Shown: positions 1 to 46,431 of the stretch, piece after piece
Layout of the letters: each line of letters starts with the position of its first letter
How positions within the stretch are numbered: the first letter of the stretch is position 1
Source of the DNA: a virus
IMG/VR virus record: IMGVR_UViG_3300008120_000384
Coordinates: 1-46,431 of that record
Direction: 5' to 3' (one strand)
Length of the DNA stretch: 46,431 bases
The notes under the pieces: model-generated
Databases searched by the model: none
What the model was told of the DNA's origin: nothing
Seen by the model: only the letters and a program-made list of their open reading frames with translations
Program-made: the position numbers and the translations under genes

Positions 1-213
1 GATGACTTGACAATGGCATTTTCAATTGGATTATGGGTTAGGGATACAGCACTTCGTTTAAGACAAGAAGGAATTGACCTTACAAAAAGAACTTTGGGTG
101 GTATTTCATCAAACCAACAATATAGTGGTGTTTATGGTCCATCGGATAGAGATGATAACCCTTGGAAGATGAGAATTGGTGATGATATTGAGGACTTATC
201 TCAATGGTTGTAA
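1..213 (+). CDS. gp17: Terminase large subunit, C-terminal fragment (gp17-like, cut by window edge)
   Basis: The reading frame is open at base 1 and ends at TAA 211-213, giving the last 70 residues of a longer protein. It starts with Asp-Asp-Leu-Thr-Met and continues with LWVRDTALRL, which I recognise as the C-terminal end of T4-like large terminases. In the family, gp17 is the ATPase and nuclease motor that cuts concatemeric DNA and pumps it through the portal. Only the very end of the nuclease domain is visible, so the catalytic sites cannot be checked. In T4, genes 18 (tail sheath) and 19 (tail tube) lie between 17 and 20. Here only one small gene separates this fragment from the portal gene, so the tail genes must lie elsewhere. 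Confidence 0.8.
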   Translation, partial: DDLTMAFSIGLWVRDTALRLRQEGIDLTKRTLGGISSNQQYSGVYGPSDRDDNPWKMRIGDDIEDLSQWL

Positions 214-240
214 AAATGTAGGTGTTTTGATAATTAGTGA

Positions 241-248
241 TATTTATG
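241..248 (+). promoter_or_regulatory. TATTTATG element, variant of the recurrent TATTTATA motif
   Basis: The sequence GATATTTATG lies in the 66-base gap after the terminase gene, 31 bases before the next ATG. It differs by one base from the TATTTATA motif found in most longer gaps of this window. It may be a phage promoter element. The function is inferred from position and recurrence only. Confidence 0.3.
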
Positions 249-267
249 GTATATGTCAAAATAGAAA

Positions 268-274
268 AAGGAGA
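268..274 (+). promoter_or_regulatory. Strong Shine-Dalgarno site for the 280-717 gene
   Basis: AAGGAGA sits about six bases upstream of ATG 280, an ideal spacing. It stands out because most other genes in the window, including the portal and capsid genes, have no such site. It also settles the choice of start codon. Confidence 0.7.
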
Positions 275-279
275 CCAAA

Positions 280-717
280 ATGATTAGATTATCAAATATC
301 CTAAAAGAAGATGAATATGTAGATAAAGCATATTCCAAAGGAGACCAACCAGCTGATAACCCAATTGATGATTATGATGAATTGGATGTAGAGCAAGAAG
401 ATATGGATGATTTCATAGCATATCTTAAATCTTACTCACAATCTTTAGATGAGGCTGGGTGTAATTGTGTTTTTGAAGCAGAGTATCAAGGTAGAGAAGT
501 AAAGCTTGGAAAACCAATGAGAGGTGATGTTAAAAAATTTAAGGTTTATGTTAAGAACCCAAAAACTGGAAAGGTTGTTAAGGTAAACTTTGGTGACCCG
601 AATATGAGAATTAAGAAGTCTAATCCAGAAAGAAGAAAAAATTTCAGAGCAAGACATAATTGTGATAATCCTGGTCCAAGAACAAAAGCAAGATATTGGT
701 CTTGTAGAAAATGGTAA
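280..717 (+). CDS. Conserved small head-region protein with possible N-terminal capsid-targeting peptide
   Basis: This 145-residue protein lies between the terminase and portal genes and has the best Shine-Dalgarno site in the window. The first ten residues, MIRLSNILKE, end in Leu-Lys-Glu. Length and ending match the T4 capsid-targeting peptide, which gp21 cleaves after (Leu/Ile)-x-Glu, so this may be a protein packaged inside the head. The middle is acidic. The C-terminal 60 residues are basic and rich in Arg, Cys and His (RARHNCDNPGP, then ARYWSCRKW), with a CNC pair near residue 62, so metal or DNA binding is possible. I recall similar C-termini in small proteins of marine T4-like phages, annotated only as hypothetical or prohead core proteins. 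The function is not established. Confidence 0.65.
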   Translation: MIRLSNILKEDEYVDKAYSKGDQPADNPIDDYDELDVEQEDMDDFIAYLKSYSQSLDEAGCNCVFEAEYQGREVKLGKPMRGDVKKFKVYVKNPKTGKVVKVNFGDPNMRIKKSNPERRKNFRARHNCDNPGPRTKARYWSCRKW

Positions 718-725
718 AATAAATT

Positions 726-2501
726 ATGGCAGAACAATTTCAAGACGATAGGAGTTTCTTTGGGAGACTTAAAAAACTATTTTCAACTAATGCAATCGTA
801 ACCGTTGATAAAGATGGTAAACGCAGAGTTGTTGATGTTGAAGACCGTCAATATAATACAAACTTTGTAAACCTTAGAGATAGATATACAAAACTGCAAA
901 GGTCTTATTATGAAACCCATCAGGGTGCACAATCAATGGCGTATCATCAAGTTCGTAGAGAACTTTTTAGGGATTATGATGCTATGGATACTGACCCAAT
1001 TATTTCTTCTGCATTAGATATATACGCTGATGAGAGTACAACTAAGAATGAATATGGTGATGTACTTCAAATTAAATCAACAAACGAAAAAGTAAGAGAT
1101 GTATTGCATAATTTATTCTATGATATAATGAACATAGAATTTAATTTATGGCCTTGGATTAGAAATTTAGTAAAATATGGTGATGCTTTTATAGCATTAG
1201 AAATTATGCCTGGTAAAGGTATTATAAATGTAGCACCTCATTCTGTTTATAATGTAGAGAGATTAGAAGGAACTGACCCAAACAATCCTGATTATGTAAA
1301 GTATAAGGTTGAATTGGATAGATTTGGTAAAAAAGAATATGAGCAATATGAAATGGCTCACTTCAGAATGTTATCGGATACTAACTTTCTTCCTTATGGT
1401 AAAGGAATGATTGAGGGTGCGAGAAGAATTTGGAAACAATTATCTCTTATGGAAGATGCGATGTTAATCCATCGTATTATGAGAGCACCTGAAAAGAGAG
1501 TGTTCAAAATAGATATAGGTAATATTCCACCGCAAGAAGTGGATAACTATATGCAAAAAATTATCAATAAAATGAAGAAAACTCCATTTGTTGATAAAAA
1601 TACTGGTGATTACAACCTAAAATACAATATCCAAAACCTTACTGAAGATTTCTTTCTACCTGTTCGTGGTAGTGATAGTGGAACTTCAATTGATAACTTG
1701 GCTGGATTAGATTATGCAGCAATTGAGGATATTGATTATCTAAAAAACAAATTATTTGCAGCATTAAGAGTACCAAAAGCATATCTTTCTTATGATGAGA
1801 ATGTTAATGGTAAAGCTACTCTTGCCGCAGAAGATGTTCGTTTTGCAAGAACTATCGAAAGAATCCAACGTACAGTTGTTAGTGAATTGGCAAAAATTGC
1901 AGTAGTTCACTTAGCAGCTCAAGGTATTGAAGATTCAGAAATGACAAACTTTGAATTAAGTTTAACAAACGCTTCTACAATATATGAGCAAGAGAAAGTT
2001 AATCTTTGGAGTGAGAAGGTAAGATTAGCATCTGATACAAAAGCACTTAATATGTTATCATCAGATTGGGCATATCACAATATTTTTGGAATGTCACAAG
2101 ATGAAATTGATATTGAAAGAGCAAAAGTAATATTAGACCTTAAAGACCGTTTCAGACACACTTCAATTGAACAGCAAGGACAGGACCCAGCAAACCCACC
2201 ACAACCACAAAATGTGGAAGAAGAAATCAGTAAATTAAAAACTGAAATTGAATTAAATAGGGAAGTTGGAAGACCTAGAGAAGGAAATACCTATGGTAAA
2301 GATAAGCACCCATACGGTAGAGACCCATTGGGAGATAAAGAAAACCACAAAGAAAGAAAGAGAGAAGATAGAGTATTAAACACAAACGCTAAAAAGCTAG
2401 CACGTGAATATATAAATGGAATTTCAGCAAAAAAGAAGGTTTTGAATGAAAAAGGGGGTATGTTGGATGAAAAAAACCTCATAGATGAAACTAAAATTTA
2501 A
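726..2501 (+). CDS. gp20: Portal vertex protein (gp20-like)
   Basis: This 591-residue protein is a T4-type portal. In the family a dodecamer sits at one head vertex, nucleates prohead assembly, docks the terminase and forms the DNA channel. Recognisable stretches include DTDPIISSALDIYADEST near residue 95, the segment LWPWIRNLVKYGDAF near residue 142, and the conserved GKATLAAEDVRFARTIERIQ near residue 362. Length is close to the family norm (T4 gp20 is about 520 residues), with a charged C-terminal extension of roughly 100 residues rich in Lys, Arg, Glu and Asn. The start follows the previous stop by eight bases and has no Shine-Dalgarno site. The position beside head-core genes and gp21/22/23 matches the T4 head cluster. 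Confidence 0.93.
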   Translation: MAEQFQDDRSFFGRLKKLFSTNAIVTVDKDGKRRVVDVEDRQYNTNFVNLRDRYTKLQRSYYETHQGAQSMAYHQVRRELFRDYDAMDTDPIISSALDIYADESTTKNEYGDVLQIKSTNEKVRDVLHNLFYDIMNIEFNLWPWIRNLVKYGDAFIALEIMPGKGIINVAPHSVYNVERLEGTDPNNPDYVKYKVELDRFGKKEYEQYEMAHFRMLSDTNFLPYGKGMIEGARRIWKQLSLMEDAMLIHRIMRAPEKRVFKIDIGNIPPQEVDNYMQKIINKMKKTPFVDKNTGDYNLKYNIQNLTEDFFLPVRGSDSGTSIDNLAGLDYAAIEDIDYLKNKLFAALRVPKAYLSYDENVNGKATLAAEDVRFARTIERIQRTVVSELAKIAVVHLAAQGIEDSEMTNFELSLTNASTIYEQEKVNLWSEKVRLASDTKALNMLSSDWAYHNIFGMSQDEIDIERAKVILDLKDRFRHTSIEQQGQDPANPPQPQNVEEEISKLKTEIELNREVGRPREGNTYGKDKHPYGRDPLGDKENHKERKREDRVLNTNAKKLAREYINGISAKKKVLNEKGGMLDEKNLIDETKI

Positions 2502-2519
2502 TAAAGAAAAATTTGTTTA

Positions 2520-2527
2520 TATTTATA
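2520..2527 (+). promoter_or_regulatory. TATTTATA candidate promoter element
   Basis: TATTTATA occurs within TTGTTTATATTTATA, 40 bases before ATG 2568. The same 15 bases recur at 9540-9554. The gap also holds AATAAATA at 2548-2555, which would fit the T4/cyanophage late consensus NATAAATA in the gene direction, so the two motifs compete as the promoter core. Confidence 0.35.
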
Positions 2528-2567
2528 TGTGTTAGTTTATAGGGTAGAATAAATATAGGGTAAGTAA

Positions 2568-3398
2568 ATGAAAAAAATTAAACACTCAAAGTTTAAGAAT
2601 ACTGAAGTTCTTAATGGAGATAAGACTGAAAACGCTAAAAATATAGTAAAGGAATTCTTTGCTCCAAATACGGAATTAAATAAAGAATTACGTCTTTATG
2701 ATATACTATTAAAGGAAAAATATAGTTCCGAAACAAAAGCAGATAGATTAGTTGAAACTGTATGTGATGCACATGCTAAACTAAATCAAGCATCACTTTC
2801 TAAGGAAAAATTTAACCTTATTAAAGAAATTTCAGCAAAGTTTGATATTGAACAATTCCTATCATCCCCTATTTCTAACTATAAAGTCCTAGCATCTATC
2901 TATAAAGTATTTGAATCTAAGAGAGCAGACGGATATGATATTAAAGATATATTCAACTCTAAAATTACCCTAATTGAAAATATCACATCCAAACCATCTA
3001 TTAAAACTCAACCAACTGAAGATAAAAAGTTGATTGAAACCTATAAACAACAAGATAAAGACCTTAGATTACTTACCTATAAGATTTTAGTAGAAACTTT
3101 TAATAAAAAATATACAAATCTTGACCAAAATCAAAAGAATTTATTAAGAGAGTATATTAATAATATTTCAAATACTACTAAATTCAAAGATTATGTTGCA
3201 GTAGAATTACCAAAAATAATCGGAGAATTAAAATCTATCCAATCTAAATTATCCGATAAAGTTACGCAAATTAAATTATCAGAAACTATTTCTGTTTTAG
3301 AAAAAATTAAAATAGGGAAAGTTGTTTCAGACAACCAAGTTTCATCTATTATGCTTTCTTATGAGCTAATTAAAGAACTTAAATCTAAAGTAAAATAA
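2568..3398 (+). CDS. Uncharacterised protein of the head-core region, 276 residues
   Basis: I do not recognise this protein. It is 276 residues long, rich in Lys, Glu, Ile and Leu, with Cys only at one site, and looks mostly alpha-helical with likely coiled-coil stretches in the second half (about residues 160-270). It has no signal peptide or membrane segment. It lies between portal and prohead protease, where T4 carries the small prohead core genes 67 and 68, so a scaffold or core role is plausible from position and composition. It follows a 66-base gap with candidate promoter motifs and so probably begins a transcription unit. Its TAA overlaps the next ATG by one base (TAATG at 3396-3400), suggesting translational coupling. 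Confidence 0.6.
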   Translation: MKKIKHSKFKNTEVLNGDKTENAKNIVKEFFAPNTELNKELRLYDILLKEKYSSETKADRLVETVCDAHAKLNQASLSKEKFNLIKEISAKFDIEQFLSSPISNYKVLASIYKVFESKRADGYDIKDIFNSKITLIENITSKPSIKTQPTEDKKLIETYKQQDKDLRLLTYKILVETFNKKYTNLDQNQKNLLREYINNISNTTKFKDYVAVELPKIIGELKSIQSKLSDKVTQIKLSETISVLEKIKIGKVVSDNQVSSIMLSYELIKELKSKVK

Positions 3399-3961
3399 TG
3401 GAAGCTAGAATAAAAGAGGCCATTCGTAAGTACGTTAGAGAAAGAAACATTCAGAAAACTTTGGATGAAATGTCAGTAACAGGTGGTGTTGATGGGTATA
3501 ATACCCCAGCTGCATTTGCAAAGCCTGGTCAAACTGCAAAAAAGAATAACAAATTAGCTAAAGTAAGTGGTGGGACTGTAGTTGATAATTTAGAAGAAGG
3601 TGAAAAAGATTGGGCATTGGGTGATGTTCCTGCTAGTAAGGATGAAGCACTACCAATGAAACCAACTGCTGCAAAAGATGTTGATAAAGCAAAAGTTGCA
3701 GATATTAGTGGTATGATTGTTGCTGAAAATAGATGGTTAGAATTAAAAAGAGAAGAATCTTCACCAAAAGCAAAAGTTGGTAGAGGAGTTTCTAATATAC
3801 ATAAACAACTTTCTGAAATAGAGAAGTTTGTTAATTGGTATTCTAAAATTAAGACTGAGAATGGACTTAAGAAAGAAGATTACTGGAAAAGAACAAATGC
3901 ATCTCTATATAAAATCAGAGAAAGGTTAATGGGAATAACTGAAAAATTAAGAACTTTATAA
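3398..3961 (+). CDS. Small head-core region protein, 187 residues
   Basis: The start codon overlaps the preceding stop (TAATG). The N-terminus is helical and basic and runs into TLDEMSVTGG near residue 22. The Leu-Asp-Glu there fits the (Leu/Ile)-x-Glu pattern cut by T4-type prohead proteases, though the following Met is not the usual small residue. A flexible middle rich in Ala, Lys and Asp leads to a helical C-terminus with Lys, Glu and aromatic residues. I recall MSVTGG-type N-termini in virion-associated proteins of related phages, but no function is known to me. The location between gp20 and gp21 suggests an internal core or scaffold component. Confidence 0.6.
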   Translation: MEARIKEAIRKYVRERNIQKTLDEMSVTGGVDGYNTPAAFAKPGQTAKKNNKLAKVSGGTVVDNLEEGEKDWALGDVPASKDEALPMKPTAAKDVDKAKVADISGMIVAENRWLELKREESSPKAKVGRGVSNIHKQLSEIEKFVNWYSKIKTENGLKKEDYWKRTNASLYKIRERLMGITEKLRTL

Positions 3962-3962
3962 A

Positions 3963-4637
3963 ATGCCAGCAGTATCTAAAGCACAACAAAGATTTATGGG
4001 TATGGTTCATGCAGTACAAAAAGGAGACATGGAAGCACCATCTAAAGAAGTTGAAAAAGCAGCTGACTCTATGAGTAAAAAAGATGCTAAAGATTTTGCA
4101 TCCACAAAACACAAAGGATTACCTATGCATAAAGAAACTATATCAAAAGAAAGACTAAAAGAATTAGTTAAAGAAGTAATGGTTGAAGAAGCTGAATATC
4201 AAGCGTTCTTCAAAAAAGCATTAGAAAAAGCTGGTAAATCAATCTCTCAAATGAGCGATGATGAAAAGAAAGAATTTTTTAATAAAATTGATTCTGCTTG
4301 GAATGGTAAAGGCGCAAAATCGGAAGCACTTAAAGGTGACCAACACAAATTAGATGTTGATGGTGATGGTGATATTGAAGGAGATGATTTAGCAGATTTA
4401 AGAGCTGGTAAAAAAACTGATGAAGCTGTAGCTGGTGAATTACCAAAAGCACAAATACCATCGGCTGTTAAACAAAGATTGGGAGTTGCTATTGATAAAA
4501 TAAAAGATGCAAAATTAAATCCTATTCAAAAACTTCAATTAGTTGCTCAAGTTGTTGATGCAATTGGAGTTGATAAATCTCAATTAGGACAAATTGCAAC
4601 TAAGATTAGAAATAAAATGGAGAACTTAAAAAAATAA
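3963..4637 (+). CDS. DUF3008-type protein with an EF-hand-like loop
   Basis: The first 55 residues (MPAVSKAQQRFMGMVHAV, then KKDAKDFASTKHKGLP) match the DUF3008 family as I know it, a small family of unknown function common in phages and bacteria. Residues 79-122 contain YQAFFKKALEKAGK and DDEKKEFFNKID, a pattern I recall from other phage head-region proteins. Residues 131-142, DVDGDGDIEGDD, fit a canonical 12-residue EF-hand calcium loop with Asp at positions 1, 3 and 5, Gly at 6, Ile at 8 and Asp rather than Glu at 12. The C-terminal 60 residues look helical. The gene starts one base after the previous stop and ends two bases before gp21. The length of 224 residues suggests DUF3008 fused to further modules. 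Confidence 0.7.
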   Translation: MPAVSKAQQRFMGMVHAVQKGDMEAPSKEVEKAADSMSKKDAKDFASTKHKGLPMHKETISKERLKELVKEVMVEEAEYQAFFKKALEKAGKSISQMSDDEKKEFFNKIDSAWNGKGAKSEALKGDQHKLDVDGDGDIEGDDLADLRAGKKTDEAVAGELPKAQIPSAVKQRLGVAIDKIKDAKLNPIQKLQLVAQVVDAIGVDKSQLGQIATKIRNKMENLKK

Positions 4638-4639
4638 TT

Positions 4640-5171
4640 ATGAAATCTCTTTTAATAGAAACACAATTATTTGAAGGTAAACTCAAAGAAGATGAGGGTG
4701 GTAGAGTATTGGTTAAAGGTGTTCTACAAAGAGCAGGTGCCGAAAACCAAAATGGTAGAGTAAGCATTAGGTGAATTAGACCATCCAGATTCTACTGTAA
4801 TAAACTTAAAGAATGTATCACACAACATCAGAGAAATTTGGTGGGAAGGTGATGACCTATGTGGAACTGTTGAAATTCTTTCTACTCCTTCTGGTAACAT
4901 TCTTAAAGAATTATTAAAAGCAGGTATCCTTTTGGGTATTTCATCAAGAGGTATGGGTTCAACTAGACCTATGAGTGGAAATAAAGTAGAAGTACAAGAA
5001 GATTTTGAATTGATTGGTTGGGATTTTGTTTCTAACCCATCTACACATGGTGCATTTATGGTCCCAATGAATGAGTCTGTAAATCCACTAAAACAAATTG
5101 GTACTGATGTTTGCGGTGAATACTGCAAGGCACAAGACTTAATGAGAGAAATAATAACTGAAATAGTATAA
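4640..5171 (+). pseudogene. gp21: Prohead core protease gp21-like, frameshifted with an internal deletion
   Basis: Two frames together encode a T4-type prohead protease, the serine protease that digests the scaffold and trims gp23 during head maturation. The first frame, 4640-4774 (44 residues), runs MKSLLIETQLFEGKLKE to ENQNGRVSIR and stops at TGA 4772-4774. The second, open from about 4764 to TAA 5169-5171, gives ALGELDHPDS, the likely catalytic His, then GILLGISSRGMGS, the likely catalytic Ser, and a normal C-terminus. In relatives I recall, NQNGR is followed by IYP and about 20 further residues before ALGEL. Here that stretch is missing and the two parts are out of frame by one base. No start codon in the second frame would restore the His-containing part; the first ATG, at 4932, comes after it. 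It could be a real mutation, an assembly error or a strain variant. Neighbours on both sides are intact. Confidence 0.8.
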
Positions 5172-5172
5172 G

Positions 5173-5733
5173 ATGAGTAAGAATTTTGACATATATAATT
5201 ATGTACACAACAACAAATTTAAGTTGAATGTGGAACAACCTAAAGGTGTAAATAAAACATTCAAAGCAGGGTATAATGATATTCGTAAAACAGCAATAAA
5301 CGAAGTTAAGATAGTTAATGGTAAATTTTCTATTAAAGAAAACTTATCTCAACCTGATAGAAAATTATCTTTAGAAGTTAAAAAACACTTCTTAGAAATT
5401 ATATCTACTTACAATACTTTCCAAGACCAAATGAAGCGTAATTCAGATATGACTGAAGTTTCAGAAACATTGGGTGCAATTGTTGAAGCTGCAAAAGAAT
5501 TATCTTTAAGAGAAGCTAACGATTGGTTCGATGCTCAGACTGTAAAAAGAAATATGAGTGAATTGGATAAGTTGGGTAAACAATTTGATAAATTCTCTGT
5601 GGAAGCAAAAGCAATGGATGAAAGATTACACGCTTTATATGAAGATATGGGTCACATCCTAAATCGTTACTATGAAATCTCTGACATCCCAACTGATGTA
5701 ATGAGAGAAAGACTTGCAATGAAAAATAAATAA
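5173..5733 (+). CDS. Uncharacterised head-region protein, 186 residues
   Basis: This gene begins one base after the gp21 stop and has no Shine-Dalgarno site, so it is probably coupled to gp21 translation. The protein is charged and helical, with a likely coiled coil in residues 70-165 and an ending near RLHALYEDMGHILNRYYE that I recall from hypothetical proteins in related phages. It has no cysteine, signal peptide or membrane segment. Position between gp21 and gp22 suggests a core or scaffold-related role, but I cannot assign a function. Confidence 0.6.
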   Translation: MSKNFDIYNYVHNNKFKLNVEQPKGVNKTFKAGYNDIRKTAINEVKIVNGKFSIKENLSQPDRKLSLEVKKHFLEIISTYNTFQDQMKRNSDMTEVSETLGAIVEAAKELSLREANDWFDAQTVKRNMSELDKLGKQFDKFSVEAKAMDERLHALYEDMGHILNRYYEISDIPTDVMRERLAMKNK

Positions 5734-5735
5734 GA

Positions 5736-6395
5736 ATGATTCGTTTAACTGATTTAGCTGGAAAGAGTTCTTTCAATATAGGTGGTAAAAAATTTGAATA
5801 TGGTAAAGTTTATTCTAATCCATACGCATCGGCATTCAAACCTGTAAATGAAGCAGAAGGTTCTGAAGACCACGAAGTTTCTATGGCTCAAAATCAGTTA
5901 GATTCTATTATCAAACATGCAACTGAATTAAAACAAAAAATGGGAATGGAAGAAAAGCAAATTCCTGCTTGGATTCAAGACCACATCACTAATTCAGAAA
6001 ACTACATTTCTCAAGCGGCTTCTAACTATCACGAATATGGTGATTCGAATGAAGTAAACGAAGCGGGCCCTTGTTGGAAAGGATATAAGCAAGTTGGAAT
6101 GAAAAACAAAAATGGTAAAGAAGTTCCAAATTGTGTACCTGAAGGAAAAGTTATTGAAGCTGTAACTCCTGGTGAAATTGGAAAACTTCAAGATGACTTA
6201 ACAAAAATTAATAAGGCAATAGCATCTGAATTAAAATTATACATATCTAAAAAAAATACACCACAAGCTAAAAAGCACGTTGAAAATCTTAAAAAATTGA
6301 ATAAAGAAAGAACAAAGGTAGCTGATAAATTAGATGATATGGTATCTAGTATTTTTATTGATGCTGAGTTAGAAGAAGGTTGTGGTTGTAAATAA
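5736..6395 (+). CDS. Uncharacterised head-region protein with PCWKGYKQVGMK motif
   Basis: A 219-residue protein starting two bases after the previous stop. The N-terminus MIRLTDLAG resembles the MIRLSNILKE start of the 280-717 gene, which may be a shared capsid-targeting-type leader. Residues 45-95 form a helical segment with IPAWIQDHI, and residues 110-133 carry PCWKGYKQVGMK and a second Cys before PEGK. Both pieces are familiar from phage hypothetical proteins near head genes. Residues 140-210 look like a coiled coil, and the protein ends in GCGCK, giving a Cys cluster that could bind metal or form disulfides. The gene is followed by an intrinsic terminator, so it closes the first transcription unit. 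Function unknown. Confidence 0.6.
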   Translation: MIRLTDLAGKSSFNIGGKKFEYGKVYSNPYASAFKPVNEAEGSEDHEVSMAQNQLDSIIKHATELKQKMGMEEKQIPAWIQDHITNSENYISQAASNYHEYGDSNEVNEAGPCWKGYKQVGMKNKNGKEVPNCVPEGKVIEAVTPGEIGKLQDDLTKINKAIASELKLYISKKNTPQAKKHVENLKKLNKERTKVADKLDDMVSSIFIDAELEEGCGCK

Positions 6396-6446
6396 TTCTT
6401 TAGAAAATTACGTTTTTATTAATTAACATATATTTATTCTTACAAT

Positions 6447-6473
6447 AACGCATTTTTATATGCGTTTTTTATT
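6447..6473 (+). terminator. Intrinsic terminator after the gp20-gp21 region
   Basis: AACGCAT (6447-6453) pairs perfectly with ATGCGTT (6460-6466) around a six-base loop, followed by a T run to 6470. It separates the upstream head genes from the gp22-gp23 unit. Confidence 0.75.
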
Positions 6474-6584
6474 GGTAAATGAATACTCACGATTCTGATG
6501 TGTAGTGACCAAACGCCAATCATAAAATTCTATTTAAGCTCAATATTTTAATAGCTTAAGAAATCCGAAATAATAAGGAAAAAA
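6474..6584 (+). promoter_or_regulatory. Structured leader upstream of gp22
   Basis: About 110 bases between the terminator and ATG 6585 contain no convincing gene. TTAAGCT (6534-6540) can pair with AGCTTAA (6553-6559), and TTGGT (6472-6476) with ACCAA (6508-6512). AAGGA at 6575-6579 is a moderate ribosome-binding site for gp22. The gp22-gp23 promoter may be here, but no TATTTATA copy is present downstream of the terminator; the nearest near-match, TATTTATT at 6431-6438, lies upstream of it. The leader could influence expression of the abundant capsid proteins, but this is inference. Confidence 0.4.
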
Positions 6585-7733
6585 ATGGCAAATTCAAAAT
6601 TGTTGAAAGAAGCCATCGCTGATGCTAAAGCTGTTCGTGAAACTGCTATTGCTAACGCTAAAATCGCTCTTGAAGAAGCATTTACTCCAAGACTACAATC
6701 TATCCTTTCTAAGAAGCTTCAGGCAGAAATGGCTGATGAAGAAGAAGTTGAAGATAAAGTTGAAGAAAACAATGATGTATCAAGCGAAATTGGTGGTGGT
6801 GATAACAAACAACCAGCTGATAAAGCAAACAACGATGACACTGACCTAAGTGGTATTGCTAACCAATCTGCGGAAGTAGGTGGTGAAGTAGAAGACTACG
6901 ATAAAGTTAAAGACCTTACTGAAGCTGAAGGTGAAGAAGAAAAAGAAGAACCTGTAGCTGAAGGAGAGGAAGAAGTTGAAGCACCTGCTGTTGAAGGCGA
7001 AGAAATGGGTATGGATTCTGAAGATGATGATGACGATGATGACGACGATGAGTTGGATCTCGAAGCAATCATTAAAGAATTAGAAGCTCAAATCGCTGAA
7101 GAAGAAGGTGAAGAAGCTCACGAAGAAATGCCGGCTGAAGAGCCAGCAGTAGAAGGTGAAGAAGCACCGGTTGAAGAACCAGTAGCTGCTGAACCTGCAG
7201 TTGAAGCTGAAGAAGTTCCAACTGAAGAACCAGCTCACGATGATGAGGAAATCGATTTAGATGAAATCTTACGTGAAATGGGATATGGTGATGACGAAGA
7301 AAAAGTTGAAGAAGCTGAAGAACCAAAGCATGACGAAGAAAAAGAGAAAATGGCTGAGGAACTTAAAGAAGCATATTCTACAATCAAATCTTTGAAATCA
7401 ACTATCAACGAAGTAAATTTGTTAAACGCAAAATTACTTTATGCAAACAAATTGTTCCGTTCTTATAACTTAACTAACGAACAGAAAGTTAAAGTTGTTG
7501 AGAATTTGGACAGAACAACTTCTGTAAGAGAAGTTAAATTGGTTTACGCAACTTTAGCAGAAAGCATGAAGTTTACTGGTACTGAAAGAAAAGTAGCAGC
7601 TAAGAAGACAATGACCGAAGGTTTTGCTTCTAAGCCACAAGCTACAACAGCTCCAGCAAAAGAAATCATCGCTGAAAGCTCAAACGAAATCGCTAATAGA
7701 TTTAGAACTTTAGCTGGTATCGTTAAAAAATAA
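6585..7733 (+). CDS. gp22: Prohead core scaffolding protein (gp22-like)
   Basis: A 382-residue scaffold. The N-terminus (MANSKLLKEAIADAKAV, then EEAFTPRLQS) and the helical C-terminal region (INEVNLLNAKLLYANKLFRSY near residue 280) match gp22 proteins of marine T4-like phages. Between them is an expanded low-complexity acidic region rich in Glu, Ala, Pro and Val, with nine consecutive Asp at residues 147-155. T4 gp22 forms the inner core on which gp23 assembles and is later cut to small peptides by gp21. The acidic middle explains the long leucine- and histidine-rich open frames on the other strand. The gene lies 24 bases upstream of gp23, the usual gp22-gp23 pairing, and has an AAGGA ribosome-binding site. 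Confidence 0.88.
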   Translation: MANSKLLKEAIADAKAVRETAIANAKIALEEAFTPRLQSILSKKLQAEMADEEEVEDKVEENNDVSSEIGGGDNKQPADKANNDDTDLSGIANQSAEVGGEVEDYDKVKDLTEAEGEEEKEEPVAEGEEEVEAPAVEGEEMGMDSEDDDDDDDDDELDLEAIIKELEAQIAEEEGEEAHEEMPAEEPAVEGEEAPVEEPVAAEPAVEAEEVPTEEPAHDDEEIDLDEILREMGYGDDEEKVEEAEEPKHDEEKEKMAEELKEAYSTIKSLKSTINEVNLLNAKLLYANKLFRSYNLTNEQKVKVVENLDRTTSVREVKLVYATLAESMKFTGTERKVAAKKTMTEGFASKPQATTAPAKEIIAESSNEIANRFRTLAGIVKK

Positions 7734-7757
7734 CAAAAAATAAAAACATAAGTAAAA

Positions 7758-9458
7758 ATGGCAAATTTTGATTTAAGCAAACTTATGGAAGGCAAAAACC
7801 CACAAGCGGTAATGTTAGCTGAAACTCGTCAGTTAAAGAGCAAATGGGAAAAAACTGGTCTTCTTGAAGGTTTGAAAGAAAGAGAGCAACACTCTATGGC
7901 AGTGTTGTTAGAAAACCAAGCAAAGCAATTGCTTGATGAGGCTACTCAAACTGGTACTGGTGGCGGTGCTTCTGGTAACGAAGAGTGGTCTGGAGTTGCA
8001 TTACCATTGGTAAGAAGAATCTTTGGTGAAATCGCTTCTAAAGAATTCGTAAGCGTACAACCAATGAACTTACCTTCTGGTCTTGTATTCTTCCTAGATT
8101 TCAAATATGGTACAGCACAAGCTGGTCAACCTGGTTTCAGCGGTAAATCACTTTTCGGTGGTAACGGTACTTCAACTGGTGACGCTGATTTCGGTAGAAC
8201 TAAAGCAGCTGTAAACGGTCTTTATGGTAACGGCCGTTATGGTTTCTCTATCAATGATACTGAAACTTCTGCTATCACTATCGCTGGTGGTGCTGGTGCT
8301 GCTGGTACAGTAGTAACTGCATCATGGGCTGAAGTTGGTTTTGATTCTGCACTTTCTGCATCTGTTGCAGCTGGTCAGGTAGCAAAAATCACTGTAGCAG
8401 CTTCAAACTTCACAAGAGCTGATGAAAATGGTATTTCTGCGTTCGTAGTTTCTGGTTCAGAAGCTTCTAACCCATACCACAAACCAGCTGCTGGTGAAAT
8501 TACTAACTTTGCACAATTCGCTAAAGTAGTAGGTTCTAACTATGTATTCTTTGTATCTGCATCTGCTGGTGCAGCTACTATCGGTAGCGATAACGTTATC
8601 GTTAAGTATCATCAACAACCTTCTGCTGGTGTAAGAGGTGATTTCGAAGATGCTTCTGCAAATGGTACAACTATCACTGCATTAGATATTCCTGAAATTG
8701 ATCTTGAATTAAGAAGTGAGGCTATCGTTGCTAAGACTCGTAAGTTGAAAGCAGTATGGACTCCTGAATTAGCGCAAGACCTTAACGCTTACCATTCAAT
8801 TGATGCTGAAGCTGAATTAACTTCTATGTTATCTGATTATATCTCTTTAGAGATTGATTTAGAAATCTTAGACATGTTAAAGAGCAACGCATTGACTGTT
8901 GATTACTGGTCAGCAACAATCGGTGAAGAATATTTGAACAACGGTGCAACTGGACAAGCTGCATGGGGTTCTTCAGTACCTTCTGGTGCAAACACTTACT
9001 ATACTAAGAATTCTTGGTATCAGACTTTAGGTGTTAAGTTGAACAAAGTTTCAAACAAAATTCATCAATTAACACTTCGTGGTGGTGCTAACTTCGTAGT
9101 TGCATCTCCTGATGTATGTACTATCTTAGAATCAATTCCTGGATTCACTGTAAACGCTGATAAAGATGCAATGCAATTTGCAGCTGGCGTAACTGCGGTT
9201 GGTTCTATGAGTAACAGATTCACTGTGTACAAAAACCCTTATATGACTTCTAACGAAATCTTGATGGGTTACAGAGGAAATAACTTCCTTGAGACTGGTG
9301 CTGTTTACGCTCCATATGTACCATTGATTATGACTCCATTAGTGTATGACCCTCAGAACTTCACACCAAGACGTGGAGTTATGACTCGTTACGCTAAGAA
9401 GATGGTAAGACCAGAATTCTATGGTAAGATCTTGGTTAAAGATTTAGCTAATATCTAA
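7758..9458 (+). CDS. gp23: Major capsid protein (gp23-like)
   Basis: This 566-residue protein is a T4-type major capsid protein with an HK97-like fold by homology. Characteristic stretches are ALPLVRRIFGEIASKEFVSV near residue 80 and QPMNLPSGLVFFLDFKYG just after it, plus a C-terminus with PQNFTPRRGVMTRYAKKM. Residues 59-62 read Leu-Asp-Glu-Ala, matching the (Leu/Ile)-x-Glu|Ala site at which gp21 removes the N-terminal propeptide (T4 cuts after Glu65). Codon use is richer in GC-ending codons than in neighbouring genes, as expected for a very highly expressed gene. There is no Shine-Dalgarno site, only an A-rich leader. A strong terminator follows. Confidence 0.95.
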   Translation: MANFDLSKLMEGKNPQAVMLAETRQLKSKWEKTGLLEGLKEREQHSMAVLLENQAKQLLDEATQTGTGGGASGNEEWSGVALPLVRRIFGEIASKEFVSVQPMNLPSGLVFFLDFKYGTAQAGQPGFSGKSLFGGNGTSTGDADFGRTKAAVNGLYGNGRYGFSINDTETSAITIAGGAGAAGTVVTASWAEVGFDSALSASVAAGQVAKITVAASNFTRADENGISAFVVSGSEASNPYHKPAAGEITNFAQFAKVVGSNYVFFVSASAGAATIGSDNVIVKYHQQPSAGVRGDFEDASANGTTITALDIPEIDLELRSEAIVAKTRKLKAVWTPELAQDLNAYHSIDAEAELTSMLSDYISLEIDLEILDMLKSNALTVDYWSATIGEEYLNNGATGQAAWGSSVPSGANTYYTKNSWYQTLGVKLNKVSNKIHQLTLRGGANFVVASPDVCTILESIPGFTVNADKDAMQFAAGVTAVGSMSNRFTVYKNPYMTSNEILMGYRGNNFLETGAVYAPYVPLIMTPLVYDPQNFTPRRGVMTRYAKKMVRPEFYGKILVKDLANI

Positions 9459-9490
9459 TCTTAATCGAATCTAACTACGATTCATATTAA

Positions 9491-9521
9491 AAGAGGGGGT
9501 GAGAAATCACTCCCTTTTTTT
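9491..9521 (+). terminator. Strong intrinsic terminator after the capsid gene
   Basis: Bases 9491-9502 pair with 9507-9518 around a GAAA tetraloop (GGGGGTGA with TCACTCCC, including G-T wobbles), followed by a long T run. This is the clearest terminator in the window and ends the gp22-gp23 transcript. Confidence 0.9.
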
Positions 9522-9546
9522 ATTTTACCCCTTTAAGAATTGTTTA

Positions 9547-9554
9547 TATTTATA
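9547..9554 (+). promoter_or_regulatory. TATTTATA candidate promoter element
   Basis: TATTTATA within TTGTTTATATTTATA lies directly after the capsid terminator and 20 bases before ATG 9575. A new promoter is expected at this point. The 15-base context is identical to 2513-2527. Confidence 0.4.
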
Positions 9555-9574
9555 GTGGTAAACACACTAAATAT

Positions 9575-9952
9575 ATGGCAGCGGGTAAATATTCATTCAT
9601 TATAGAGCAAGGAGCAACCACAAATTTTCAAATAAATTGGACAGATGAAAGTGGTTCTGCGGTAAACTTAACGGGATATCACGGAAGAATGCAGTTGAGA
9701 ACTGATTACAATTCTTCTCCTTTACTTTCTCTTTCATCATCATTAAAAGCGGATGGGACTGGATTGAATTTAAGTGGCTCTAATGGAACAACACCATTAT
9801 CTTCTGGTTCAATAGCAGTGTATATATCTGCAGTATCTTCATCACTTTTAGATTTTGGTGAAGCACTTTACGATTTGGAAATGGTAAAAGGAAATGAAGT
9901 TACGAGATTATTAGAAGGTAAAGTTAAGTTATCTAAAAACGTAACTAAGTAA
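9575..9952 (+). CDS. Small beta-rich virion protein, 125 residues
   Basis: The protein runs from IIEQGATTNFQINW through LTGYHGRMQLR to LYDLEMVKGNEVTRLLEG. The alternating hydrophobic pattern and lack of Cys suggest a compact beta sandwich. I recall similar small proteins near head and tail genes of marine phages, with the typical ending VTRLLEGKVKLS, annotated as structural or hypothetical. It is the first gene after the capsid terminator and is followed three bases later by a collagen-seeded small protein, so it probably belongs to a virion decoration or fibre group. I cannot assign a specific role. Confidence 0.6.
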   Translation: MAAGKYSFIIEQGATTNFQINWTDESGSAVNLTGYHGRMQLRTDYNSSPLLSLSSSLKADGTGLNLSGSNGTTPLSSGSIAVYISAVSSSLLDFGEALYDLEMVKGNEVTRLLEGKVKLSKNVTK

Positions 9953-9955
9953 GAA

Positions 9956-10351
9956 ATGTCCGTAGAAATAAAAAAAGATATAACAACTGTCCAAGTTGAA
10001 GTCCCAAAGACTAATGTAGCGGTAGAAAATGCTATAACTAATATTAATGTCCAAATTTCTCAACCACAATTAACAATATCACAAGCTGGAGTTGGTGGTA
10101 GGGATGGAACATCTGGTACTTCTGGGGTTTCAATAGATAGTTCTTCGTTTACAACAACTGGTTCAAATCAATTTAATGGAAATCAAACTATAACAGGTTC
10201 GTTAAATATTAGTGGTAGTAACTCAACTGTAGTATTACCAAATCACTCAACTGCACCAACTTCACCAACGTCTGGAGCACTTTATTTTAATACTACCGAT
10301 TTTCATTTTTACGGATGGAATGGTGGACAGTGGACACAATTGGATAATTAA
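9956..10351 (+). CDS. Small fibre-like protein with a short Gly-Thr-Ser tract
   Basis: A 131-residue protein in three parts. Residues 1-45 are beta-type sequence (VEIKKDITTVQVEVPK) with Val and Ile at alternating positions. Residues 47-57 are GGRDGTSGTSG, a minimal form of the collagen-like tracts seen on a huge scale in the fibres at 34-45 kb. The C-terminal 75 residues contain FNGNQTITGSLNISGS, the same beta-helix-like style as the giant fibres, and finish with ALYFNTTDFHFYGWNGGQW, a common phage fibre ending. The gene lies three bases after its neighbour and is likely cotranscribed with it. It is probably a short fibre or head decoration; the exact role is unknown. Confidence 0.6.
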   Translation: MSVEIKKDITTVQVEVPKTNVAVENAITNINVQISQPQLTISQAGVGGRDGTSGTSGVSIDSSSFTTTGSNQFNGNQTITGSLNISGSNSTVVLPNHSTAPTSPTSGALYFNTTDFHFYGWNGGQWTQLDN

Positions 10352-10384
10352 TCCTCATTAAATTACTAATCTTACTATTTCTAA

Positions 10385-10392
10385 TATTTATA
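10385..10392 (+). promoter_or_regulatory. TATTTATA candidate promoter element
   Basis: TATTTATA in the context ATATTTATAGG lies 25 bases before ATG 10418, in the 66-base gap preceding the neck genes. The same ATATTTATAGG occurs at 26740-26750. Confidence 0.4.
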
Positions 10393-10417
10393 GGTAACGT
10401 TAAAATAAGTACTTATA

Positions 10418-11584
10418 ATGGCATTAGAAACACTTGTATATCCTGGTTCATCTTCGTTTTTCCCAGGGCAAACCCCTTTTGGAATATACGATAACGATTA
10501 TGAATTCCAAGAGGAAGCACCAAAAGTAGCACTTTGGTGTGCTAGACGATTGGGATATCCTATTCAAAATATAGAATTAATTGATGAAAATTTTTACGCT
10601 TGCTTTGAAGAAGCTGTATCAGAATATGGTGCGCAGGTAAATCAATTCAATATTCGTAATAATTTAGATACTTTAAGAGGAAAATCAAAAGCATCCAGTC
10701 TAACAAATAATTTAGTTCAGGGTTCAAATTTACCTACTTTAATTGGTATTTCAGACGCATATGGTACATTAGCAGGGGTTGGTGGAAATACAGATATTAA
10801 AAAAGGATATATTGAATTAGTTCCTGGTCAACAAGAATATAATTTAGATACTCTTTGGGCAGCTGTTTCCGAAAGTGGAAAACGTATTGAAATTGTAAAA
10901 GTATTCCACGAACCAGTACCAGCAATTAATAGATTCTTTGACCCATATTCAGTTTCTGGACAGGGTACATTAAACCTTATTGATGAATTTGGATTTGGTT
11001 CATATTCACCAGCAGCACAATTTGTATTGATGCCAATATTTGAAGATATGTTAAGAATTCAAGCAATTGAATTTAATGACCAATTCAGAAAATCGGCATT
11101 TACTTTCAATATTGTAAATGGTAAGATACGAGTTTTTCCTAAACCAACTTCACAACAAGTAAATTTATATGGAAAATTATACTTTGATTATTTTGTAAAA
11201 GACGAATTTGTAACAAATTCTACAACTGTAACGCCAAATGTAATTTCAGATTATTCTGATATTCCTTATGATTTTATGGAATATGGTGGAATTAACGATG
11301 TAGGTAAACAATGGATTAGAAAATATTGTTTAGCATTGGTAAAGGAAATGTTAGGGGCAATTAGAGAAAAATATTCACAAATTCCTATTCCTGGTTCTGA
11401 AATTAGTTTAGATGGTGCTGCATTGAGAGCGGAAGCAACAACCGAAAAAGAAGCTTTGATGACACAATTAAGAGAAACTTTAGAAGAACTAAGTAGAACA
11501 AAGCAATTTGAGAATAGAAACACCGAAACAAACGCTCATCAAGAAATGTTACGAAAAGTACCGTTAGCAATCTATATAGGTTAA
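10418..11584 (+). CDS. gp13: Neck protein (gp13-like)
   Basis: A 388-residue protein that parallels cyanophage gp13 as I recall it. Near residue 42 it has WCARRLGYPIQNIELIDENF followed by a CFEEAVSEYG helix, corresponding to the WCLRKLG region of gp13. Near residue 305 is RKYCLALVKEMLGAIREKY, then PGSEISLDG, and it ends in LRKVPLAIYIG, matching the gp13 ending. The middle is beta-rich. In T4, gp13 and gp14 form the neck that closes the filled head and accepts the tail. It is longer than T4 gp13 (309 residues) because of an N-terminal and a central insertion. A gp14-like gene follows four bases downstream. The neck genes lie after the capsid gene instead of before the terminase. Confidence 0.75.
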   Translation: MALETLVYPGSSSFFPGQTPFGIYDNDYEFQEEAPKVALWCARRLGYPIQNIELIDENFYACFEEAVSEYGAQVNQFNIRNNLDTLRGKSKASSLTNNLVQGSNLPTLIGISDAYGTLAGVGGNTDIKKGYIELVPGQQEYNLDTLWAAVSESGKRIEIVKVFHEPVPAINRFFDPYSVSGQGTLNLIDEFGFGSYSPAAQFVLMPIFEDMLRIQAIEFNDQFRKSAFTFNIVNGKIRVFPKPTSQQVNLYGKLYFDYFVKDEFVTNSTTVTPNVISDYSDIPYDFMEYGGINDVGKQWIRKYCLALVKEMLGAIREKYSQIPIPGSEISLDGAALRAEATTEKEALMTQLRETLEELSRTKQFENRNTETNAHQEMLRKVPLAIYIG

Positions 11585-11588
11585 TATT

Positions 11589-12056
11589 ATGGCAAGATTT
11601 GCATTAGCAAGAGATATAAAATTCTTTGAAGGAATATCCAGAGAATTAGTAGATGTGGTTGTAGAGACTATGGTAGTTCTTTACAAATTAATTATTGAAG
11701 ATAGCAAAACTAATTTGTATGGTGAATCTCTAAATAAAACCTATTATCAAGGTGTTGAATGTGGAGCAATGATTCAAAGGGATGATACAACATCAAATTA
11801 TGAAGGGTTTGGTGCAGATACTTCTCAAACTGTAGAATTTCGTTTTAATAGATTTACATTGAAAGATAAAAATTTTTATCCTGAAATTGGTGATATTATT
11901 TATCATAATGATGCTTACTTTGAAATATCAAATGTTAGAGAAGACCAATTGATAGGTGGTAGAATTGAAACTGGTGATGGTGAGAAATTCTCTATAATTT
12001 GTCAAGCATTTATGACAAGAAAAAGTATGATTCAAACTGAAATGAGAACTATATAA
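11589..12056 (+). CDS. gp14: Neck protein (gp14-like)
   Basis: A 155-residue protein. The order of elements matches gp14 of T4-like phages: an N-terminal FFEGISRELVDVVVETMVV segment, a YGESLNKTYY strand, then VEFRFNRFTLKDKNFYPEIG and a GDIIYHNDAYFEISNV strand. It is shorter than T4 gp14 (256 residues) and closer to compact marine homologues. With gp13 it should form the neck. It is tightly packed between the gp13- and gp15-like genes, and its TAA overlaps the next ATG by one base. Confidence 0.7.
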   Translation: MARFALARDIKFFEGISRELVDVVVETMVVLYKLIIEDSKTNLYGESLNKTYYQGVECGAMIQRDDTTSNYEGFGADTSQTVEFRFNRFTLKDKNFYPEIGDIIYHNDAYFEISNVREDQLIGGRIETGDGEKFSIICQAFMTRKSMIQTEMRTI

Positions 12057-13117
12057 TGGAACGTAAAGAAACAAATAGAGGATTGCAGAGGTCAATTGAT
12101 AAGCAGTACACCAAAGGTGTAAAGCTTATTGATGTTGATACCACAATCGCAGAATATATAACAGATAGTATTGTTCCTAAATTAGAAGAAAATGGAACAA
12201 CACTAACAGTTCCAATATTATATGGTAATGCGGAAAGATGGAATGGTGCTAGAAAAAATGGATACTTAAAAGATAAAAGAGGAAGATTGCAAATTCCTTT
12301 AGTAATGTTTAAGAGAAATAGTATTGAAAGAGATGAATTACTTACAAATTTCAAAGATGTAAATAAAATATTTTCTTATAAAAAATATTCTACAAAAAAT
12401 AGATATGATAAGTTTAGTATAATGAATAGCGCTAAACCAACATATGAGCATTATAATGTTTCTGTACCATCGTATGTAACTGTAACATATGAAGTAATGA
12501 TTTGGACAGCATTTACTGAACATATGAATCAGATTGTAGAGGCATTTCAGTACGCAACTGATAGGTATTGGGGGAAAGAAGAAGGTTATAAATTTAGAAC
12601 TAGAATTGATACATTCGATACACAGCAAGAAGTTGCTGAAAATGCAGAAAGAATAATAAGAACAAGTTTTACAATGGCTGTAAATGCTTATTTGTTGCCT
12701 GAAATGTTTGATGATAAACCTGTTGTTAAAAAAGGATTTAGTCCTAAACGAGTAATATTTGGTTTAGAAACAGACCTAACAGGTGCATTATTTAATCAAG
12801 TTTCCGCTTATAATGAATATCAAAATGTTATTGAATTTATAGCAACAAGAGGTTCACAAATGGCAACGTTTGTAAATTCAAGTACAGTTAAATTAACAAA
12901 TGTTTATTTACCACTTCTTCCTCAAGAATTAGTAGGAACTTTTGATGTTAATAATTGGTTTAGGGTTTATGTTAATGGTGAATTTAAGAGCTATACATTT
13001 TATACATTTAGCTTCAATTCAGTTACAAACGAAGTTACATTTAATTTTAGTGGGTTAGGGTTTCCTTTAGATTCTAATGATGAAGTAGCTATAACTGGTA
13101 AATTTCAAGAACTATGA
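12056..13117 (+). CDS. gp15: Tail completion / sheath stabiliser protein (gp15-like) with an extra C-terminal module
   Basis: A 353-residue protein whose first 240 residues match gp15, the T4 tail terminator that caps the tail tube and sheath and joins it to the neck. Key stretches are TVPILYGNAERW near residue 50, LQIPLVMFKRNSIERDEL near residue 78, and SVPSYVTVTYEVMIWTAF near residue 137, the usual gp15 order. From about residue 300 there is an added beta module: VYVNGEFKSY, then EVTFNFSG and a final DEVAITGKFQEL. Recognisably similar modules end the next two genes. T4 gp15 is 272 residues, so the extra 80 residues are an extension. It starts within TAATG and overlaps the next gene by four bases. 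Confidence 0.7.
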   Translation: MERKETNRGLQRSIDKQYTKGVKLIDVDTTIAEYITDSIVPKLEENGTTLTVPILYGNAERWNGARKNGYLKDKRGRLQIPLVMFKRNSIERDELLTNFKDVNKIFSYKKYSTKNRYDKFSIMNSAKPTYEHYNVSVPSYVTVTYEVMIWTAFTEHMNQIVEAFQYATDRYWGKEEGYKFRTRIDTFDTQQEVAENAERIIRTSFTMAVNAYLLPEMFDDKPVVKKGFSPKRVIFGLETDLTGALFNQVSAYNEYQNVIEFIATRGSQMATFVNSSTVKLTNVYLPLLPQELVGTFDVNNWFRVYVNGEFKSYTFYTFSFNSVTNEVTFNFSGLGFPLDSNDEVAITGKFQEL

Positions 13118-13470
13118 GTGATATTCAAGATTTGAAAGAAATATTAAAAGAAATAAATGAACCAAATGAGTTTGAATTATTTGCTCATAATTTAGACCAT
13201 CCATATTATTGGATTTATAAAGTTGAAAATGTTCGTGTTAAAAAAATTTTTAATAAATTAGAACCTCTTAGACTTTTCAAATCTAGATTTGATGTTTTTA
13301 TAAATGGACTTTTTATTTCAACTGATGATTATATATTTGAAACATTAGGAAACGATTTATATATTAAATTTATAAAAGATAGATTTCCTGAGATTGACCA
13401 ATTTGGAAATCCATATGTATTGGATGAAACAGATGAAGTAAAAATAAATGGAGATGTAGAACAATTTTAA
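13114..13470 (+). CDS. Small protein sharing the gp15-like C-terminal module, 118 residues
   Basis: The start overlaps the gp15-like gene by four bases (ATGA). The N-terminal 50 residues are helical and charged. From about residue 60 the protein has VFINGLFISTDDYIF, then NDLYIKF, and ends DETDEVKINGDVEQF. This aligns by eye with the gp15-like C-terminus (VYVNG to DEVAITGKFQEL) and with the next gene. It probably packs at the head-tail junction or upper tail as a small virion protein, but no function is known to me. Confidence 0.6.
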   Translation: MSDIQDLKEILKEINEPNEFELFAHNLDHPYYWIYKVENVRVKKIFNKLEPLRLFKSRFDVFINGLFISTDDYIFETLGNDLYIKFIKDRFPEIDQFGNPYVLDETDEVKINGDVEQF

Positions 13471-13473
13471 TTT

Positions 13474-13863
13474 ATGGCAAGAAAAAGACCAAATATAGAT
13501 ACATTAGTGACAACCCTTCTAAAAGATAGACAGGAATTTAAGAACTTTATAAATAAAGTAATTGAAGATACATTTATTTATAGTTACACACCCAATTCTA
13601 TTTCATTAGATAATGCTACTCAAACTCTTTTTACTGTAAATTTAACAAATAAAAGATTTGTTTTTGAAATATTAGAGGTAGATGATATAAGAGATTACAT
13701 TGATGTATATTTATTTGGAGTAAAACAACCACAAGATAGGTATAATGTGAGTGTGGTTGGAAATAATATAGTTATAGAATTTGTAACGGATATAACAAGA
13801 GTTCCTTTGGAAGTTGTTGCATCTGATTTTTTAGTAAAAGGTAAAATAGTTGAAATAGAATAA
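13474..13863 (+). CDS. Small protein, third copy of the gp15-tail module, 129 residues
   Basis: The N-terminus is basic and helical (MARKRPNIDTLVTTLL). The C-terminal half reads VYLFGVKQPQDRYNV, then NNIVIEFV and FLVKGKIVEIE, parallel to the modules ending the two preceding genes. MAR-type starts are shared with the gp14-like gene and the following giant gene. The stop overlaps the start of the 4285-residue gene by one base (TAATG). Being coupled to the giant fibre suggests a role in attaching or assembling it, which is inference. Confidence 0.55.
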   Translation: MARKRPNIDTLVTTLLKDRQEFKNFINKVIEDTFIYSYTPNSISLDNATQTLFTVNLTNKRFVFEILEVDDIRDYIDVYLFGVKQPQDRYNVSVVGNNIVIEFVTDITRVPLEVVASDFLVKGKIVEIE

Positions 13864-16800
13864 TGGCAAGATTAATACCTCGTAAGCAGATTGAAGAACA
13901 ACAGGATATAAGTGCATCGTTACTTATTAGAGAAAACGTGTATGTTGGAAATGATGCTGTTATTTCTGGTTCACTATTTGTATCAAAAAGTTTCTTTTTC
14001 GGAAATGATACGGGCTCTAAAAATGAAATAACAGGTTCAGTATTTTTAACAGGTTCTTTAACTGTAGATGGTCAATTAATATTTGCTGGGCCTGAAGCTA
14101 TTTTATCTGCAACTGCATCTAACGCACTTTTATCAGTTGATACTCAAAGATATGCTGGTATCCTTGCAAAAGACTTTGGTGCAAATGTTCCAACACTTTA
14201 TGTATCTTCAACTGATGGTGATGATAATAATGATGGTAGAACTATTCAATATCCACTTCGTACAATTAAGAGAGCAGCAGCATTAGCACAGCCAGGCTAT
14301 GATGGTAGATATGGATTTGACACGGGTTCAATATTCAATGGATATGTAATTAAAGTACAAGCTGGTACTTACTTAGAAGATAATCCTGTTATACTTCCTG
14401 CTAACACAACTATTTGGGGTGCTGGTTTGCGTATTACTAAAATTAACGCAAAGAACCCTGAGCAAGACCTTTTTTATGTAAACTCTGGATGTTATATTGC
14501 AGAGGTTACTATGGGTGGTTTGAGATTGTGGCCAGACCAAATAAATCCCGAAAGAGGATTTGCGGTGGCTTTCCAACCAGGAGCATTTATTACAACTTCA
14601 CCATATGTTCAGAACTGCTCGCAGATTTCTAACCAAGAAAATTCATTCACCGAACTTTATGAGCAAATTCCTCCCGGTGGTGGTGGTTTGTATGTTAATG
14701 GTGATGTAATTAATCCTGATTCACCGTTGGCTTCAATGGTATTGGATGCTTATACACAAATTTCTCCAAATGGTGTAGGTTGTTTGGTTAATGGTAGAGG
14801 ATTTATTCAGTTGGTATCTTTCTTTAATAACTTCTCATATTACGCAATTAGAGTAAACAATGGTGGACATGCTACACTAAACAACTCAAACATTTCGTTT
14901 GGTTTGTATGGTATGTATGCTAGTGGTTCTCGTTTAATTTCTGGTAGTGGTGGTAATACTGAAGCAAGAGATAGAGTAAGAGCAAGTTGGAGTGTTGTAG
15001 TTGATGTATTGAATAGAGGATTAGATGCTCTTCCAGAAATTACAACATTGAATACAGCAGAGGGTATTAGAGCAACGTTACCATTGGATTATCCACAATT
15101 ATATTTGTCTGGTAGTGATATAGCATTAACACCAACTACAACAACAATAGAAGAAGTTTCTGCTGATTTCAAATTAGTATCTGAAATAGTAGATAAAGGT
15201 CCTAAGAATTTTCCAACTTTATTAGCAAAGAGTTCAAATAAAGGATATGGATTTGAATCACCATATAATATTTTAGGTGATACTCAATTTACATCATCAA
15301 TAGCATCAGCATCAGCTTGGGAATTAAATCAAATAAGTGCTTCATTTGGAGCTATATTAGGTATATTTGCAAATGGTACGGGGTCTTATGATTTTAGAGC
15401 AAATACATCGGCATCAATTAAAAAAACTTCTGGAAGTCCAACATCACCTGCAATTTCTATTACAAATGAAATTACATCAAGTGTAAGTTCTTCTTTTGAC
15501 ACAATAATTGATATTATTAAAAATGGCACGTTAGTAATTCCAAAAATTACATCAAGTAATGCGGCAGCTATAAAAATTGGTGAAGTTGAACAATTTACAA
15601 CAGGAGTTTCATCATCTTTATCTACAATAAATTCAGTAAGTGCAAGTTTTAGTTTAATTTATAAAATTTTAGATAAAGGTACTGGTAGTGTTATTTTACC
15701 TATACCAAATGACCATAAGTTTAATTATACTATTACTAACAATGGTAGTTCATCATATCAATGGCAAGGTGTTGGTGTAAATCCAACTATAACTCTTTAT
15801 AGAGGTAGTACATATAAATTTTATGTAAGTGCATCTTTAGGACAAAGTGGTGTTGTATATCCTTTCTTTATTAGAACAAAACCTCTTAGTGGAATAAGTG
15901 ACCAATTTGACTATGATAAAGGTGTAATAAATAATGGAGATAGTATTGGTAATATTACATTTACTGTACCATATGATGCTCCAAACGAATTATATTATGT
16001 AGCACAAAATACATCATTGATGAGTGGTAAATTCCACATCATTAACAATTCGGCTACACCATTTGATTTGATATCAAATACATTAACATATCCATTGGTA
16101 GTTAGTGGAAGTGATGAAGCTAGTAATGATGTTGATATTATAAATGCTTATGATATTCTTACCGAAAACATACCATTTATTCAAGAAGAAACTATAAGAT
16201 TTGTTTCTTCTTCTTGGAGTGATTTTGAATACAATGAACAAACTTGCCGTAGAGATATTGGATACATTGTAGAAGCAGTTGCTGGAGACCTTTTATATGG
16301 TGGAAACGAAAAAAGTGTAACAGCAGGTAGGTTATATTATGAAGTACCATCAACAGCAACCACAACACAAAAAGACCCAACGCTTACTGCTGTAAAATAT
16401 GCAGCTGGTATGGCTTCTAAATTGTTAAATAATGTAACATTTGTAGAACCTAATAATATAAGAGAAGCAGCAGCTCAATCAATAATGAGTAGTAGAGAAT
16501 TTATTCAAAATGAAACTATTGCTTTCTTATCATCTTCTTGGTCAAACTTTAGTTACAATGAAACTAAGTGTAAAAGAGATGTTGGGTACATATTAGATGC
16601 GGTTGCAACTGATACATTATATGGTGGTAATGAAAGAAGTGCTAAAGCTGGAGAATTTTATTATCTATACCCATCATTAGCTATTGTAGAGGGGGATGGT
16701 GATTCGGAAGGGCAGTTAGGACAAACTTTAGATGGAATTAGATATGCGGCTGGTATAACTACAAATATTATAGCTGGAAAAACTTTCCAAAGTGCACCAA

Positions 16801-19800
16801 CACAAACTTTAGAATCTTATAATTTATTAAGAAGAAATAAATCATTAATTCAAAATGAAACAATTGAATTTATTAATGTAAATTATCCACAATTAAAGTA
16901 TAATAAAGATAAATGTAGACGTGATGTTGGATATATTATTGATGCTATTTCTACTGATTTACTTTATGGTGGTATTGAAAGAAGTGTAACGGCTGGTAAA
17001 TACTATTATGATTATCCATCTGTAGCTACTTCTATTCAAAAAAGAGAAACTTCTGGTGGAATACGATATGCAAAAATTATATCAGATTATATTGTTCAAA
17101 ACATTATTTTAGATACTCCACGTATTATTACAAATGATGAAAAAAATATTAAAGTAACTGCTTTAACAAACACAACTTCATCATTTAGTGGTTCAATATT
17201 AGAGCAAAATTCAATTAGTAGTTCTTTTGGTATTATAGAATCAATTATTAAAAGAGGAACATCTGCTATTCCTTCAATATTAGCACAAAATACTGGATTA
17301 AATTGGAGTGTGGGGTTACCATTAAATGTTAGTAGTGATACTCAAATAACAAATTCTTTCATATCACCAGATGAAGTTGAAAAGATTGGAAGTGGTTTTA
17401 ATGTAGTAACTTCAATACTATTAAATGGTGGAGTTGAACCGGTGTTTACTTCATCTTTAGAAGCACAAATTAAAGTAACTAATAATGAGCAAATAACAGG
17501 TTCAGTTAGTAACCCAACGGCTTTAACATCTTCTATTTCAGCATCATTTGGATATGTTACTGAAATAATTAGTGGTGGTTTAAGTAGAATAAAACCAATA
17601 GTTTCTAACGTAAATGATTTGGTTAAAGTAACTGGAACTACACAGTGGACAAGCGGTGTGGTTGGTACAAATGCACAAACAGCAAGTATTAGTTCATCAT
17701 TTGGTACGGTTATAAACATTATAACCAATGGTACATCAGTATTACCAACATTAGTTCAGAACACATCTGCTAATATTAAAGTAACTGGTACAACCGAATA
17801 CTATTATAGTGGTTCAATTCAGGATATTAATTTTATATCACAATCAATTTCAAAAGTTACTCAAATTATTGAAACAGGTAATGTTGATTTATTTGCTAAA
17901 ACAAATTATTCAGCAACAGCTTCTGGTAAATTTGATGTATATTCTGTAATAAAAAATAATATAGGATTTATTCAAAACGAAACAATAGCATATCTAAGTT
18001 CTTCTTGGGCTGGTTTTGAATATGATGAAGTTAAGTGTAAAAGAGATATTGGTTTAATCATAAGTGGTGCGGCTGAAGACCTTTTATGGAATGCAAATTC
18101 TGCATCTATTGTAAATGGACAATTCTATTATGAGTATCCATCTCAAGCAACGGATTTCCAATTGGCACAAACTTTAGATGGTATTAACTACGCAAGCCGT
18201 TTGGCACAAAAACTTATAACCAATGGAGTAACGTTTACAGCACCAACAACAGCGGTATCTGCTTCAAACGCTTTATTATTCAATAACAAAGAGTTTATTC
18301 AAAATGAAACTATTGCATACCTAAGTTCGTCTTGGGGTGGATTTGATTATAACGAAACAACTTGTAAGAGAGATGTTGGTTATATTATTGATGCGGTAAG
18401 AACTGACTTAGTTTATGGTGGTAATGAAAGAAGTAGAGTAGCAGGATTATATTATTTCTTATACCCATCACAAGCTACTGGTTCACAATTACTACAAACA
18501 ACCGATGGTATCAAATACGCTAGTAACTTATCACAAAAAATAGTTAGTGGTTCAATATTCCAATCTGCCGATTCTGATAAATTGGAGACAAGTAGATTGA
18601 TGAGAGTGAACAAAGGACTTATAGCTGATGAGGTTGTTGAATATGTATCATCTTCTTGGAGTGGTGTTTATTATAACGAAGCTAAATGTAAAAGAGATGT
18701 TGGGTATATTATAGATGCAGTAAGAACTGATTTGGTATATGGTGGTAATGAAAGAACATCTATTGCAGGTGAATTCTATTACCGATTCCCATCATCAGCA
18801 ACTGTTGGTGGTGTACCTTCGGCAACTCAACAATTAGACCCAACTACAACTGGTATTGAATATGCAAATAGATTAGCACAAAATATAATTCAAAATAAAA
18901 TTTTAACTAATCCGGCAAACGATATTATAAGTGCAGCAGAATTGGTTAGAGAAAATAGAACATTCTTACAAGAAAATGTTATTCAATTTATTTCTGAAAA
19001 TTATCCTAATTTAGATTATTTAGTAGACAAATGCTACAGAGATGTAGGATTTATTGTTGATGGTGTTGTGACGGATTTAGTATATGGTGGTAATGAGAGA
19101 AGTGTAAATTCTGGAAGGTTCTATTTCAAATATGCAAGTAAAGCGATAGACAATCAATTATCAGAAACAGTAGCTGGTATAAATTTTGCTAAAGATTTAT
19201 CTAAACTTATTGCTATTGGTGGTAAAGCTGTTGAAGGTGGTTTTGATAACGTTGCAAAAATTATAGCTAGTGGAAGTTCTACGGCACCTTTATTGGTTAG
19301 TAATACTGAAAATGGTATTAAAGCAACAAATATAAATCAAATTACATCATCTAATAGTGTTATTAATTCTGATAAAACAATTGTATCATCTTCATTTGCT
19401 AACGTAATTAATATAATAGGTAATGGTACGGGTTCTATACCAACTATTGTTTCTTCATCATTCAAAGGTGTTATTATCGGTTCTGGTTCACAAATAACAT
19501 CATCAACTACACCATTTATATCTGAAAGAAATAAAGTTACTTCTGGATTTGATACTGTAATCAATATTATAGGAAATGGATTATCTGTATTACCAACTTT
19601 ATTTACAAATACAAGCGGTTCAATAAGAAGAACTAATGATATTCAATTTACATCAACTGCATCAATATCTCAAACTTATATAAATAATTCAAATACTGCA
19701 TTTAATATAGTATTGAACATTGTACAAAATGGAACCGGTTCTATTCCAACTTTGATAAAAAATGTAAATGGATTAGTAAAAATAACAAATACAAATCAAT

Positions 19801-22800
19801 ATACAGCATCAATGGCTGTATCATCTTCTAGAATCAATAGTATTACAGGAAGTTTTGATACTATAATAAGAATTCTTAATGAAGGAACTGGAAGTTTACC
19901 TAATATTATTGATAATACTTTTTATAATATTAAGGTAACACCAACTTTACAATTTATATCAGCATCGGCAACAAATACTGAAAGTACGATAATTTCAGAA
20001 TCTATTTCAATTGTAACAAATATTATAGCAAATGGTACAAATGCAAATATAATAAGTGCATCTTTAACTTTACCAACTTCTTCATATACAACATTAACAA
20101 ATGATACTAATAAGTGGAAGGCATATAATATAGTTAAAAATAATTTATCATTTATTCAAGACGAAGCAATAGCTTATTTAAGTTCTTCTTGGTCAACAGC
20201 TTCTTATAATGAAGAAAAATGTAGAAGGGATATTGGATTAATTATAAGTGGTGCTTTGGAAGATTTAGTTTGGAACTCAAATTCAGCATCAGTAGTAAAT
20301 GGTAAGTTCTATTATGAGTATCCATCCCAAGCGCAAGGTGCACAATTAAATCAAACTTTAGATGGTGTATTTTACGCAAGTAAATTAGCACAAAAAATTG
20401 CAAAAGGAATAGAATTTAGTTTACCTAATTCTCAATCTTTAATTGCATATGATTTATTAGTTAATAATAAAGATTTAATTCAAAAAGAAACAATAGAATA
20501 TATAAGTTCTTCTTGGAGTTCGCATTTATATTCAGAATCTATTTGTAAGAGAGATGTTGGATACATTATAGATTCAATTGCCACCGATATAAAATGGGGT
20601 GGTAATGAAAGAACTGTAAAATCAGGGGTTTATTATTATCTATATCCATCTGAAGCTACGGGCTCTCAAATTGAAGAAACTGTAACTGGAATAACATATG
20701 CAAAAAATATATCTGATAAAATATTAAGAAATAATTTATTACAAAAAGTTTCTCAAAATAAACTTCAAACTAAAGAGTTAATATTCAAAAACAAAAACTT
20801 TATAGCTAATGAAGTTGTAGAATATGTATCAGCTAGTTGGAATGGATTTGAATATAATGAAACAACTTGTAAGAGAGATGTTGGTTATATATTAGATGCG
20901 GTTATTACAGATGTAGTTTATGGTGGTAATGAAAGAAGTTCCGAAGCTGGAAGATATTATTATTTATATCCATCTCAAGCAACAACAACACAATTAGGAC
21001 CAACTTTAAGTGGAATACGATACGCTAAAGGAATGGTTGAACAATTATTAAAAAATAGTGTATTTGTAACTGCATCTTTATCAAGACAAACTGCATATCA
21101 ATTATTATTAGATAACAAACAATTAATCCAAAACGAAACAATTACTTTTGTAAGTTCTTCTTGGAGCATGTTTAACTACAATGAAGCTAGTTGTAGTAGA
21201 GATACTGGTTATATTGTAGATGCGGTAGCAACTGATATTCTTTATGGTGGAAATGAAAGAGTAAGAGAAGCTGGTGAGTACTATTACTTATATCCTTCAT
21301 TAGCAACTGTTGAGGGTGATGGTAATGAGTCTGGACAATTAGACCAAACTTTGGATGGAATTAAGTACGCTAAAGGATTATCACAAAAGATTGTATCTAA
21401 CACATTATTAGAATCCCCAACAACATCAAGCCTAACTGCTTGGACATTGTTAAGACAAAATAAACCACTAATTCAGGCTGAAACTATTGCATACCTAAGT
21501 TCTTCTTGGACAGGTGTAGATGGATTCTACTATAATGAAGCTAGTTGCTCCAGAGATGTGGCTTACATCGTAGATAATGTAGCAACTGATGTTCTATATG
21601 GTGGTAATGAGAGAAGTTCTAAAGCAGGAGAATACTATTATCTATATCCATCTAAGGCAATAGTTGGTGGAGTACCTTCTCAAAATGCACAAAAAGACCA
21701 AACTGTTCAAGGTGTAAGATTTGCTGCTGGTGTTGCACAAAATGTAATATCAAATCTAATATTAACACAACCAACTGAATTTGTATCATCTTCTGTTGAG
21801 TTGATGAGAAAAAATAGAACATTCATACAAAATGAAACTATTCAATTTGTAGATGCATTCTATCCAAATTTAAGATATAATAGAGAAAAGTGTAGAAGGG
21901 ATGTTGGATATATTGTTGATAACATTACAACCGATTTGTGGTATGGTGGAAATGAAAGAAGTATAATAGCTGGTGATTATTATTATCGTTATCCTTCATT
22001 AGCAACTAAGCAAGAGCAAGTTGCTGAAACTGTAGCTGGTGTAAATTATGCAAAAGCTGTTGCTAAAGCTGTAGTTCAAAATATTGTACTATCTTCACCT
22101 ATATTAACTTCAAATGTTGATGGAAATATTAAATTTAATAATATAAATCAATATCTATCATCATCATTAAATGCAAGTAGTACGGAAGTAACAAAGATTA
22201 GTTCATCATTTGCTATTGTAACTAATATAATAGAAAATGGATTAGATTCTTTGCCAACAATTATATCAAATAATGAAGGATTAATTAAAGTAACAAATCA
22301 AAACACAATTACATCAGCAAGTTCAGCAACATCAGTTGAGGTTGGTATTGTAACTGCATCATTTGGATTAATTAGAGATATTATTTATTGGGGTTCAGCT
22401 TCAGTACCTGATTCATTAGTTAATAATTTCCAATACGGATTTGAATTACAAACTCCAACTTTGTGGAATATATCTTCTTATACTCAATCTTTAGGAGTTG
22501 GAGCTTATAATGAGCAAACAGCAAGTATTAGTTCTTCATTTGGAAGTATAATAAATATTATTAATAATGGTACAGGTTCTATACCATCTTTAGTAGCAAA
22601 TACATCAGCAAGTGTAAACGTAAACGGTATAGTTCCATTTACTTCAACAACTTCTGGTTCTGAACTACAAAAAAATAGAATTGCAAACTTGTTTGGTATT
22701 GTTATGAGTATTGTTGAAAATGGAACTAATTCAATTCCAACATTAATATCAAACACTTCATCATCTATAAAAGTAACACAAACACCACAAATAATAAGTG

Positions 22801-25800
22801 GAAGTGCTGCTGATAGATTGCAAGCAAGATTAGTATCTTCTTCGTTTGGATTGGTAATAGATGTTTTATTGAATAGTGGTTCTCAAACAATGATAACTGG
22901 TAGTTTAATACCAAATACAAATCCAAAGATTACATCTGCATATAATTTGTTAGTAAGTAATTCTCAGATGATTATTGATGAAACAATAACATTTATGAGT
23001 TCATCTTGGTCAACATTTGATTATAACCAATCTAAGTGTGAAAGAGATTTAGGATTAATTATTAGTGGAGCTGCATTCGACCTTTTATATGGTGGTAATT
23101 CAGCATCTTTAGTAAATGGTAAGTTTTATTTTGAATCGGCATCAGCAGCAACAGGTTCTCAATTAGACCAAACTATAACAGCAATTAAATACGCTGGTGG
23201 AATTGCTCAGAAGGTTGTTAGAAATATAGAATTAGTAACAGCTTCATTGGAAACATCAGCATCTTATGTATCATTAATTAAGAACAAAGGATTTATTCAA
23301 TCTGAATCAATAGCATATGTAAGTTCTTCTTGGGAAGGATTTGAATATAACGAAGCAAGTTGTAGTAGAGATATTGGATACATTATAGATGCCGTGGCAA
23401 CTGACCTATTATATGGTGGTAATGAAAGAAGTATTGTGGCTGGAAGATATTATTATGATTTCCCATCACAAGCTACTTCAACGCAATTAGAACCAACATT
23501 GACTGGTGTAAGATTCGCTAAAGGAACGGCAATGAATGTAGTTGTTAATAAGCAATTCTTCTCACCAAATTCAAATAACCAAACGGCTTATAACTTAATC
23601 AAAGATAATAAGGAGTTCATTCAGGAAGAAACTGTGGCATTTGTAAACGCTAAATACCCTGAATTGGATTACATTGAATCTAAGTGTAGACGTGATGTTG
23701 GATATATTGTAGATGCCGTAGCAACTGACCTTTTATATGGTGGAAATGAAAGAAGTAATAAAGCTGGTGAATTCTATTATTTATATCCTTCATTGGCAAC
23801 TGAAAATGAGCAAGTAGTTGAAACAACAACTGCTGTTGATTATGCTAGAAGATTAACCGAACAAATAATTAATAGCCAACTAATACCAAAACCACAAATA
23901 ATACCAAATGGTGGCACTCCATCAACTGATATTAATGTAATAGCAACACACGATTTGTTATTGGTAAATAAACCATTCATTCAGGCTGAAACAGTTGCAT
24001 ACGTTTCATCTTCTTGGGTTGGTTTCCAATACAATGAAGCAAGTTGTAGTAGAGATGTTGGTTTCTTAATTGATGCCGTAGCAACGGATGTATTATATGG
24101 CGGTAATCAAAGTAGCGCTCACGCAGCATTGGTATATTTTGAAACAGCATCAGCAGCAACTGGTTCACAATTAGAACCGACTGTAGATGCTATTGATTAC
24201 GCAGCTGGATTAGCAACTAAAGTTATTCAAAACTTAACATTTGTAACAGCTTCACAAATAGTATCCGCATCGGTTGAATTGTTGAGAAACAATAGATACT
24301 TCATACAATCCGAATCTTTATCATATTTGGATGCAGCATGGAGTACATTTGTTTATGATAAAGAAAAATGCAAGAGAGATATTGGTCATATAGTAGATGC
24401 AGCAGCAACTGACCTTTTATATGGTGGTAACGAAAGAAGTGTAACTAGCGGTGAGTTTTATTATAGATATCCATCTAAAGCAACTTTATTAGGTGATGGT
24501 GATGGTGTTGGTCAATTAAAACAAACTATTGATGGTATTAATTACGCAAGTAGAATTTCACAAAAAGTTGCACAAAAAACACAATTCGTAACAGCATCAT
24601 TAGAAGCATCCGCATCATTTGATTTATTGAGAAAAAACAAAGCATTTATTGCAGCGGAAACAATAGAATATGTATCTTCTTCTTGGAGTACTGTTTATTA
24701 CAATCAAGCAAGTTGTTCTCGTGATGTAGGTTATTTAATAGATGCAGCAGCAACTGATGTATTATATGGTGGACAAGAGAGAAGTGTAATAGCTGGTAAC
24801 TTCTATTACTTATTCCCATCAAAAGCAACAAACGCTGGAGTTCCATCCGAACAAAACCAATTAGACCCAACTTTAACTGGTGTAAGATATGCTGGTAGAT
24901 TGGCTAAGAAGGTTGTGGTAAATCCAACATTTGTGGAAGCTTCTGGTTCAGCAATTGGTGGTAGTAAATTATTAAAACTTAACAAATCTCTTATACAAAA
25001 AGAAACAATTACATTCTTGAGTTCGTCTTGGAGTACACTTCAATACAACGAAGCAAGTTGTTCTCGTGATGTAGGATTTATAATTGATGCGGTAAGAACT
25101 GATTTAGTTTATGGTGGTAACGAAAGAAGTATTCAAGCAGGTTCATACTATTATTACATCCCATCAGTTGCAATTAAAGAATCTTATACTGATAACGGAC
25201 AAGTTGGACAGAAAAAACAAACTGTTGATGGTATAAACTTTGCAAGAGGTATTTCTGAAAAAATTGTATCACAAACTCAATTACTAAGACCAGGAACTAG
25301 AAGAATTCAGGCGGTTGATAGATTAAGAAACGCTAAAGAAGAATTAAAACAAAGAGCAATTGGATATACAAATGGAGCATTCCCTTACTTAGTTTATAAC
25401 GAAGCAAGTTGTAGTAGAGATACTGGATTAATTGTGGATGCTTGTTGTACTGATTTGTTCTATGGTGGTAACGAAAGAGCAATAGCAGCTGCATCATCTT
25501 ACTATAATGGACAATTCGGAAGTGCACAAGCAGTAATTTCTTCTCAAAAATTAGAGACTTTGGAAACTAATAGATATTTAAGGACAAGAGCTGAGTTTAT
25601 AGCAGCTGGTGCTCCATTAGAATCATTTGGTTCTCTGATTGTAGCAACTGGTATTGACTACTCTTATAATGGTGCAGGTGTGACGTTTAAGGCGTTACCA
25701 CCAAATCAGGGTGGTAGTGGTGTTGCGGACCCAAGATTTGAAATTACCGAATTGGGTGGTGGTAGAATATTCTTCACATCTGGTAACCAAGATGGTGACT

Positions 25801-26720
25801 TTAGAATTGGTACTGGTTTAAGTATTAATCAGGCAACTGGTACTCTTGTGGGTAGAACATTTAGTAAATCTCTATTCTCATTAGTAACTCCGTCAACTAT
25901 TATTCTATCAGCACAAATTACTAATAATGGTGGTGATACTAAACCTGTAAGTATTTTTGTAACATCAAATAGAGAGTTGCCTGTACCATCTTTTGAAGGA
26001 TTGTATGTTGGTAATGAATTTTATAGTTCATCAATTTCACTGGCAAATTTTAGCGGAAGTTTTTCTAGTGCATCTGCTTTATTAACACTTAATAGACAAT
26101 TCATAAGAAAAGAAGTTGCGGCATATACTTCTTTTCAAAATAATTTACAAGAAACTCCATTTTCTTTTACATCATCTAGATTTGAAAATTATGCTTTGGA
26201 TGCAACCGATGCAATAGCATATGATATTAAAAATTCAAAAAATATAAGAACTGATAAAACTGCAAAATCTTATTTTACAAAAAATGGTATTAATATTATA
26301 AAAACAACATATATCGAAGAATATTCATCATCTTTATTTGCTTTGGATTATGTTGGAGAATTGGCAGCACAAATTATAAAAAATGAATCTGTAACGGGTT
26401 CATCTGAAGTAGGAAGGTTATATCAAACAGCAGTTACACAATCTTTTAATGGCGATTATGCAATAACGGGTTCAGCACTAAGTAGTTCTGTTTATTTAAT
26501 TAACGAATTATTGGGTGTAATACGAAATACAATAGAAAATCCAAATTTAGTAGCACAGCCGCCTGTTCAATTAGTAACAAATGTAACAATTCCTACATCC
26601 GATTCACTTTCACCGGTAGTTGCTGGTAAACTTGTATTGGAAGATGGTTATGGTTTCATAGTTTCCGGCTCTCCAGAATTGAGTGTTATTCTTTCAGTTC
26701 TTGAATCTGCGAATGAATAA
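13863..26720 (+). CDS. Giant virion protein, 4285 residues: beta-helix head and 21 CxRD/YGGN domains
   Basis: One uninterrupted frame of 4285 codons. Residues 1-110 are fibre-like. Residues 111-361 look like a right-handed beta helix of the pectin-lyase type (YVSSTDGDDNNDG, then PLRTIKRAAALA). Residues 620-728 form a cupredoxin-like domain that has lost its copper ligands. Residues about 775-3880 hold 21 copies of a domain with core C-x-RD-(V/I)-GYI-DAV-TDL-YGGNERS, in four blocks separated by SSSFG-type repeats. Residues 3920-4030 (GRIFFTSGNQDGDFRIG) are a domain I recall from cyanophage virion proteins. Such RD/YGGN domains occur in large structural proteins of marine T4-like phages. A tail-fibre, whisker or baseplate adhesin is likely. 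The gene starts within the stop of the preceding gene and has no terminator I can see. Confidence 0.85.
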   Translation: MARLIPRKQIEEQQDISASLLIRENVYVGNDAVISGSLFVSKSFFFGNDTGSKNEITGSVFLTGSLTVDGQLIFAGPEAILSATASNALLSVDTQRYAGILAKDFGANVPTLYVSSTDGDDNNDGRTIQYPLRTIKRAAALAQPGYDGRYGFDTGSIFNGYVIKVQAGTYLEDNPVILPANTTIWGAGLRITKINAKNPEQDLFYVNSGCYIAEVTMGGLRLWPDQINPERGFAVAFQPGAFITTSPYVQNCSQISNQENSFTELYEQIPPGGGGLYVNGDVINPDSPLASMVLDAYTQISPNGVGCLVNGRGFIQLVSFFNNFSYYAIRVNNGGHATLNNSNISFGLYGMYASGSRLISGSGGNTEARDRVRASWSVVVDVLNRGLDALPEITTLNTAEGIRATLPLDYPQLYLSGSDIALTPTTTTIEEVSADFKLVSEIVDKGPKNFPTLLAKSSNKGYGFESPYNILGDTQFTSSIASASAWELNQISASFGAILGIFANGTGSYDFRANTSASIKKTSGSPTSPAISITNEITSSVSSSFDTIIDIIKNGTLVIPKITSSNAAAIKIGEVEQFTTGVSSSLSTINSVSASFSLIYKILDKGTGSVILPIPNDHKFNYTITNNGSSSYQWQGVGVNPTITLYRGSTYKFYVSASLGQSGVVYPFFIRTKPLSGISDQFDYDKGVINNGDSIGNITFTVPYDAPNELYYVAQNTSLMSGKFHIINNSATPFDLISNTLTYPLVVSGSDEASNDVDIINAYDILTENIPFIQEETIRFVSSSWSDFEYNEQTCRRDIGYIVEAVAGDLLYGGNEKSVTAGRLYYEVPSTATTTQKDPTLTAVKYAAGMASKLLNNVTFVEPNNIREAAAQSIMSSREFIQNETIAFLSSSWSNFSYNETKCKRDVGYILDAVATDTLYGGNERSAKAGEFYYLYPSLAIVEGDGDSEGQLGQTLDGIRYAAGITTNIIAGKTFQSAPTQTLESYNLLRRNKSLIQNETIEFINVNYPQLKYNKDKCRRDVGYIIDAISTDLLYGGIERSVTAGKYYYDYPSVATSIQKRETSGGIRYAKIISDYIVQNIILDTPRIITNDEKNIKVTALTNTTSSFSGSILEQNSISSSFGIIESIIKRGTSAIPSILAQNTGLNWSVGLPLNVSSDTQITNSFISPDEVEKIGSGFNVVTSILLNGGVEPVFTSSLEAQIKVTNNEQITGSVSNPTALTSSISASFGYVTEIISGGLSRIKPIVSNVNDLVKVTGTTQWTSGVVGTNAQTASISSSFGTVINIITNGTSVLPTLVQNTSANIKVTGTTEYYYSGSIQDINFISQSISKVTQIIETGNVDLFAKTNYSATASGKFDVYSVIKNNIGFIQNETIAYLSSSWAGFEYDEVKCKRDIGLIISGAAEDLLWNANSASIVNGQFYYEYPSQATDFQLAQTLDGINYASRLAQKLITNGVTFTAPTTAVSASNALLFNNKEFIQNETIAYLSSSWGGFDYNETTCKRDVGYIIDAVRTDLVYGGNERSRVAGLYYFLYPSQATGSQLLQTTDGIKYASNLSQKIVSGSIFQSADSDKLETSRLMRVNKGLIADEVVEYVSSSWSGVYYNEAKCKRDVGYIIDAVRTDLVYGGNERTSIAGEFYYRFPSSATVGGVPSATQQLDPTTTGIEYANRLAQNIIQNKILTNPANDIISAAELVRENRTFLQENVIQFISENYPNLDYLVDKCYRDVGFIVDGVVTDLVYGGNERSVNSGRFYFKYASKAIDNQLSETVAGINFAKDLSKLIAIGGKAVEGGFDNVAKIIASGSSTAPLLVSNTENGIKATNINQITSSNSVINSDKTIVSSSFANVINIIGNGTGSIPTIVSSSFKGVIIGSGSQITSSTTPFISERNKVTSGFDTVINIIGNGLSVLPTLFTNTSGSIRRTNDIQFTSTASISQTYINNSNTAFNIVLNIVQNGTGSIPTLIKNVNGLVKITNTNQYTASMAVSSSRINSITGSFDTIIRILNEGTGSLPNIIDNTFYNIKVTPTLQFISASATNTESTIISESISIVTNIIANGTNANIISASLTLPTSSYTTLTNDTNKWKAYNIVKNNLSFIQDEAIAYLSSSWSTASYNEEKCRRDIGLIISGALEDLVWNSNSASVVNGKFYYEYPSQAQGAQLNQTLDGVFYASKLAQKIAKGIEFSLPNSQSLIAYDLLVNNKDLIQKETIEYISSSWSSHLYSESICKRDVGYIIDSIATDIKWGGNERTVKSGVYYYLYPSEATGSQIEETVTGITYAKNISDKILRNNLLQKVSQNKLQTKELIFKNKNFIANEVVEYVSASWNGFEYNETTCKRDVGYILDAVITDVVYGGNERSSEAGRYYYLYPSQATTTQLGPTLSGIRYAKGMVEQLLKNSVFVTASLSRQTAYQLLLDNKQLIQNETITFVSSSWSMFNYNEASCSRDTGYIVDAVATDILYGGNERVREAGEYYYLYPSLATVEGDGNESGQLDQTLDGIKYAKGLSQKIVSNTLLESPTTSSLTAWTLLRQNKPLIQAETIAYLSSSWTGVDGFYYNEASCSRDVAYIVDNVATDVLYGGNERSSKAGEYYYLYPSKAIVGGVPSQNAQKDQTVQGVRFAAGVAQNVISNLILTQPTEFVSSSVELMRKNRTFIQNETIQFVDAFYPNLRYNREKCRRDVGYIVDNITTDLWYGGNERSIIAGDYYYRYPSLATKQEQVAETVAGVNYAKAVAKAVVQNIVLSSPILTSNVDGNIKFNNINQYLSSSLNASSTEVTKISSSFAIVTNIIENGLDSLPTIISNNEGLIKVTNQNTITSASSATSVEVGIVTASFGLIRDIIYWGSASVPDSLVNNFQYGFELQTPTLWNISSYTQSLGVGAYNEQTASISSSFGSIINIINNGTGSIPSLVANTSASVNVNGIVPFTSTTSGSELQKNRIANLFGIVMSIVENGTNSIPTLISNTSSSIKVTQTPQIISGSAADRLQARLVSSSFGLVIDVLLNSGSQTMITGSLIPNTNPKITSAYNLLVSNSQMIIDETITFMSSSWSTFDYNQSKCERDLGLIISGAAFDLLYGGNSASLVNGKFYFESASAATGSQLDQTITAIKYAGGIAQKVVRNIELVTASLETSASYVSLIKNKGFIQSESIAYVSSSWEGFEYNEASCSRDIGYIIDAVATDLLYGGNERSIVAGRYYYDFPSQATSTQLEPTLTGVRFAKGTAMNVVVNKQFFSPNSNNQTAYNLIKDNKEFIQEETVAFVNAKYPELDYIESKCRRDVGYIVDAVATDLLYGGNERSNKAGEFYYLYPSLATENEQVVETTTAVDYARRLTEQIINSQLIPKPQIIPNGGTPSTDINVIATHDLLLVNKPFIQAETVAYVSSSWVGFQYNEASCSRDVGFLIDAVATDVLYGGNQSSAHAALVYFETASAATGSQLEPTVDAIDYAAGLATKVIQNLTFVTASQIVSASVELLRNNRYFIQSESLSYLDAAWSTFVYDKEKCKRDIGHIVDAAATDLLYGGNERSVTSGEFYYRYPSKATLLGDGDGVGQLKQTIDGINYASRISQKVAQKTQFVTASLEASASFDLLRKNKAFIAAETIEYVSSSWSTVYYNQASCSRDVGYLIDAAATDVLYGGQERSVIAGNFYYLFPSKATNAGVPSEQNQLDPTLTGVRYAGRLAKKVVVNPTFVEASGSAIGGSKLLKLNKSLIQKETITFLSSSWSTLQYNEASCSRDVGFIIDAVRTDLVYGGNERSIQAGSYYYYIPSVAIKESYTDNGQVGQKKQTVDGINFARGISEKIVSQTQLLRPGTRRIQAVDRLRNAKEELKQRAIGYTNGAFPYLVYNEASCSRDTGLIVDACCTDLFYGGNERAIAAASSYYNGQFGSAQAVISSQKLETLETNRYLRTRAEFIAAGAPLESFGSLIVATGIDYSYNGAGVTFKALPPNQGGSGVADPRFEITELGGGRIFFTSGNQDGDFRIGTGLSINQATGTLVGRTFSKSLFSLVTPSTIILSAQITNNGGDTKPVSIFVTSNRELPVPSFEGLYVGNEFYSSSISLANFSGSFSSASALLTLNRQFIRKEVAAYTSFQNNLQETPFSFTSSRFENYALDATDAIAYDIKNSKNIRTDKTAKSYFTKNGINIIKTTYIEEYSSSLFALDYVGELAAQIIKNESVTGSSEVGRLYQTAVTQSFNGDYAITGSALSSSVYLINELLGVIRNTIENPNLVAQPPVQLVTNVTIPTSDSLSPVVAGKLVLEDGYGFIVSGSPELSVILSVLESANE
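15120..15700 (+). repeat. SSSFG-type spacer repeats, set 1
   Basis: Two or three copies of a short unit of the form (S)SSF-x-x-I-x-x-I-I-x-N-G-T followed by a strand ending near a Pro. They precede the degenerate cupredoxin-like domain and the first block of RD/YGGN domains. Boundaries are approximate. Confidence 0.6.
17180..17890 (+). repeat. SSSFG-type spacer repeats, set 2
   Basis: Four or five units such as SSSFGIIESIIKRGTSAIP and SSSFGTVINIITNGTSVLP separate RD/YGGN blocks 1 and 2. Each unit ends with a strand like NIKVTGTT. Boundaries are approximate. Confidence 0.65.
19230..20060 (+). repeat. SSSFG-type spacer repeats, set 3
   Basis: Five or six units such as SSSFANVINIIGNGTGSIP and TGSFDTIIRILNEGTGSLP separate RD/YGGN blocks 2 and 3. 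The overall boundary length is close to that of sets 2 and 4. Confidence 0.65.
22110..22920 (+). repeat. SSSFG-type spacer repeats, set 4
   Basis: Five units such as SSSFAIVTNIIENGLDSLP and SSSFGSIINIINNGTGSIP separate RD/YGGN blocks 3 and 4. One unit carries an aromatic variant (YWGSASVPD). Confidence 0.65.
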
Positions 26721-26733
26721 CGATATATATCAT

Positions 26734-26770
26734 CCTATAATATTTATAGGTGATTTTTTAGATATTTATA
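26734..26770 (+). promoter_or_regulatory. Double TATTTATA element with a 17-base inverted repeat
   Basis: The 69-base gap between the two giant genes holds two copies of TATTTATA, at 26741-26748 and 26763-26770, 22 bases apart. The first is embedded in a perfect inverted repeat: CCTATAA (26734-26740), TAT, TTATAGG (26744-26750). The second lies 19 bases before ATG 26790. Probably the promoter region of the 4144-residue fibre gene, with a possible protein-binding palindrome. No ribosome-binding site is obvious. Confidence 0.4.
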
Positions 26771-26789
26771 ACAAAGCTGGAAACTACGA

Positions 26790-29700
26790 ATGGCAATTAG
26801 TAATCTTTTATCAAATAGGGTAAGGGTTGTATCACCCAAAAAAGTATCGGCTGATAGGTATCAATTCTTAGATGTCTCTCAGGCCGAACCGAATTTGGGT
26901 GTTCCAAACTTTAGCGCTTCACTATCAGGCTCTCCAGCTATTGTGGTTTCTGATGACCAAGGTAATAGAGGGTTTGTACGTTCTTTAGATTTGGATAGAG
27001 TAGTAGGTACTTTTACTGGTTCTTTTAGTGGAAGTGCTGATTTATCTGGTTCTTTTACGGGTTCTTTTAGTGGAAGTGCTGATTTATCTGGTTCTTTTAG
27101 TGGTTCTTTTTTTGGAGATGGGGCGGGATTATTTAATTTACCGCAGGCTACAAAATTATCATCTGGTTCGGTAACAGCTTCTGTAGCACCTAACTTTGGA
27201 TTTACAGTTCTTTCAATAGAAAGCGGTTCAACATTTACTGGTTCTTTATTTGTAAGTGGAAATGTTGTAATACCATCTGGTAGTGGATACTTTAGTGGTA
27301 GTGGTGAGGGGTTATTTAATATTCCACTTTCAGCACTTAATATTGAATCATTGGTTTCAAGTAGGATTGCTAGTGGTTCAGCAACGGCTTCAATATCGCC
27401 AAATTTAGGTTTAAGGGTTAATACTGGTGTTACTATTAATGACTTTTTGATAGTAACTGGTTCTACTAATCTAAAATCAAATACAAATATTGAAGGTAAC
27501 TTAGACGTTACAAATAATACATTTATACATGGTGACCTTTATGTAGATGATTCTATATATGCTCAGCAATTATTTGTTAGTTATATTTCATCATCTGTAA
27601 TTTATTCATCTGGCTCGAATACATTTGGCGATTCTACGGCAGATAGACAAATGATGACAGGTTCTGTATCCGTAACTGGTTCAATGATTGTAACTGGTTC
27701 TTTATCTGTAAGTGAAAAAATAATTTTCAACCAAGCAACAGGTTCAATATTATCGGCATCGGTAATATTATTCAACCAAGCAACAGGTTCATCTATATCT
27801 GCATCATTTACTGGTTCATTTTTTGGCGATGGTAGAAATTTAGTAAATTTACCACAATCAACAAGATTAGCTTCTGGTTCGGTAACTGCTTCGGTTGACC
27901 CGGCATATGGATTTAGAGTAGAATCTTTATCTCAAGGTTCTGAATTTACTGGTAGTGTTGATATAAGTGGTAGTTTATTTGTATCTCCATTTAGCGGTTC
28001 TATAACTTTAGCATCTGGTTCGAATTATTATGGTGAAGGTAGATATCTAAGAGAAATACCTCGTTCAGCACTTACTGAAGATGCACTAATTAGTACAGAA
28101 ATAAAATCAGGCTCAGTAACAGCATCTGTATCTCCTGTTTATGGATTTAGAGTTGAATCTTTAGCAAGTGGTTCGGAGTTTACAGGTTCTATTGATATAA
28201 GTGGAAGTATTTTTATACCATCTGGTAGTGGTTTCTTTAGTGGTAGTGGTAGAGGATTATTTGATATACCTCGTTCAGCATTATCCTTTGAAATAACAAG
28301 TATTTCAAGTGGTAGTGTAACGGCTTCCGTTTCGCCAACATTCGGATTCAAAGTTGAAGCTCAGGCAAGCGGTTCTGAATTTACCGGTTCAATAAATGTA
28401 AGTGGTAGTTTATTTGTAGAACCTTTTAGTGGTTCTATAACTTTGGCATCTGGTTCATCTTATTATGGTGAAGGTACTTATTTAAGAAACATACCAAGAA
28501 CTGCATTAACTGAAGATGCGTTAATTAGTACTGAAATTAAATCAGGTTCTATAACAGCATCGGTTTCACCTGTTTATGGATTTAGAGTTGAATCTTTAGC
28601 AAGTGGTTCAGAGTTTACTGGAAGTATAGATGTTAGTGGAAGTATTTTTATACCAAGTGGTTCTGGTCTTTTCTCTGGAAGTGGTAGAGGATTATTTGAT
28701 ATACCTCGTTCAGCTTTAGCGCCTGATGCATTATTATCGGCACTTATTTCTAGCGGAAGTGTTACAGCTTCTGTAGCACCGGATTTTGGATTTAAGGTTG
28801 AATCTTTAGTAAGCGGTTCTGAATTTACCGGTTCAGTTGAAGTTAGTGGAAGTATTACAATACCATCTGGCTCTGGGTATTTTAGTGGTAGTGGTGAGGG
28901 ATTATTTAATATACCTTTATCAGCTCTTAATATAGAGTCTTTGATATCAACTAGAATAGCAAGTGGTTCTGTAACAGCATCTATTGCACCTGATTTTGGA
29001 TTTAGAGTGAATACGTTTTCAGCATTTAGTGGAAGCTTTATAGTTTCATCATCTGCTAGAAATGTATTATCATCATCTTTACTGACAGAATTTAATGTAA
29101 CAAATAGTGGTAATAGTTCTTATTTAATAAATGGTGAATCAAATCCAACTTTAACATTAGTTAGAGGTGTTGCATATAAATTTAACATAAACGCATCTGG
29201 ACATCCATTCTACATCAAAACAGTATCTAGCACAGGTACTTCAAATCAATATACAGAAGTATTAAATAATGGTGATGATGTTGGTGTTGTTACTTTAACA
29301 TTACCAACTAATGCACCAAACACTTTATATTATAATTGCCAATTACATTCGGCAATGGCTGGGCAATTAAATATAGTTGATGCTATTACGATTCCTGCTG
29401 AAATTACATTTATTGGTGATACAAATATTACTGGTGCGTTAGCAGTAAGTTCAAGCATATTTGCTTATGGAAATATAGAATTAGGATCTGGTTCGGCATT
29501 TAGTGGTAGTGGTAGAAATCTTTTTGATATTCCACAATCAGCTTTTACTGGAGATGCCTTCAGAATAGCAAGTGGTAGCGTAACCGCTTCAGTATCTCCA
29601 AATTTTGGATTCAGAGTTGAATCATTAGAAAGTGGTTCTCAATTAACAGGAAGTGTTGATATAACTGGTAGTTTATTTGTAAACCCTTATAGTGGTTCTA

Positions 29701-32700
29701 TAAAATTAGCTTCTGGTTCGGCATATTATGGTGAAGGTACTTATTTAAGAAATATTCCAAGAACGGCTCTTACTGAAGATGCACTAATTAGTACAGAAAT
29801 TAAATCAGGTTCAGTAACAGCTTCTGTATCACCTAATTTTGGATTTAGAGTAATATCTTTTGATAGTGGTTCTGAATTTACTGGTAGCGTTAATATAACA
29901 GGCAGTTTAACTGTTGAAAGTGGTTCAATTATAATTGGTGATGGACAAGGATTAAGAAATATACCACTATCAGCTCTTGCTGAAGAAGTTGTAGCTGCAA
30001 CCAAAATAGTTTCAGGCTCCGTAACAGCATCTGTTTCACCTGTTTATGGATTTAGAGTAGAATCTGCTGATAGTGGTTCCGAGTTTACGGGTTCTATTGA
30101 TGTAAACGGAAATATAACTGTAGCTAGTGGTTCTTATTTTGTTGGTGATGGTAGATATCTTTCAAATATCACAATAGCAAATTTAGCGATAGATTCAACA
30201 AAAATATTTAGTGGTTCAGCAACGGCTTCAATTGCACCAAATACGGGCTTATTAGTAAATACAGGTTTAACTGTTTATGATTTCTTAGTAGTAACTGGTT
30301 CTTCTAAATTAGGAGTTGTTTCTGGCTCATTCTTTAGTGGTAGTGGTAGAAGTTTATTTGATATTCCTATTACTGCTGTTGTTGGTGATGTATTCAAAAT
30401 AGCAAGTGGTAGTGTAACCGCATCCGTAACACCTGATTTTGGATTCAAAGTAGAATCTACTGCAAGTGGTTCTCAAATTACTGGTTCTGTAAGAATTACT
30501 GGTAGTTTGGTAGTTGAACCATACAGCGGTTCTATAAAATTAGCATCTGGTTCTTCATATTATGGTGAGGGTACATATCTTAGAAACATTCCAAGAACCG
30601 CACTTACTGAAGATGCATTAATTAGTACCGAAATAAAATCAGGTTCTGTTACAGCTTCTGTAGCTCCTGATTTTGGATTTAGAGTTGTTTCACCTGATAG
30701 TGGTTCTCAAATTACGGGTTCGGTAAGAATTACTGGTAGTTTAGTGGTTGAACCTTACAGTGGTTCAATTCAATTAGCATCGGGTTCAAATTATTATGGT
30801 GAAGGTGCATATTTAAGAAACATACCTCGTTCAGCACTTACCGAAGATGCATTAATATCAGCAGAAATTAAATCTGGGTCAGTAACAGCTTCAGTATCAC
30901 CTGATTATGGTTTTAGAGTTATAACTCCATTTACATCTTCAATAATTGGTGATGTATATAGTACTGAAATAGCATCTCAGTTTACTGGTTCAGTATCTGT
31001 AAGTGGAAGTTTATATGTAAACGAAATAAGTGGTGGTTTATATTTACAATCATCTTCAAATTATTATGGTGAAGGTAAATACCTAAGAAATATACCTCGT
31101 TCAGCACTTACTGAAGATGCCCTTATATCAAATGAAATAAAATCTGGTTCAGTAACCGCATCGGTTTCACCGGCTTTTGGATTTAAGGTAGAATCTGCTG
31201 ATAGTGGCTCTCAATTTACTGGAAGTGTTGAAGTAAGTGGTAGTATTGTAATACCATCTGGTAGTGGATACTTTAGTGGTAGTGGTGAAGGATTATTTAA
31301 TATACCAAGAGCTGCATTTGCTCCTGATGCCTTAACATCAAATATTTTATTTAGTGGAAGTGTAACTGCTTCTGTGGCACCTGATTTTGGTTTCAAAGTA
31401 AATAGTAATGTAACCATAGAAGGTGGACTATATGTTTCTGAATCTTCAAAATTACAAAGTACACAAATTAGTGGCGGACTTTATGTAACAGGAAATCAAT
31501 ATTTAGATGGTGATTTATATGTTGAAGGCAAAATAGTAACTACTGAATTATTTACACAATTTATTTCATCATCAATAATTTATTCATCTGGTTCAAATGT
31601 ATTTGGGGATGATGTATCAGATACTCAACAATTAACGGGCTCTGTTTTAATAACTGGTTCTTTGGATGTTCAAAATAAATTTACATTTGTTGAGGCAAGT
31701 GGTTCATCAATTTCAGCATCATTTACTGGTTCATTCTTTGGTGATGGTGCAAATTTATTTAATTTACCGCAGGCAACTAAATTAGCAAGTGGTTCTGTAA
31801 CAGCATCAGTAACACCTGAATTTGGATTTGTTGTTGTATCTGAAACAAGTGGTTCACAAATTACAGGAAGTTTAGGTATAACAGGAAGTTTAATTGTAGA
31901 TGCGGTAACAAGTGGTTCTCAATTTAGTGGAAGTGTTTCCATATCTGGAAGTTTATTTATTGAAAAAGGAATTGTTCAATTAGCATCTGGTTCATTCTTC
32001 TCTGGTTCTGGTGAAAAATTATTTAATATTCCTAGAGCAGCACTTACACCTGATGCATTAGTATCACCTTTAATTGGAAGTGGTTCTGTAACGGCTTCAA
32101 CTGATCCTGATTTTGGATTTAGAGTTGTAACGCCATTTACTGGTTCTGATTATGGTTCTGAATTTACTGGTTCTGTTGATGTAAGTGGAAGTATTAGAGC
32201 ATTTTTCTTTATAGGAGATGGTTCTCAAATCACTAATGTACAAGCAGCAGCTGCACCTTTCATAGCAAGTGGTTCGGCAACAGCATCGGTAGCAAATGGA
32301 TTTGATTTTAGAGTAATTACCGCAGCAACTGGTTCGGAAATAGGTTCTGAATTTACTGGTTCAGTAGATGTGAGTGGTAGTGTTAGAGCATTTAGTTTTA
32401 TAGGAGATGGTTCGCAACTTACAAATGTACAAGCAGCAGCTGCACCTTTCATCGCTAGTGGTAGTGCAACAGCATCCGTAGCAAATGGATTTGATTTTAG
32501 AGTTATAACTGCGGCAACGGGTTCTCAGTTTGGTTCTGAATTTACAGGTTCGGTTGATGTTAGTGGTAGTGTTAAGGCATTCAGTTTTATAGGTGATGGT
32601 TCTCAATTAACAAATGTACAAGCGGCAGCGGCACCTTTCATCGCTAGTGGTAGTGCAACTGCATCCGTAGCAAGTGGAGAATTATTTGTAGTTAATACAG

Positions 32701-35700
32701 CTCCTTTATCTGGTTCATACAAATCTCAATTCACATCATCTGTAGCAATTAGTGGTTCAATTACCGCTTCATTATATTATGGTGATGGTGGTGGATTATT
32801 TAACATCCCACCTGAAGCTATTGAAAACTTAGAGTTATTTAAGATTAACTCTGGTTCTGGTGTAGCAATTATTGACCCAAATAAATTAGATGTAAATGTA
32901 CCAATAACAGCAGCACGTTATGACGGTGATGGTAGTGGATTATTTAACATCCCAGCTGAAGCACTTGAAGACCTTCAATTAGATAGAATTATATCTGGTT
33001 CTGCTGAAGCAGTAATATCACCAAACAAAGGATTAGAAATTAATACTAAAGTAAGTGTATCTCAATCCCTTAATGTTAGTGGTGGTTTATTTGTAACTGG
33101 TGGTAATGTTGTATTATCAAGTGGTAGTGCATATTATGGTGATGGTAGTGGTCTTACAAACATTAATATTTCAAATTTATCATTTGAAACATTCATATTA
33201 AAGAGCGGTTCATTCACAGCATCTATTTCTCCTGATAAAGGATTTGTAGTAAACGCTTCAGCAAGTATTTGGGGTGGTTTATATGTTGAAGAAAATGTTG
33301 TAGCAGAAAATGTAACTGCAAGTGGTATTGTATTTGCACCATTACACAGTGGTTCATTCTTAGGAACATATACATTCAAAGGAGAAGGACCAACAGCAAG
33401 TGTAGACTATGATATTTTAAGATACGATTCAAATAGAGGATACTATATACCACAACCTGAATACTCTCAATTTGAAACTGTAGGATTTAGTAATGTTAGT
33501 GTATTAACAATTGTACACAATTTAGATTTACTATATCCTGTTGTTCAAATTTATGAAACTGGTTCTGAAGCTCAAGTAATACCAGCTGGAATTGAATCAT
33601 TGGATAGTAATACAATTAGAATTACATTTAGTGGATTAACTTCTGGACATGCTGTTATTGGAAGTGGTGGTAGTGTAATAAGTGGAACAATACAAGGTGA
33701 TAGAGTTATTGGTACTGTACTTTCAGCATCTTACGCTGATAATGCAAGATTAGCAGCAACTGCATCTTCTCTATTAGGATTTGATAGTGCTTCACTTGCA
33801 GAAATATTAGATACAACAAACTTTGTAAGGAACAATCAAACATCTTCAATGAGTGTGTTCTTTGCAGTAAGTTCATCACATGCACAAACCGCATCTTATG
33901 CATTATTTGCAGCAAATGCAGCAAATGTAGATACATCATTATTTGTTCAGAATTCACAAACTGCTTCAATGACAGTTGGAACAGCATCGTTTGCATTAAC
34001 TGCATCATATGCATTAAATGCAACAGTTGATGCTAGTGAATATGTAAAAAATATTTATACAAGCTCCGCATATGTTTATTCAGCATCATTTGCATCTATT
34101 GCACAATTTGCATTAAACGCAGCTAGTGTTGATACGGCATCATTTATAAACGCATATAAAGATAGTACAATATTTGCAAACTTTGTAGTAACGGGAAGTT
34201 TAGGAGCAAGTGGTAGTATCTATGTAGATAATCTATATACATCATCTGCATCTGATTTTGTTGTAGTTTGGAATGATGTTACTAAAAAATTAGAAGCTAA
34301 AAACGTACAACAAGCAGCAGGTTCATCTGGTACGGGTGGCACATCAGGTACTGATGGCTCATCTGGTTCATCGGGTTCAGCTGGCACAAGCGGTACAACA
34401 GGAACTTCAGGAAGTAGTGGCTCAAGTGGCACATCCGGTTCATCTGGAAGTAGCGGTTCTAGTGGCTCAAGCGGAAGTAGTGGTTCAAGCGGCACATCTG
34501 GCTCAAGCGGGTCTTCTGGTACATCTGGTACAAGTGGCACTGATGGCTCAAGTGGTTCTAGTGGTTCAAGCGGCACATCCGGTTCATCTGGAAGTAGCGG
34601 CAGTAGCGGTACATCTGGTACATCTGGCACAAGCGGCACAAGCGGTACGTCTGGCACATCCGGCACTAGCGGTTCAAGTGGTACAACAGGTAGAGAAGGT
34701 GGAAGATTATTCATTGTAAATAATGTAGGATTTAATTATTCTTTTGATGGATATGTTGGTAATTTACCAACACTAACATTAGTTAGGGGAGAATTATTTT
34801 ATTTTGATGTAAGTGGAGTTTCTGCATTACATCCATTTGCATTGAGATTAGCAAATGGTGATACAAATTCAGTACCTGGTACAATAAATAATGATCCTGT
34901 TAATGGTTTATATGGAACTACTGACTTAATATCTTATAGAGTTCCTGAGGATGCACCCGATAGTATTGTTTATCAATGTGCAGTCCATTCATCAATGATT
35001 GGTACTATTCAGATTGTAAACAAATATGGCACCTCTGGCACAAGTGGCACGTCTGGAACAAGTGGCACGTCTGGAACAAGTGGCACATCTGGGTCAAGCG
35101 GCACAAGCGGTACAAGCGGCACAACAGGTTCCGCTGGTACATCTGGGTCATCTGGCACAAGCGGCACATCTGGCACAAGCGGCACATCTGGCACAAGCGG
35201 CACAAGCGGCACCTCTGGCACAACAGGTTCAGCTGGTACATCTGGTTCATCGGGTTCGTCTGGCTCAAGCGGAAGTAGTGGCTCAAGCGGCACGGCTGGT
35301 AGAGAAGGTGGAAGATTATTTGAAGTAACAAATGTTGGATTTAATTACGCAATTAATGGATATCCTGGATATTTTCCAACCATTACAATCGTAAGAGGAG
35401 AATTATTTTATTTTGATGTAAGTGGAATTTCAGCAACCCACCCATTTGCGTTAAGATTAGCAAATGGTGATACAACTGCTGTTCCTGGTACAACCAATAA
35501 TGATGCTACAAATGGATATTCAAATGGACCGGTATTAATTGAATATAGAGTACCTGAAGATGCTCCAAATAGCATTGTTTATCAATGTGCAGTTCATGCA
35601 TCAATGATTGGTACTATTGAAATTGTTAATAAGTACGGAACATCTGGCACATCAGGAACAAGCGGCACCTCTGGCTCAAGTGGTACATCTGGCTCAAGTG

Positions 35701-38700
35701 GTACATCTGGCTCAAGCGGGTCATCGGGAACAACTGGTTCTGAAGGTACAAGCGGCACAGCTGGTAGTGGTGGTACATCAGCAACCAGTGGTAGTGGTGG
35801 TACTTCTGGCACAAGCGGCTCATCCGGAACTCAGGGTACAAGCGGCACATCTGGCACAAGCGGTTCATCTGGAACATCAGCAACGGCTGGTAGTGGTGGA
35901 ACGAGTGGCTCTGCTGGTAGTGGTGGTTCTGCTGGTTCTAGTGGCACAAGTGGCACATCTGGTTCTGGTGGTTCAAGCGGCACAACAGGTTCTTCTGGAA
36001 CTGGAGGCACGGGTGGTAGTTCAGGTACATCTGGCACGTCTGGCACAACGGGTACATCGGGCACATCGGGTTCAAATGGTTCATCTGGCACAAGCGGATT
36101 AGATGGTTCATCTGGAACATCAGGAAGTGCGGGAAGTAGCGGCTCTAGCGGTACAACTGGTTCAAGCGGTAGCTCTGGCACAAGTGGCACATCTGGCTCT
36201 GGTGGTACTGCTGGTACAAGCGGCAGTAGTGGTACATCTGGCACAAGCGGCTCATCAGGAACAACTGGTTCATCTGGCACAAGCGGAAGTAGTGGTTCAT
36301 CTGGCACAAGCGGAAGTAGTGGCTCAAGCGGCACTTCTGGCTCAAGCGGTTCATCTGGTACAACAGGTTCAGCTGGCACAAGTGGAAGTAGTGGTTCAAG
36401 CGGCACATCGGGTTCATCTGGCACATCTGGAAGTGCAGGTTCATCTGGCTCATCTGGTACGAGCGGTTCTACGGGTAGTGCGGGTTCATCTGGTTCAGCT
36501 GGCACGTCTGGTTCAGCTGGCACGTCTGGCACATCTGGTAGCGATGGTTCGTCTGGCTCAAGCGGAAGTTCTGGTTCAGCTGGCACAAGCGGTACAACAG
36601 GTTCAGCTGGCACAAGCGGAAGTTCTGGCACCTCTGGCACAAGTGGTACTGATGGTAGTAGTGGAAGCGCAGGTTCGTCTGGCACTTCTGGCTCAAGCGG
36701 CACAACAGGTTCGGATGGTACATCTGGTTCATCAGGTTCATCTGGTAGCGGTGGAAGCTCTGGCACAAGTGGTACTGATGGTAGTAGCGGAAGCGCAGGC
36801 TCAAGCGGTACAAGCGGTACAACAGGTTCAGCAGGCACAAGCGGCACATCCGGTTCATCGGGTACATCAGCAATTGATGGAACATCTGGTATAGATGGCA
36901 CAAGTGGTACTGATGGTAGTAGTGGTAGCGCAGGCTCAACTGGTTCTGCTGGAACAAGCGGCACAACAGGTTCATCTGGCTCATCTGGTTCTTTCGGTAC
37001 TTCTGGCACATCTGGTGTTGATGGCACAAGCGGCACTGATGGTTCTAGTGGTAGTAGTGGAAGTTCTGGCACAAGCGGTAGCTCTGGATCTGGAGGTTCA
37101 AGCGGCACAGCTGGTACATCTGGTTTAGATGGAACTTTCTTTGGAAGTTCTGGCACAAGCGGTTCTTCCGGTTCTTCGGGTACGAATGGAAGTTTTGGCA
37201 CAAGTGGATTAGATGGTTCAAATGGTACAACGGGTTCTGCTGGTACATCTGGTTTAGATGGTACATATTTTGGTAGTAGCGGTACAAGTGGCACGTCTGG
37301 CAGTTCTGGAATTGATGGTACAAACGGCTCAAATGGTTCAAGTGGTACATCAGGTTCAAGTGGCACAGGCGGCACAGCTGGTACATCTGGTTTAGATGGA
37401 ACTTTCTTTGGAAGTTCTGGCACAAGCGGTTCTTCTGGGTCATCTGGTACAAGTAGTTCAGCAGGTACATCGGGTATTTCCGGCGTAAATGGTACGGATG
37501 GTACAAGTGGCAGCGGAGGTACTAGTGGATTGGATGGTACATTCTTTGGTTCATCTGGCACATCCGGTTCGTCTGGATTAAGTGGTTCAAGTGGTTCAGC
37601 TGGCACAAGCGGAAGCGCTGGTACAGCTGGAAGTGCAGGTTCTTCTGGTACAAGCGGATTGGATGGTACATTCTTTGGTAGTAGTGGTACAAGTGGCTCC
37701 TCAGGAGGAACTGGTTCAAGCGGAACAGCAGGTACGGCTGGTTCAAGTGGCACAAACGGTACATCAGGAACGTCTGGTTTAGATGGAACGTTCTTTGGTT
37801 CAAGCGGGTCATCGGGTACATCTGGTATAACCGGTTCTAGCGGCTCAAGTGGTTTAACTGGTACTGATGGTAGCGCTGGAACATCTGGTACAAGCGGCTT
37901 AGATGGTACATTCTTCGGTTCATCTGGTACTTCTGGATTTGCTGGCTCAAGTGGTACATCTGGAGTAGATGCAACAAATGGTACAAGCGGTACAACAGGC
38001 ACATCTGGCACAAGCGGTTTAGATGGCACATTCTTTGGTTCATCAGGTACTTCTGGTTTGACTGGTACAAGTGGTACTGATGGTGCTGGTAGTTCTGGTA
38101 CAAGCGGCGCAAGTGGTACAAATGGCACATCAGGAACATCTGGTTTAGATGGTACATTCTTTGGTAGTAGTGGTACATCGGGAGAAGCTGGTTCATCCGG
38201 TACATCAGGCGCAGGTACATCGGGTACAAGCGGATTGGGTTCATCGGGTACATCTGGAACGTCTGGTGTTGATGGTACATTCTTTGGTTCATCGGGTACT
38301 TCTGGAGAAGCTGGTTCATCGGGTACATCGGGAGCAGGTACATCCGGTACATCGGGTATAACTGGTTCGAATGGAACATCTGGCACAAGCGGTTTAGATG
38401 GTACATTCTTCGGTTCATCAGGTACTTCTGGTATAGCAGGAACAAGTGGTAGCTCTGGTGTTGATTCTACTAATGGCACAAGCGGTACAACAGGAACTTC
38501 CGGTACTTCTGGTTTGGATGGTACATTCTTTGGTACAAGCGGAAGTAGTGGCACGGCAGGCACATCTGGAATTACAGGTACAAGCGGTCTAACAGGTACA
38601 GCTGGTACATCTGGCACAAGCGGATTAGATGGTACTTTATTTGGTTCGTCTGGTACAAGCGGCACAGGTGGAACATCTGGTGCATCTTCATCAGCTGGTA

Positions 38701-39224
38701 CTTCCGGTACATCTGGTTTAGGTACAAATGGTACTTCAGGATTTTTGAATTTGACTGGAACTACTAATAATGGTTTAATTACTTACGCGGGTGGTAATTC
38801 TGGTGAAGTTGAATCAAATTTAACTTTTGATGGAACAACTTTAGCTGTAACCGGAAATGTGACTGTAACAACATCATTAGATGCAACTACTTATATAGCA
38901 TCAACAACTTATAGAGAAACATTTAGTAATTTAGGAACAGGTGGTTCATTTACTATTGATTTAGCAACGGCAAATAACTTTACAAGAACATTAAATGGAA
39001 ATGCAACGGTAACAATATCAAATACTCCAGCATCTAGAGCATTTGGTTTTACATTGGCATTAACAAATGGTGGAGCATATACTATAACTTGGCCTGGTTC
39101 ATTAAATTGGCCATCTGGAACAGCTCCTACATTGACATCTGCTGGATTAGATATTATTGTAATTTATACTTATGATGGTGGAGCTACATTTAATGGATTT
39201 GTAGTAGGAAAAAATATGAGTTAA
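26790..39224 (+). CDS. Giant collagen-like tail fibre, 4144 residues
   Basis: Residues about 70-2200 are built from some 25 modules centred on SGSVTASVSPxFGFRV, with TGSxxxSGS strands and GEGxYLRNIP turns, suggesting a long beta-helical or beta-prism shaft. A cupredoxin-like domain with full copper ligands interrupts it (residues 765-864). Residues 2230-2300 form a beta domain (LTIVHNLDLLYPVVQIY), followed by an Ala/Ser-rich HAQTASYA region. Then come collagen-like Gly-x-y tracts at residues about 2511-2636, 2747-2838 and 2950-3985, separated by two more cupredoxin-like domains. The last 160 residues are a beta domain starting FLNLTGTTNNG. A trimeric long fibre is likely, with the C-terminus distal if it follows usual fibre polarity. 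The start is chosen because the ATG follows a promoter-like gap and no closer ATG gives a natural N-terminus. Confidence 0.85.
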   Translation: MAISNLLSNRVRVVSPKKVSADRYQFLDVSQAEPNLGVPNFSASLSGSPAIVVSDDQGNRGFVRSLDLDRVVGTFTGSFSGSADLSGSFTGSFSGSADLSGSFSGSFFGDGAGLFNLPQATKLSSGSVTASVAPNFGFTVLSIESGSTFTGSLFVSGNVVIPSGSGYFSGSGEGLFNIPLSALNIESLVSSRIASGSATASISPNLGLRVNTGVTINDFLIVTGSTNLKSNTNIEGNLDVTNNTFIHGDLYVDDSIYAQQLFVSYISSSVIYSSGSNTFGDSTADRQMMTGSVSVTGSMIVTGSLSVSEKIIFNQATGSILSASVILFNQATGSSISASFTGSFFGDGRNLVNLPQSTRLASGSVTASVDPAYGFRVESLSQGSEFTGSVDISGSLFVSPFSGSITLASGSNYYGEGRYLREIPRSALTEDALISTEIKSGSVTASVSPVYGFRVESLASGSEFTGSIDISGSIFIPSGSGFFSGSGRGLFDIPRSALSFEITSISSGSVTASVSPTFGFKVEAQASGSEFTGSINVSGSLFVEPFSGSITLASGSSYYGEGTYLRNIPRTALTEDALISTEIKSGSITASVSPVYGFRVESLASGSEFTGSIDVSGSIFIPSGSGLFSGSGRGLFDIPRSALAPDALLSALISSGSVTASVAPDFGFKVESLVSGSEFTGSVEVSGSITIPSGSGYFSGSGEGLFNIPLSALNIESLISTRIASGSVTASIAPDFGFRVNTFSAFSGSFIVSSSARNVLSSSLLTEFNVTNSGNSSYLINGESNPTLTLVRGVAYKFNINASGHPFYIKTVSSTGTSNQYTEVLNNGDDVGVVTLTLPTNAPNTLYYNCQLHSAMAGQLNIVDAITIPAEITFIGDTNITGALAVSSSIFAYGNIELGSGSAFSGSGRNLFDIPQSAFTGDAFRIASGSVTASVSPNFGFRVESLESGSQLTGSVDITGSLFVNPYSGSIKLASGSAYYGEGTYLRNIPRTALTEDALISTEIKSGSVTASVSPNFGFRVISFDSGSEFTGSVNITGSLTVESGSIIIGDGQGLRNIPLSALAEEVVAATKIVSGSVTASVSPVYGFRVESADSGSEFTGSIDVNGNITVASGSYFVGDGRYLSNITIANLAIDSTKIFSGSATASIAPNTGLLVNTGLTVYDFLVVTGSSKLGVVSGSFFSGSGRSLFDIPITAVVGDVFKIASGSVTASVTPDFGFKVESTASGSQITGSVRITGSLVVEPYSGSIKLASGSSYYGEGTYLRNIPRTALTEDALISTEIKSGSVTASVAPDFGFRVVSPDSGSQITGSVRITGSLVVEPYSGSIQLASGSNYYGEGAYLRNIPRSALTEDALISAEIKSGSVTASVSPDYGFRVITPFTSSIIGDVYSTEIASQFTGSVSVSGSLYVNEISGGLYLQSSSNYYGEGKYLRNIPRSALTEDALISNEIKSGSVTASVSPAFGFKVESADSGSQFTGSVEVSGSIVIPSGSGYFSGSGEGLFNIPRAAFAPDALTSNILFSGSVTASVAPDFGFKVNSNVTIEGGLYVSESSKLQSTQISGGLYVTGNQYLDGDLYVEGKIVTTELFTQFISSSIIYSSGSNVFGDDVSDTQQLTGSVLITGSLDVQNKFTFVEASGSSISASFTGSFFGDGANLFNLPQATKLASGSVTASVTPEFGFVVVSETSGSQITGSLGITGSLIVDAVTSGSQFSGSVSISGSLFIEKGIVQLASGSFFSGSGEKLFNIPRAALTPDALVSPLIGSGSVTASTDPDFGFRVVTPFTGSDYGSEFTGSVDVSGSIRAFFFIGDGSQITNVQAAAAPFIASGSATASVANGFDFRVITAATGSEIGSEFTGSVDVSGSVRAFSFIGDGSQLTNVQAAAAPFIASGSATASVANGFDFRVITAATGSQFGSEFTGSVDVSGSVKAFSFIGDGSQLTNVQAAAAPFIASGSATASVASGELFVVNTAPLSGSYKSQFTSSVAISGSITASLYYGDGGGLFNIPPEAIENLELFKINSGSGVAIIDPNKLDVNVPITAARYDGDGSGLFNIPAEALEDLQLDRIISGSAEAVISPNKGLEINTKVSVSQSLNVSGGLFVTGGNVVLSSGSAYYGDGSGLTNINISNLSFETFILKSGSFTASISPDKGFVVNASASIWGGLYVEENVVAENVTASGIVFAPLHSGSFLGTYTFKGEGPTASVDYDILRYDSNRGYYIPQPEYSQFETVGFSNVSVLTIVHNLDLLYPVVQIYETGSEAQVIPAGIESLDSNTIRITFSGLTSGHAVIGSGGSVISGTIQGDRVIGTVLSASYADNARLAATASSLLGFDSASLAEILDTTNFVRNNQTSSMSVFFAVSSSHAQTASYALFAANAANVDTSLFVQNSQTASMTVGTASFALTASYALNATVDASEYVKNIYTSSAYVYSASFASIAQFALNAASVDTASFINAYKDSTIFANFVVTGSLGASGSIYVDNLYTSSASDFVVVWNDVTKKLEAKNVQQAAGSSGTGGTSGTDGSSGSSGSAGTSGTTGTSGSSGSSGTSGSSGSSGSSGSSGSSGSSGTSGSSGSSGTSGTSGTDGSSGSSGSSGTSGSSGSSGSSGTSGTSGTSGTSGTSGTSGTSGSSGTTGREGGRLFIVNNVGFNYSFDGYVGNLPTLTLVRGELFYFDVSGVSALHPFALRLANGDTNSVPGTINNDPVNGLYGTTDLISYRVPEDAPDSIVYQCAVHSSMIGTIQIVNKYGTSGTSGTSGTSGTSGTSGTSGSSGTSGTSGTTGSAGTSGSSGTSGTSGTSGTSGTSGTSGTSGTTGSAGTSGSSGSSGSSGSSGSSGTAGREGGRLFEVTNVGFNYAINGYPGYFPTITIVRGELFYFDVSGISATHPFALRLANGDTTAVPGTTNNDATNGYSNGPVLIEYRVPEDAPNSIVYQCAVHASMIGTIEIVNKYGTSGTSGTSGTSGSSGTSGSSGTSGSSGSSGTTGSEGTSGTAGSGGTSATSGSGGTSGTSGSSGTQGTSGTSGTSGSSGTSATAGSGGTSGSAGSGGSAGSSGTSGTSGSGGSSGTTGSSGTGGTGGSSGTSGTSGTTGTSGTSGSNGSSGTSGLDGSSGTSGSAGSSGSSGTTGSSGSSGTSGTSGSGGTAGTSGSSGTSGTSGSSGTTGSSGTSGSSGSSGTSGSSGSSGTSGSSGSSGTTGSAGTSGSSGSSGTSGSSGTSGSAGSSGSSGTSGSTGSAGSSGSAGTSGSAGTSGTSGSDGSSGSSGSSGSAGTSGTTGSAGTSGSSGTSGTSGTDGSSGSAGSSGTSGSSGTTGSDGTSGSSGSSGSGGSSGTSGTDGSSGSAGSSGTSGTTGSAGTSGTSGSSGTSAIDGTSGIDGTSGTDGSSGSAGSTGSAGTSGTTGSSGSSGSFGTSGTSGVDGTSGTDGSSGSSGSSGTSGSSGSGGSSGTAGTSGLDGTFFGSSGTSGSSGSSGTNGSFGTSGLDGSNGTTGSAGTSGLDGTYFGSSGTSGTSGSSGIDGTNGSNGSSGTSGSSGTGGTAGTSGLDGTFFGSSGTSGSSGSSGTSSSAGTSGISGVNGTDGTSGSGGTSGLDGTFFGSSGTSGSSGLSGSSGSAGTSGSAGTAGSAGSSGTSGLDGTFFGSSGTSGSSGGTGSSGTAGTAGSSGTNGTSGTSGLDGTFFGSSGSSGTSGITGSSGSSGLTGTDGSAGTSGTSGLDGTFFGSSGTSGFAGSSGTSGVDATNGTSGTTGTSGTSGLDGTFFGSSGTSGLTGTSGTDGAGSSGTSGASGTNGTSGTSGLDGTFFGSSGTSGEAGSSGTSGAGTSGTSGLGSSGTSGTSGVDGTFFGSSGTSGEAGSSGTSGAGTSGTSGITGSNGTSGTSGLDGTFFGSSGTSGIAGTSGSSGVDSTNGTSGTTGTSGTSGLDGTFFGTSGSSGTAGTSGITGTSGLTGTAGTSGTSGLDGTLFGSSGTSGTGGTSGASSSAGTSGTSGLGTNGTSGFLNLTGTTNNGLITYAGGNSGEVESNLTFDGTTLAVTGNVTVTTSLDATTYIASTTYRETFSNLGTGGSFTIDLATANNFTRTLNGNATVTISNTPASRAFGFTLALTNGGAYTITWPGSLNWPSGTAPTLTSAGLDIIVIYTYDGGATFNGFVVGKNMS
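27160..33260 (+). repeat. About 25 SGSVTASV modules in the fibre shaft
   Basis: By eye I count 25 copies of the element SGS-(V/A)-TAS-(V/I)-x-P-x-(F/Y)-GFRV. Most are followed by SGSxFTGSxxxSGS and by either a YYGEGxYLRNIPR or an FSGSGxGLFNIP turn. The last three copies are divergent. The same module type reappears near 41,590-41,830 in the third giant fibre. Confidence 0.85.
32200..32690 (+). repeat. Three near-identical 63-residue tandem repeats
   Basis: The element GDGSQ-(L/I)-TNVQAAAAPFIASG repeats three times. Codons for the FIASG isoleucine begin at 32262, 32451 and 32640, exactly 189 bases apart. Protein sequence is almost unchanged between copies, so these are the most recent duplications in the shaft. 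Confidence 0.85.
34321..34698 (+). repeat. Collagen-like Gly-x-y tract A
   Basis: About 125 residues of G-(T/S)-(S/T) triplets without proline, lying between an Ala/Ser-rich segment and the second cupredoxin-like domain. Local GC content is clearly higher than in the surroundings. Confidence 0.9.
35026..35308 (+). repeat. Collagen-like Gly-x-y tract B
   Basis: About 93 residues of G-(T/S)-(S/T) triplets linking the second and third cupredoxin-like domains. Both tracts A and B end in a GREGGRLF junction that leads into the next cupredoxin-like domain. Confidence 0.9.
35638..38745 (+). repeat. Collagen-like Gly-x-y tract C, over 1000 residues
   Basis: About 1035 residues of mostly G-(T/S)-(S/T) triplets with occasional Gly-Leu-Asp, Gly-Thr-Asp and Gly-Ser-Ala. 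I see no proline. From 37,122 the tract takes on a regular super-repeat marked by GLDGTFFG. The antisense strand is open over most of this length purely because of the repeat. Confidence 0.9.
37122..38665 (+). repeat. GLDGTFFG super-repeat, 13 copies
   Basis: Thirteen copies of G-(L/V)-DGT-(F/Y/L)-FG. The Gly codon of GTFFG begins at 37131, 37260, 37398, 37536, 37665, 37785, 37905, 38025, 38151, 38274, 38400, 38520 and 38631. Spacings are 37 to 46 residues, most often 40-43. Each GTFFG adds one residue to the Gly-x-y register, so each is a break in the triplet pattern. Confidence 0.9.
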
Positions 39225-40096
39225 TGGATATGGGAATATTTAGAAGATTATCATCGACAGAGGAAGTTTTACCATTCGAAATTACAGTAACAGTAAGTGC
39301 AGGTCAAAATTTTACTTTACCAATATCGGATTATGGAGCTTTAACACCAAACTTTTCAGTATCTTGGGGAGATGGTAATAGTGATACTATAACATCATCA
39401 ACGCAAGCTCAAAGAATACATACATATGCTTCGGCAGGAACTTATACAATCAGTATTTTAGGATTTATGCCTGTTTTTTCTGTAAATAATAATTCTTCAA
39501 TAAGAACTTTAATAAGAAGTATTGTTAGTTTTGGAAATGTTGGTTTAAGACGTATAGATTTTTATGGATGTAGTTTTATAACGTCTATACCATCATCAGG
39601 AACTGGATTATCCGAAACTGTAATATTTACAAATTTTATGCGTTCAACTGGTTTAACATCTATTCCTTCTAATTTTTTTGATGCTTCTGTAAACGCAACA
39701 ACTTTTACTGACTCTTTTTCATTTTTGAGTGGATTAACATCTATACCAAATGGATTATTTAATAATAATGTTAATGCTACAATTTTTTCATCAACATTTA
39801 ACGCATGTGTAAACTTAGCAACAGTACCATCAACTTTATTTGACCAAAATGTTAATGTAATAAACTTTTCTTCTTGTTTTAGAAACTGTCGTTCATTAAC
39901 ATCTCCATTACAATTTACATTTAATACTCAAGTTACTACTTTTGCAAATATTTACAATATGGGAACAACATCAAATTCAATGGCAGGAACGGCACCTACA
40001 TTGTGGTTAAGAGTTCCTGAACCATATGGGTTTGCAGCATTTAGAAATTGTATTAATTTAACTAATTATGCAGCAATACCATCAAATTGGAAATAA
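39224..40096 (+). CDS. PKD-like and leucine-rich-repeat protein, possible adhesin
   Basis: A 290-residue protein starting within the stop of the giant fibre (TAATG). Residues about 20-80 look like a PKD-type beta sandwich: FSVSWGDGNSDTI, then HTYASAGTYTISILG. Residues about 140-225 contain three tandem 27-residue units beginning GLTSIPSNFF, GLTSIPNGLF and NLATVPSTLF, with F-x-x-x-F and Cys positions typical of BspA/DUF285-type leucine-rich repeats. Both domain types usually bind proteins or sugars at cell surfaces. There is no signal peptide, consistent with a virion component. Its place directly after the long fibre and before a tail assembly chaperone-like gene suggests a fibre-tip or receptor-binding role. 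A TAA at 40094-40096 ends it two bases before the next gene. Confidence 0.7.
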   Translation: MDMGIFRRLSSTEEVLPFEITVTVSAGQNFTLPISDYGALTPNFSVSWGDGNSDTITSSTQAQRIHTYASAGTYTISILGFMPVFSVNNNSSIRTLIRSIVSFGNVGLRRIDFYGCSFITSIPSSGTGLSETVIFTNFMRSTGLTSIPSNFFDASVNATTFTDSFSFLSGLTSIPNGLFNNNVNATIFSSTFNACVNLATVPSTLFDQNVNVINFSSCFRNCRSLTSPLQFTFNTQVTTFANIYNMGTTSNSMAGTAPTLWLRVPEPYGFAAFRNCINLTNYAAIPSNWK

Positions 40097-40098
40097 TT

Positions 40099-40542
40099 AT
40101 GTATCTAAGAATTAAAAATAATGAAATAGTTTATCCCTACTCTTTACAAAAATTAAGAGAAGATAATTATAATGTTAGTTTTCCTTCTGAAATGACAGAA
40201 TCATTGATGAGAGAATGGGATATATATGAAGTAAGACAAACTCCAAAGCCAAACGATTATACAAAAAATATTTCAGAAGATACACCAATACTGATAGATG
40301 GTGTATATTATCAAAATTGGATTCAAACAAATGCTACACAATCAGAAATTGATATAAGAATTTCTGATAAATGGGAAGAAGTAAGAAATCAAAGAAATGA
40401 ATTATTACAGGAGTGTGATTGGACACAATTAGCAGATATCCCACAATTAACAAAAGATTTATGGAGTACTTACAGACAACAACTTAGAGATATTACAACT
40501 CAATCAAATCCATTTTCAATCGTCTGGCCTGTAAAACCCTAA
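40099..40542 (+). CDS. Phage tail assembly chaperone-like protein
   Basis: The C-terminal 60 residues carry W-x-x-VRNQRNELLQECDW, then TQLADIP, WSTYRQQLRDI and a final FSIVWPVKP. This is the pattern of the phage tail assembly chaperone family (Phage_tail_APC in Pfam, as I recall it), found beside tail fibre genes. I use ATG 40099, giving 147 residues and starting MYLRIKNNEIVYPYSL. An upstream in-frame TTG at 40087 would overlap the previous gene and add only four residues, so it is less likely. Members are thought to help fold or attach fibres. Here it follows the fibre and adhesin genes, which fits that job. Confidence 0.75.
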   Translation: MYLRIKNNEIVYPYSLQKLREDNYNVSFPSEMTESLMREWDIYEVRQTPKPNDYTKNISEDTPILIDGVYYQNWIQTNATQSEIDIRISDKWEEVRNQRNELLQECDWTQLADIPQLTKDLWSTYRQQLRDITTQSNPFSIVWPVKP

Positions 40543-40551
40543 AAGAGAAAT

Positions 40552-40565
40552 TATTTATATTTATA
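40552..40565 (+). promoter_or_regulatory. Overlapping double TATTTATA element
   Basis: TATTTATATTTATA contains two overlapping copies of TATTTATA (40552-40559 and 40558-40565). It lies 25 bases before ATG 40591 in the gap after the chaperone-like gene, a likely promoter position for the next fibre group. Confidence 0.4.
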
Positions 40566-40590
40566 ACTATACCAAAAGTTTTAGATATAG

Positions 40591-40959
40591 ATGAAGATAC
40601 ATAGTCCCAGTTTTTCAGGCTCAATTTCACAAGCTACATCAGCATATGCTACTTTAAGTGGTTCTTTTACTGGTTCATTTACTGGGTCTTTCAAAGGTTC
40701 AATAGATGTTCAGCAAGCCTCATTTGATGTATTAACGGTAACCAGAATAGCAACTTTAAGTGGTTCTGTATTGGTTAGCGGTTCTGAAGATATTTATGGT
40801 AGATTAAATGTAACAGGGTCTGTATCGGTATCTAGTTCATTAAAAGTGACAGGTTCGATGCAAATGTCCGGTTCAATTAATCTAACACAAGGTGGATTTT
40901 TGGTAGATGGTGTTAATGTTTTAGATACAGCTTTAGCGTATGCTATAGCTTTAGGATAA
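40591..40959 (+). CDS. Small fibre-like protein with GSFTGSF repeats, 122 residues
   Basis: The protein opens MKIHSPSFSGSISQATSAYA and continues with GSFTGSFTGSFKGS and several (V/L)-x-x-SGS and VTGS strands. These are the same short beta units that form the shaft of the 4144-residue fibre and the start of the next giant. It ends with a hydrophobic helix-like stretch (LDTALAYAIALG). It may be a short fibre, an attachment subunit or a fragment of an ancestral fibre N-terminus. The ATG follows a candidate promoter; no ribosome-binding site is evident. Function inferred from composition only. Confidence 0.6.
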   Translation: MKIHSPSFSGSISQATSAYATLSGSFTGSFTGSFKGSIDVQQASFDVLTVTRIATLSGSVLVSGSEDIYGRLNVTGSVSVSSSLKVTGSMQMSGSINLTQGGFLVDGVNVLDTALAYAIALG

Positions 40960-40971
40960 AAAATAAATTAG

Positions 40972-41304
40972 ATGGCAAACGTATTCAAAAATAGTTTAAC
41001 TAATTATATAGGAACAGTAGGAACTGTAGTATATACAACTCCCGCATCAACTACTACAACTGTAATTGGTGTAAGTGTTGCGAATGTTAATTCTAATAAT
41101 ATAAATGTGAGTGTGATGGCTAGGGATAGTTCGGCAAATAAGACTGTTTTTATAGTTAAAGATGCTGTAATTACTCCTGGTAGTTGTGCGGTATTGGTAG
41201 GCGGTGAGCAAAAGATTGTTTTGGAAGGAAATGATTTTCTTTCAGTAACATCATCTTTAGCAGCATCAGCGGATGTAATTGTTTCGGCATTGGAATTATC
41301 ATAA
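40972..41304 (+). CDS. Small beta-rich virion protein, 110 residues
   Basis: The protein reads MANVFKNSLTNYIGTVGTVVY, then TTTTVIGVSVANVNSNNI and GGEQKIVLEGNDFLSV, ending DVIVSALELS. I recall this pattern (trimeric-looking beta protein with VVGGDQKVVLE-type strand) from small proteins in marine phage fibre and decoration clusters, annotated as virion structural or hypothetical. It is beta-rich, with a single Cys. It lies 12 bases after the previous gene and 15 before the third giant fibre, so probably the three are made together. Confidence 0.6.
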   Translation: MANVFKNSLTNYIGTVGTVVYTTPASTTTTVIGVSVANVNSNNINVSVMARDSSANKTVFIVKDAVITPGSCAVLVGGEQKIVLEGNDFLSVTSSLAASADVIVSALELS

Positions 41305-41319
41305 AAATATTTTTATTAA

Positions 41320-44300
41320 ATGAAGTTTGTAGGTAACAACCCTAATGGATTAAATTTAGTAAGCAAAAGCTTAATTGAGCTCGATATTGACGGGCAAAGT
41401 AAAGTTGCGTTTTCAAATGAATTTTTGAGTGTAGCAGGAAATATAACTGCTTCTCAAAATATTAAAGCTCAAAATATTAGTGCTTCATTAATAAGTGGTT
41501 CTACAATTGTAGGTACAACATTTAGTGGTTCACAATTTACAGGTTCATTTAGTGGCTCTTTTATTGGAGATGGTGGTGGATTAACAAACATCACTCAAAT
41601 AGCAAGTGGTTCTACGGTATTAAGTGTAGACCAATTAGGAGCTAACTTAACAGGTTCATTAAAAGTATCTGGTTCAGTATTTATTTCATCATCAATTACA
41701 GCTTCTTTATTCAGAGGTGATGGTAGTGGACTGTTTAACATTCAAGCTGATTCAATAGGGGATATTAATAGATTAAAATCTGGTTCAGCTCAAGCAATTA
41801 TTTCACCAAATAGAGGTTTAGAAATAAATACCGGAGTTAGTATTAAAGAATCATTACAAGTAAGTGGTTCTCAAACAATATTTGGTAATTTAGCTGTAAG
41901 CGGTTCTGAAGTAATATTTGGTAATTTAGCAGTAACGGGTTCTCAAAATATTTTAGGAAGTGTTTATGTTACGGGTTCACAATCAATTAGAGGCGAATTA
42001 GTAGTTACAGGTTCGGCTAGAGTTGGTGATTTGACTGTAACTGGTAATGAAACAATAACTGGTAACTTAAATGTTGCTGGTAAAATTACTACAACCGAAT
42101 TACAAGCAACATATGTAACATCATCAATAATTTATGCATCTGGTTCAAATAAATTTGGTGATGCAACGTCTGATAGACACGAATTTACCGGAAGTGTTGG
42201 TATAAGCGGTTCAATATTCATAACAGGTGATACTTTACCAACTGATAATACAACAAATGAAGTATTAGTTCTTAATACAACAACGGGAAGGATAGCAAGA
42301 AGATTTGCGGCAGCAACATCGGGTACATCTGGTACATCTGGTACAAGTGGCTCAAGCGGAAGTAGCGGCTCAAGTGGAACAACAGGTTCATCTGGCACAA
42401 GCGGCTCATCAGGAAGTAGTGGTTCAAGCGGCTCATCAGGAAGTAGTGGAAGTAGCGGTTCAAGCGGCTCATCAGGAAGTGGTGGTACATCCGGCTCATC
42501 TGGTTCAAGCGGAAGTAGTGGCTCATCGGGTAGTAGTGGGTCTTCAGGCACACGTGGTACATCTGGTTCAAGCGGAAGTAGTGGCTCAAGTGGCTCAAGC
42601 GGAAGTAGTGGCTCAAGTGGCTCAAGCGGTAGTGGTGGAACATCTGGCTCAAGTGGTAGTAGTGGAAGCAGTGGCTCAAGCGGAAGCAGCGGCTCAAGCG
42701 GAAGCAGCGGCTCAAGCGGAAGCAGCGGCTCAAGCGGCTCAAGCGGAAGCAGTGGAAGTTCTGGTTCATCTGGTTCTTCTGGACAAGCAGCTGGCGCAAG
42801 ATATAATTTTTCAACTACAATAACTGATACAGATCCGGGTAATGGTATAATTCAATATAGTAGTGCAACGATAGGTTCGGTTGCTTTTATATACATAGAT
42901 AATTTAGATGGACAGGGTAATACCCAAACAACTTGGTATGATACTTGGGATGATAGTACAACAACTACAAATAGAGGTACTTTAACAATAACAAGCAGAG
43001 ATGGTGGAACTGTTGTAAACACTTTTACAATAACAGGCGCAGTTGTTGTAGCAACTGGATATTATAAAATACCTGTTTCATACGTTGCGGGCACATTACC
43101 TTCAAACGGAGCACAATTAATAGTTTCATTTACAAGAACAGGTAATTCTGGTACATCTGGCACAAGTGGAAGTAGTGGAGTTAGCGGTTCATCTGGGTCT
43201 AGCGGCTCAAGCGGAAGTTCTGGTTCATCTGGAAGTAGTGGAAGTAGCGGCTCAAGTGGTTTAACGGGTGTTGGTGGTACGTCTGGAACAAGCGGTTCAT
43301 CTGGCAGTAGCGGCAGTAGCGGGTCATCTGGTACAAGCGGAAGTAGTGGCTCTTCCGGCACACGTGGTACATCTGGCTCAAGTGGCTCAAGCGGTATAAC
43401 TGGAGCTGGTGGTTCGAGTGGGTCTAGCGGTAGCAGCGGCTCAAGCGGAAGCAGCGGTTCAAGCGGTAGCAGTGGCTCAAGCGGCTCAAGCGGAAGTTCG
43501 GGTTCGTCTGGCTCAAGTGGAGTAAGTGGTAGCGCAGGTTCTTCTGGAAGTTCAGGTTCATCGGGCTCAAGCGGTAGCAGCGGTTCATCTGGTTCATCTG
43601 GAAGTAGTGGCTCAAGCGGAAGCAGTGGCTCAAGCGGAAGCAGTGGCTCAAGCGGAAGCTCAGGTTCATCTGGTACATCTGGTTCAAGCGGACAAGGTGG
43701 TGGTATAAGATATAATTTTACTACATCCACAACCGATGCAGATCCTGGCACTGGTGTTGTAGCATATAATAACATATCAATAGCATCTGTATCTCAAATA
43801 TTCATAGATAATACTGATATTGGTTCTAATAGTTTAACATCTTGGTTTGATACTTGGGATGATAGTACAACAACTTCTAATAGAGGTACTCTTACTTTAG
43901 TTAGTAGAGATGGTGGAACTGTGGTAAACGTATTTAGAGTAAATGGTGTAGTAACAGCTGCTACTGGATATTATAAAATACCTGTTGCTTATTTGAGTGG
44001 TACACTTCCTTCAAATGGAGCACAACTTATAGTACAATTCAGTAGAAGTGGAGACTCGGGTTCATCGGGTTCAAGCGGTAGCAGCGGCTCTAGTGGTTCA
44101 TCTGGGTCTAGCGGCTCAAGCGGAAGTTCTGGCTCATCTGGTTCAAGCGGCACATCTGGTTCTAGCGGCTCAAGCGGAAGTTCTGGCACATCTGGTTCAA
44201 GCGGCACATCTGGTTCTAGCGGTTCAAGCGGCACATCTGGTTCAAGCGGAAGCTCAGGTTCATCTGGTTCTAGCGGCTCAAGCGGTTCTAGCGGCTCAAG

Positions 44301-46431
44301 CGGTTCTAGCGGCTCAAGCGGTTCAAGTGGAAGTTCTGGTACAAGTGGACAAGTTGGTGGTGTACGATATAATTTTAGTACATCAACAACAAACGCAGAT
44401 CCTGGTAATGGTATTGTTGCTTATAACAATACAGCTATTGCTTCTGTAACTGCACTTTATATAGATAACGTTGACCAATTGGGTGGTACTCGTACCGGAT
44501 GGTTTGATACTTGGGATGATAGTACAACAACAACTGCTAGAGGTATAGTAACTCTTTTAAGTAGAGATAATGGTACGATTGTAAATCAGTTTCAAGTAAA
44601 TGGAGCTGTGGTTGTTGGTGTTGGATACTACACAATACCTGTTGCTTATGTAAGTGGTACATTACCTACAAATGGAGCACAATTAGTAATAGAATTTAGT
44701 AGAACTGGTAATAGCGGAACATCTGGTAGTTCAGGTTCATCCGGCTCAAGCGGAAGCAGTGGCTCAAGTGGTTCATCCGGCTCAAGCGGAAGCAGTGGCT
44801 CAAGTGGTTCATCTGGTTCAAGCGGCACGTCTGGCTCAAGCGGTACATCTGGCTCAAGTGGTTCCGCAGGTTCTTCTGGTTCATCTGGTTTATTAGCACT
44901 AACAGGTAATACGGATAATGGTGTAATCACATTAAATGGAACTGCACCAAATGGAACGGTTGAAAGTAATTTAACATTTGATGGTACAAACCTTAGAGTA
45001 ATAGGTAACGCTTTAGTAACTGGTAACTTTACTGTAAGTGGTACTACAACATTCATTAATACTCAAAATGTACAAACAAATGATAATATATTAACTTTAT
45101 TATCATACGCATCTGGGTCTGGGGCACCAATAACAATTGATAGTGGTATTGAAGTTAGAAGAAATGCTTCAGCAACTAAACAATTTTTATGGAACGAAGC
45201 AAACACTAGATGGTATGCGGATGATAACTTTGCAGCCAATGGATTTGTACAAGCAACAAACTTTAGAGATGCAACTGGTGCGTTTAACGTAAACTTAGGT
45301 AGTGGTGGTTCTGAAGGTAGAGGTTTAGTTGCCGGATATAGTGGTGGACAATATGGTGGTATTGGATATAATGTAAGGCACACTGGTACTTCGGATTCAT
45401 TTATAGCACCTGGTGGAGATACTGCAACTTATTTAGTATTTAATAACGGATTTACATTTAGATATGCAGGTACAGGTGCAGCCGGTAGAACTTTATCTTG
45501 GACTCAGATAGGTCAGTTAGATAGTAGTGGTAACTTCACTATTCCTGGTAACATAATAGCAGCTCAGATTAATACGGGAATTGGTTTGACTGATGTTTAT
45601 TTAATGAATCAAAATGTTCGTACAACTGATAACGTAACTCACGCTAATATAACTGGTAATAACTTTATATTACCACAAAACCCTGTTGGAACAACTTACG
45701 GTAATGGTGTATCAACTACTCCATCATATATGATTTCTCAAACTGTTGGTGATAATGATGGGTGGAGATTATATGGAGAAGCAGCATCTACGAACAATGT
45801 TCGTATGGTGTTTGAGTTGATAGATGATATTGAAACAGCATATACAGACCAATGGGTATTCAGAAATAAAAGAACATATACCGATTTTATTGCTAGAAAT
45901 GAATTCCAAATAGGTGGTAGTGGTGATGCTGAAGCAAGAACATCATTAAGAGCACCAATATTTTATGATTCAAATAATACAACATATTTTACAGACCCTG
46001 CATCTAATAGTAGTATGTATGGGGTTGCAATAAGAGGTGACCAAAGTTCTACAGACTCAGCAAATCAAATATTCTTTTGGGGTAGTGGAGATACTACAAC
46101 ATCTGCAATAGGATTTAAGGCAAATGGTGGTGAATTTACTAACCCAACTGGAAATGGTGATGGTTATAATACCTACTTTACTATGGATACAAATGGTAGA
46201 GGTTGGGTATTTAGAAGGGGAGTTGGTGGTTCTGATTTTAACTCAGCATATACGTCTGGTTGGATATTGAATAATGGTATATGGCAGGCAAATGATTCAA
46301 TGCGTGCCCCAATATTCTATGATTCAAATAATACAAATTATTATGTAGACCCAGCGGGTACATCGAATCTAAATGTATTAAACATAAATTCTCAATTAGT
46401 ATTAACAACACCTGGTGGAAATGGTATAGTT
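41320..46431 (+). CDS. Third giant collagen-like tail fibre, 5' part of at least 1704 residues
   Basis: The frame opens at ATG 41320 (MKFVGNNPNGLNLVSKS) and stays open to the last base, so the gene runs off the window. Residues 1-330 contain TGSFSGSF, YGDG/IGDG-type turns and VSGSxxIFGNLAV strands like the 4144-residue fibre. Four Gly-x-y tracts follow (about 42322-42780, 43150-43689, 44056-44346, 44716-44880), separated by three copies of a roughly 121-residue beta domain with W(Y/F)DTWDDSTTT and GTLPxNGAQL. After 44,891 comes LALTGNTDNGVIT, homologous to the C-terminal domain of the 4144-residue fibre, then fibre segments with APIFYDSNNTxYxxDPA twice. The latter motif is common in phage and bacterial tail-fibre-like proteins. 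A chaperone or intramolecular peptidase domain may lie beyond the window. Confidence 0.85.
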   Translation, partial: MKFVGNNPNGLNLVSKSLIELDIDGQSKVAFSNEFLSVAGNITASQNIKAQNISASLISGSTIVGTTFSGSQFTGSFSGSFIGDGGGLTNITQIASGSTVLSVDQLGANLTGSLKVSGSVFISSSITASLFRGDGSGLFNIQADSIGDINRLKSGSAQAIISPNRGLEINTGVSIKESLQVSGSQTIFGNLAVSGSEVIFGNLAVTGSQNILGSVYVTGSQSIRGELVVTGSARVGDLTVTGNETITGNLNVAGKITTTELQATYVTSSIIYASGSNKFGDATSDRHEFTGSVGISGSIFITGDTLPTDNTTNEVLVLNTTTGRIARRFAAATSGTSGTSGTSGSSGSSGSSGTTGSSGTSGSSGSSGSSGSSGSSGSSGSSGSSGSGGTSGSSGSSGSSGSSGSSGSSGTRGTSGSSGSSGSSGSSGSSGSSGSSGSGGTSGSSGSSGSSGSSGSSGSSGSSGSSGSSGSSGSSGSSGSSGSSGSSGQAAGARYNFSTTITDTDPGNGIIQYSSATIGSVAFIYIDNLDGQGNTQTTWYDTWDDSTTTTNRGTLTITSRDGGTVVNTFTITGAVVVATGYYKIPVSYVAGTLPSNGAQLIVSFTRTGNSGTSGTSGSSGVSGSSGSSGSSGSSGSSGSSGSSGSSGLTGVGGTSGTSGSSGSSGSSGSSGTSGSSGSSGTRGTSGSSGSSGITGAGGSSGSSGSSGSSGSSGSSGSSGSSGSSGSSGSSGSSGVSGSAGSSGSSGSSGSSGSSGSSGSSGSSGSSGSSGSSGSSGSSGSSGSSGTSGSSGQGGGIRYNFTTSTTDADPGTGVVAYNNISIASVSQIFIDNTDIGSNSLTSWFDTWDDSTTTSNRGTLTLVSRDGGTVVNVFRVNGVVTAATGYYKIPVAYLSGTLPSNGAQLIVQFSRSGDSGSSGSSGSSGSSGSSGSSGSSGSSGSSGSSGTSGSSGSSGSSGTSGSSGTSGSSGSSGTSGSSGSSGSSGSSGSSGSSGSSGSSGSSGSSGSSGTSGQVGGVRYNFSTSTTNADPGNGIVAYNNTAIASVTALYIDNVDQLGGTRTGWFDTWDDSTTTTARGIVTLLSRDNGTIVNQFQVNGAVVVGVGYYTIPVAYVSGTLPTNGAQLVIEFSRTGNSGTSGSSGSSGSSGSSGSSGSSGSSGSSGSSGSSGSSGTSGSSGTSGSSGSAGSSGSSGLLALTGNTDNGVITLNGTAPNGTVESNLTFDGTNLRVIGNALVTGNFTVSGTTTFINTQNVQTNDNILTLLSYASGSGAPITIDSGIEVRRNASATKQFLWNEANTRWYADDNFAANGFVQATNFRDATGAFNVNLGSGGSEGRGLVAGYSGGQYGGIGYNVRHTGTSDSFIAPGGDTATYLVFNNGFTFRYAGTGAAGRTLSWTQIGQLDSSGNFTIPGNIIAAQINTGIGLTDVYLMNQNVRTTDNVTHANITGNNFILPQNPVGTTYGNGVSTTPSYMISQTVGDNDGWRLYGEAASTNNVRMVFELIDDIETAYTDQWVFRNKRTYTDFIARNEFQIGGSGDAEARTSLRAPIFYDSNNTTYFTDPASNSSMYGVAIRGDQSSTDSANQIFFWGSGDTTTSAIGFKANGGEFTNPTGNGDGYNTYFTMDTNGRGWVFRRGVGGSDFNSAYTSGWILNNGIWQANDSMRAPIFYDSNNTNYYVDPAGTSNLNVLNINSQLVLTTPGGNGIV
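42673..42726 (+). repeat. 18-base perfect tandem repeat, three copies
   Basis: GGCTCAAGCGGAAGCAGC occurs three times in direct succession, followed by a partial and a near-perfect copy to 42753. It encodes Gly-Ser-Ser units. Confidence 0.9.
44266..44319 (+). repeat. 18-base perfect tandem repeat, three copies
   Basis: GGTTCTAGCGGCTCAAGC occurs three times in direct succession, coding for Gly-Ser-Ser units with a different codon pattern from the repeat at 42673. Confidence 0.9.

Follow-up and report, generated by a model that had tools for sequence, protein, structure and literature searches.

Genomic Setting of the Fiber Gene

The analyzed stretch of viral DNA (positions 1 to 46,431 of the IMG/VR record IMGVR_UViG_3300008120_000384, hereafter called the window) encodes a portal protein, a T4-type major head protein, a head–tail adaptor, and a sheath stabilizer resembling T4 gp15, and the similarities of these head and tail genes show a myovirus-like tail module. 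The head protein shares 51–54% identity with its counterparts in a 484-kb uncultured phage and Microcystis phage Mel-JY01, and 50% with that of Flavobacterium phage immuto. A tail-fiber protein of 4144 amino acids is encoded on the plus strand at 26790..39224 (Pfam Collagen, 1.2e-113, and PHROG matches), and the gene that precedes it matches a short tail fiber PHROG. Its location in a cluster of tail genes and the fiber domains at its ends place the protein among the phage collagen-like tail fibers.

An ORF of 4285 amino acids (13863-26720) displays many partial matches to short tail fiber and tail fiber families (phrog_4527 and phrog_5342). The gene that follows the fiber gene (39224-40096) has a PKD-like start (a weak Pfam match) succeeded by SIPSNFFDASVNATTFTDSF-type repeats, matches phrog_9915, and possibly encodes another surface-binding protein. 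Farther downstream lie a plus-strand gene (40087..40542) whose product carries a phage tail assembly chaperone domain (PF16778) and a second collagen-like tail-fiber ORF (41320-46431, 1704 amino acids, open at the end of the window) that contains Gly-x-y tracts and no GTxFG site.

Domain Organization of the Fiber

The N-terminal part of the 4144-residue fiber consists of Gly/Ser-rich beta-type repeats, which are followed by copper-protein-like inserts, Gly-x-y tracts, and a C-terminal domain. The fiber matches Pfam Collagen (PF01391) in 13 stretches with 371 bits (cut-off 27.2), and this match and a register walk agree on glycine at every third residue over at least 20 triplets, as in collagen repeats. 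The Gly-x-y tracts are split by two copper-protein-like domains, and the beta domain is terminal. A match to phrog_677 (baseplate wedge-tail fiber connector) covers amino acids 722-865 and tail fiber PHROGs match the C-terminus. A blue-copper-like ligand pattern (HPF...C..H..M) was identified in three domains, one of which (29202-29357) overlaps the phrog_677 match while the other two (34830-34997 and 35439-35606) sit between Gly-x-y tracts; copper binding is putative.

The last part of the Gly-x-y region starts with a tract of ~498 amino acids (35637..37121, plus strand) that contains no G3G or G1G break, no register shift, and only three Gly-to-Ala changes. The end of the tract and the conserved C-terminal beta domain occupy 38727..39221 (plus strand); the domain was modeled with a pLDDT of 90, and it resembles phage tail-fiber proteins and matches PHROGs. 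Pro and basic residues are nearly absent from the Gly-Ser-Thr tract between these two features, and the upstream tract is similar in composition.

An Evenly Spaced Array of Breaks

The initial annotation had described 13 GTFFG, GTYFG, or GTLFG sites at intervals of 37–46 residues, each preceded by Gly-(Leu/Val)-Asp, and the register walk along the plus strand reproduced all of them with their coordinates. The sites extend over amino acids 3448-3948 (37122-38645) and consist of 11 GTFFG, one GTYFG, and one GTLFG. Ten carry the sequence GLDGTFFG (37122..37145, 37389..37412, 37527..37550, 37656..37679, 37776..37799, 37896..37919, 38016..38039, 38142..38165, 38391..38414, and 38511..38534; sites 1, 3–9, 11, and 12), and the remaining three are GLDGTYFG (site 2, 37251..37274), GVDGTFFG (site 10, 38265..38288), and GLDGTLFG (site 13, 38622..38645), such that the motif directly follows G-L-D at 12 sites and G-V-D at one. 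GTFF forms a four-residue unit between perfect triplets and each site therefore moves the glycine register by +1, which agrees with the earlier claim of one added residue per site; a break with perfect triplets on both sides is also what defines a natural collagen interruption.

The successive spacings are 43, 46, 46, 43, 40, 40, 40, 42, 41, 42, 40, and 37 residues (mean 41.7, SD 2.5). The coefficient of variation of 0.06 compares with values of at least 0.21 across 200,000 random placements, and when segments shorter than nine triplets were forbidden none of 200,000 placements was as regular as the array. The even spacing is not due to chance. Spacings other than 3n + 1 are explained by minor G1G breaks, one of which (Gly-Ala(-Gly), 38082..38087, plus strand) lies 19 residues past site 8 in the register walk; others are found at 38208, 38232, 38331, and 38715, and Gly-to-Ala/Ser changes are likewise present in the tract. 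An AlphaFold2 single-chain model of a stretch with four sites reached a pLDDT of 35, which gives no confidence in the modeled structure.

The Array Is Conserved in a Family of Phage Fibers

A search of IMG/VR with a degenerate DNA pattern for G-(L/F/S/P)-D-G-T-F-F-G returned at least 120 stretches. At least 113 sequences, the window included, carry five or more sites in one ORF; the search for such arrays that the initial annotation had suggested thus places the same array in at least 112 further IMG/VR loci. Clustering at 90% identity over the C-terminal 125 amino acids resulted in 48 clusters, with identities down to 36%, that contain 6–15 sites per array among the matches listed. The 443 single spacings in these clusters have a mean of 39.8 residues (SD 3.9) with modes at 37, 40, and 43, and a coefficient of variation of 0.097 compared with 0.84 under random placement. 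Even under a null model that required at least 10 triplets per segment, 46 of the 48 clusters were too regular. Variants of the motif, used in a further search, added eight arrays (<90% identity) with a spacing of 40.5 ± 4.1 residues, one of which has 16 sites. Random spacing in relatives, which the initial annotation had named as evidence against a regular super-repeat, was found neither in the 48 clusters (39.8 ± 3.9) nor in the eight further arrays. The segments between breaks measure 9–17 triplets across the arrays, usually 10–15, and vary even between relatives.

All loci were retrieved by the motif search and the p-values refer to regularity within arrays. Since every array found belongs to one homologous fiber family, the clusters do not represent independent inventions and the statement on spacing holds for that family. 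Bacterial and archaeal genomes contained 41 matches, all of them single and none in a Gly-x-y context, indicating chance occurrences. A tblastn/blastn search with the array (low-complexity filter on) identified no named phage with an array and returned only two 735-kb uncultured records, and no site was present in the whole records of Microcystis phages Mel-JY01 and Mel-JY34, Flavobacterium phage immuto 3-5A, LR756508, and Roseobacter phage CRP-603.

A Bipartite Tract with Interchangeable Break Types

The array part of the tract contains 523 G3G and 132 G1G breaks in 19,427 residues across the family, whereas the upstream Gly-x-y sequence, of similar composition, contains no G3G, 13 G1G, and 29 G4G breaks in 22,229 residues. 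The upstream tract was delimited by a composition walk that stops early in some members, and it is free of GTxFG by definition, but every other G3G break is absent as well. The Gly-x-y tract is therefore bipartite, with a broken array toward the C-terminal domain and an upstream part without G3G breaks. The cassette has the consensus G-[LVFQK]-[DN]-G-T-[FYLM]-F-G-S-S-G-T-S-G and is restricted to the ~400–550 residues before the C-terminal domain. Among 470 G3G breaks in a collagen context, 466 are of the form T-x-F and four are TFx.

Most gaps between site pairs that lie 60–93 residues apart hold a mid-gap break (GTFNG, GTFAG, GTFVG, or GTSAEG), with a few wide gaps that lack a substitute (L067, L088, and L011). 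In some clades GTSAEG extends the ruler both upstream and downstream, as in L004, where the order is AE-44-AE-41-AE-41-FF-39-FF-37-AE-40-FF-42-FF. Other breaks often fill the empty slots at the same spacing, indicating that it is the break itself, more than the aromatic residues, that is periodic. The proposal of an aromatic ring at regular intervals is thereby divided: the regular super-repeat stands, but the aromatics are not its periodic element, as GTSAEG, GTFAG, GTFNG, and GTFVG occupy slots. The minor Gly-Ala-Gly and Gly-Leu-Gly breaks gather in the middle of the repeat (109 of 121 at offsets 13–25). Past the last site of the array in L001, L002, L022, L072, and others, another break type (GTNAPGFSSG, GTSFNGVTSG, and similar sequences) recurs ahead of the C-terminal domain, and lone variant cassettes (GKDGNFLGSSGTSG, GVDGSFYGSSGTSG, and GKDGTFFGSSG) are found in other phage collagens.

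These observations bear on the idea that the sites are locks for registration and nucleation, with aromatic clusters that fix the register and renucleate a weak, proline-free Gly-Ser-Thr helix and with any flexibility being incidental. A tract almost without Pro, Lys, and Arg would miss the ordinary register signals, the Phe, Tyr, Leu, and Met residues at the sites are hydrophobic, and in other phages (L176 and L177) single cassettes lie near where a collagen tract begins. The upstream tract of ~500 residues, however, does not differ in composition and yet contains none of these sites, and the nonaromatic GTSAEG occupies slots in some arrays, which makes an explanation by locks unlikely, though it deserves consideration.

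The Spacing Appears to Be Maintained Rather Than Copied

A regular array could also arise as a functionless by-product of unequal recombination that multiplied a unit of ~120 bp, the spacing being the length of the unit. Tandem Repeats Finder reports a period of 126 bp, the copy number ranges from 6 to 16 among relatives, and adjacent spacers are slightly more alike (64% DNA identity, compared with 62% for nonadjacent spacers and 59% between arrays). Recent tandem duplication should leave near-identical neighboring DNA units, but only one of 1901 spacer pairs is >85% identical. The spacers have diverged to the level seen between arrays and have changed in length by single triplets, yet the spacing of ~40 residues and the motif were kept, and a nonhomologous type of break holds the same spacing; a mere recombination by-product is accordingly most improbable.

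Spacing differences between related phages mostly amount to 3 or 6 residues. For pairs with 40–60% C-terminal identity, 16–20% of the spacings agree exactly, against 14.5% in random pairs, and random pairs show an equal or larger spread; no autocorrelation of spacings was seen (-0.08 ± 0.06). Few spacings match exactly between distant relatives, yet all of them lie near 40 residues, indicating that the length is held and not merely inherited. The motif keeps its amino acids while its Gly, Thr, and Ser residues are encoded by varying synonymous codons, which points to selection at the protein level. Overall, with the neutral indel rate compared roughly, the sequence pattern looks like upkeep of both spacing and motif at the level of the protein.

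Comparison with Known Collagens and Collagen-Like Proteins

The tract is almost without proline and basic residues, and the case for a triple helix therefore comes from its Gly-x-y periodicity. This composition leaves room for a different fold, in which the Gly-Ser-Thr tract would make a stalk of the polyglycine-II type, or one that is disordered and perhaps glycosylated, and the sites would be short turns or beta elements of it. No tract of this kind is represented among the matches to experimentally solved structures, and the low-confidence single-chain model (pLDDT 35) has short strands near the sites. Against such a fold stand the strict three-residue period of glycine and the Pfam Collagen match, as well as a collagen-like spore protein with 45% Ser/Thr in its collagen region that is assigned to a 200-nm stalk seen by electron microscopy (PMC11952670). 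In addition, chains of a 735-kb uncultured phage (LR756501) contain both Gly-Ser-Thr tracts and canonical Gly-Pro-x collagen, which supports, but does not prove, that Gly-Ser-Thr tracts are collagen. A noncollagen fold is considered very unlikely.

Phage LR756501 (L175/L176) resembles the window in its Gly-Ser-Thr tracts and in variant cassettes (GKDGSFLGSSGTSG and GVDGTFYGSSGSSG), whereas in the stretch that was read the cassettes are single and scattered, form no array, and the tracts are mixed with Gly-Pro-x collagen. In this stretch (LR756501.1, 392566-425000), several very large fiber-like ORFs combine two kinds of tract, Gly-Ser-Thr and Gly-Pro-Gln/Thr collagen, with inserted globular domains and lone GxDG(S/N/T)F(L/Y)G cassettes. 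A match to a giant ‘spindle fibril’ in the PDB was rejected as a relative because it is ordinary Gly-Ala-Pro collagen.

The EPcl proteins of E. coli prophages are trimeric phage fibers in which globular domains flank a Gly-x-y stalk, and electron microscopy revealed a hinge at the junction of their coiled coil and collagen (PMC3368898). The window fiber, a predicted trimer, belongs to the same broad class by its Gly-x-y stalk, but EPcl collagen is rich in Pro and charged residues and contains no Phe or Tyr at all (PMC3368898), whereas the array is nearly free of Pro and periodically interrupted by aromatic breaks; the window fiber is consequently not of the EPcl type. BclA and F-BclA also display a C-terminal domain on a Ser/Thr-rich Gly-x-y stalk and, compared by description, differ in that the available text reports no periodic aromatic breaks (PMC11952670). 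Interruptions in animal collagens (MBL, C1q, and type IV collagen) resemble the array in being short breaks with the helix continuing on both sides (PMC9898670). The bend at the Gly-Gln-Gly of MBL reaches 85 degrees in one peptide and is 11–19 degrees in others, and the triple helix of C1q is kinked by an extra residue (PMC9898670). These breaks in C1q and MBL are single (PMC9898670), whereas the array consists of 6–16 evenly spaced copies of one cassette at one end of the tract.

No GTFFG in a collagen was found in the openly accessible literature searched. The array is real and conserved; collagen-like phage fibers were already known and the evenly interrupted array is new. Collagen breaks have mostly been studied singly and in animal proteins, and here a widespread phage family provides 6–16 near-equidistant copies.

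A Possible Jointed Stalk

Because known single breaks are able to bend a triple helix, the array can be read as a series of rods with bend points. The distal stalk may thus be jointed, with collagen segments of 10–15 triplets adjoining the C-terminal domain, a reading of the sequence that we favor and regard as plausible, if just short of probable. A cassette after about every 12 Gly-x-y triplets would add one residue to every chain, and in a homotrimer all three chains would break at the same level, so that they would be back in register on both sides. Each break would close one short triple-helical segment, and the two aromatics per chain (six per trimer) might pack against one another as a small knot and so keep the three chains together. 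Collagen rises by 0.29 nm per residue; the interval of ~12 nm given in the initial annotation is obtained if this value applies, and a stalk that bends at the breaks would be composed of rods of ~10–13 nm each. The C-terminus is presumably the distal end, as in phage fibers in general, and the array could then act as a semiflexible tether from which the C-terminal domain searches the host surface, with the unbroken upstream tract as a stiff stalk behind it.

That GTSAEG can stand in at some slots suggests that the joint would matter more than the aromatics, whose strict conservation in turn suggests some specific function as well. Conservation beyond the needs of a hinge and the single cassettes elsewhere suggest a specific role in packing or binding. 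Another reading is that the sites are repeated binding sites, whose spacing would provide avidity and at which each aromatic ring would bind a ligand such as a host glycan, another fiber, the phage tail, or a chaperone. Two aromatic or hydrophobic residues and their flanks are indeed strongly conserved, each fiber has 6–16 copies near its presumed distal end, and a neighboring gene encodes a tail assembly chaperone domain. However, breaks without aromatics can occupy the slots, and segments that change by whole triplets (9–17) turn successive sites to different sides under any collagen symmetry, which does not match a rigid lattice. A strict docking lattice for the sites is unlikely on this pattern, and repeated binding sites are a distinctly doubtful explanation of the array.

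For the jointed stalk, a more specific formulation is that selection keeps ~12 triplets between register breaks whatever the type of break, with a jointed distal part and a stiff stalk behind; this ruler is put forward tentatively, as a possibility that may well prove wrong. If true, it would represent a natural rule for building segmented collagen. The array is relevant to how very long phage fibers position their tips, and broken and unbroken tracts of similar composition within one chain offer a natural comparison for effects on register, stability, and bending. The cassettes may also provide modules for designed collagens.

Two minor features were noted in the DNA of the array. A long antisense ORF (35831-38665) overlies the same stretch and is probably a by-product of the Gly-Ser/Thr codons. 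The two Phe codons of the motif are position-biased in the window (37122-38645) and its relatives, with TTC in 320 of 338 cases at the first position and TTT in 444 of 511 at the second, an order that avoids a run of six T.
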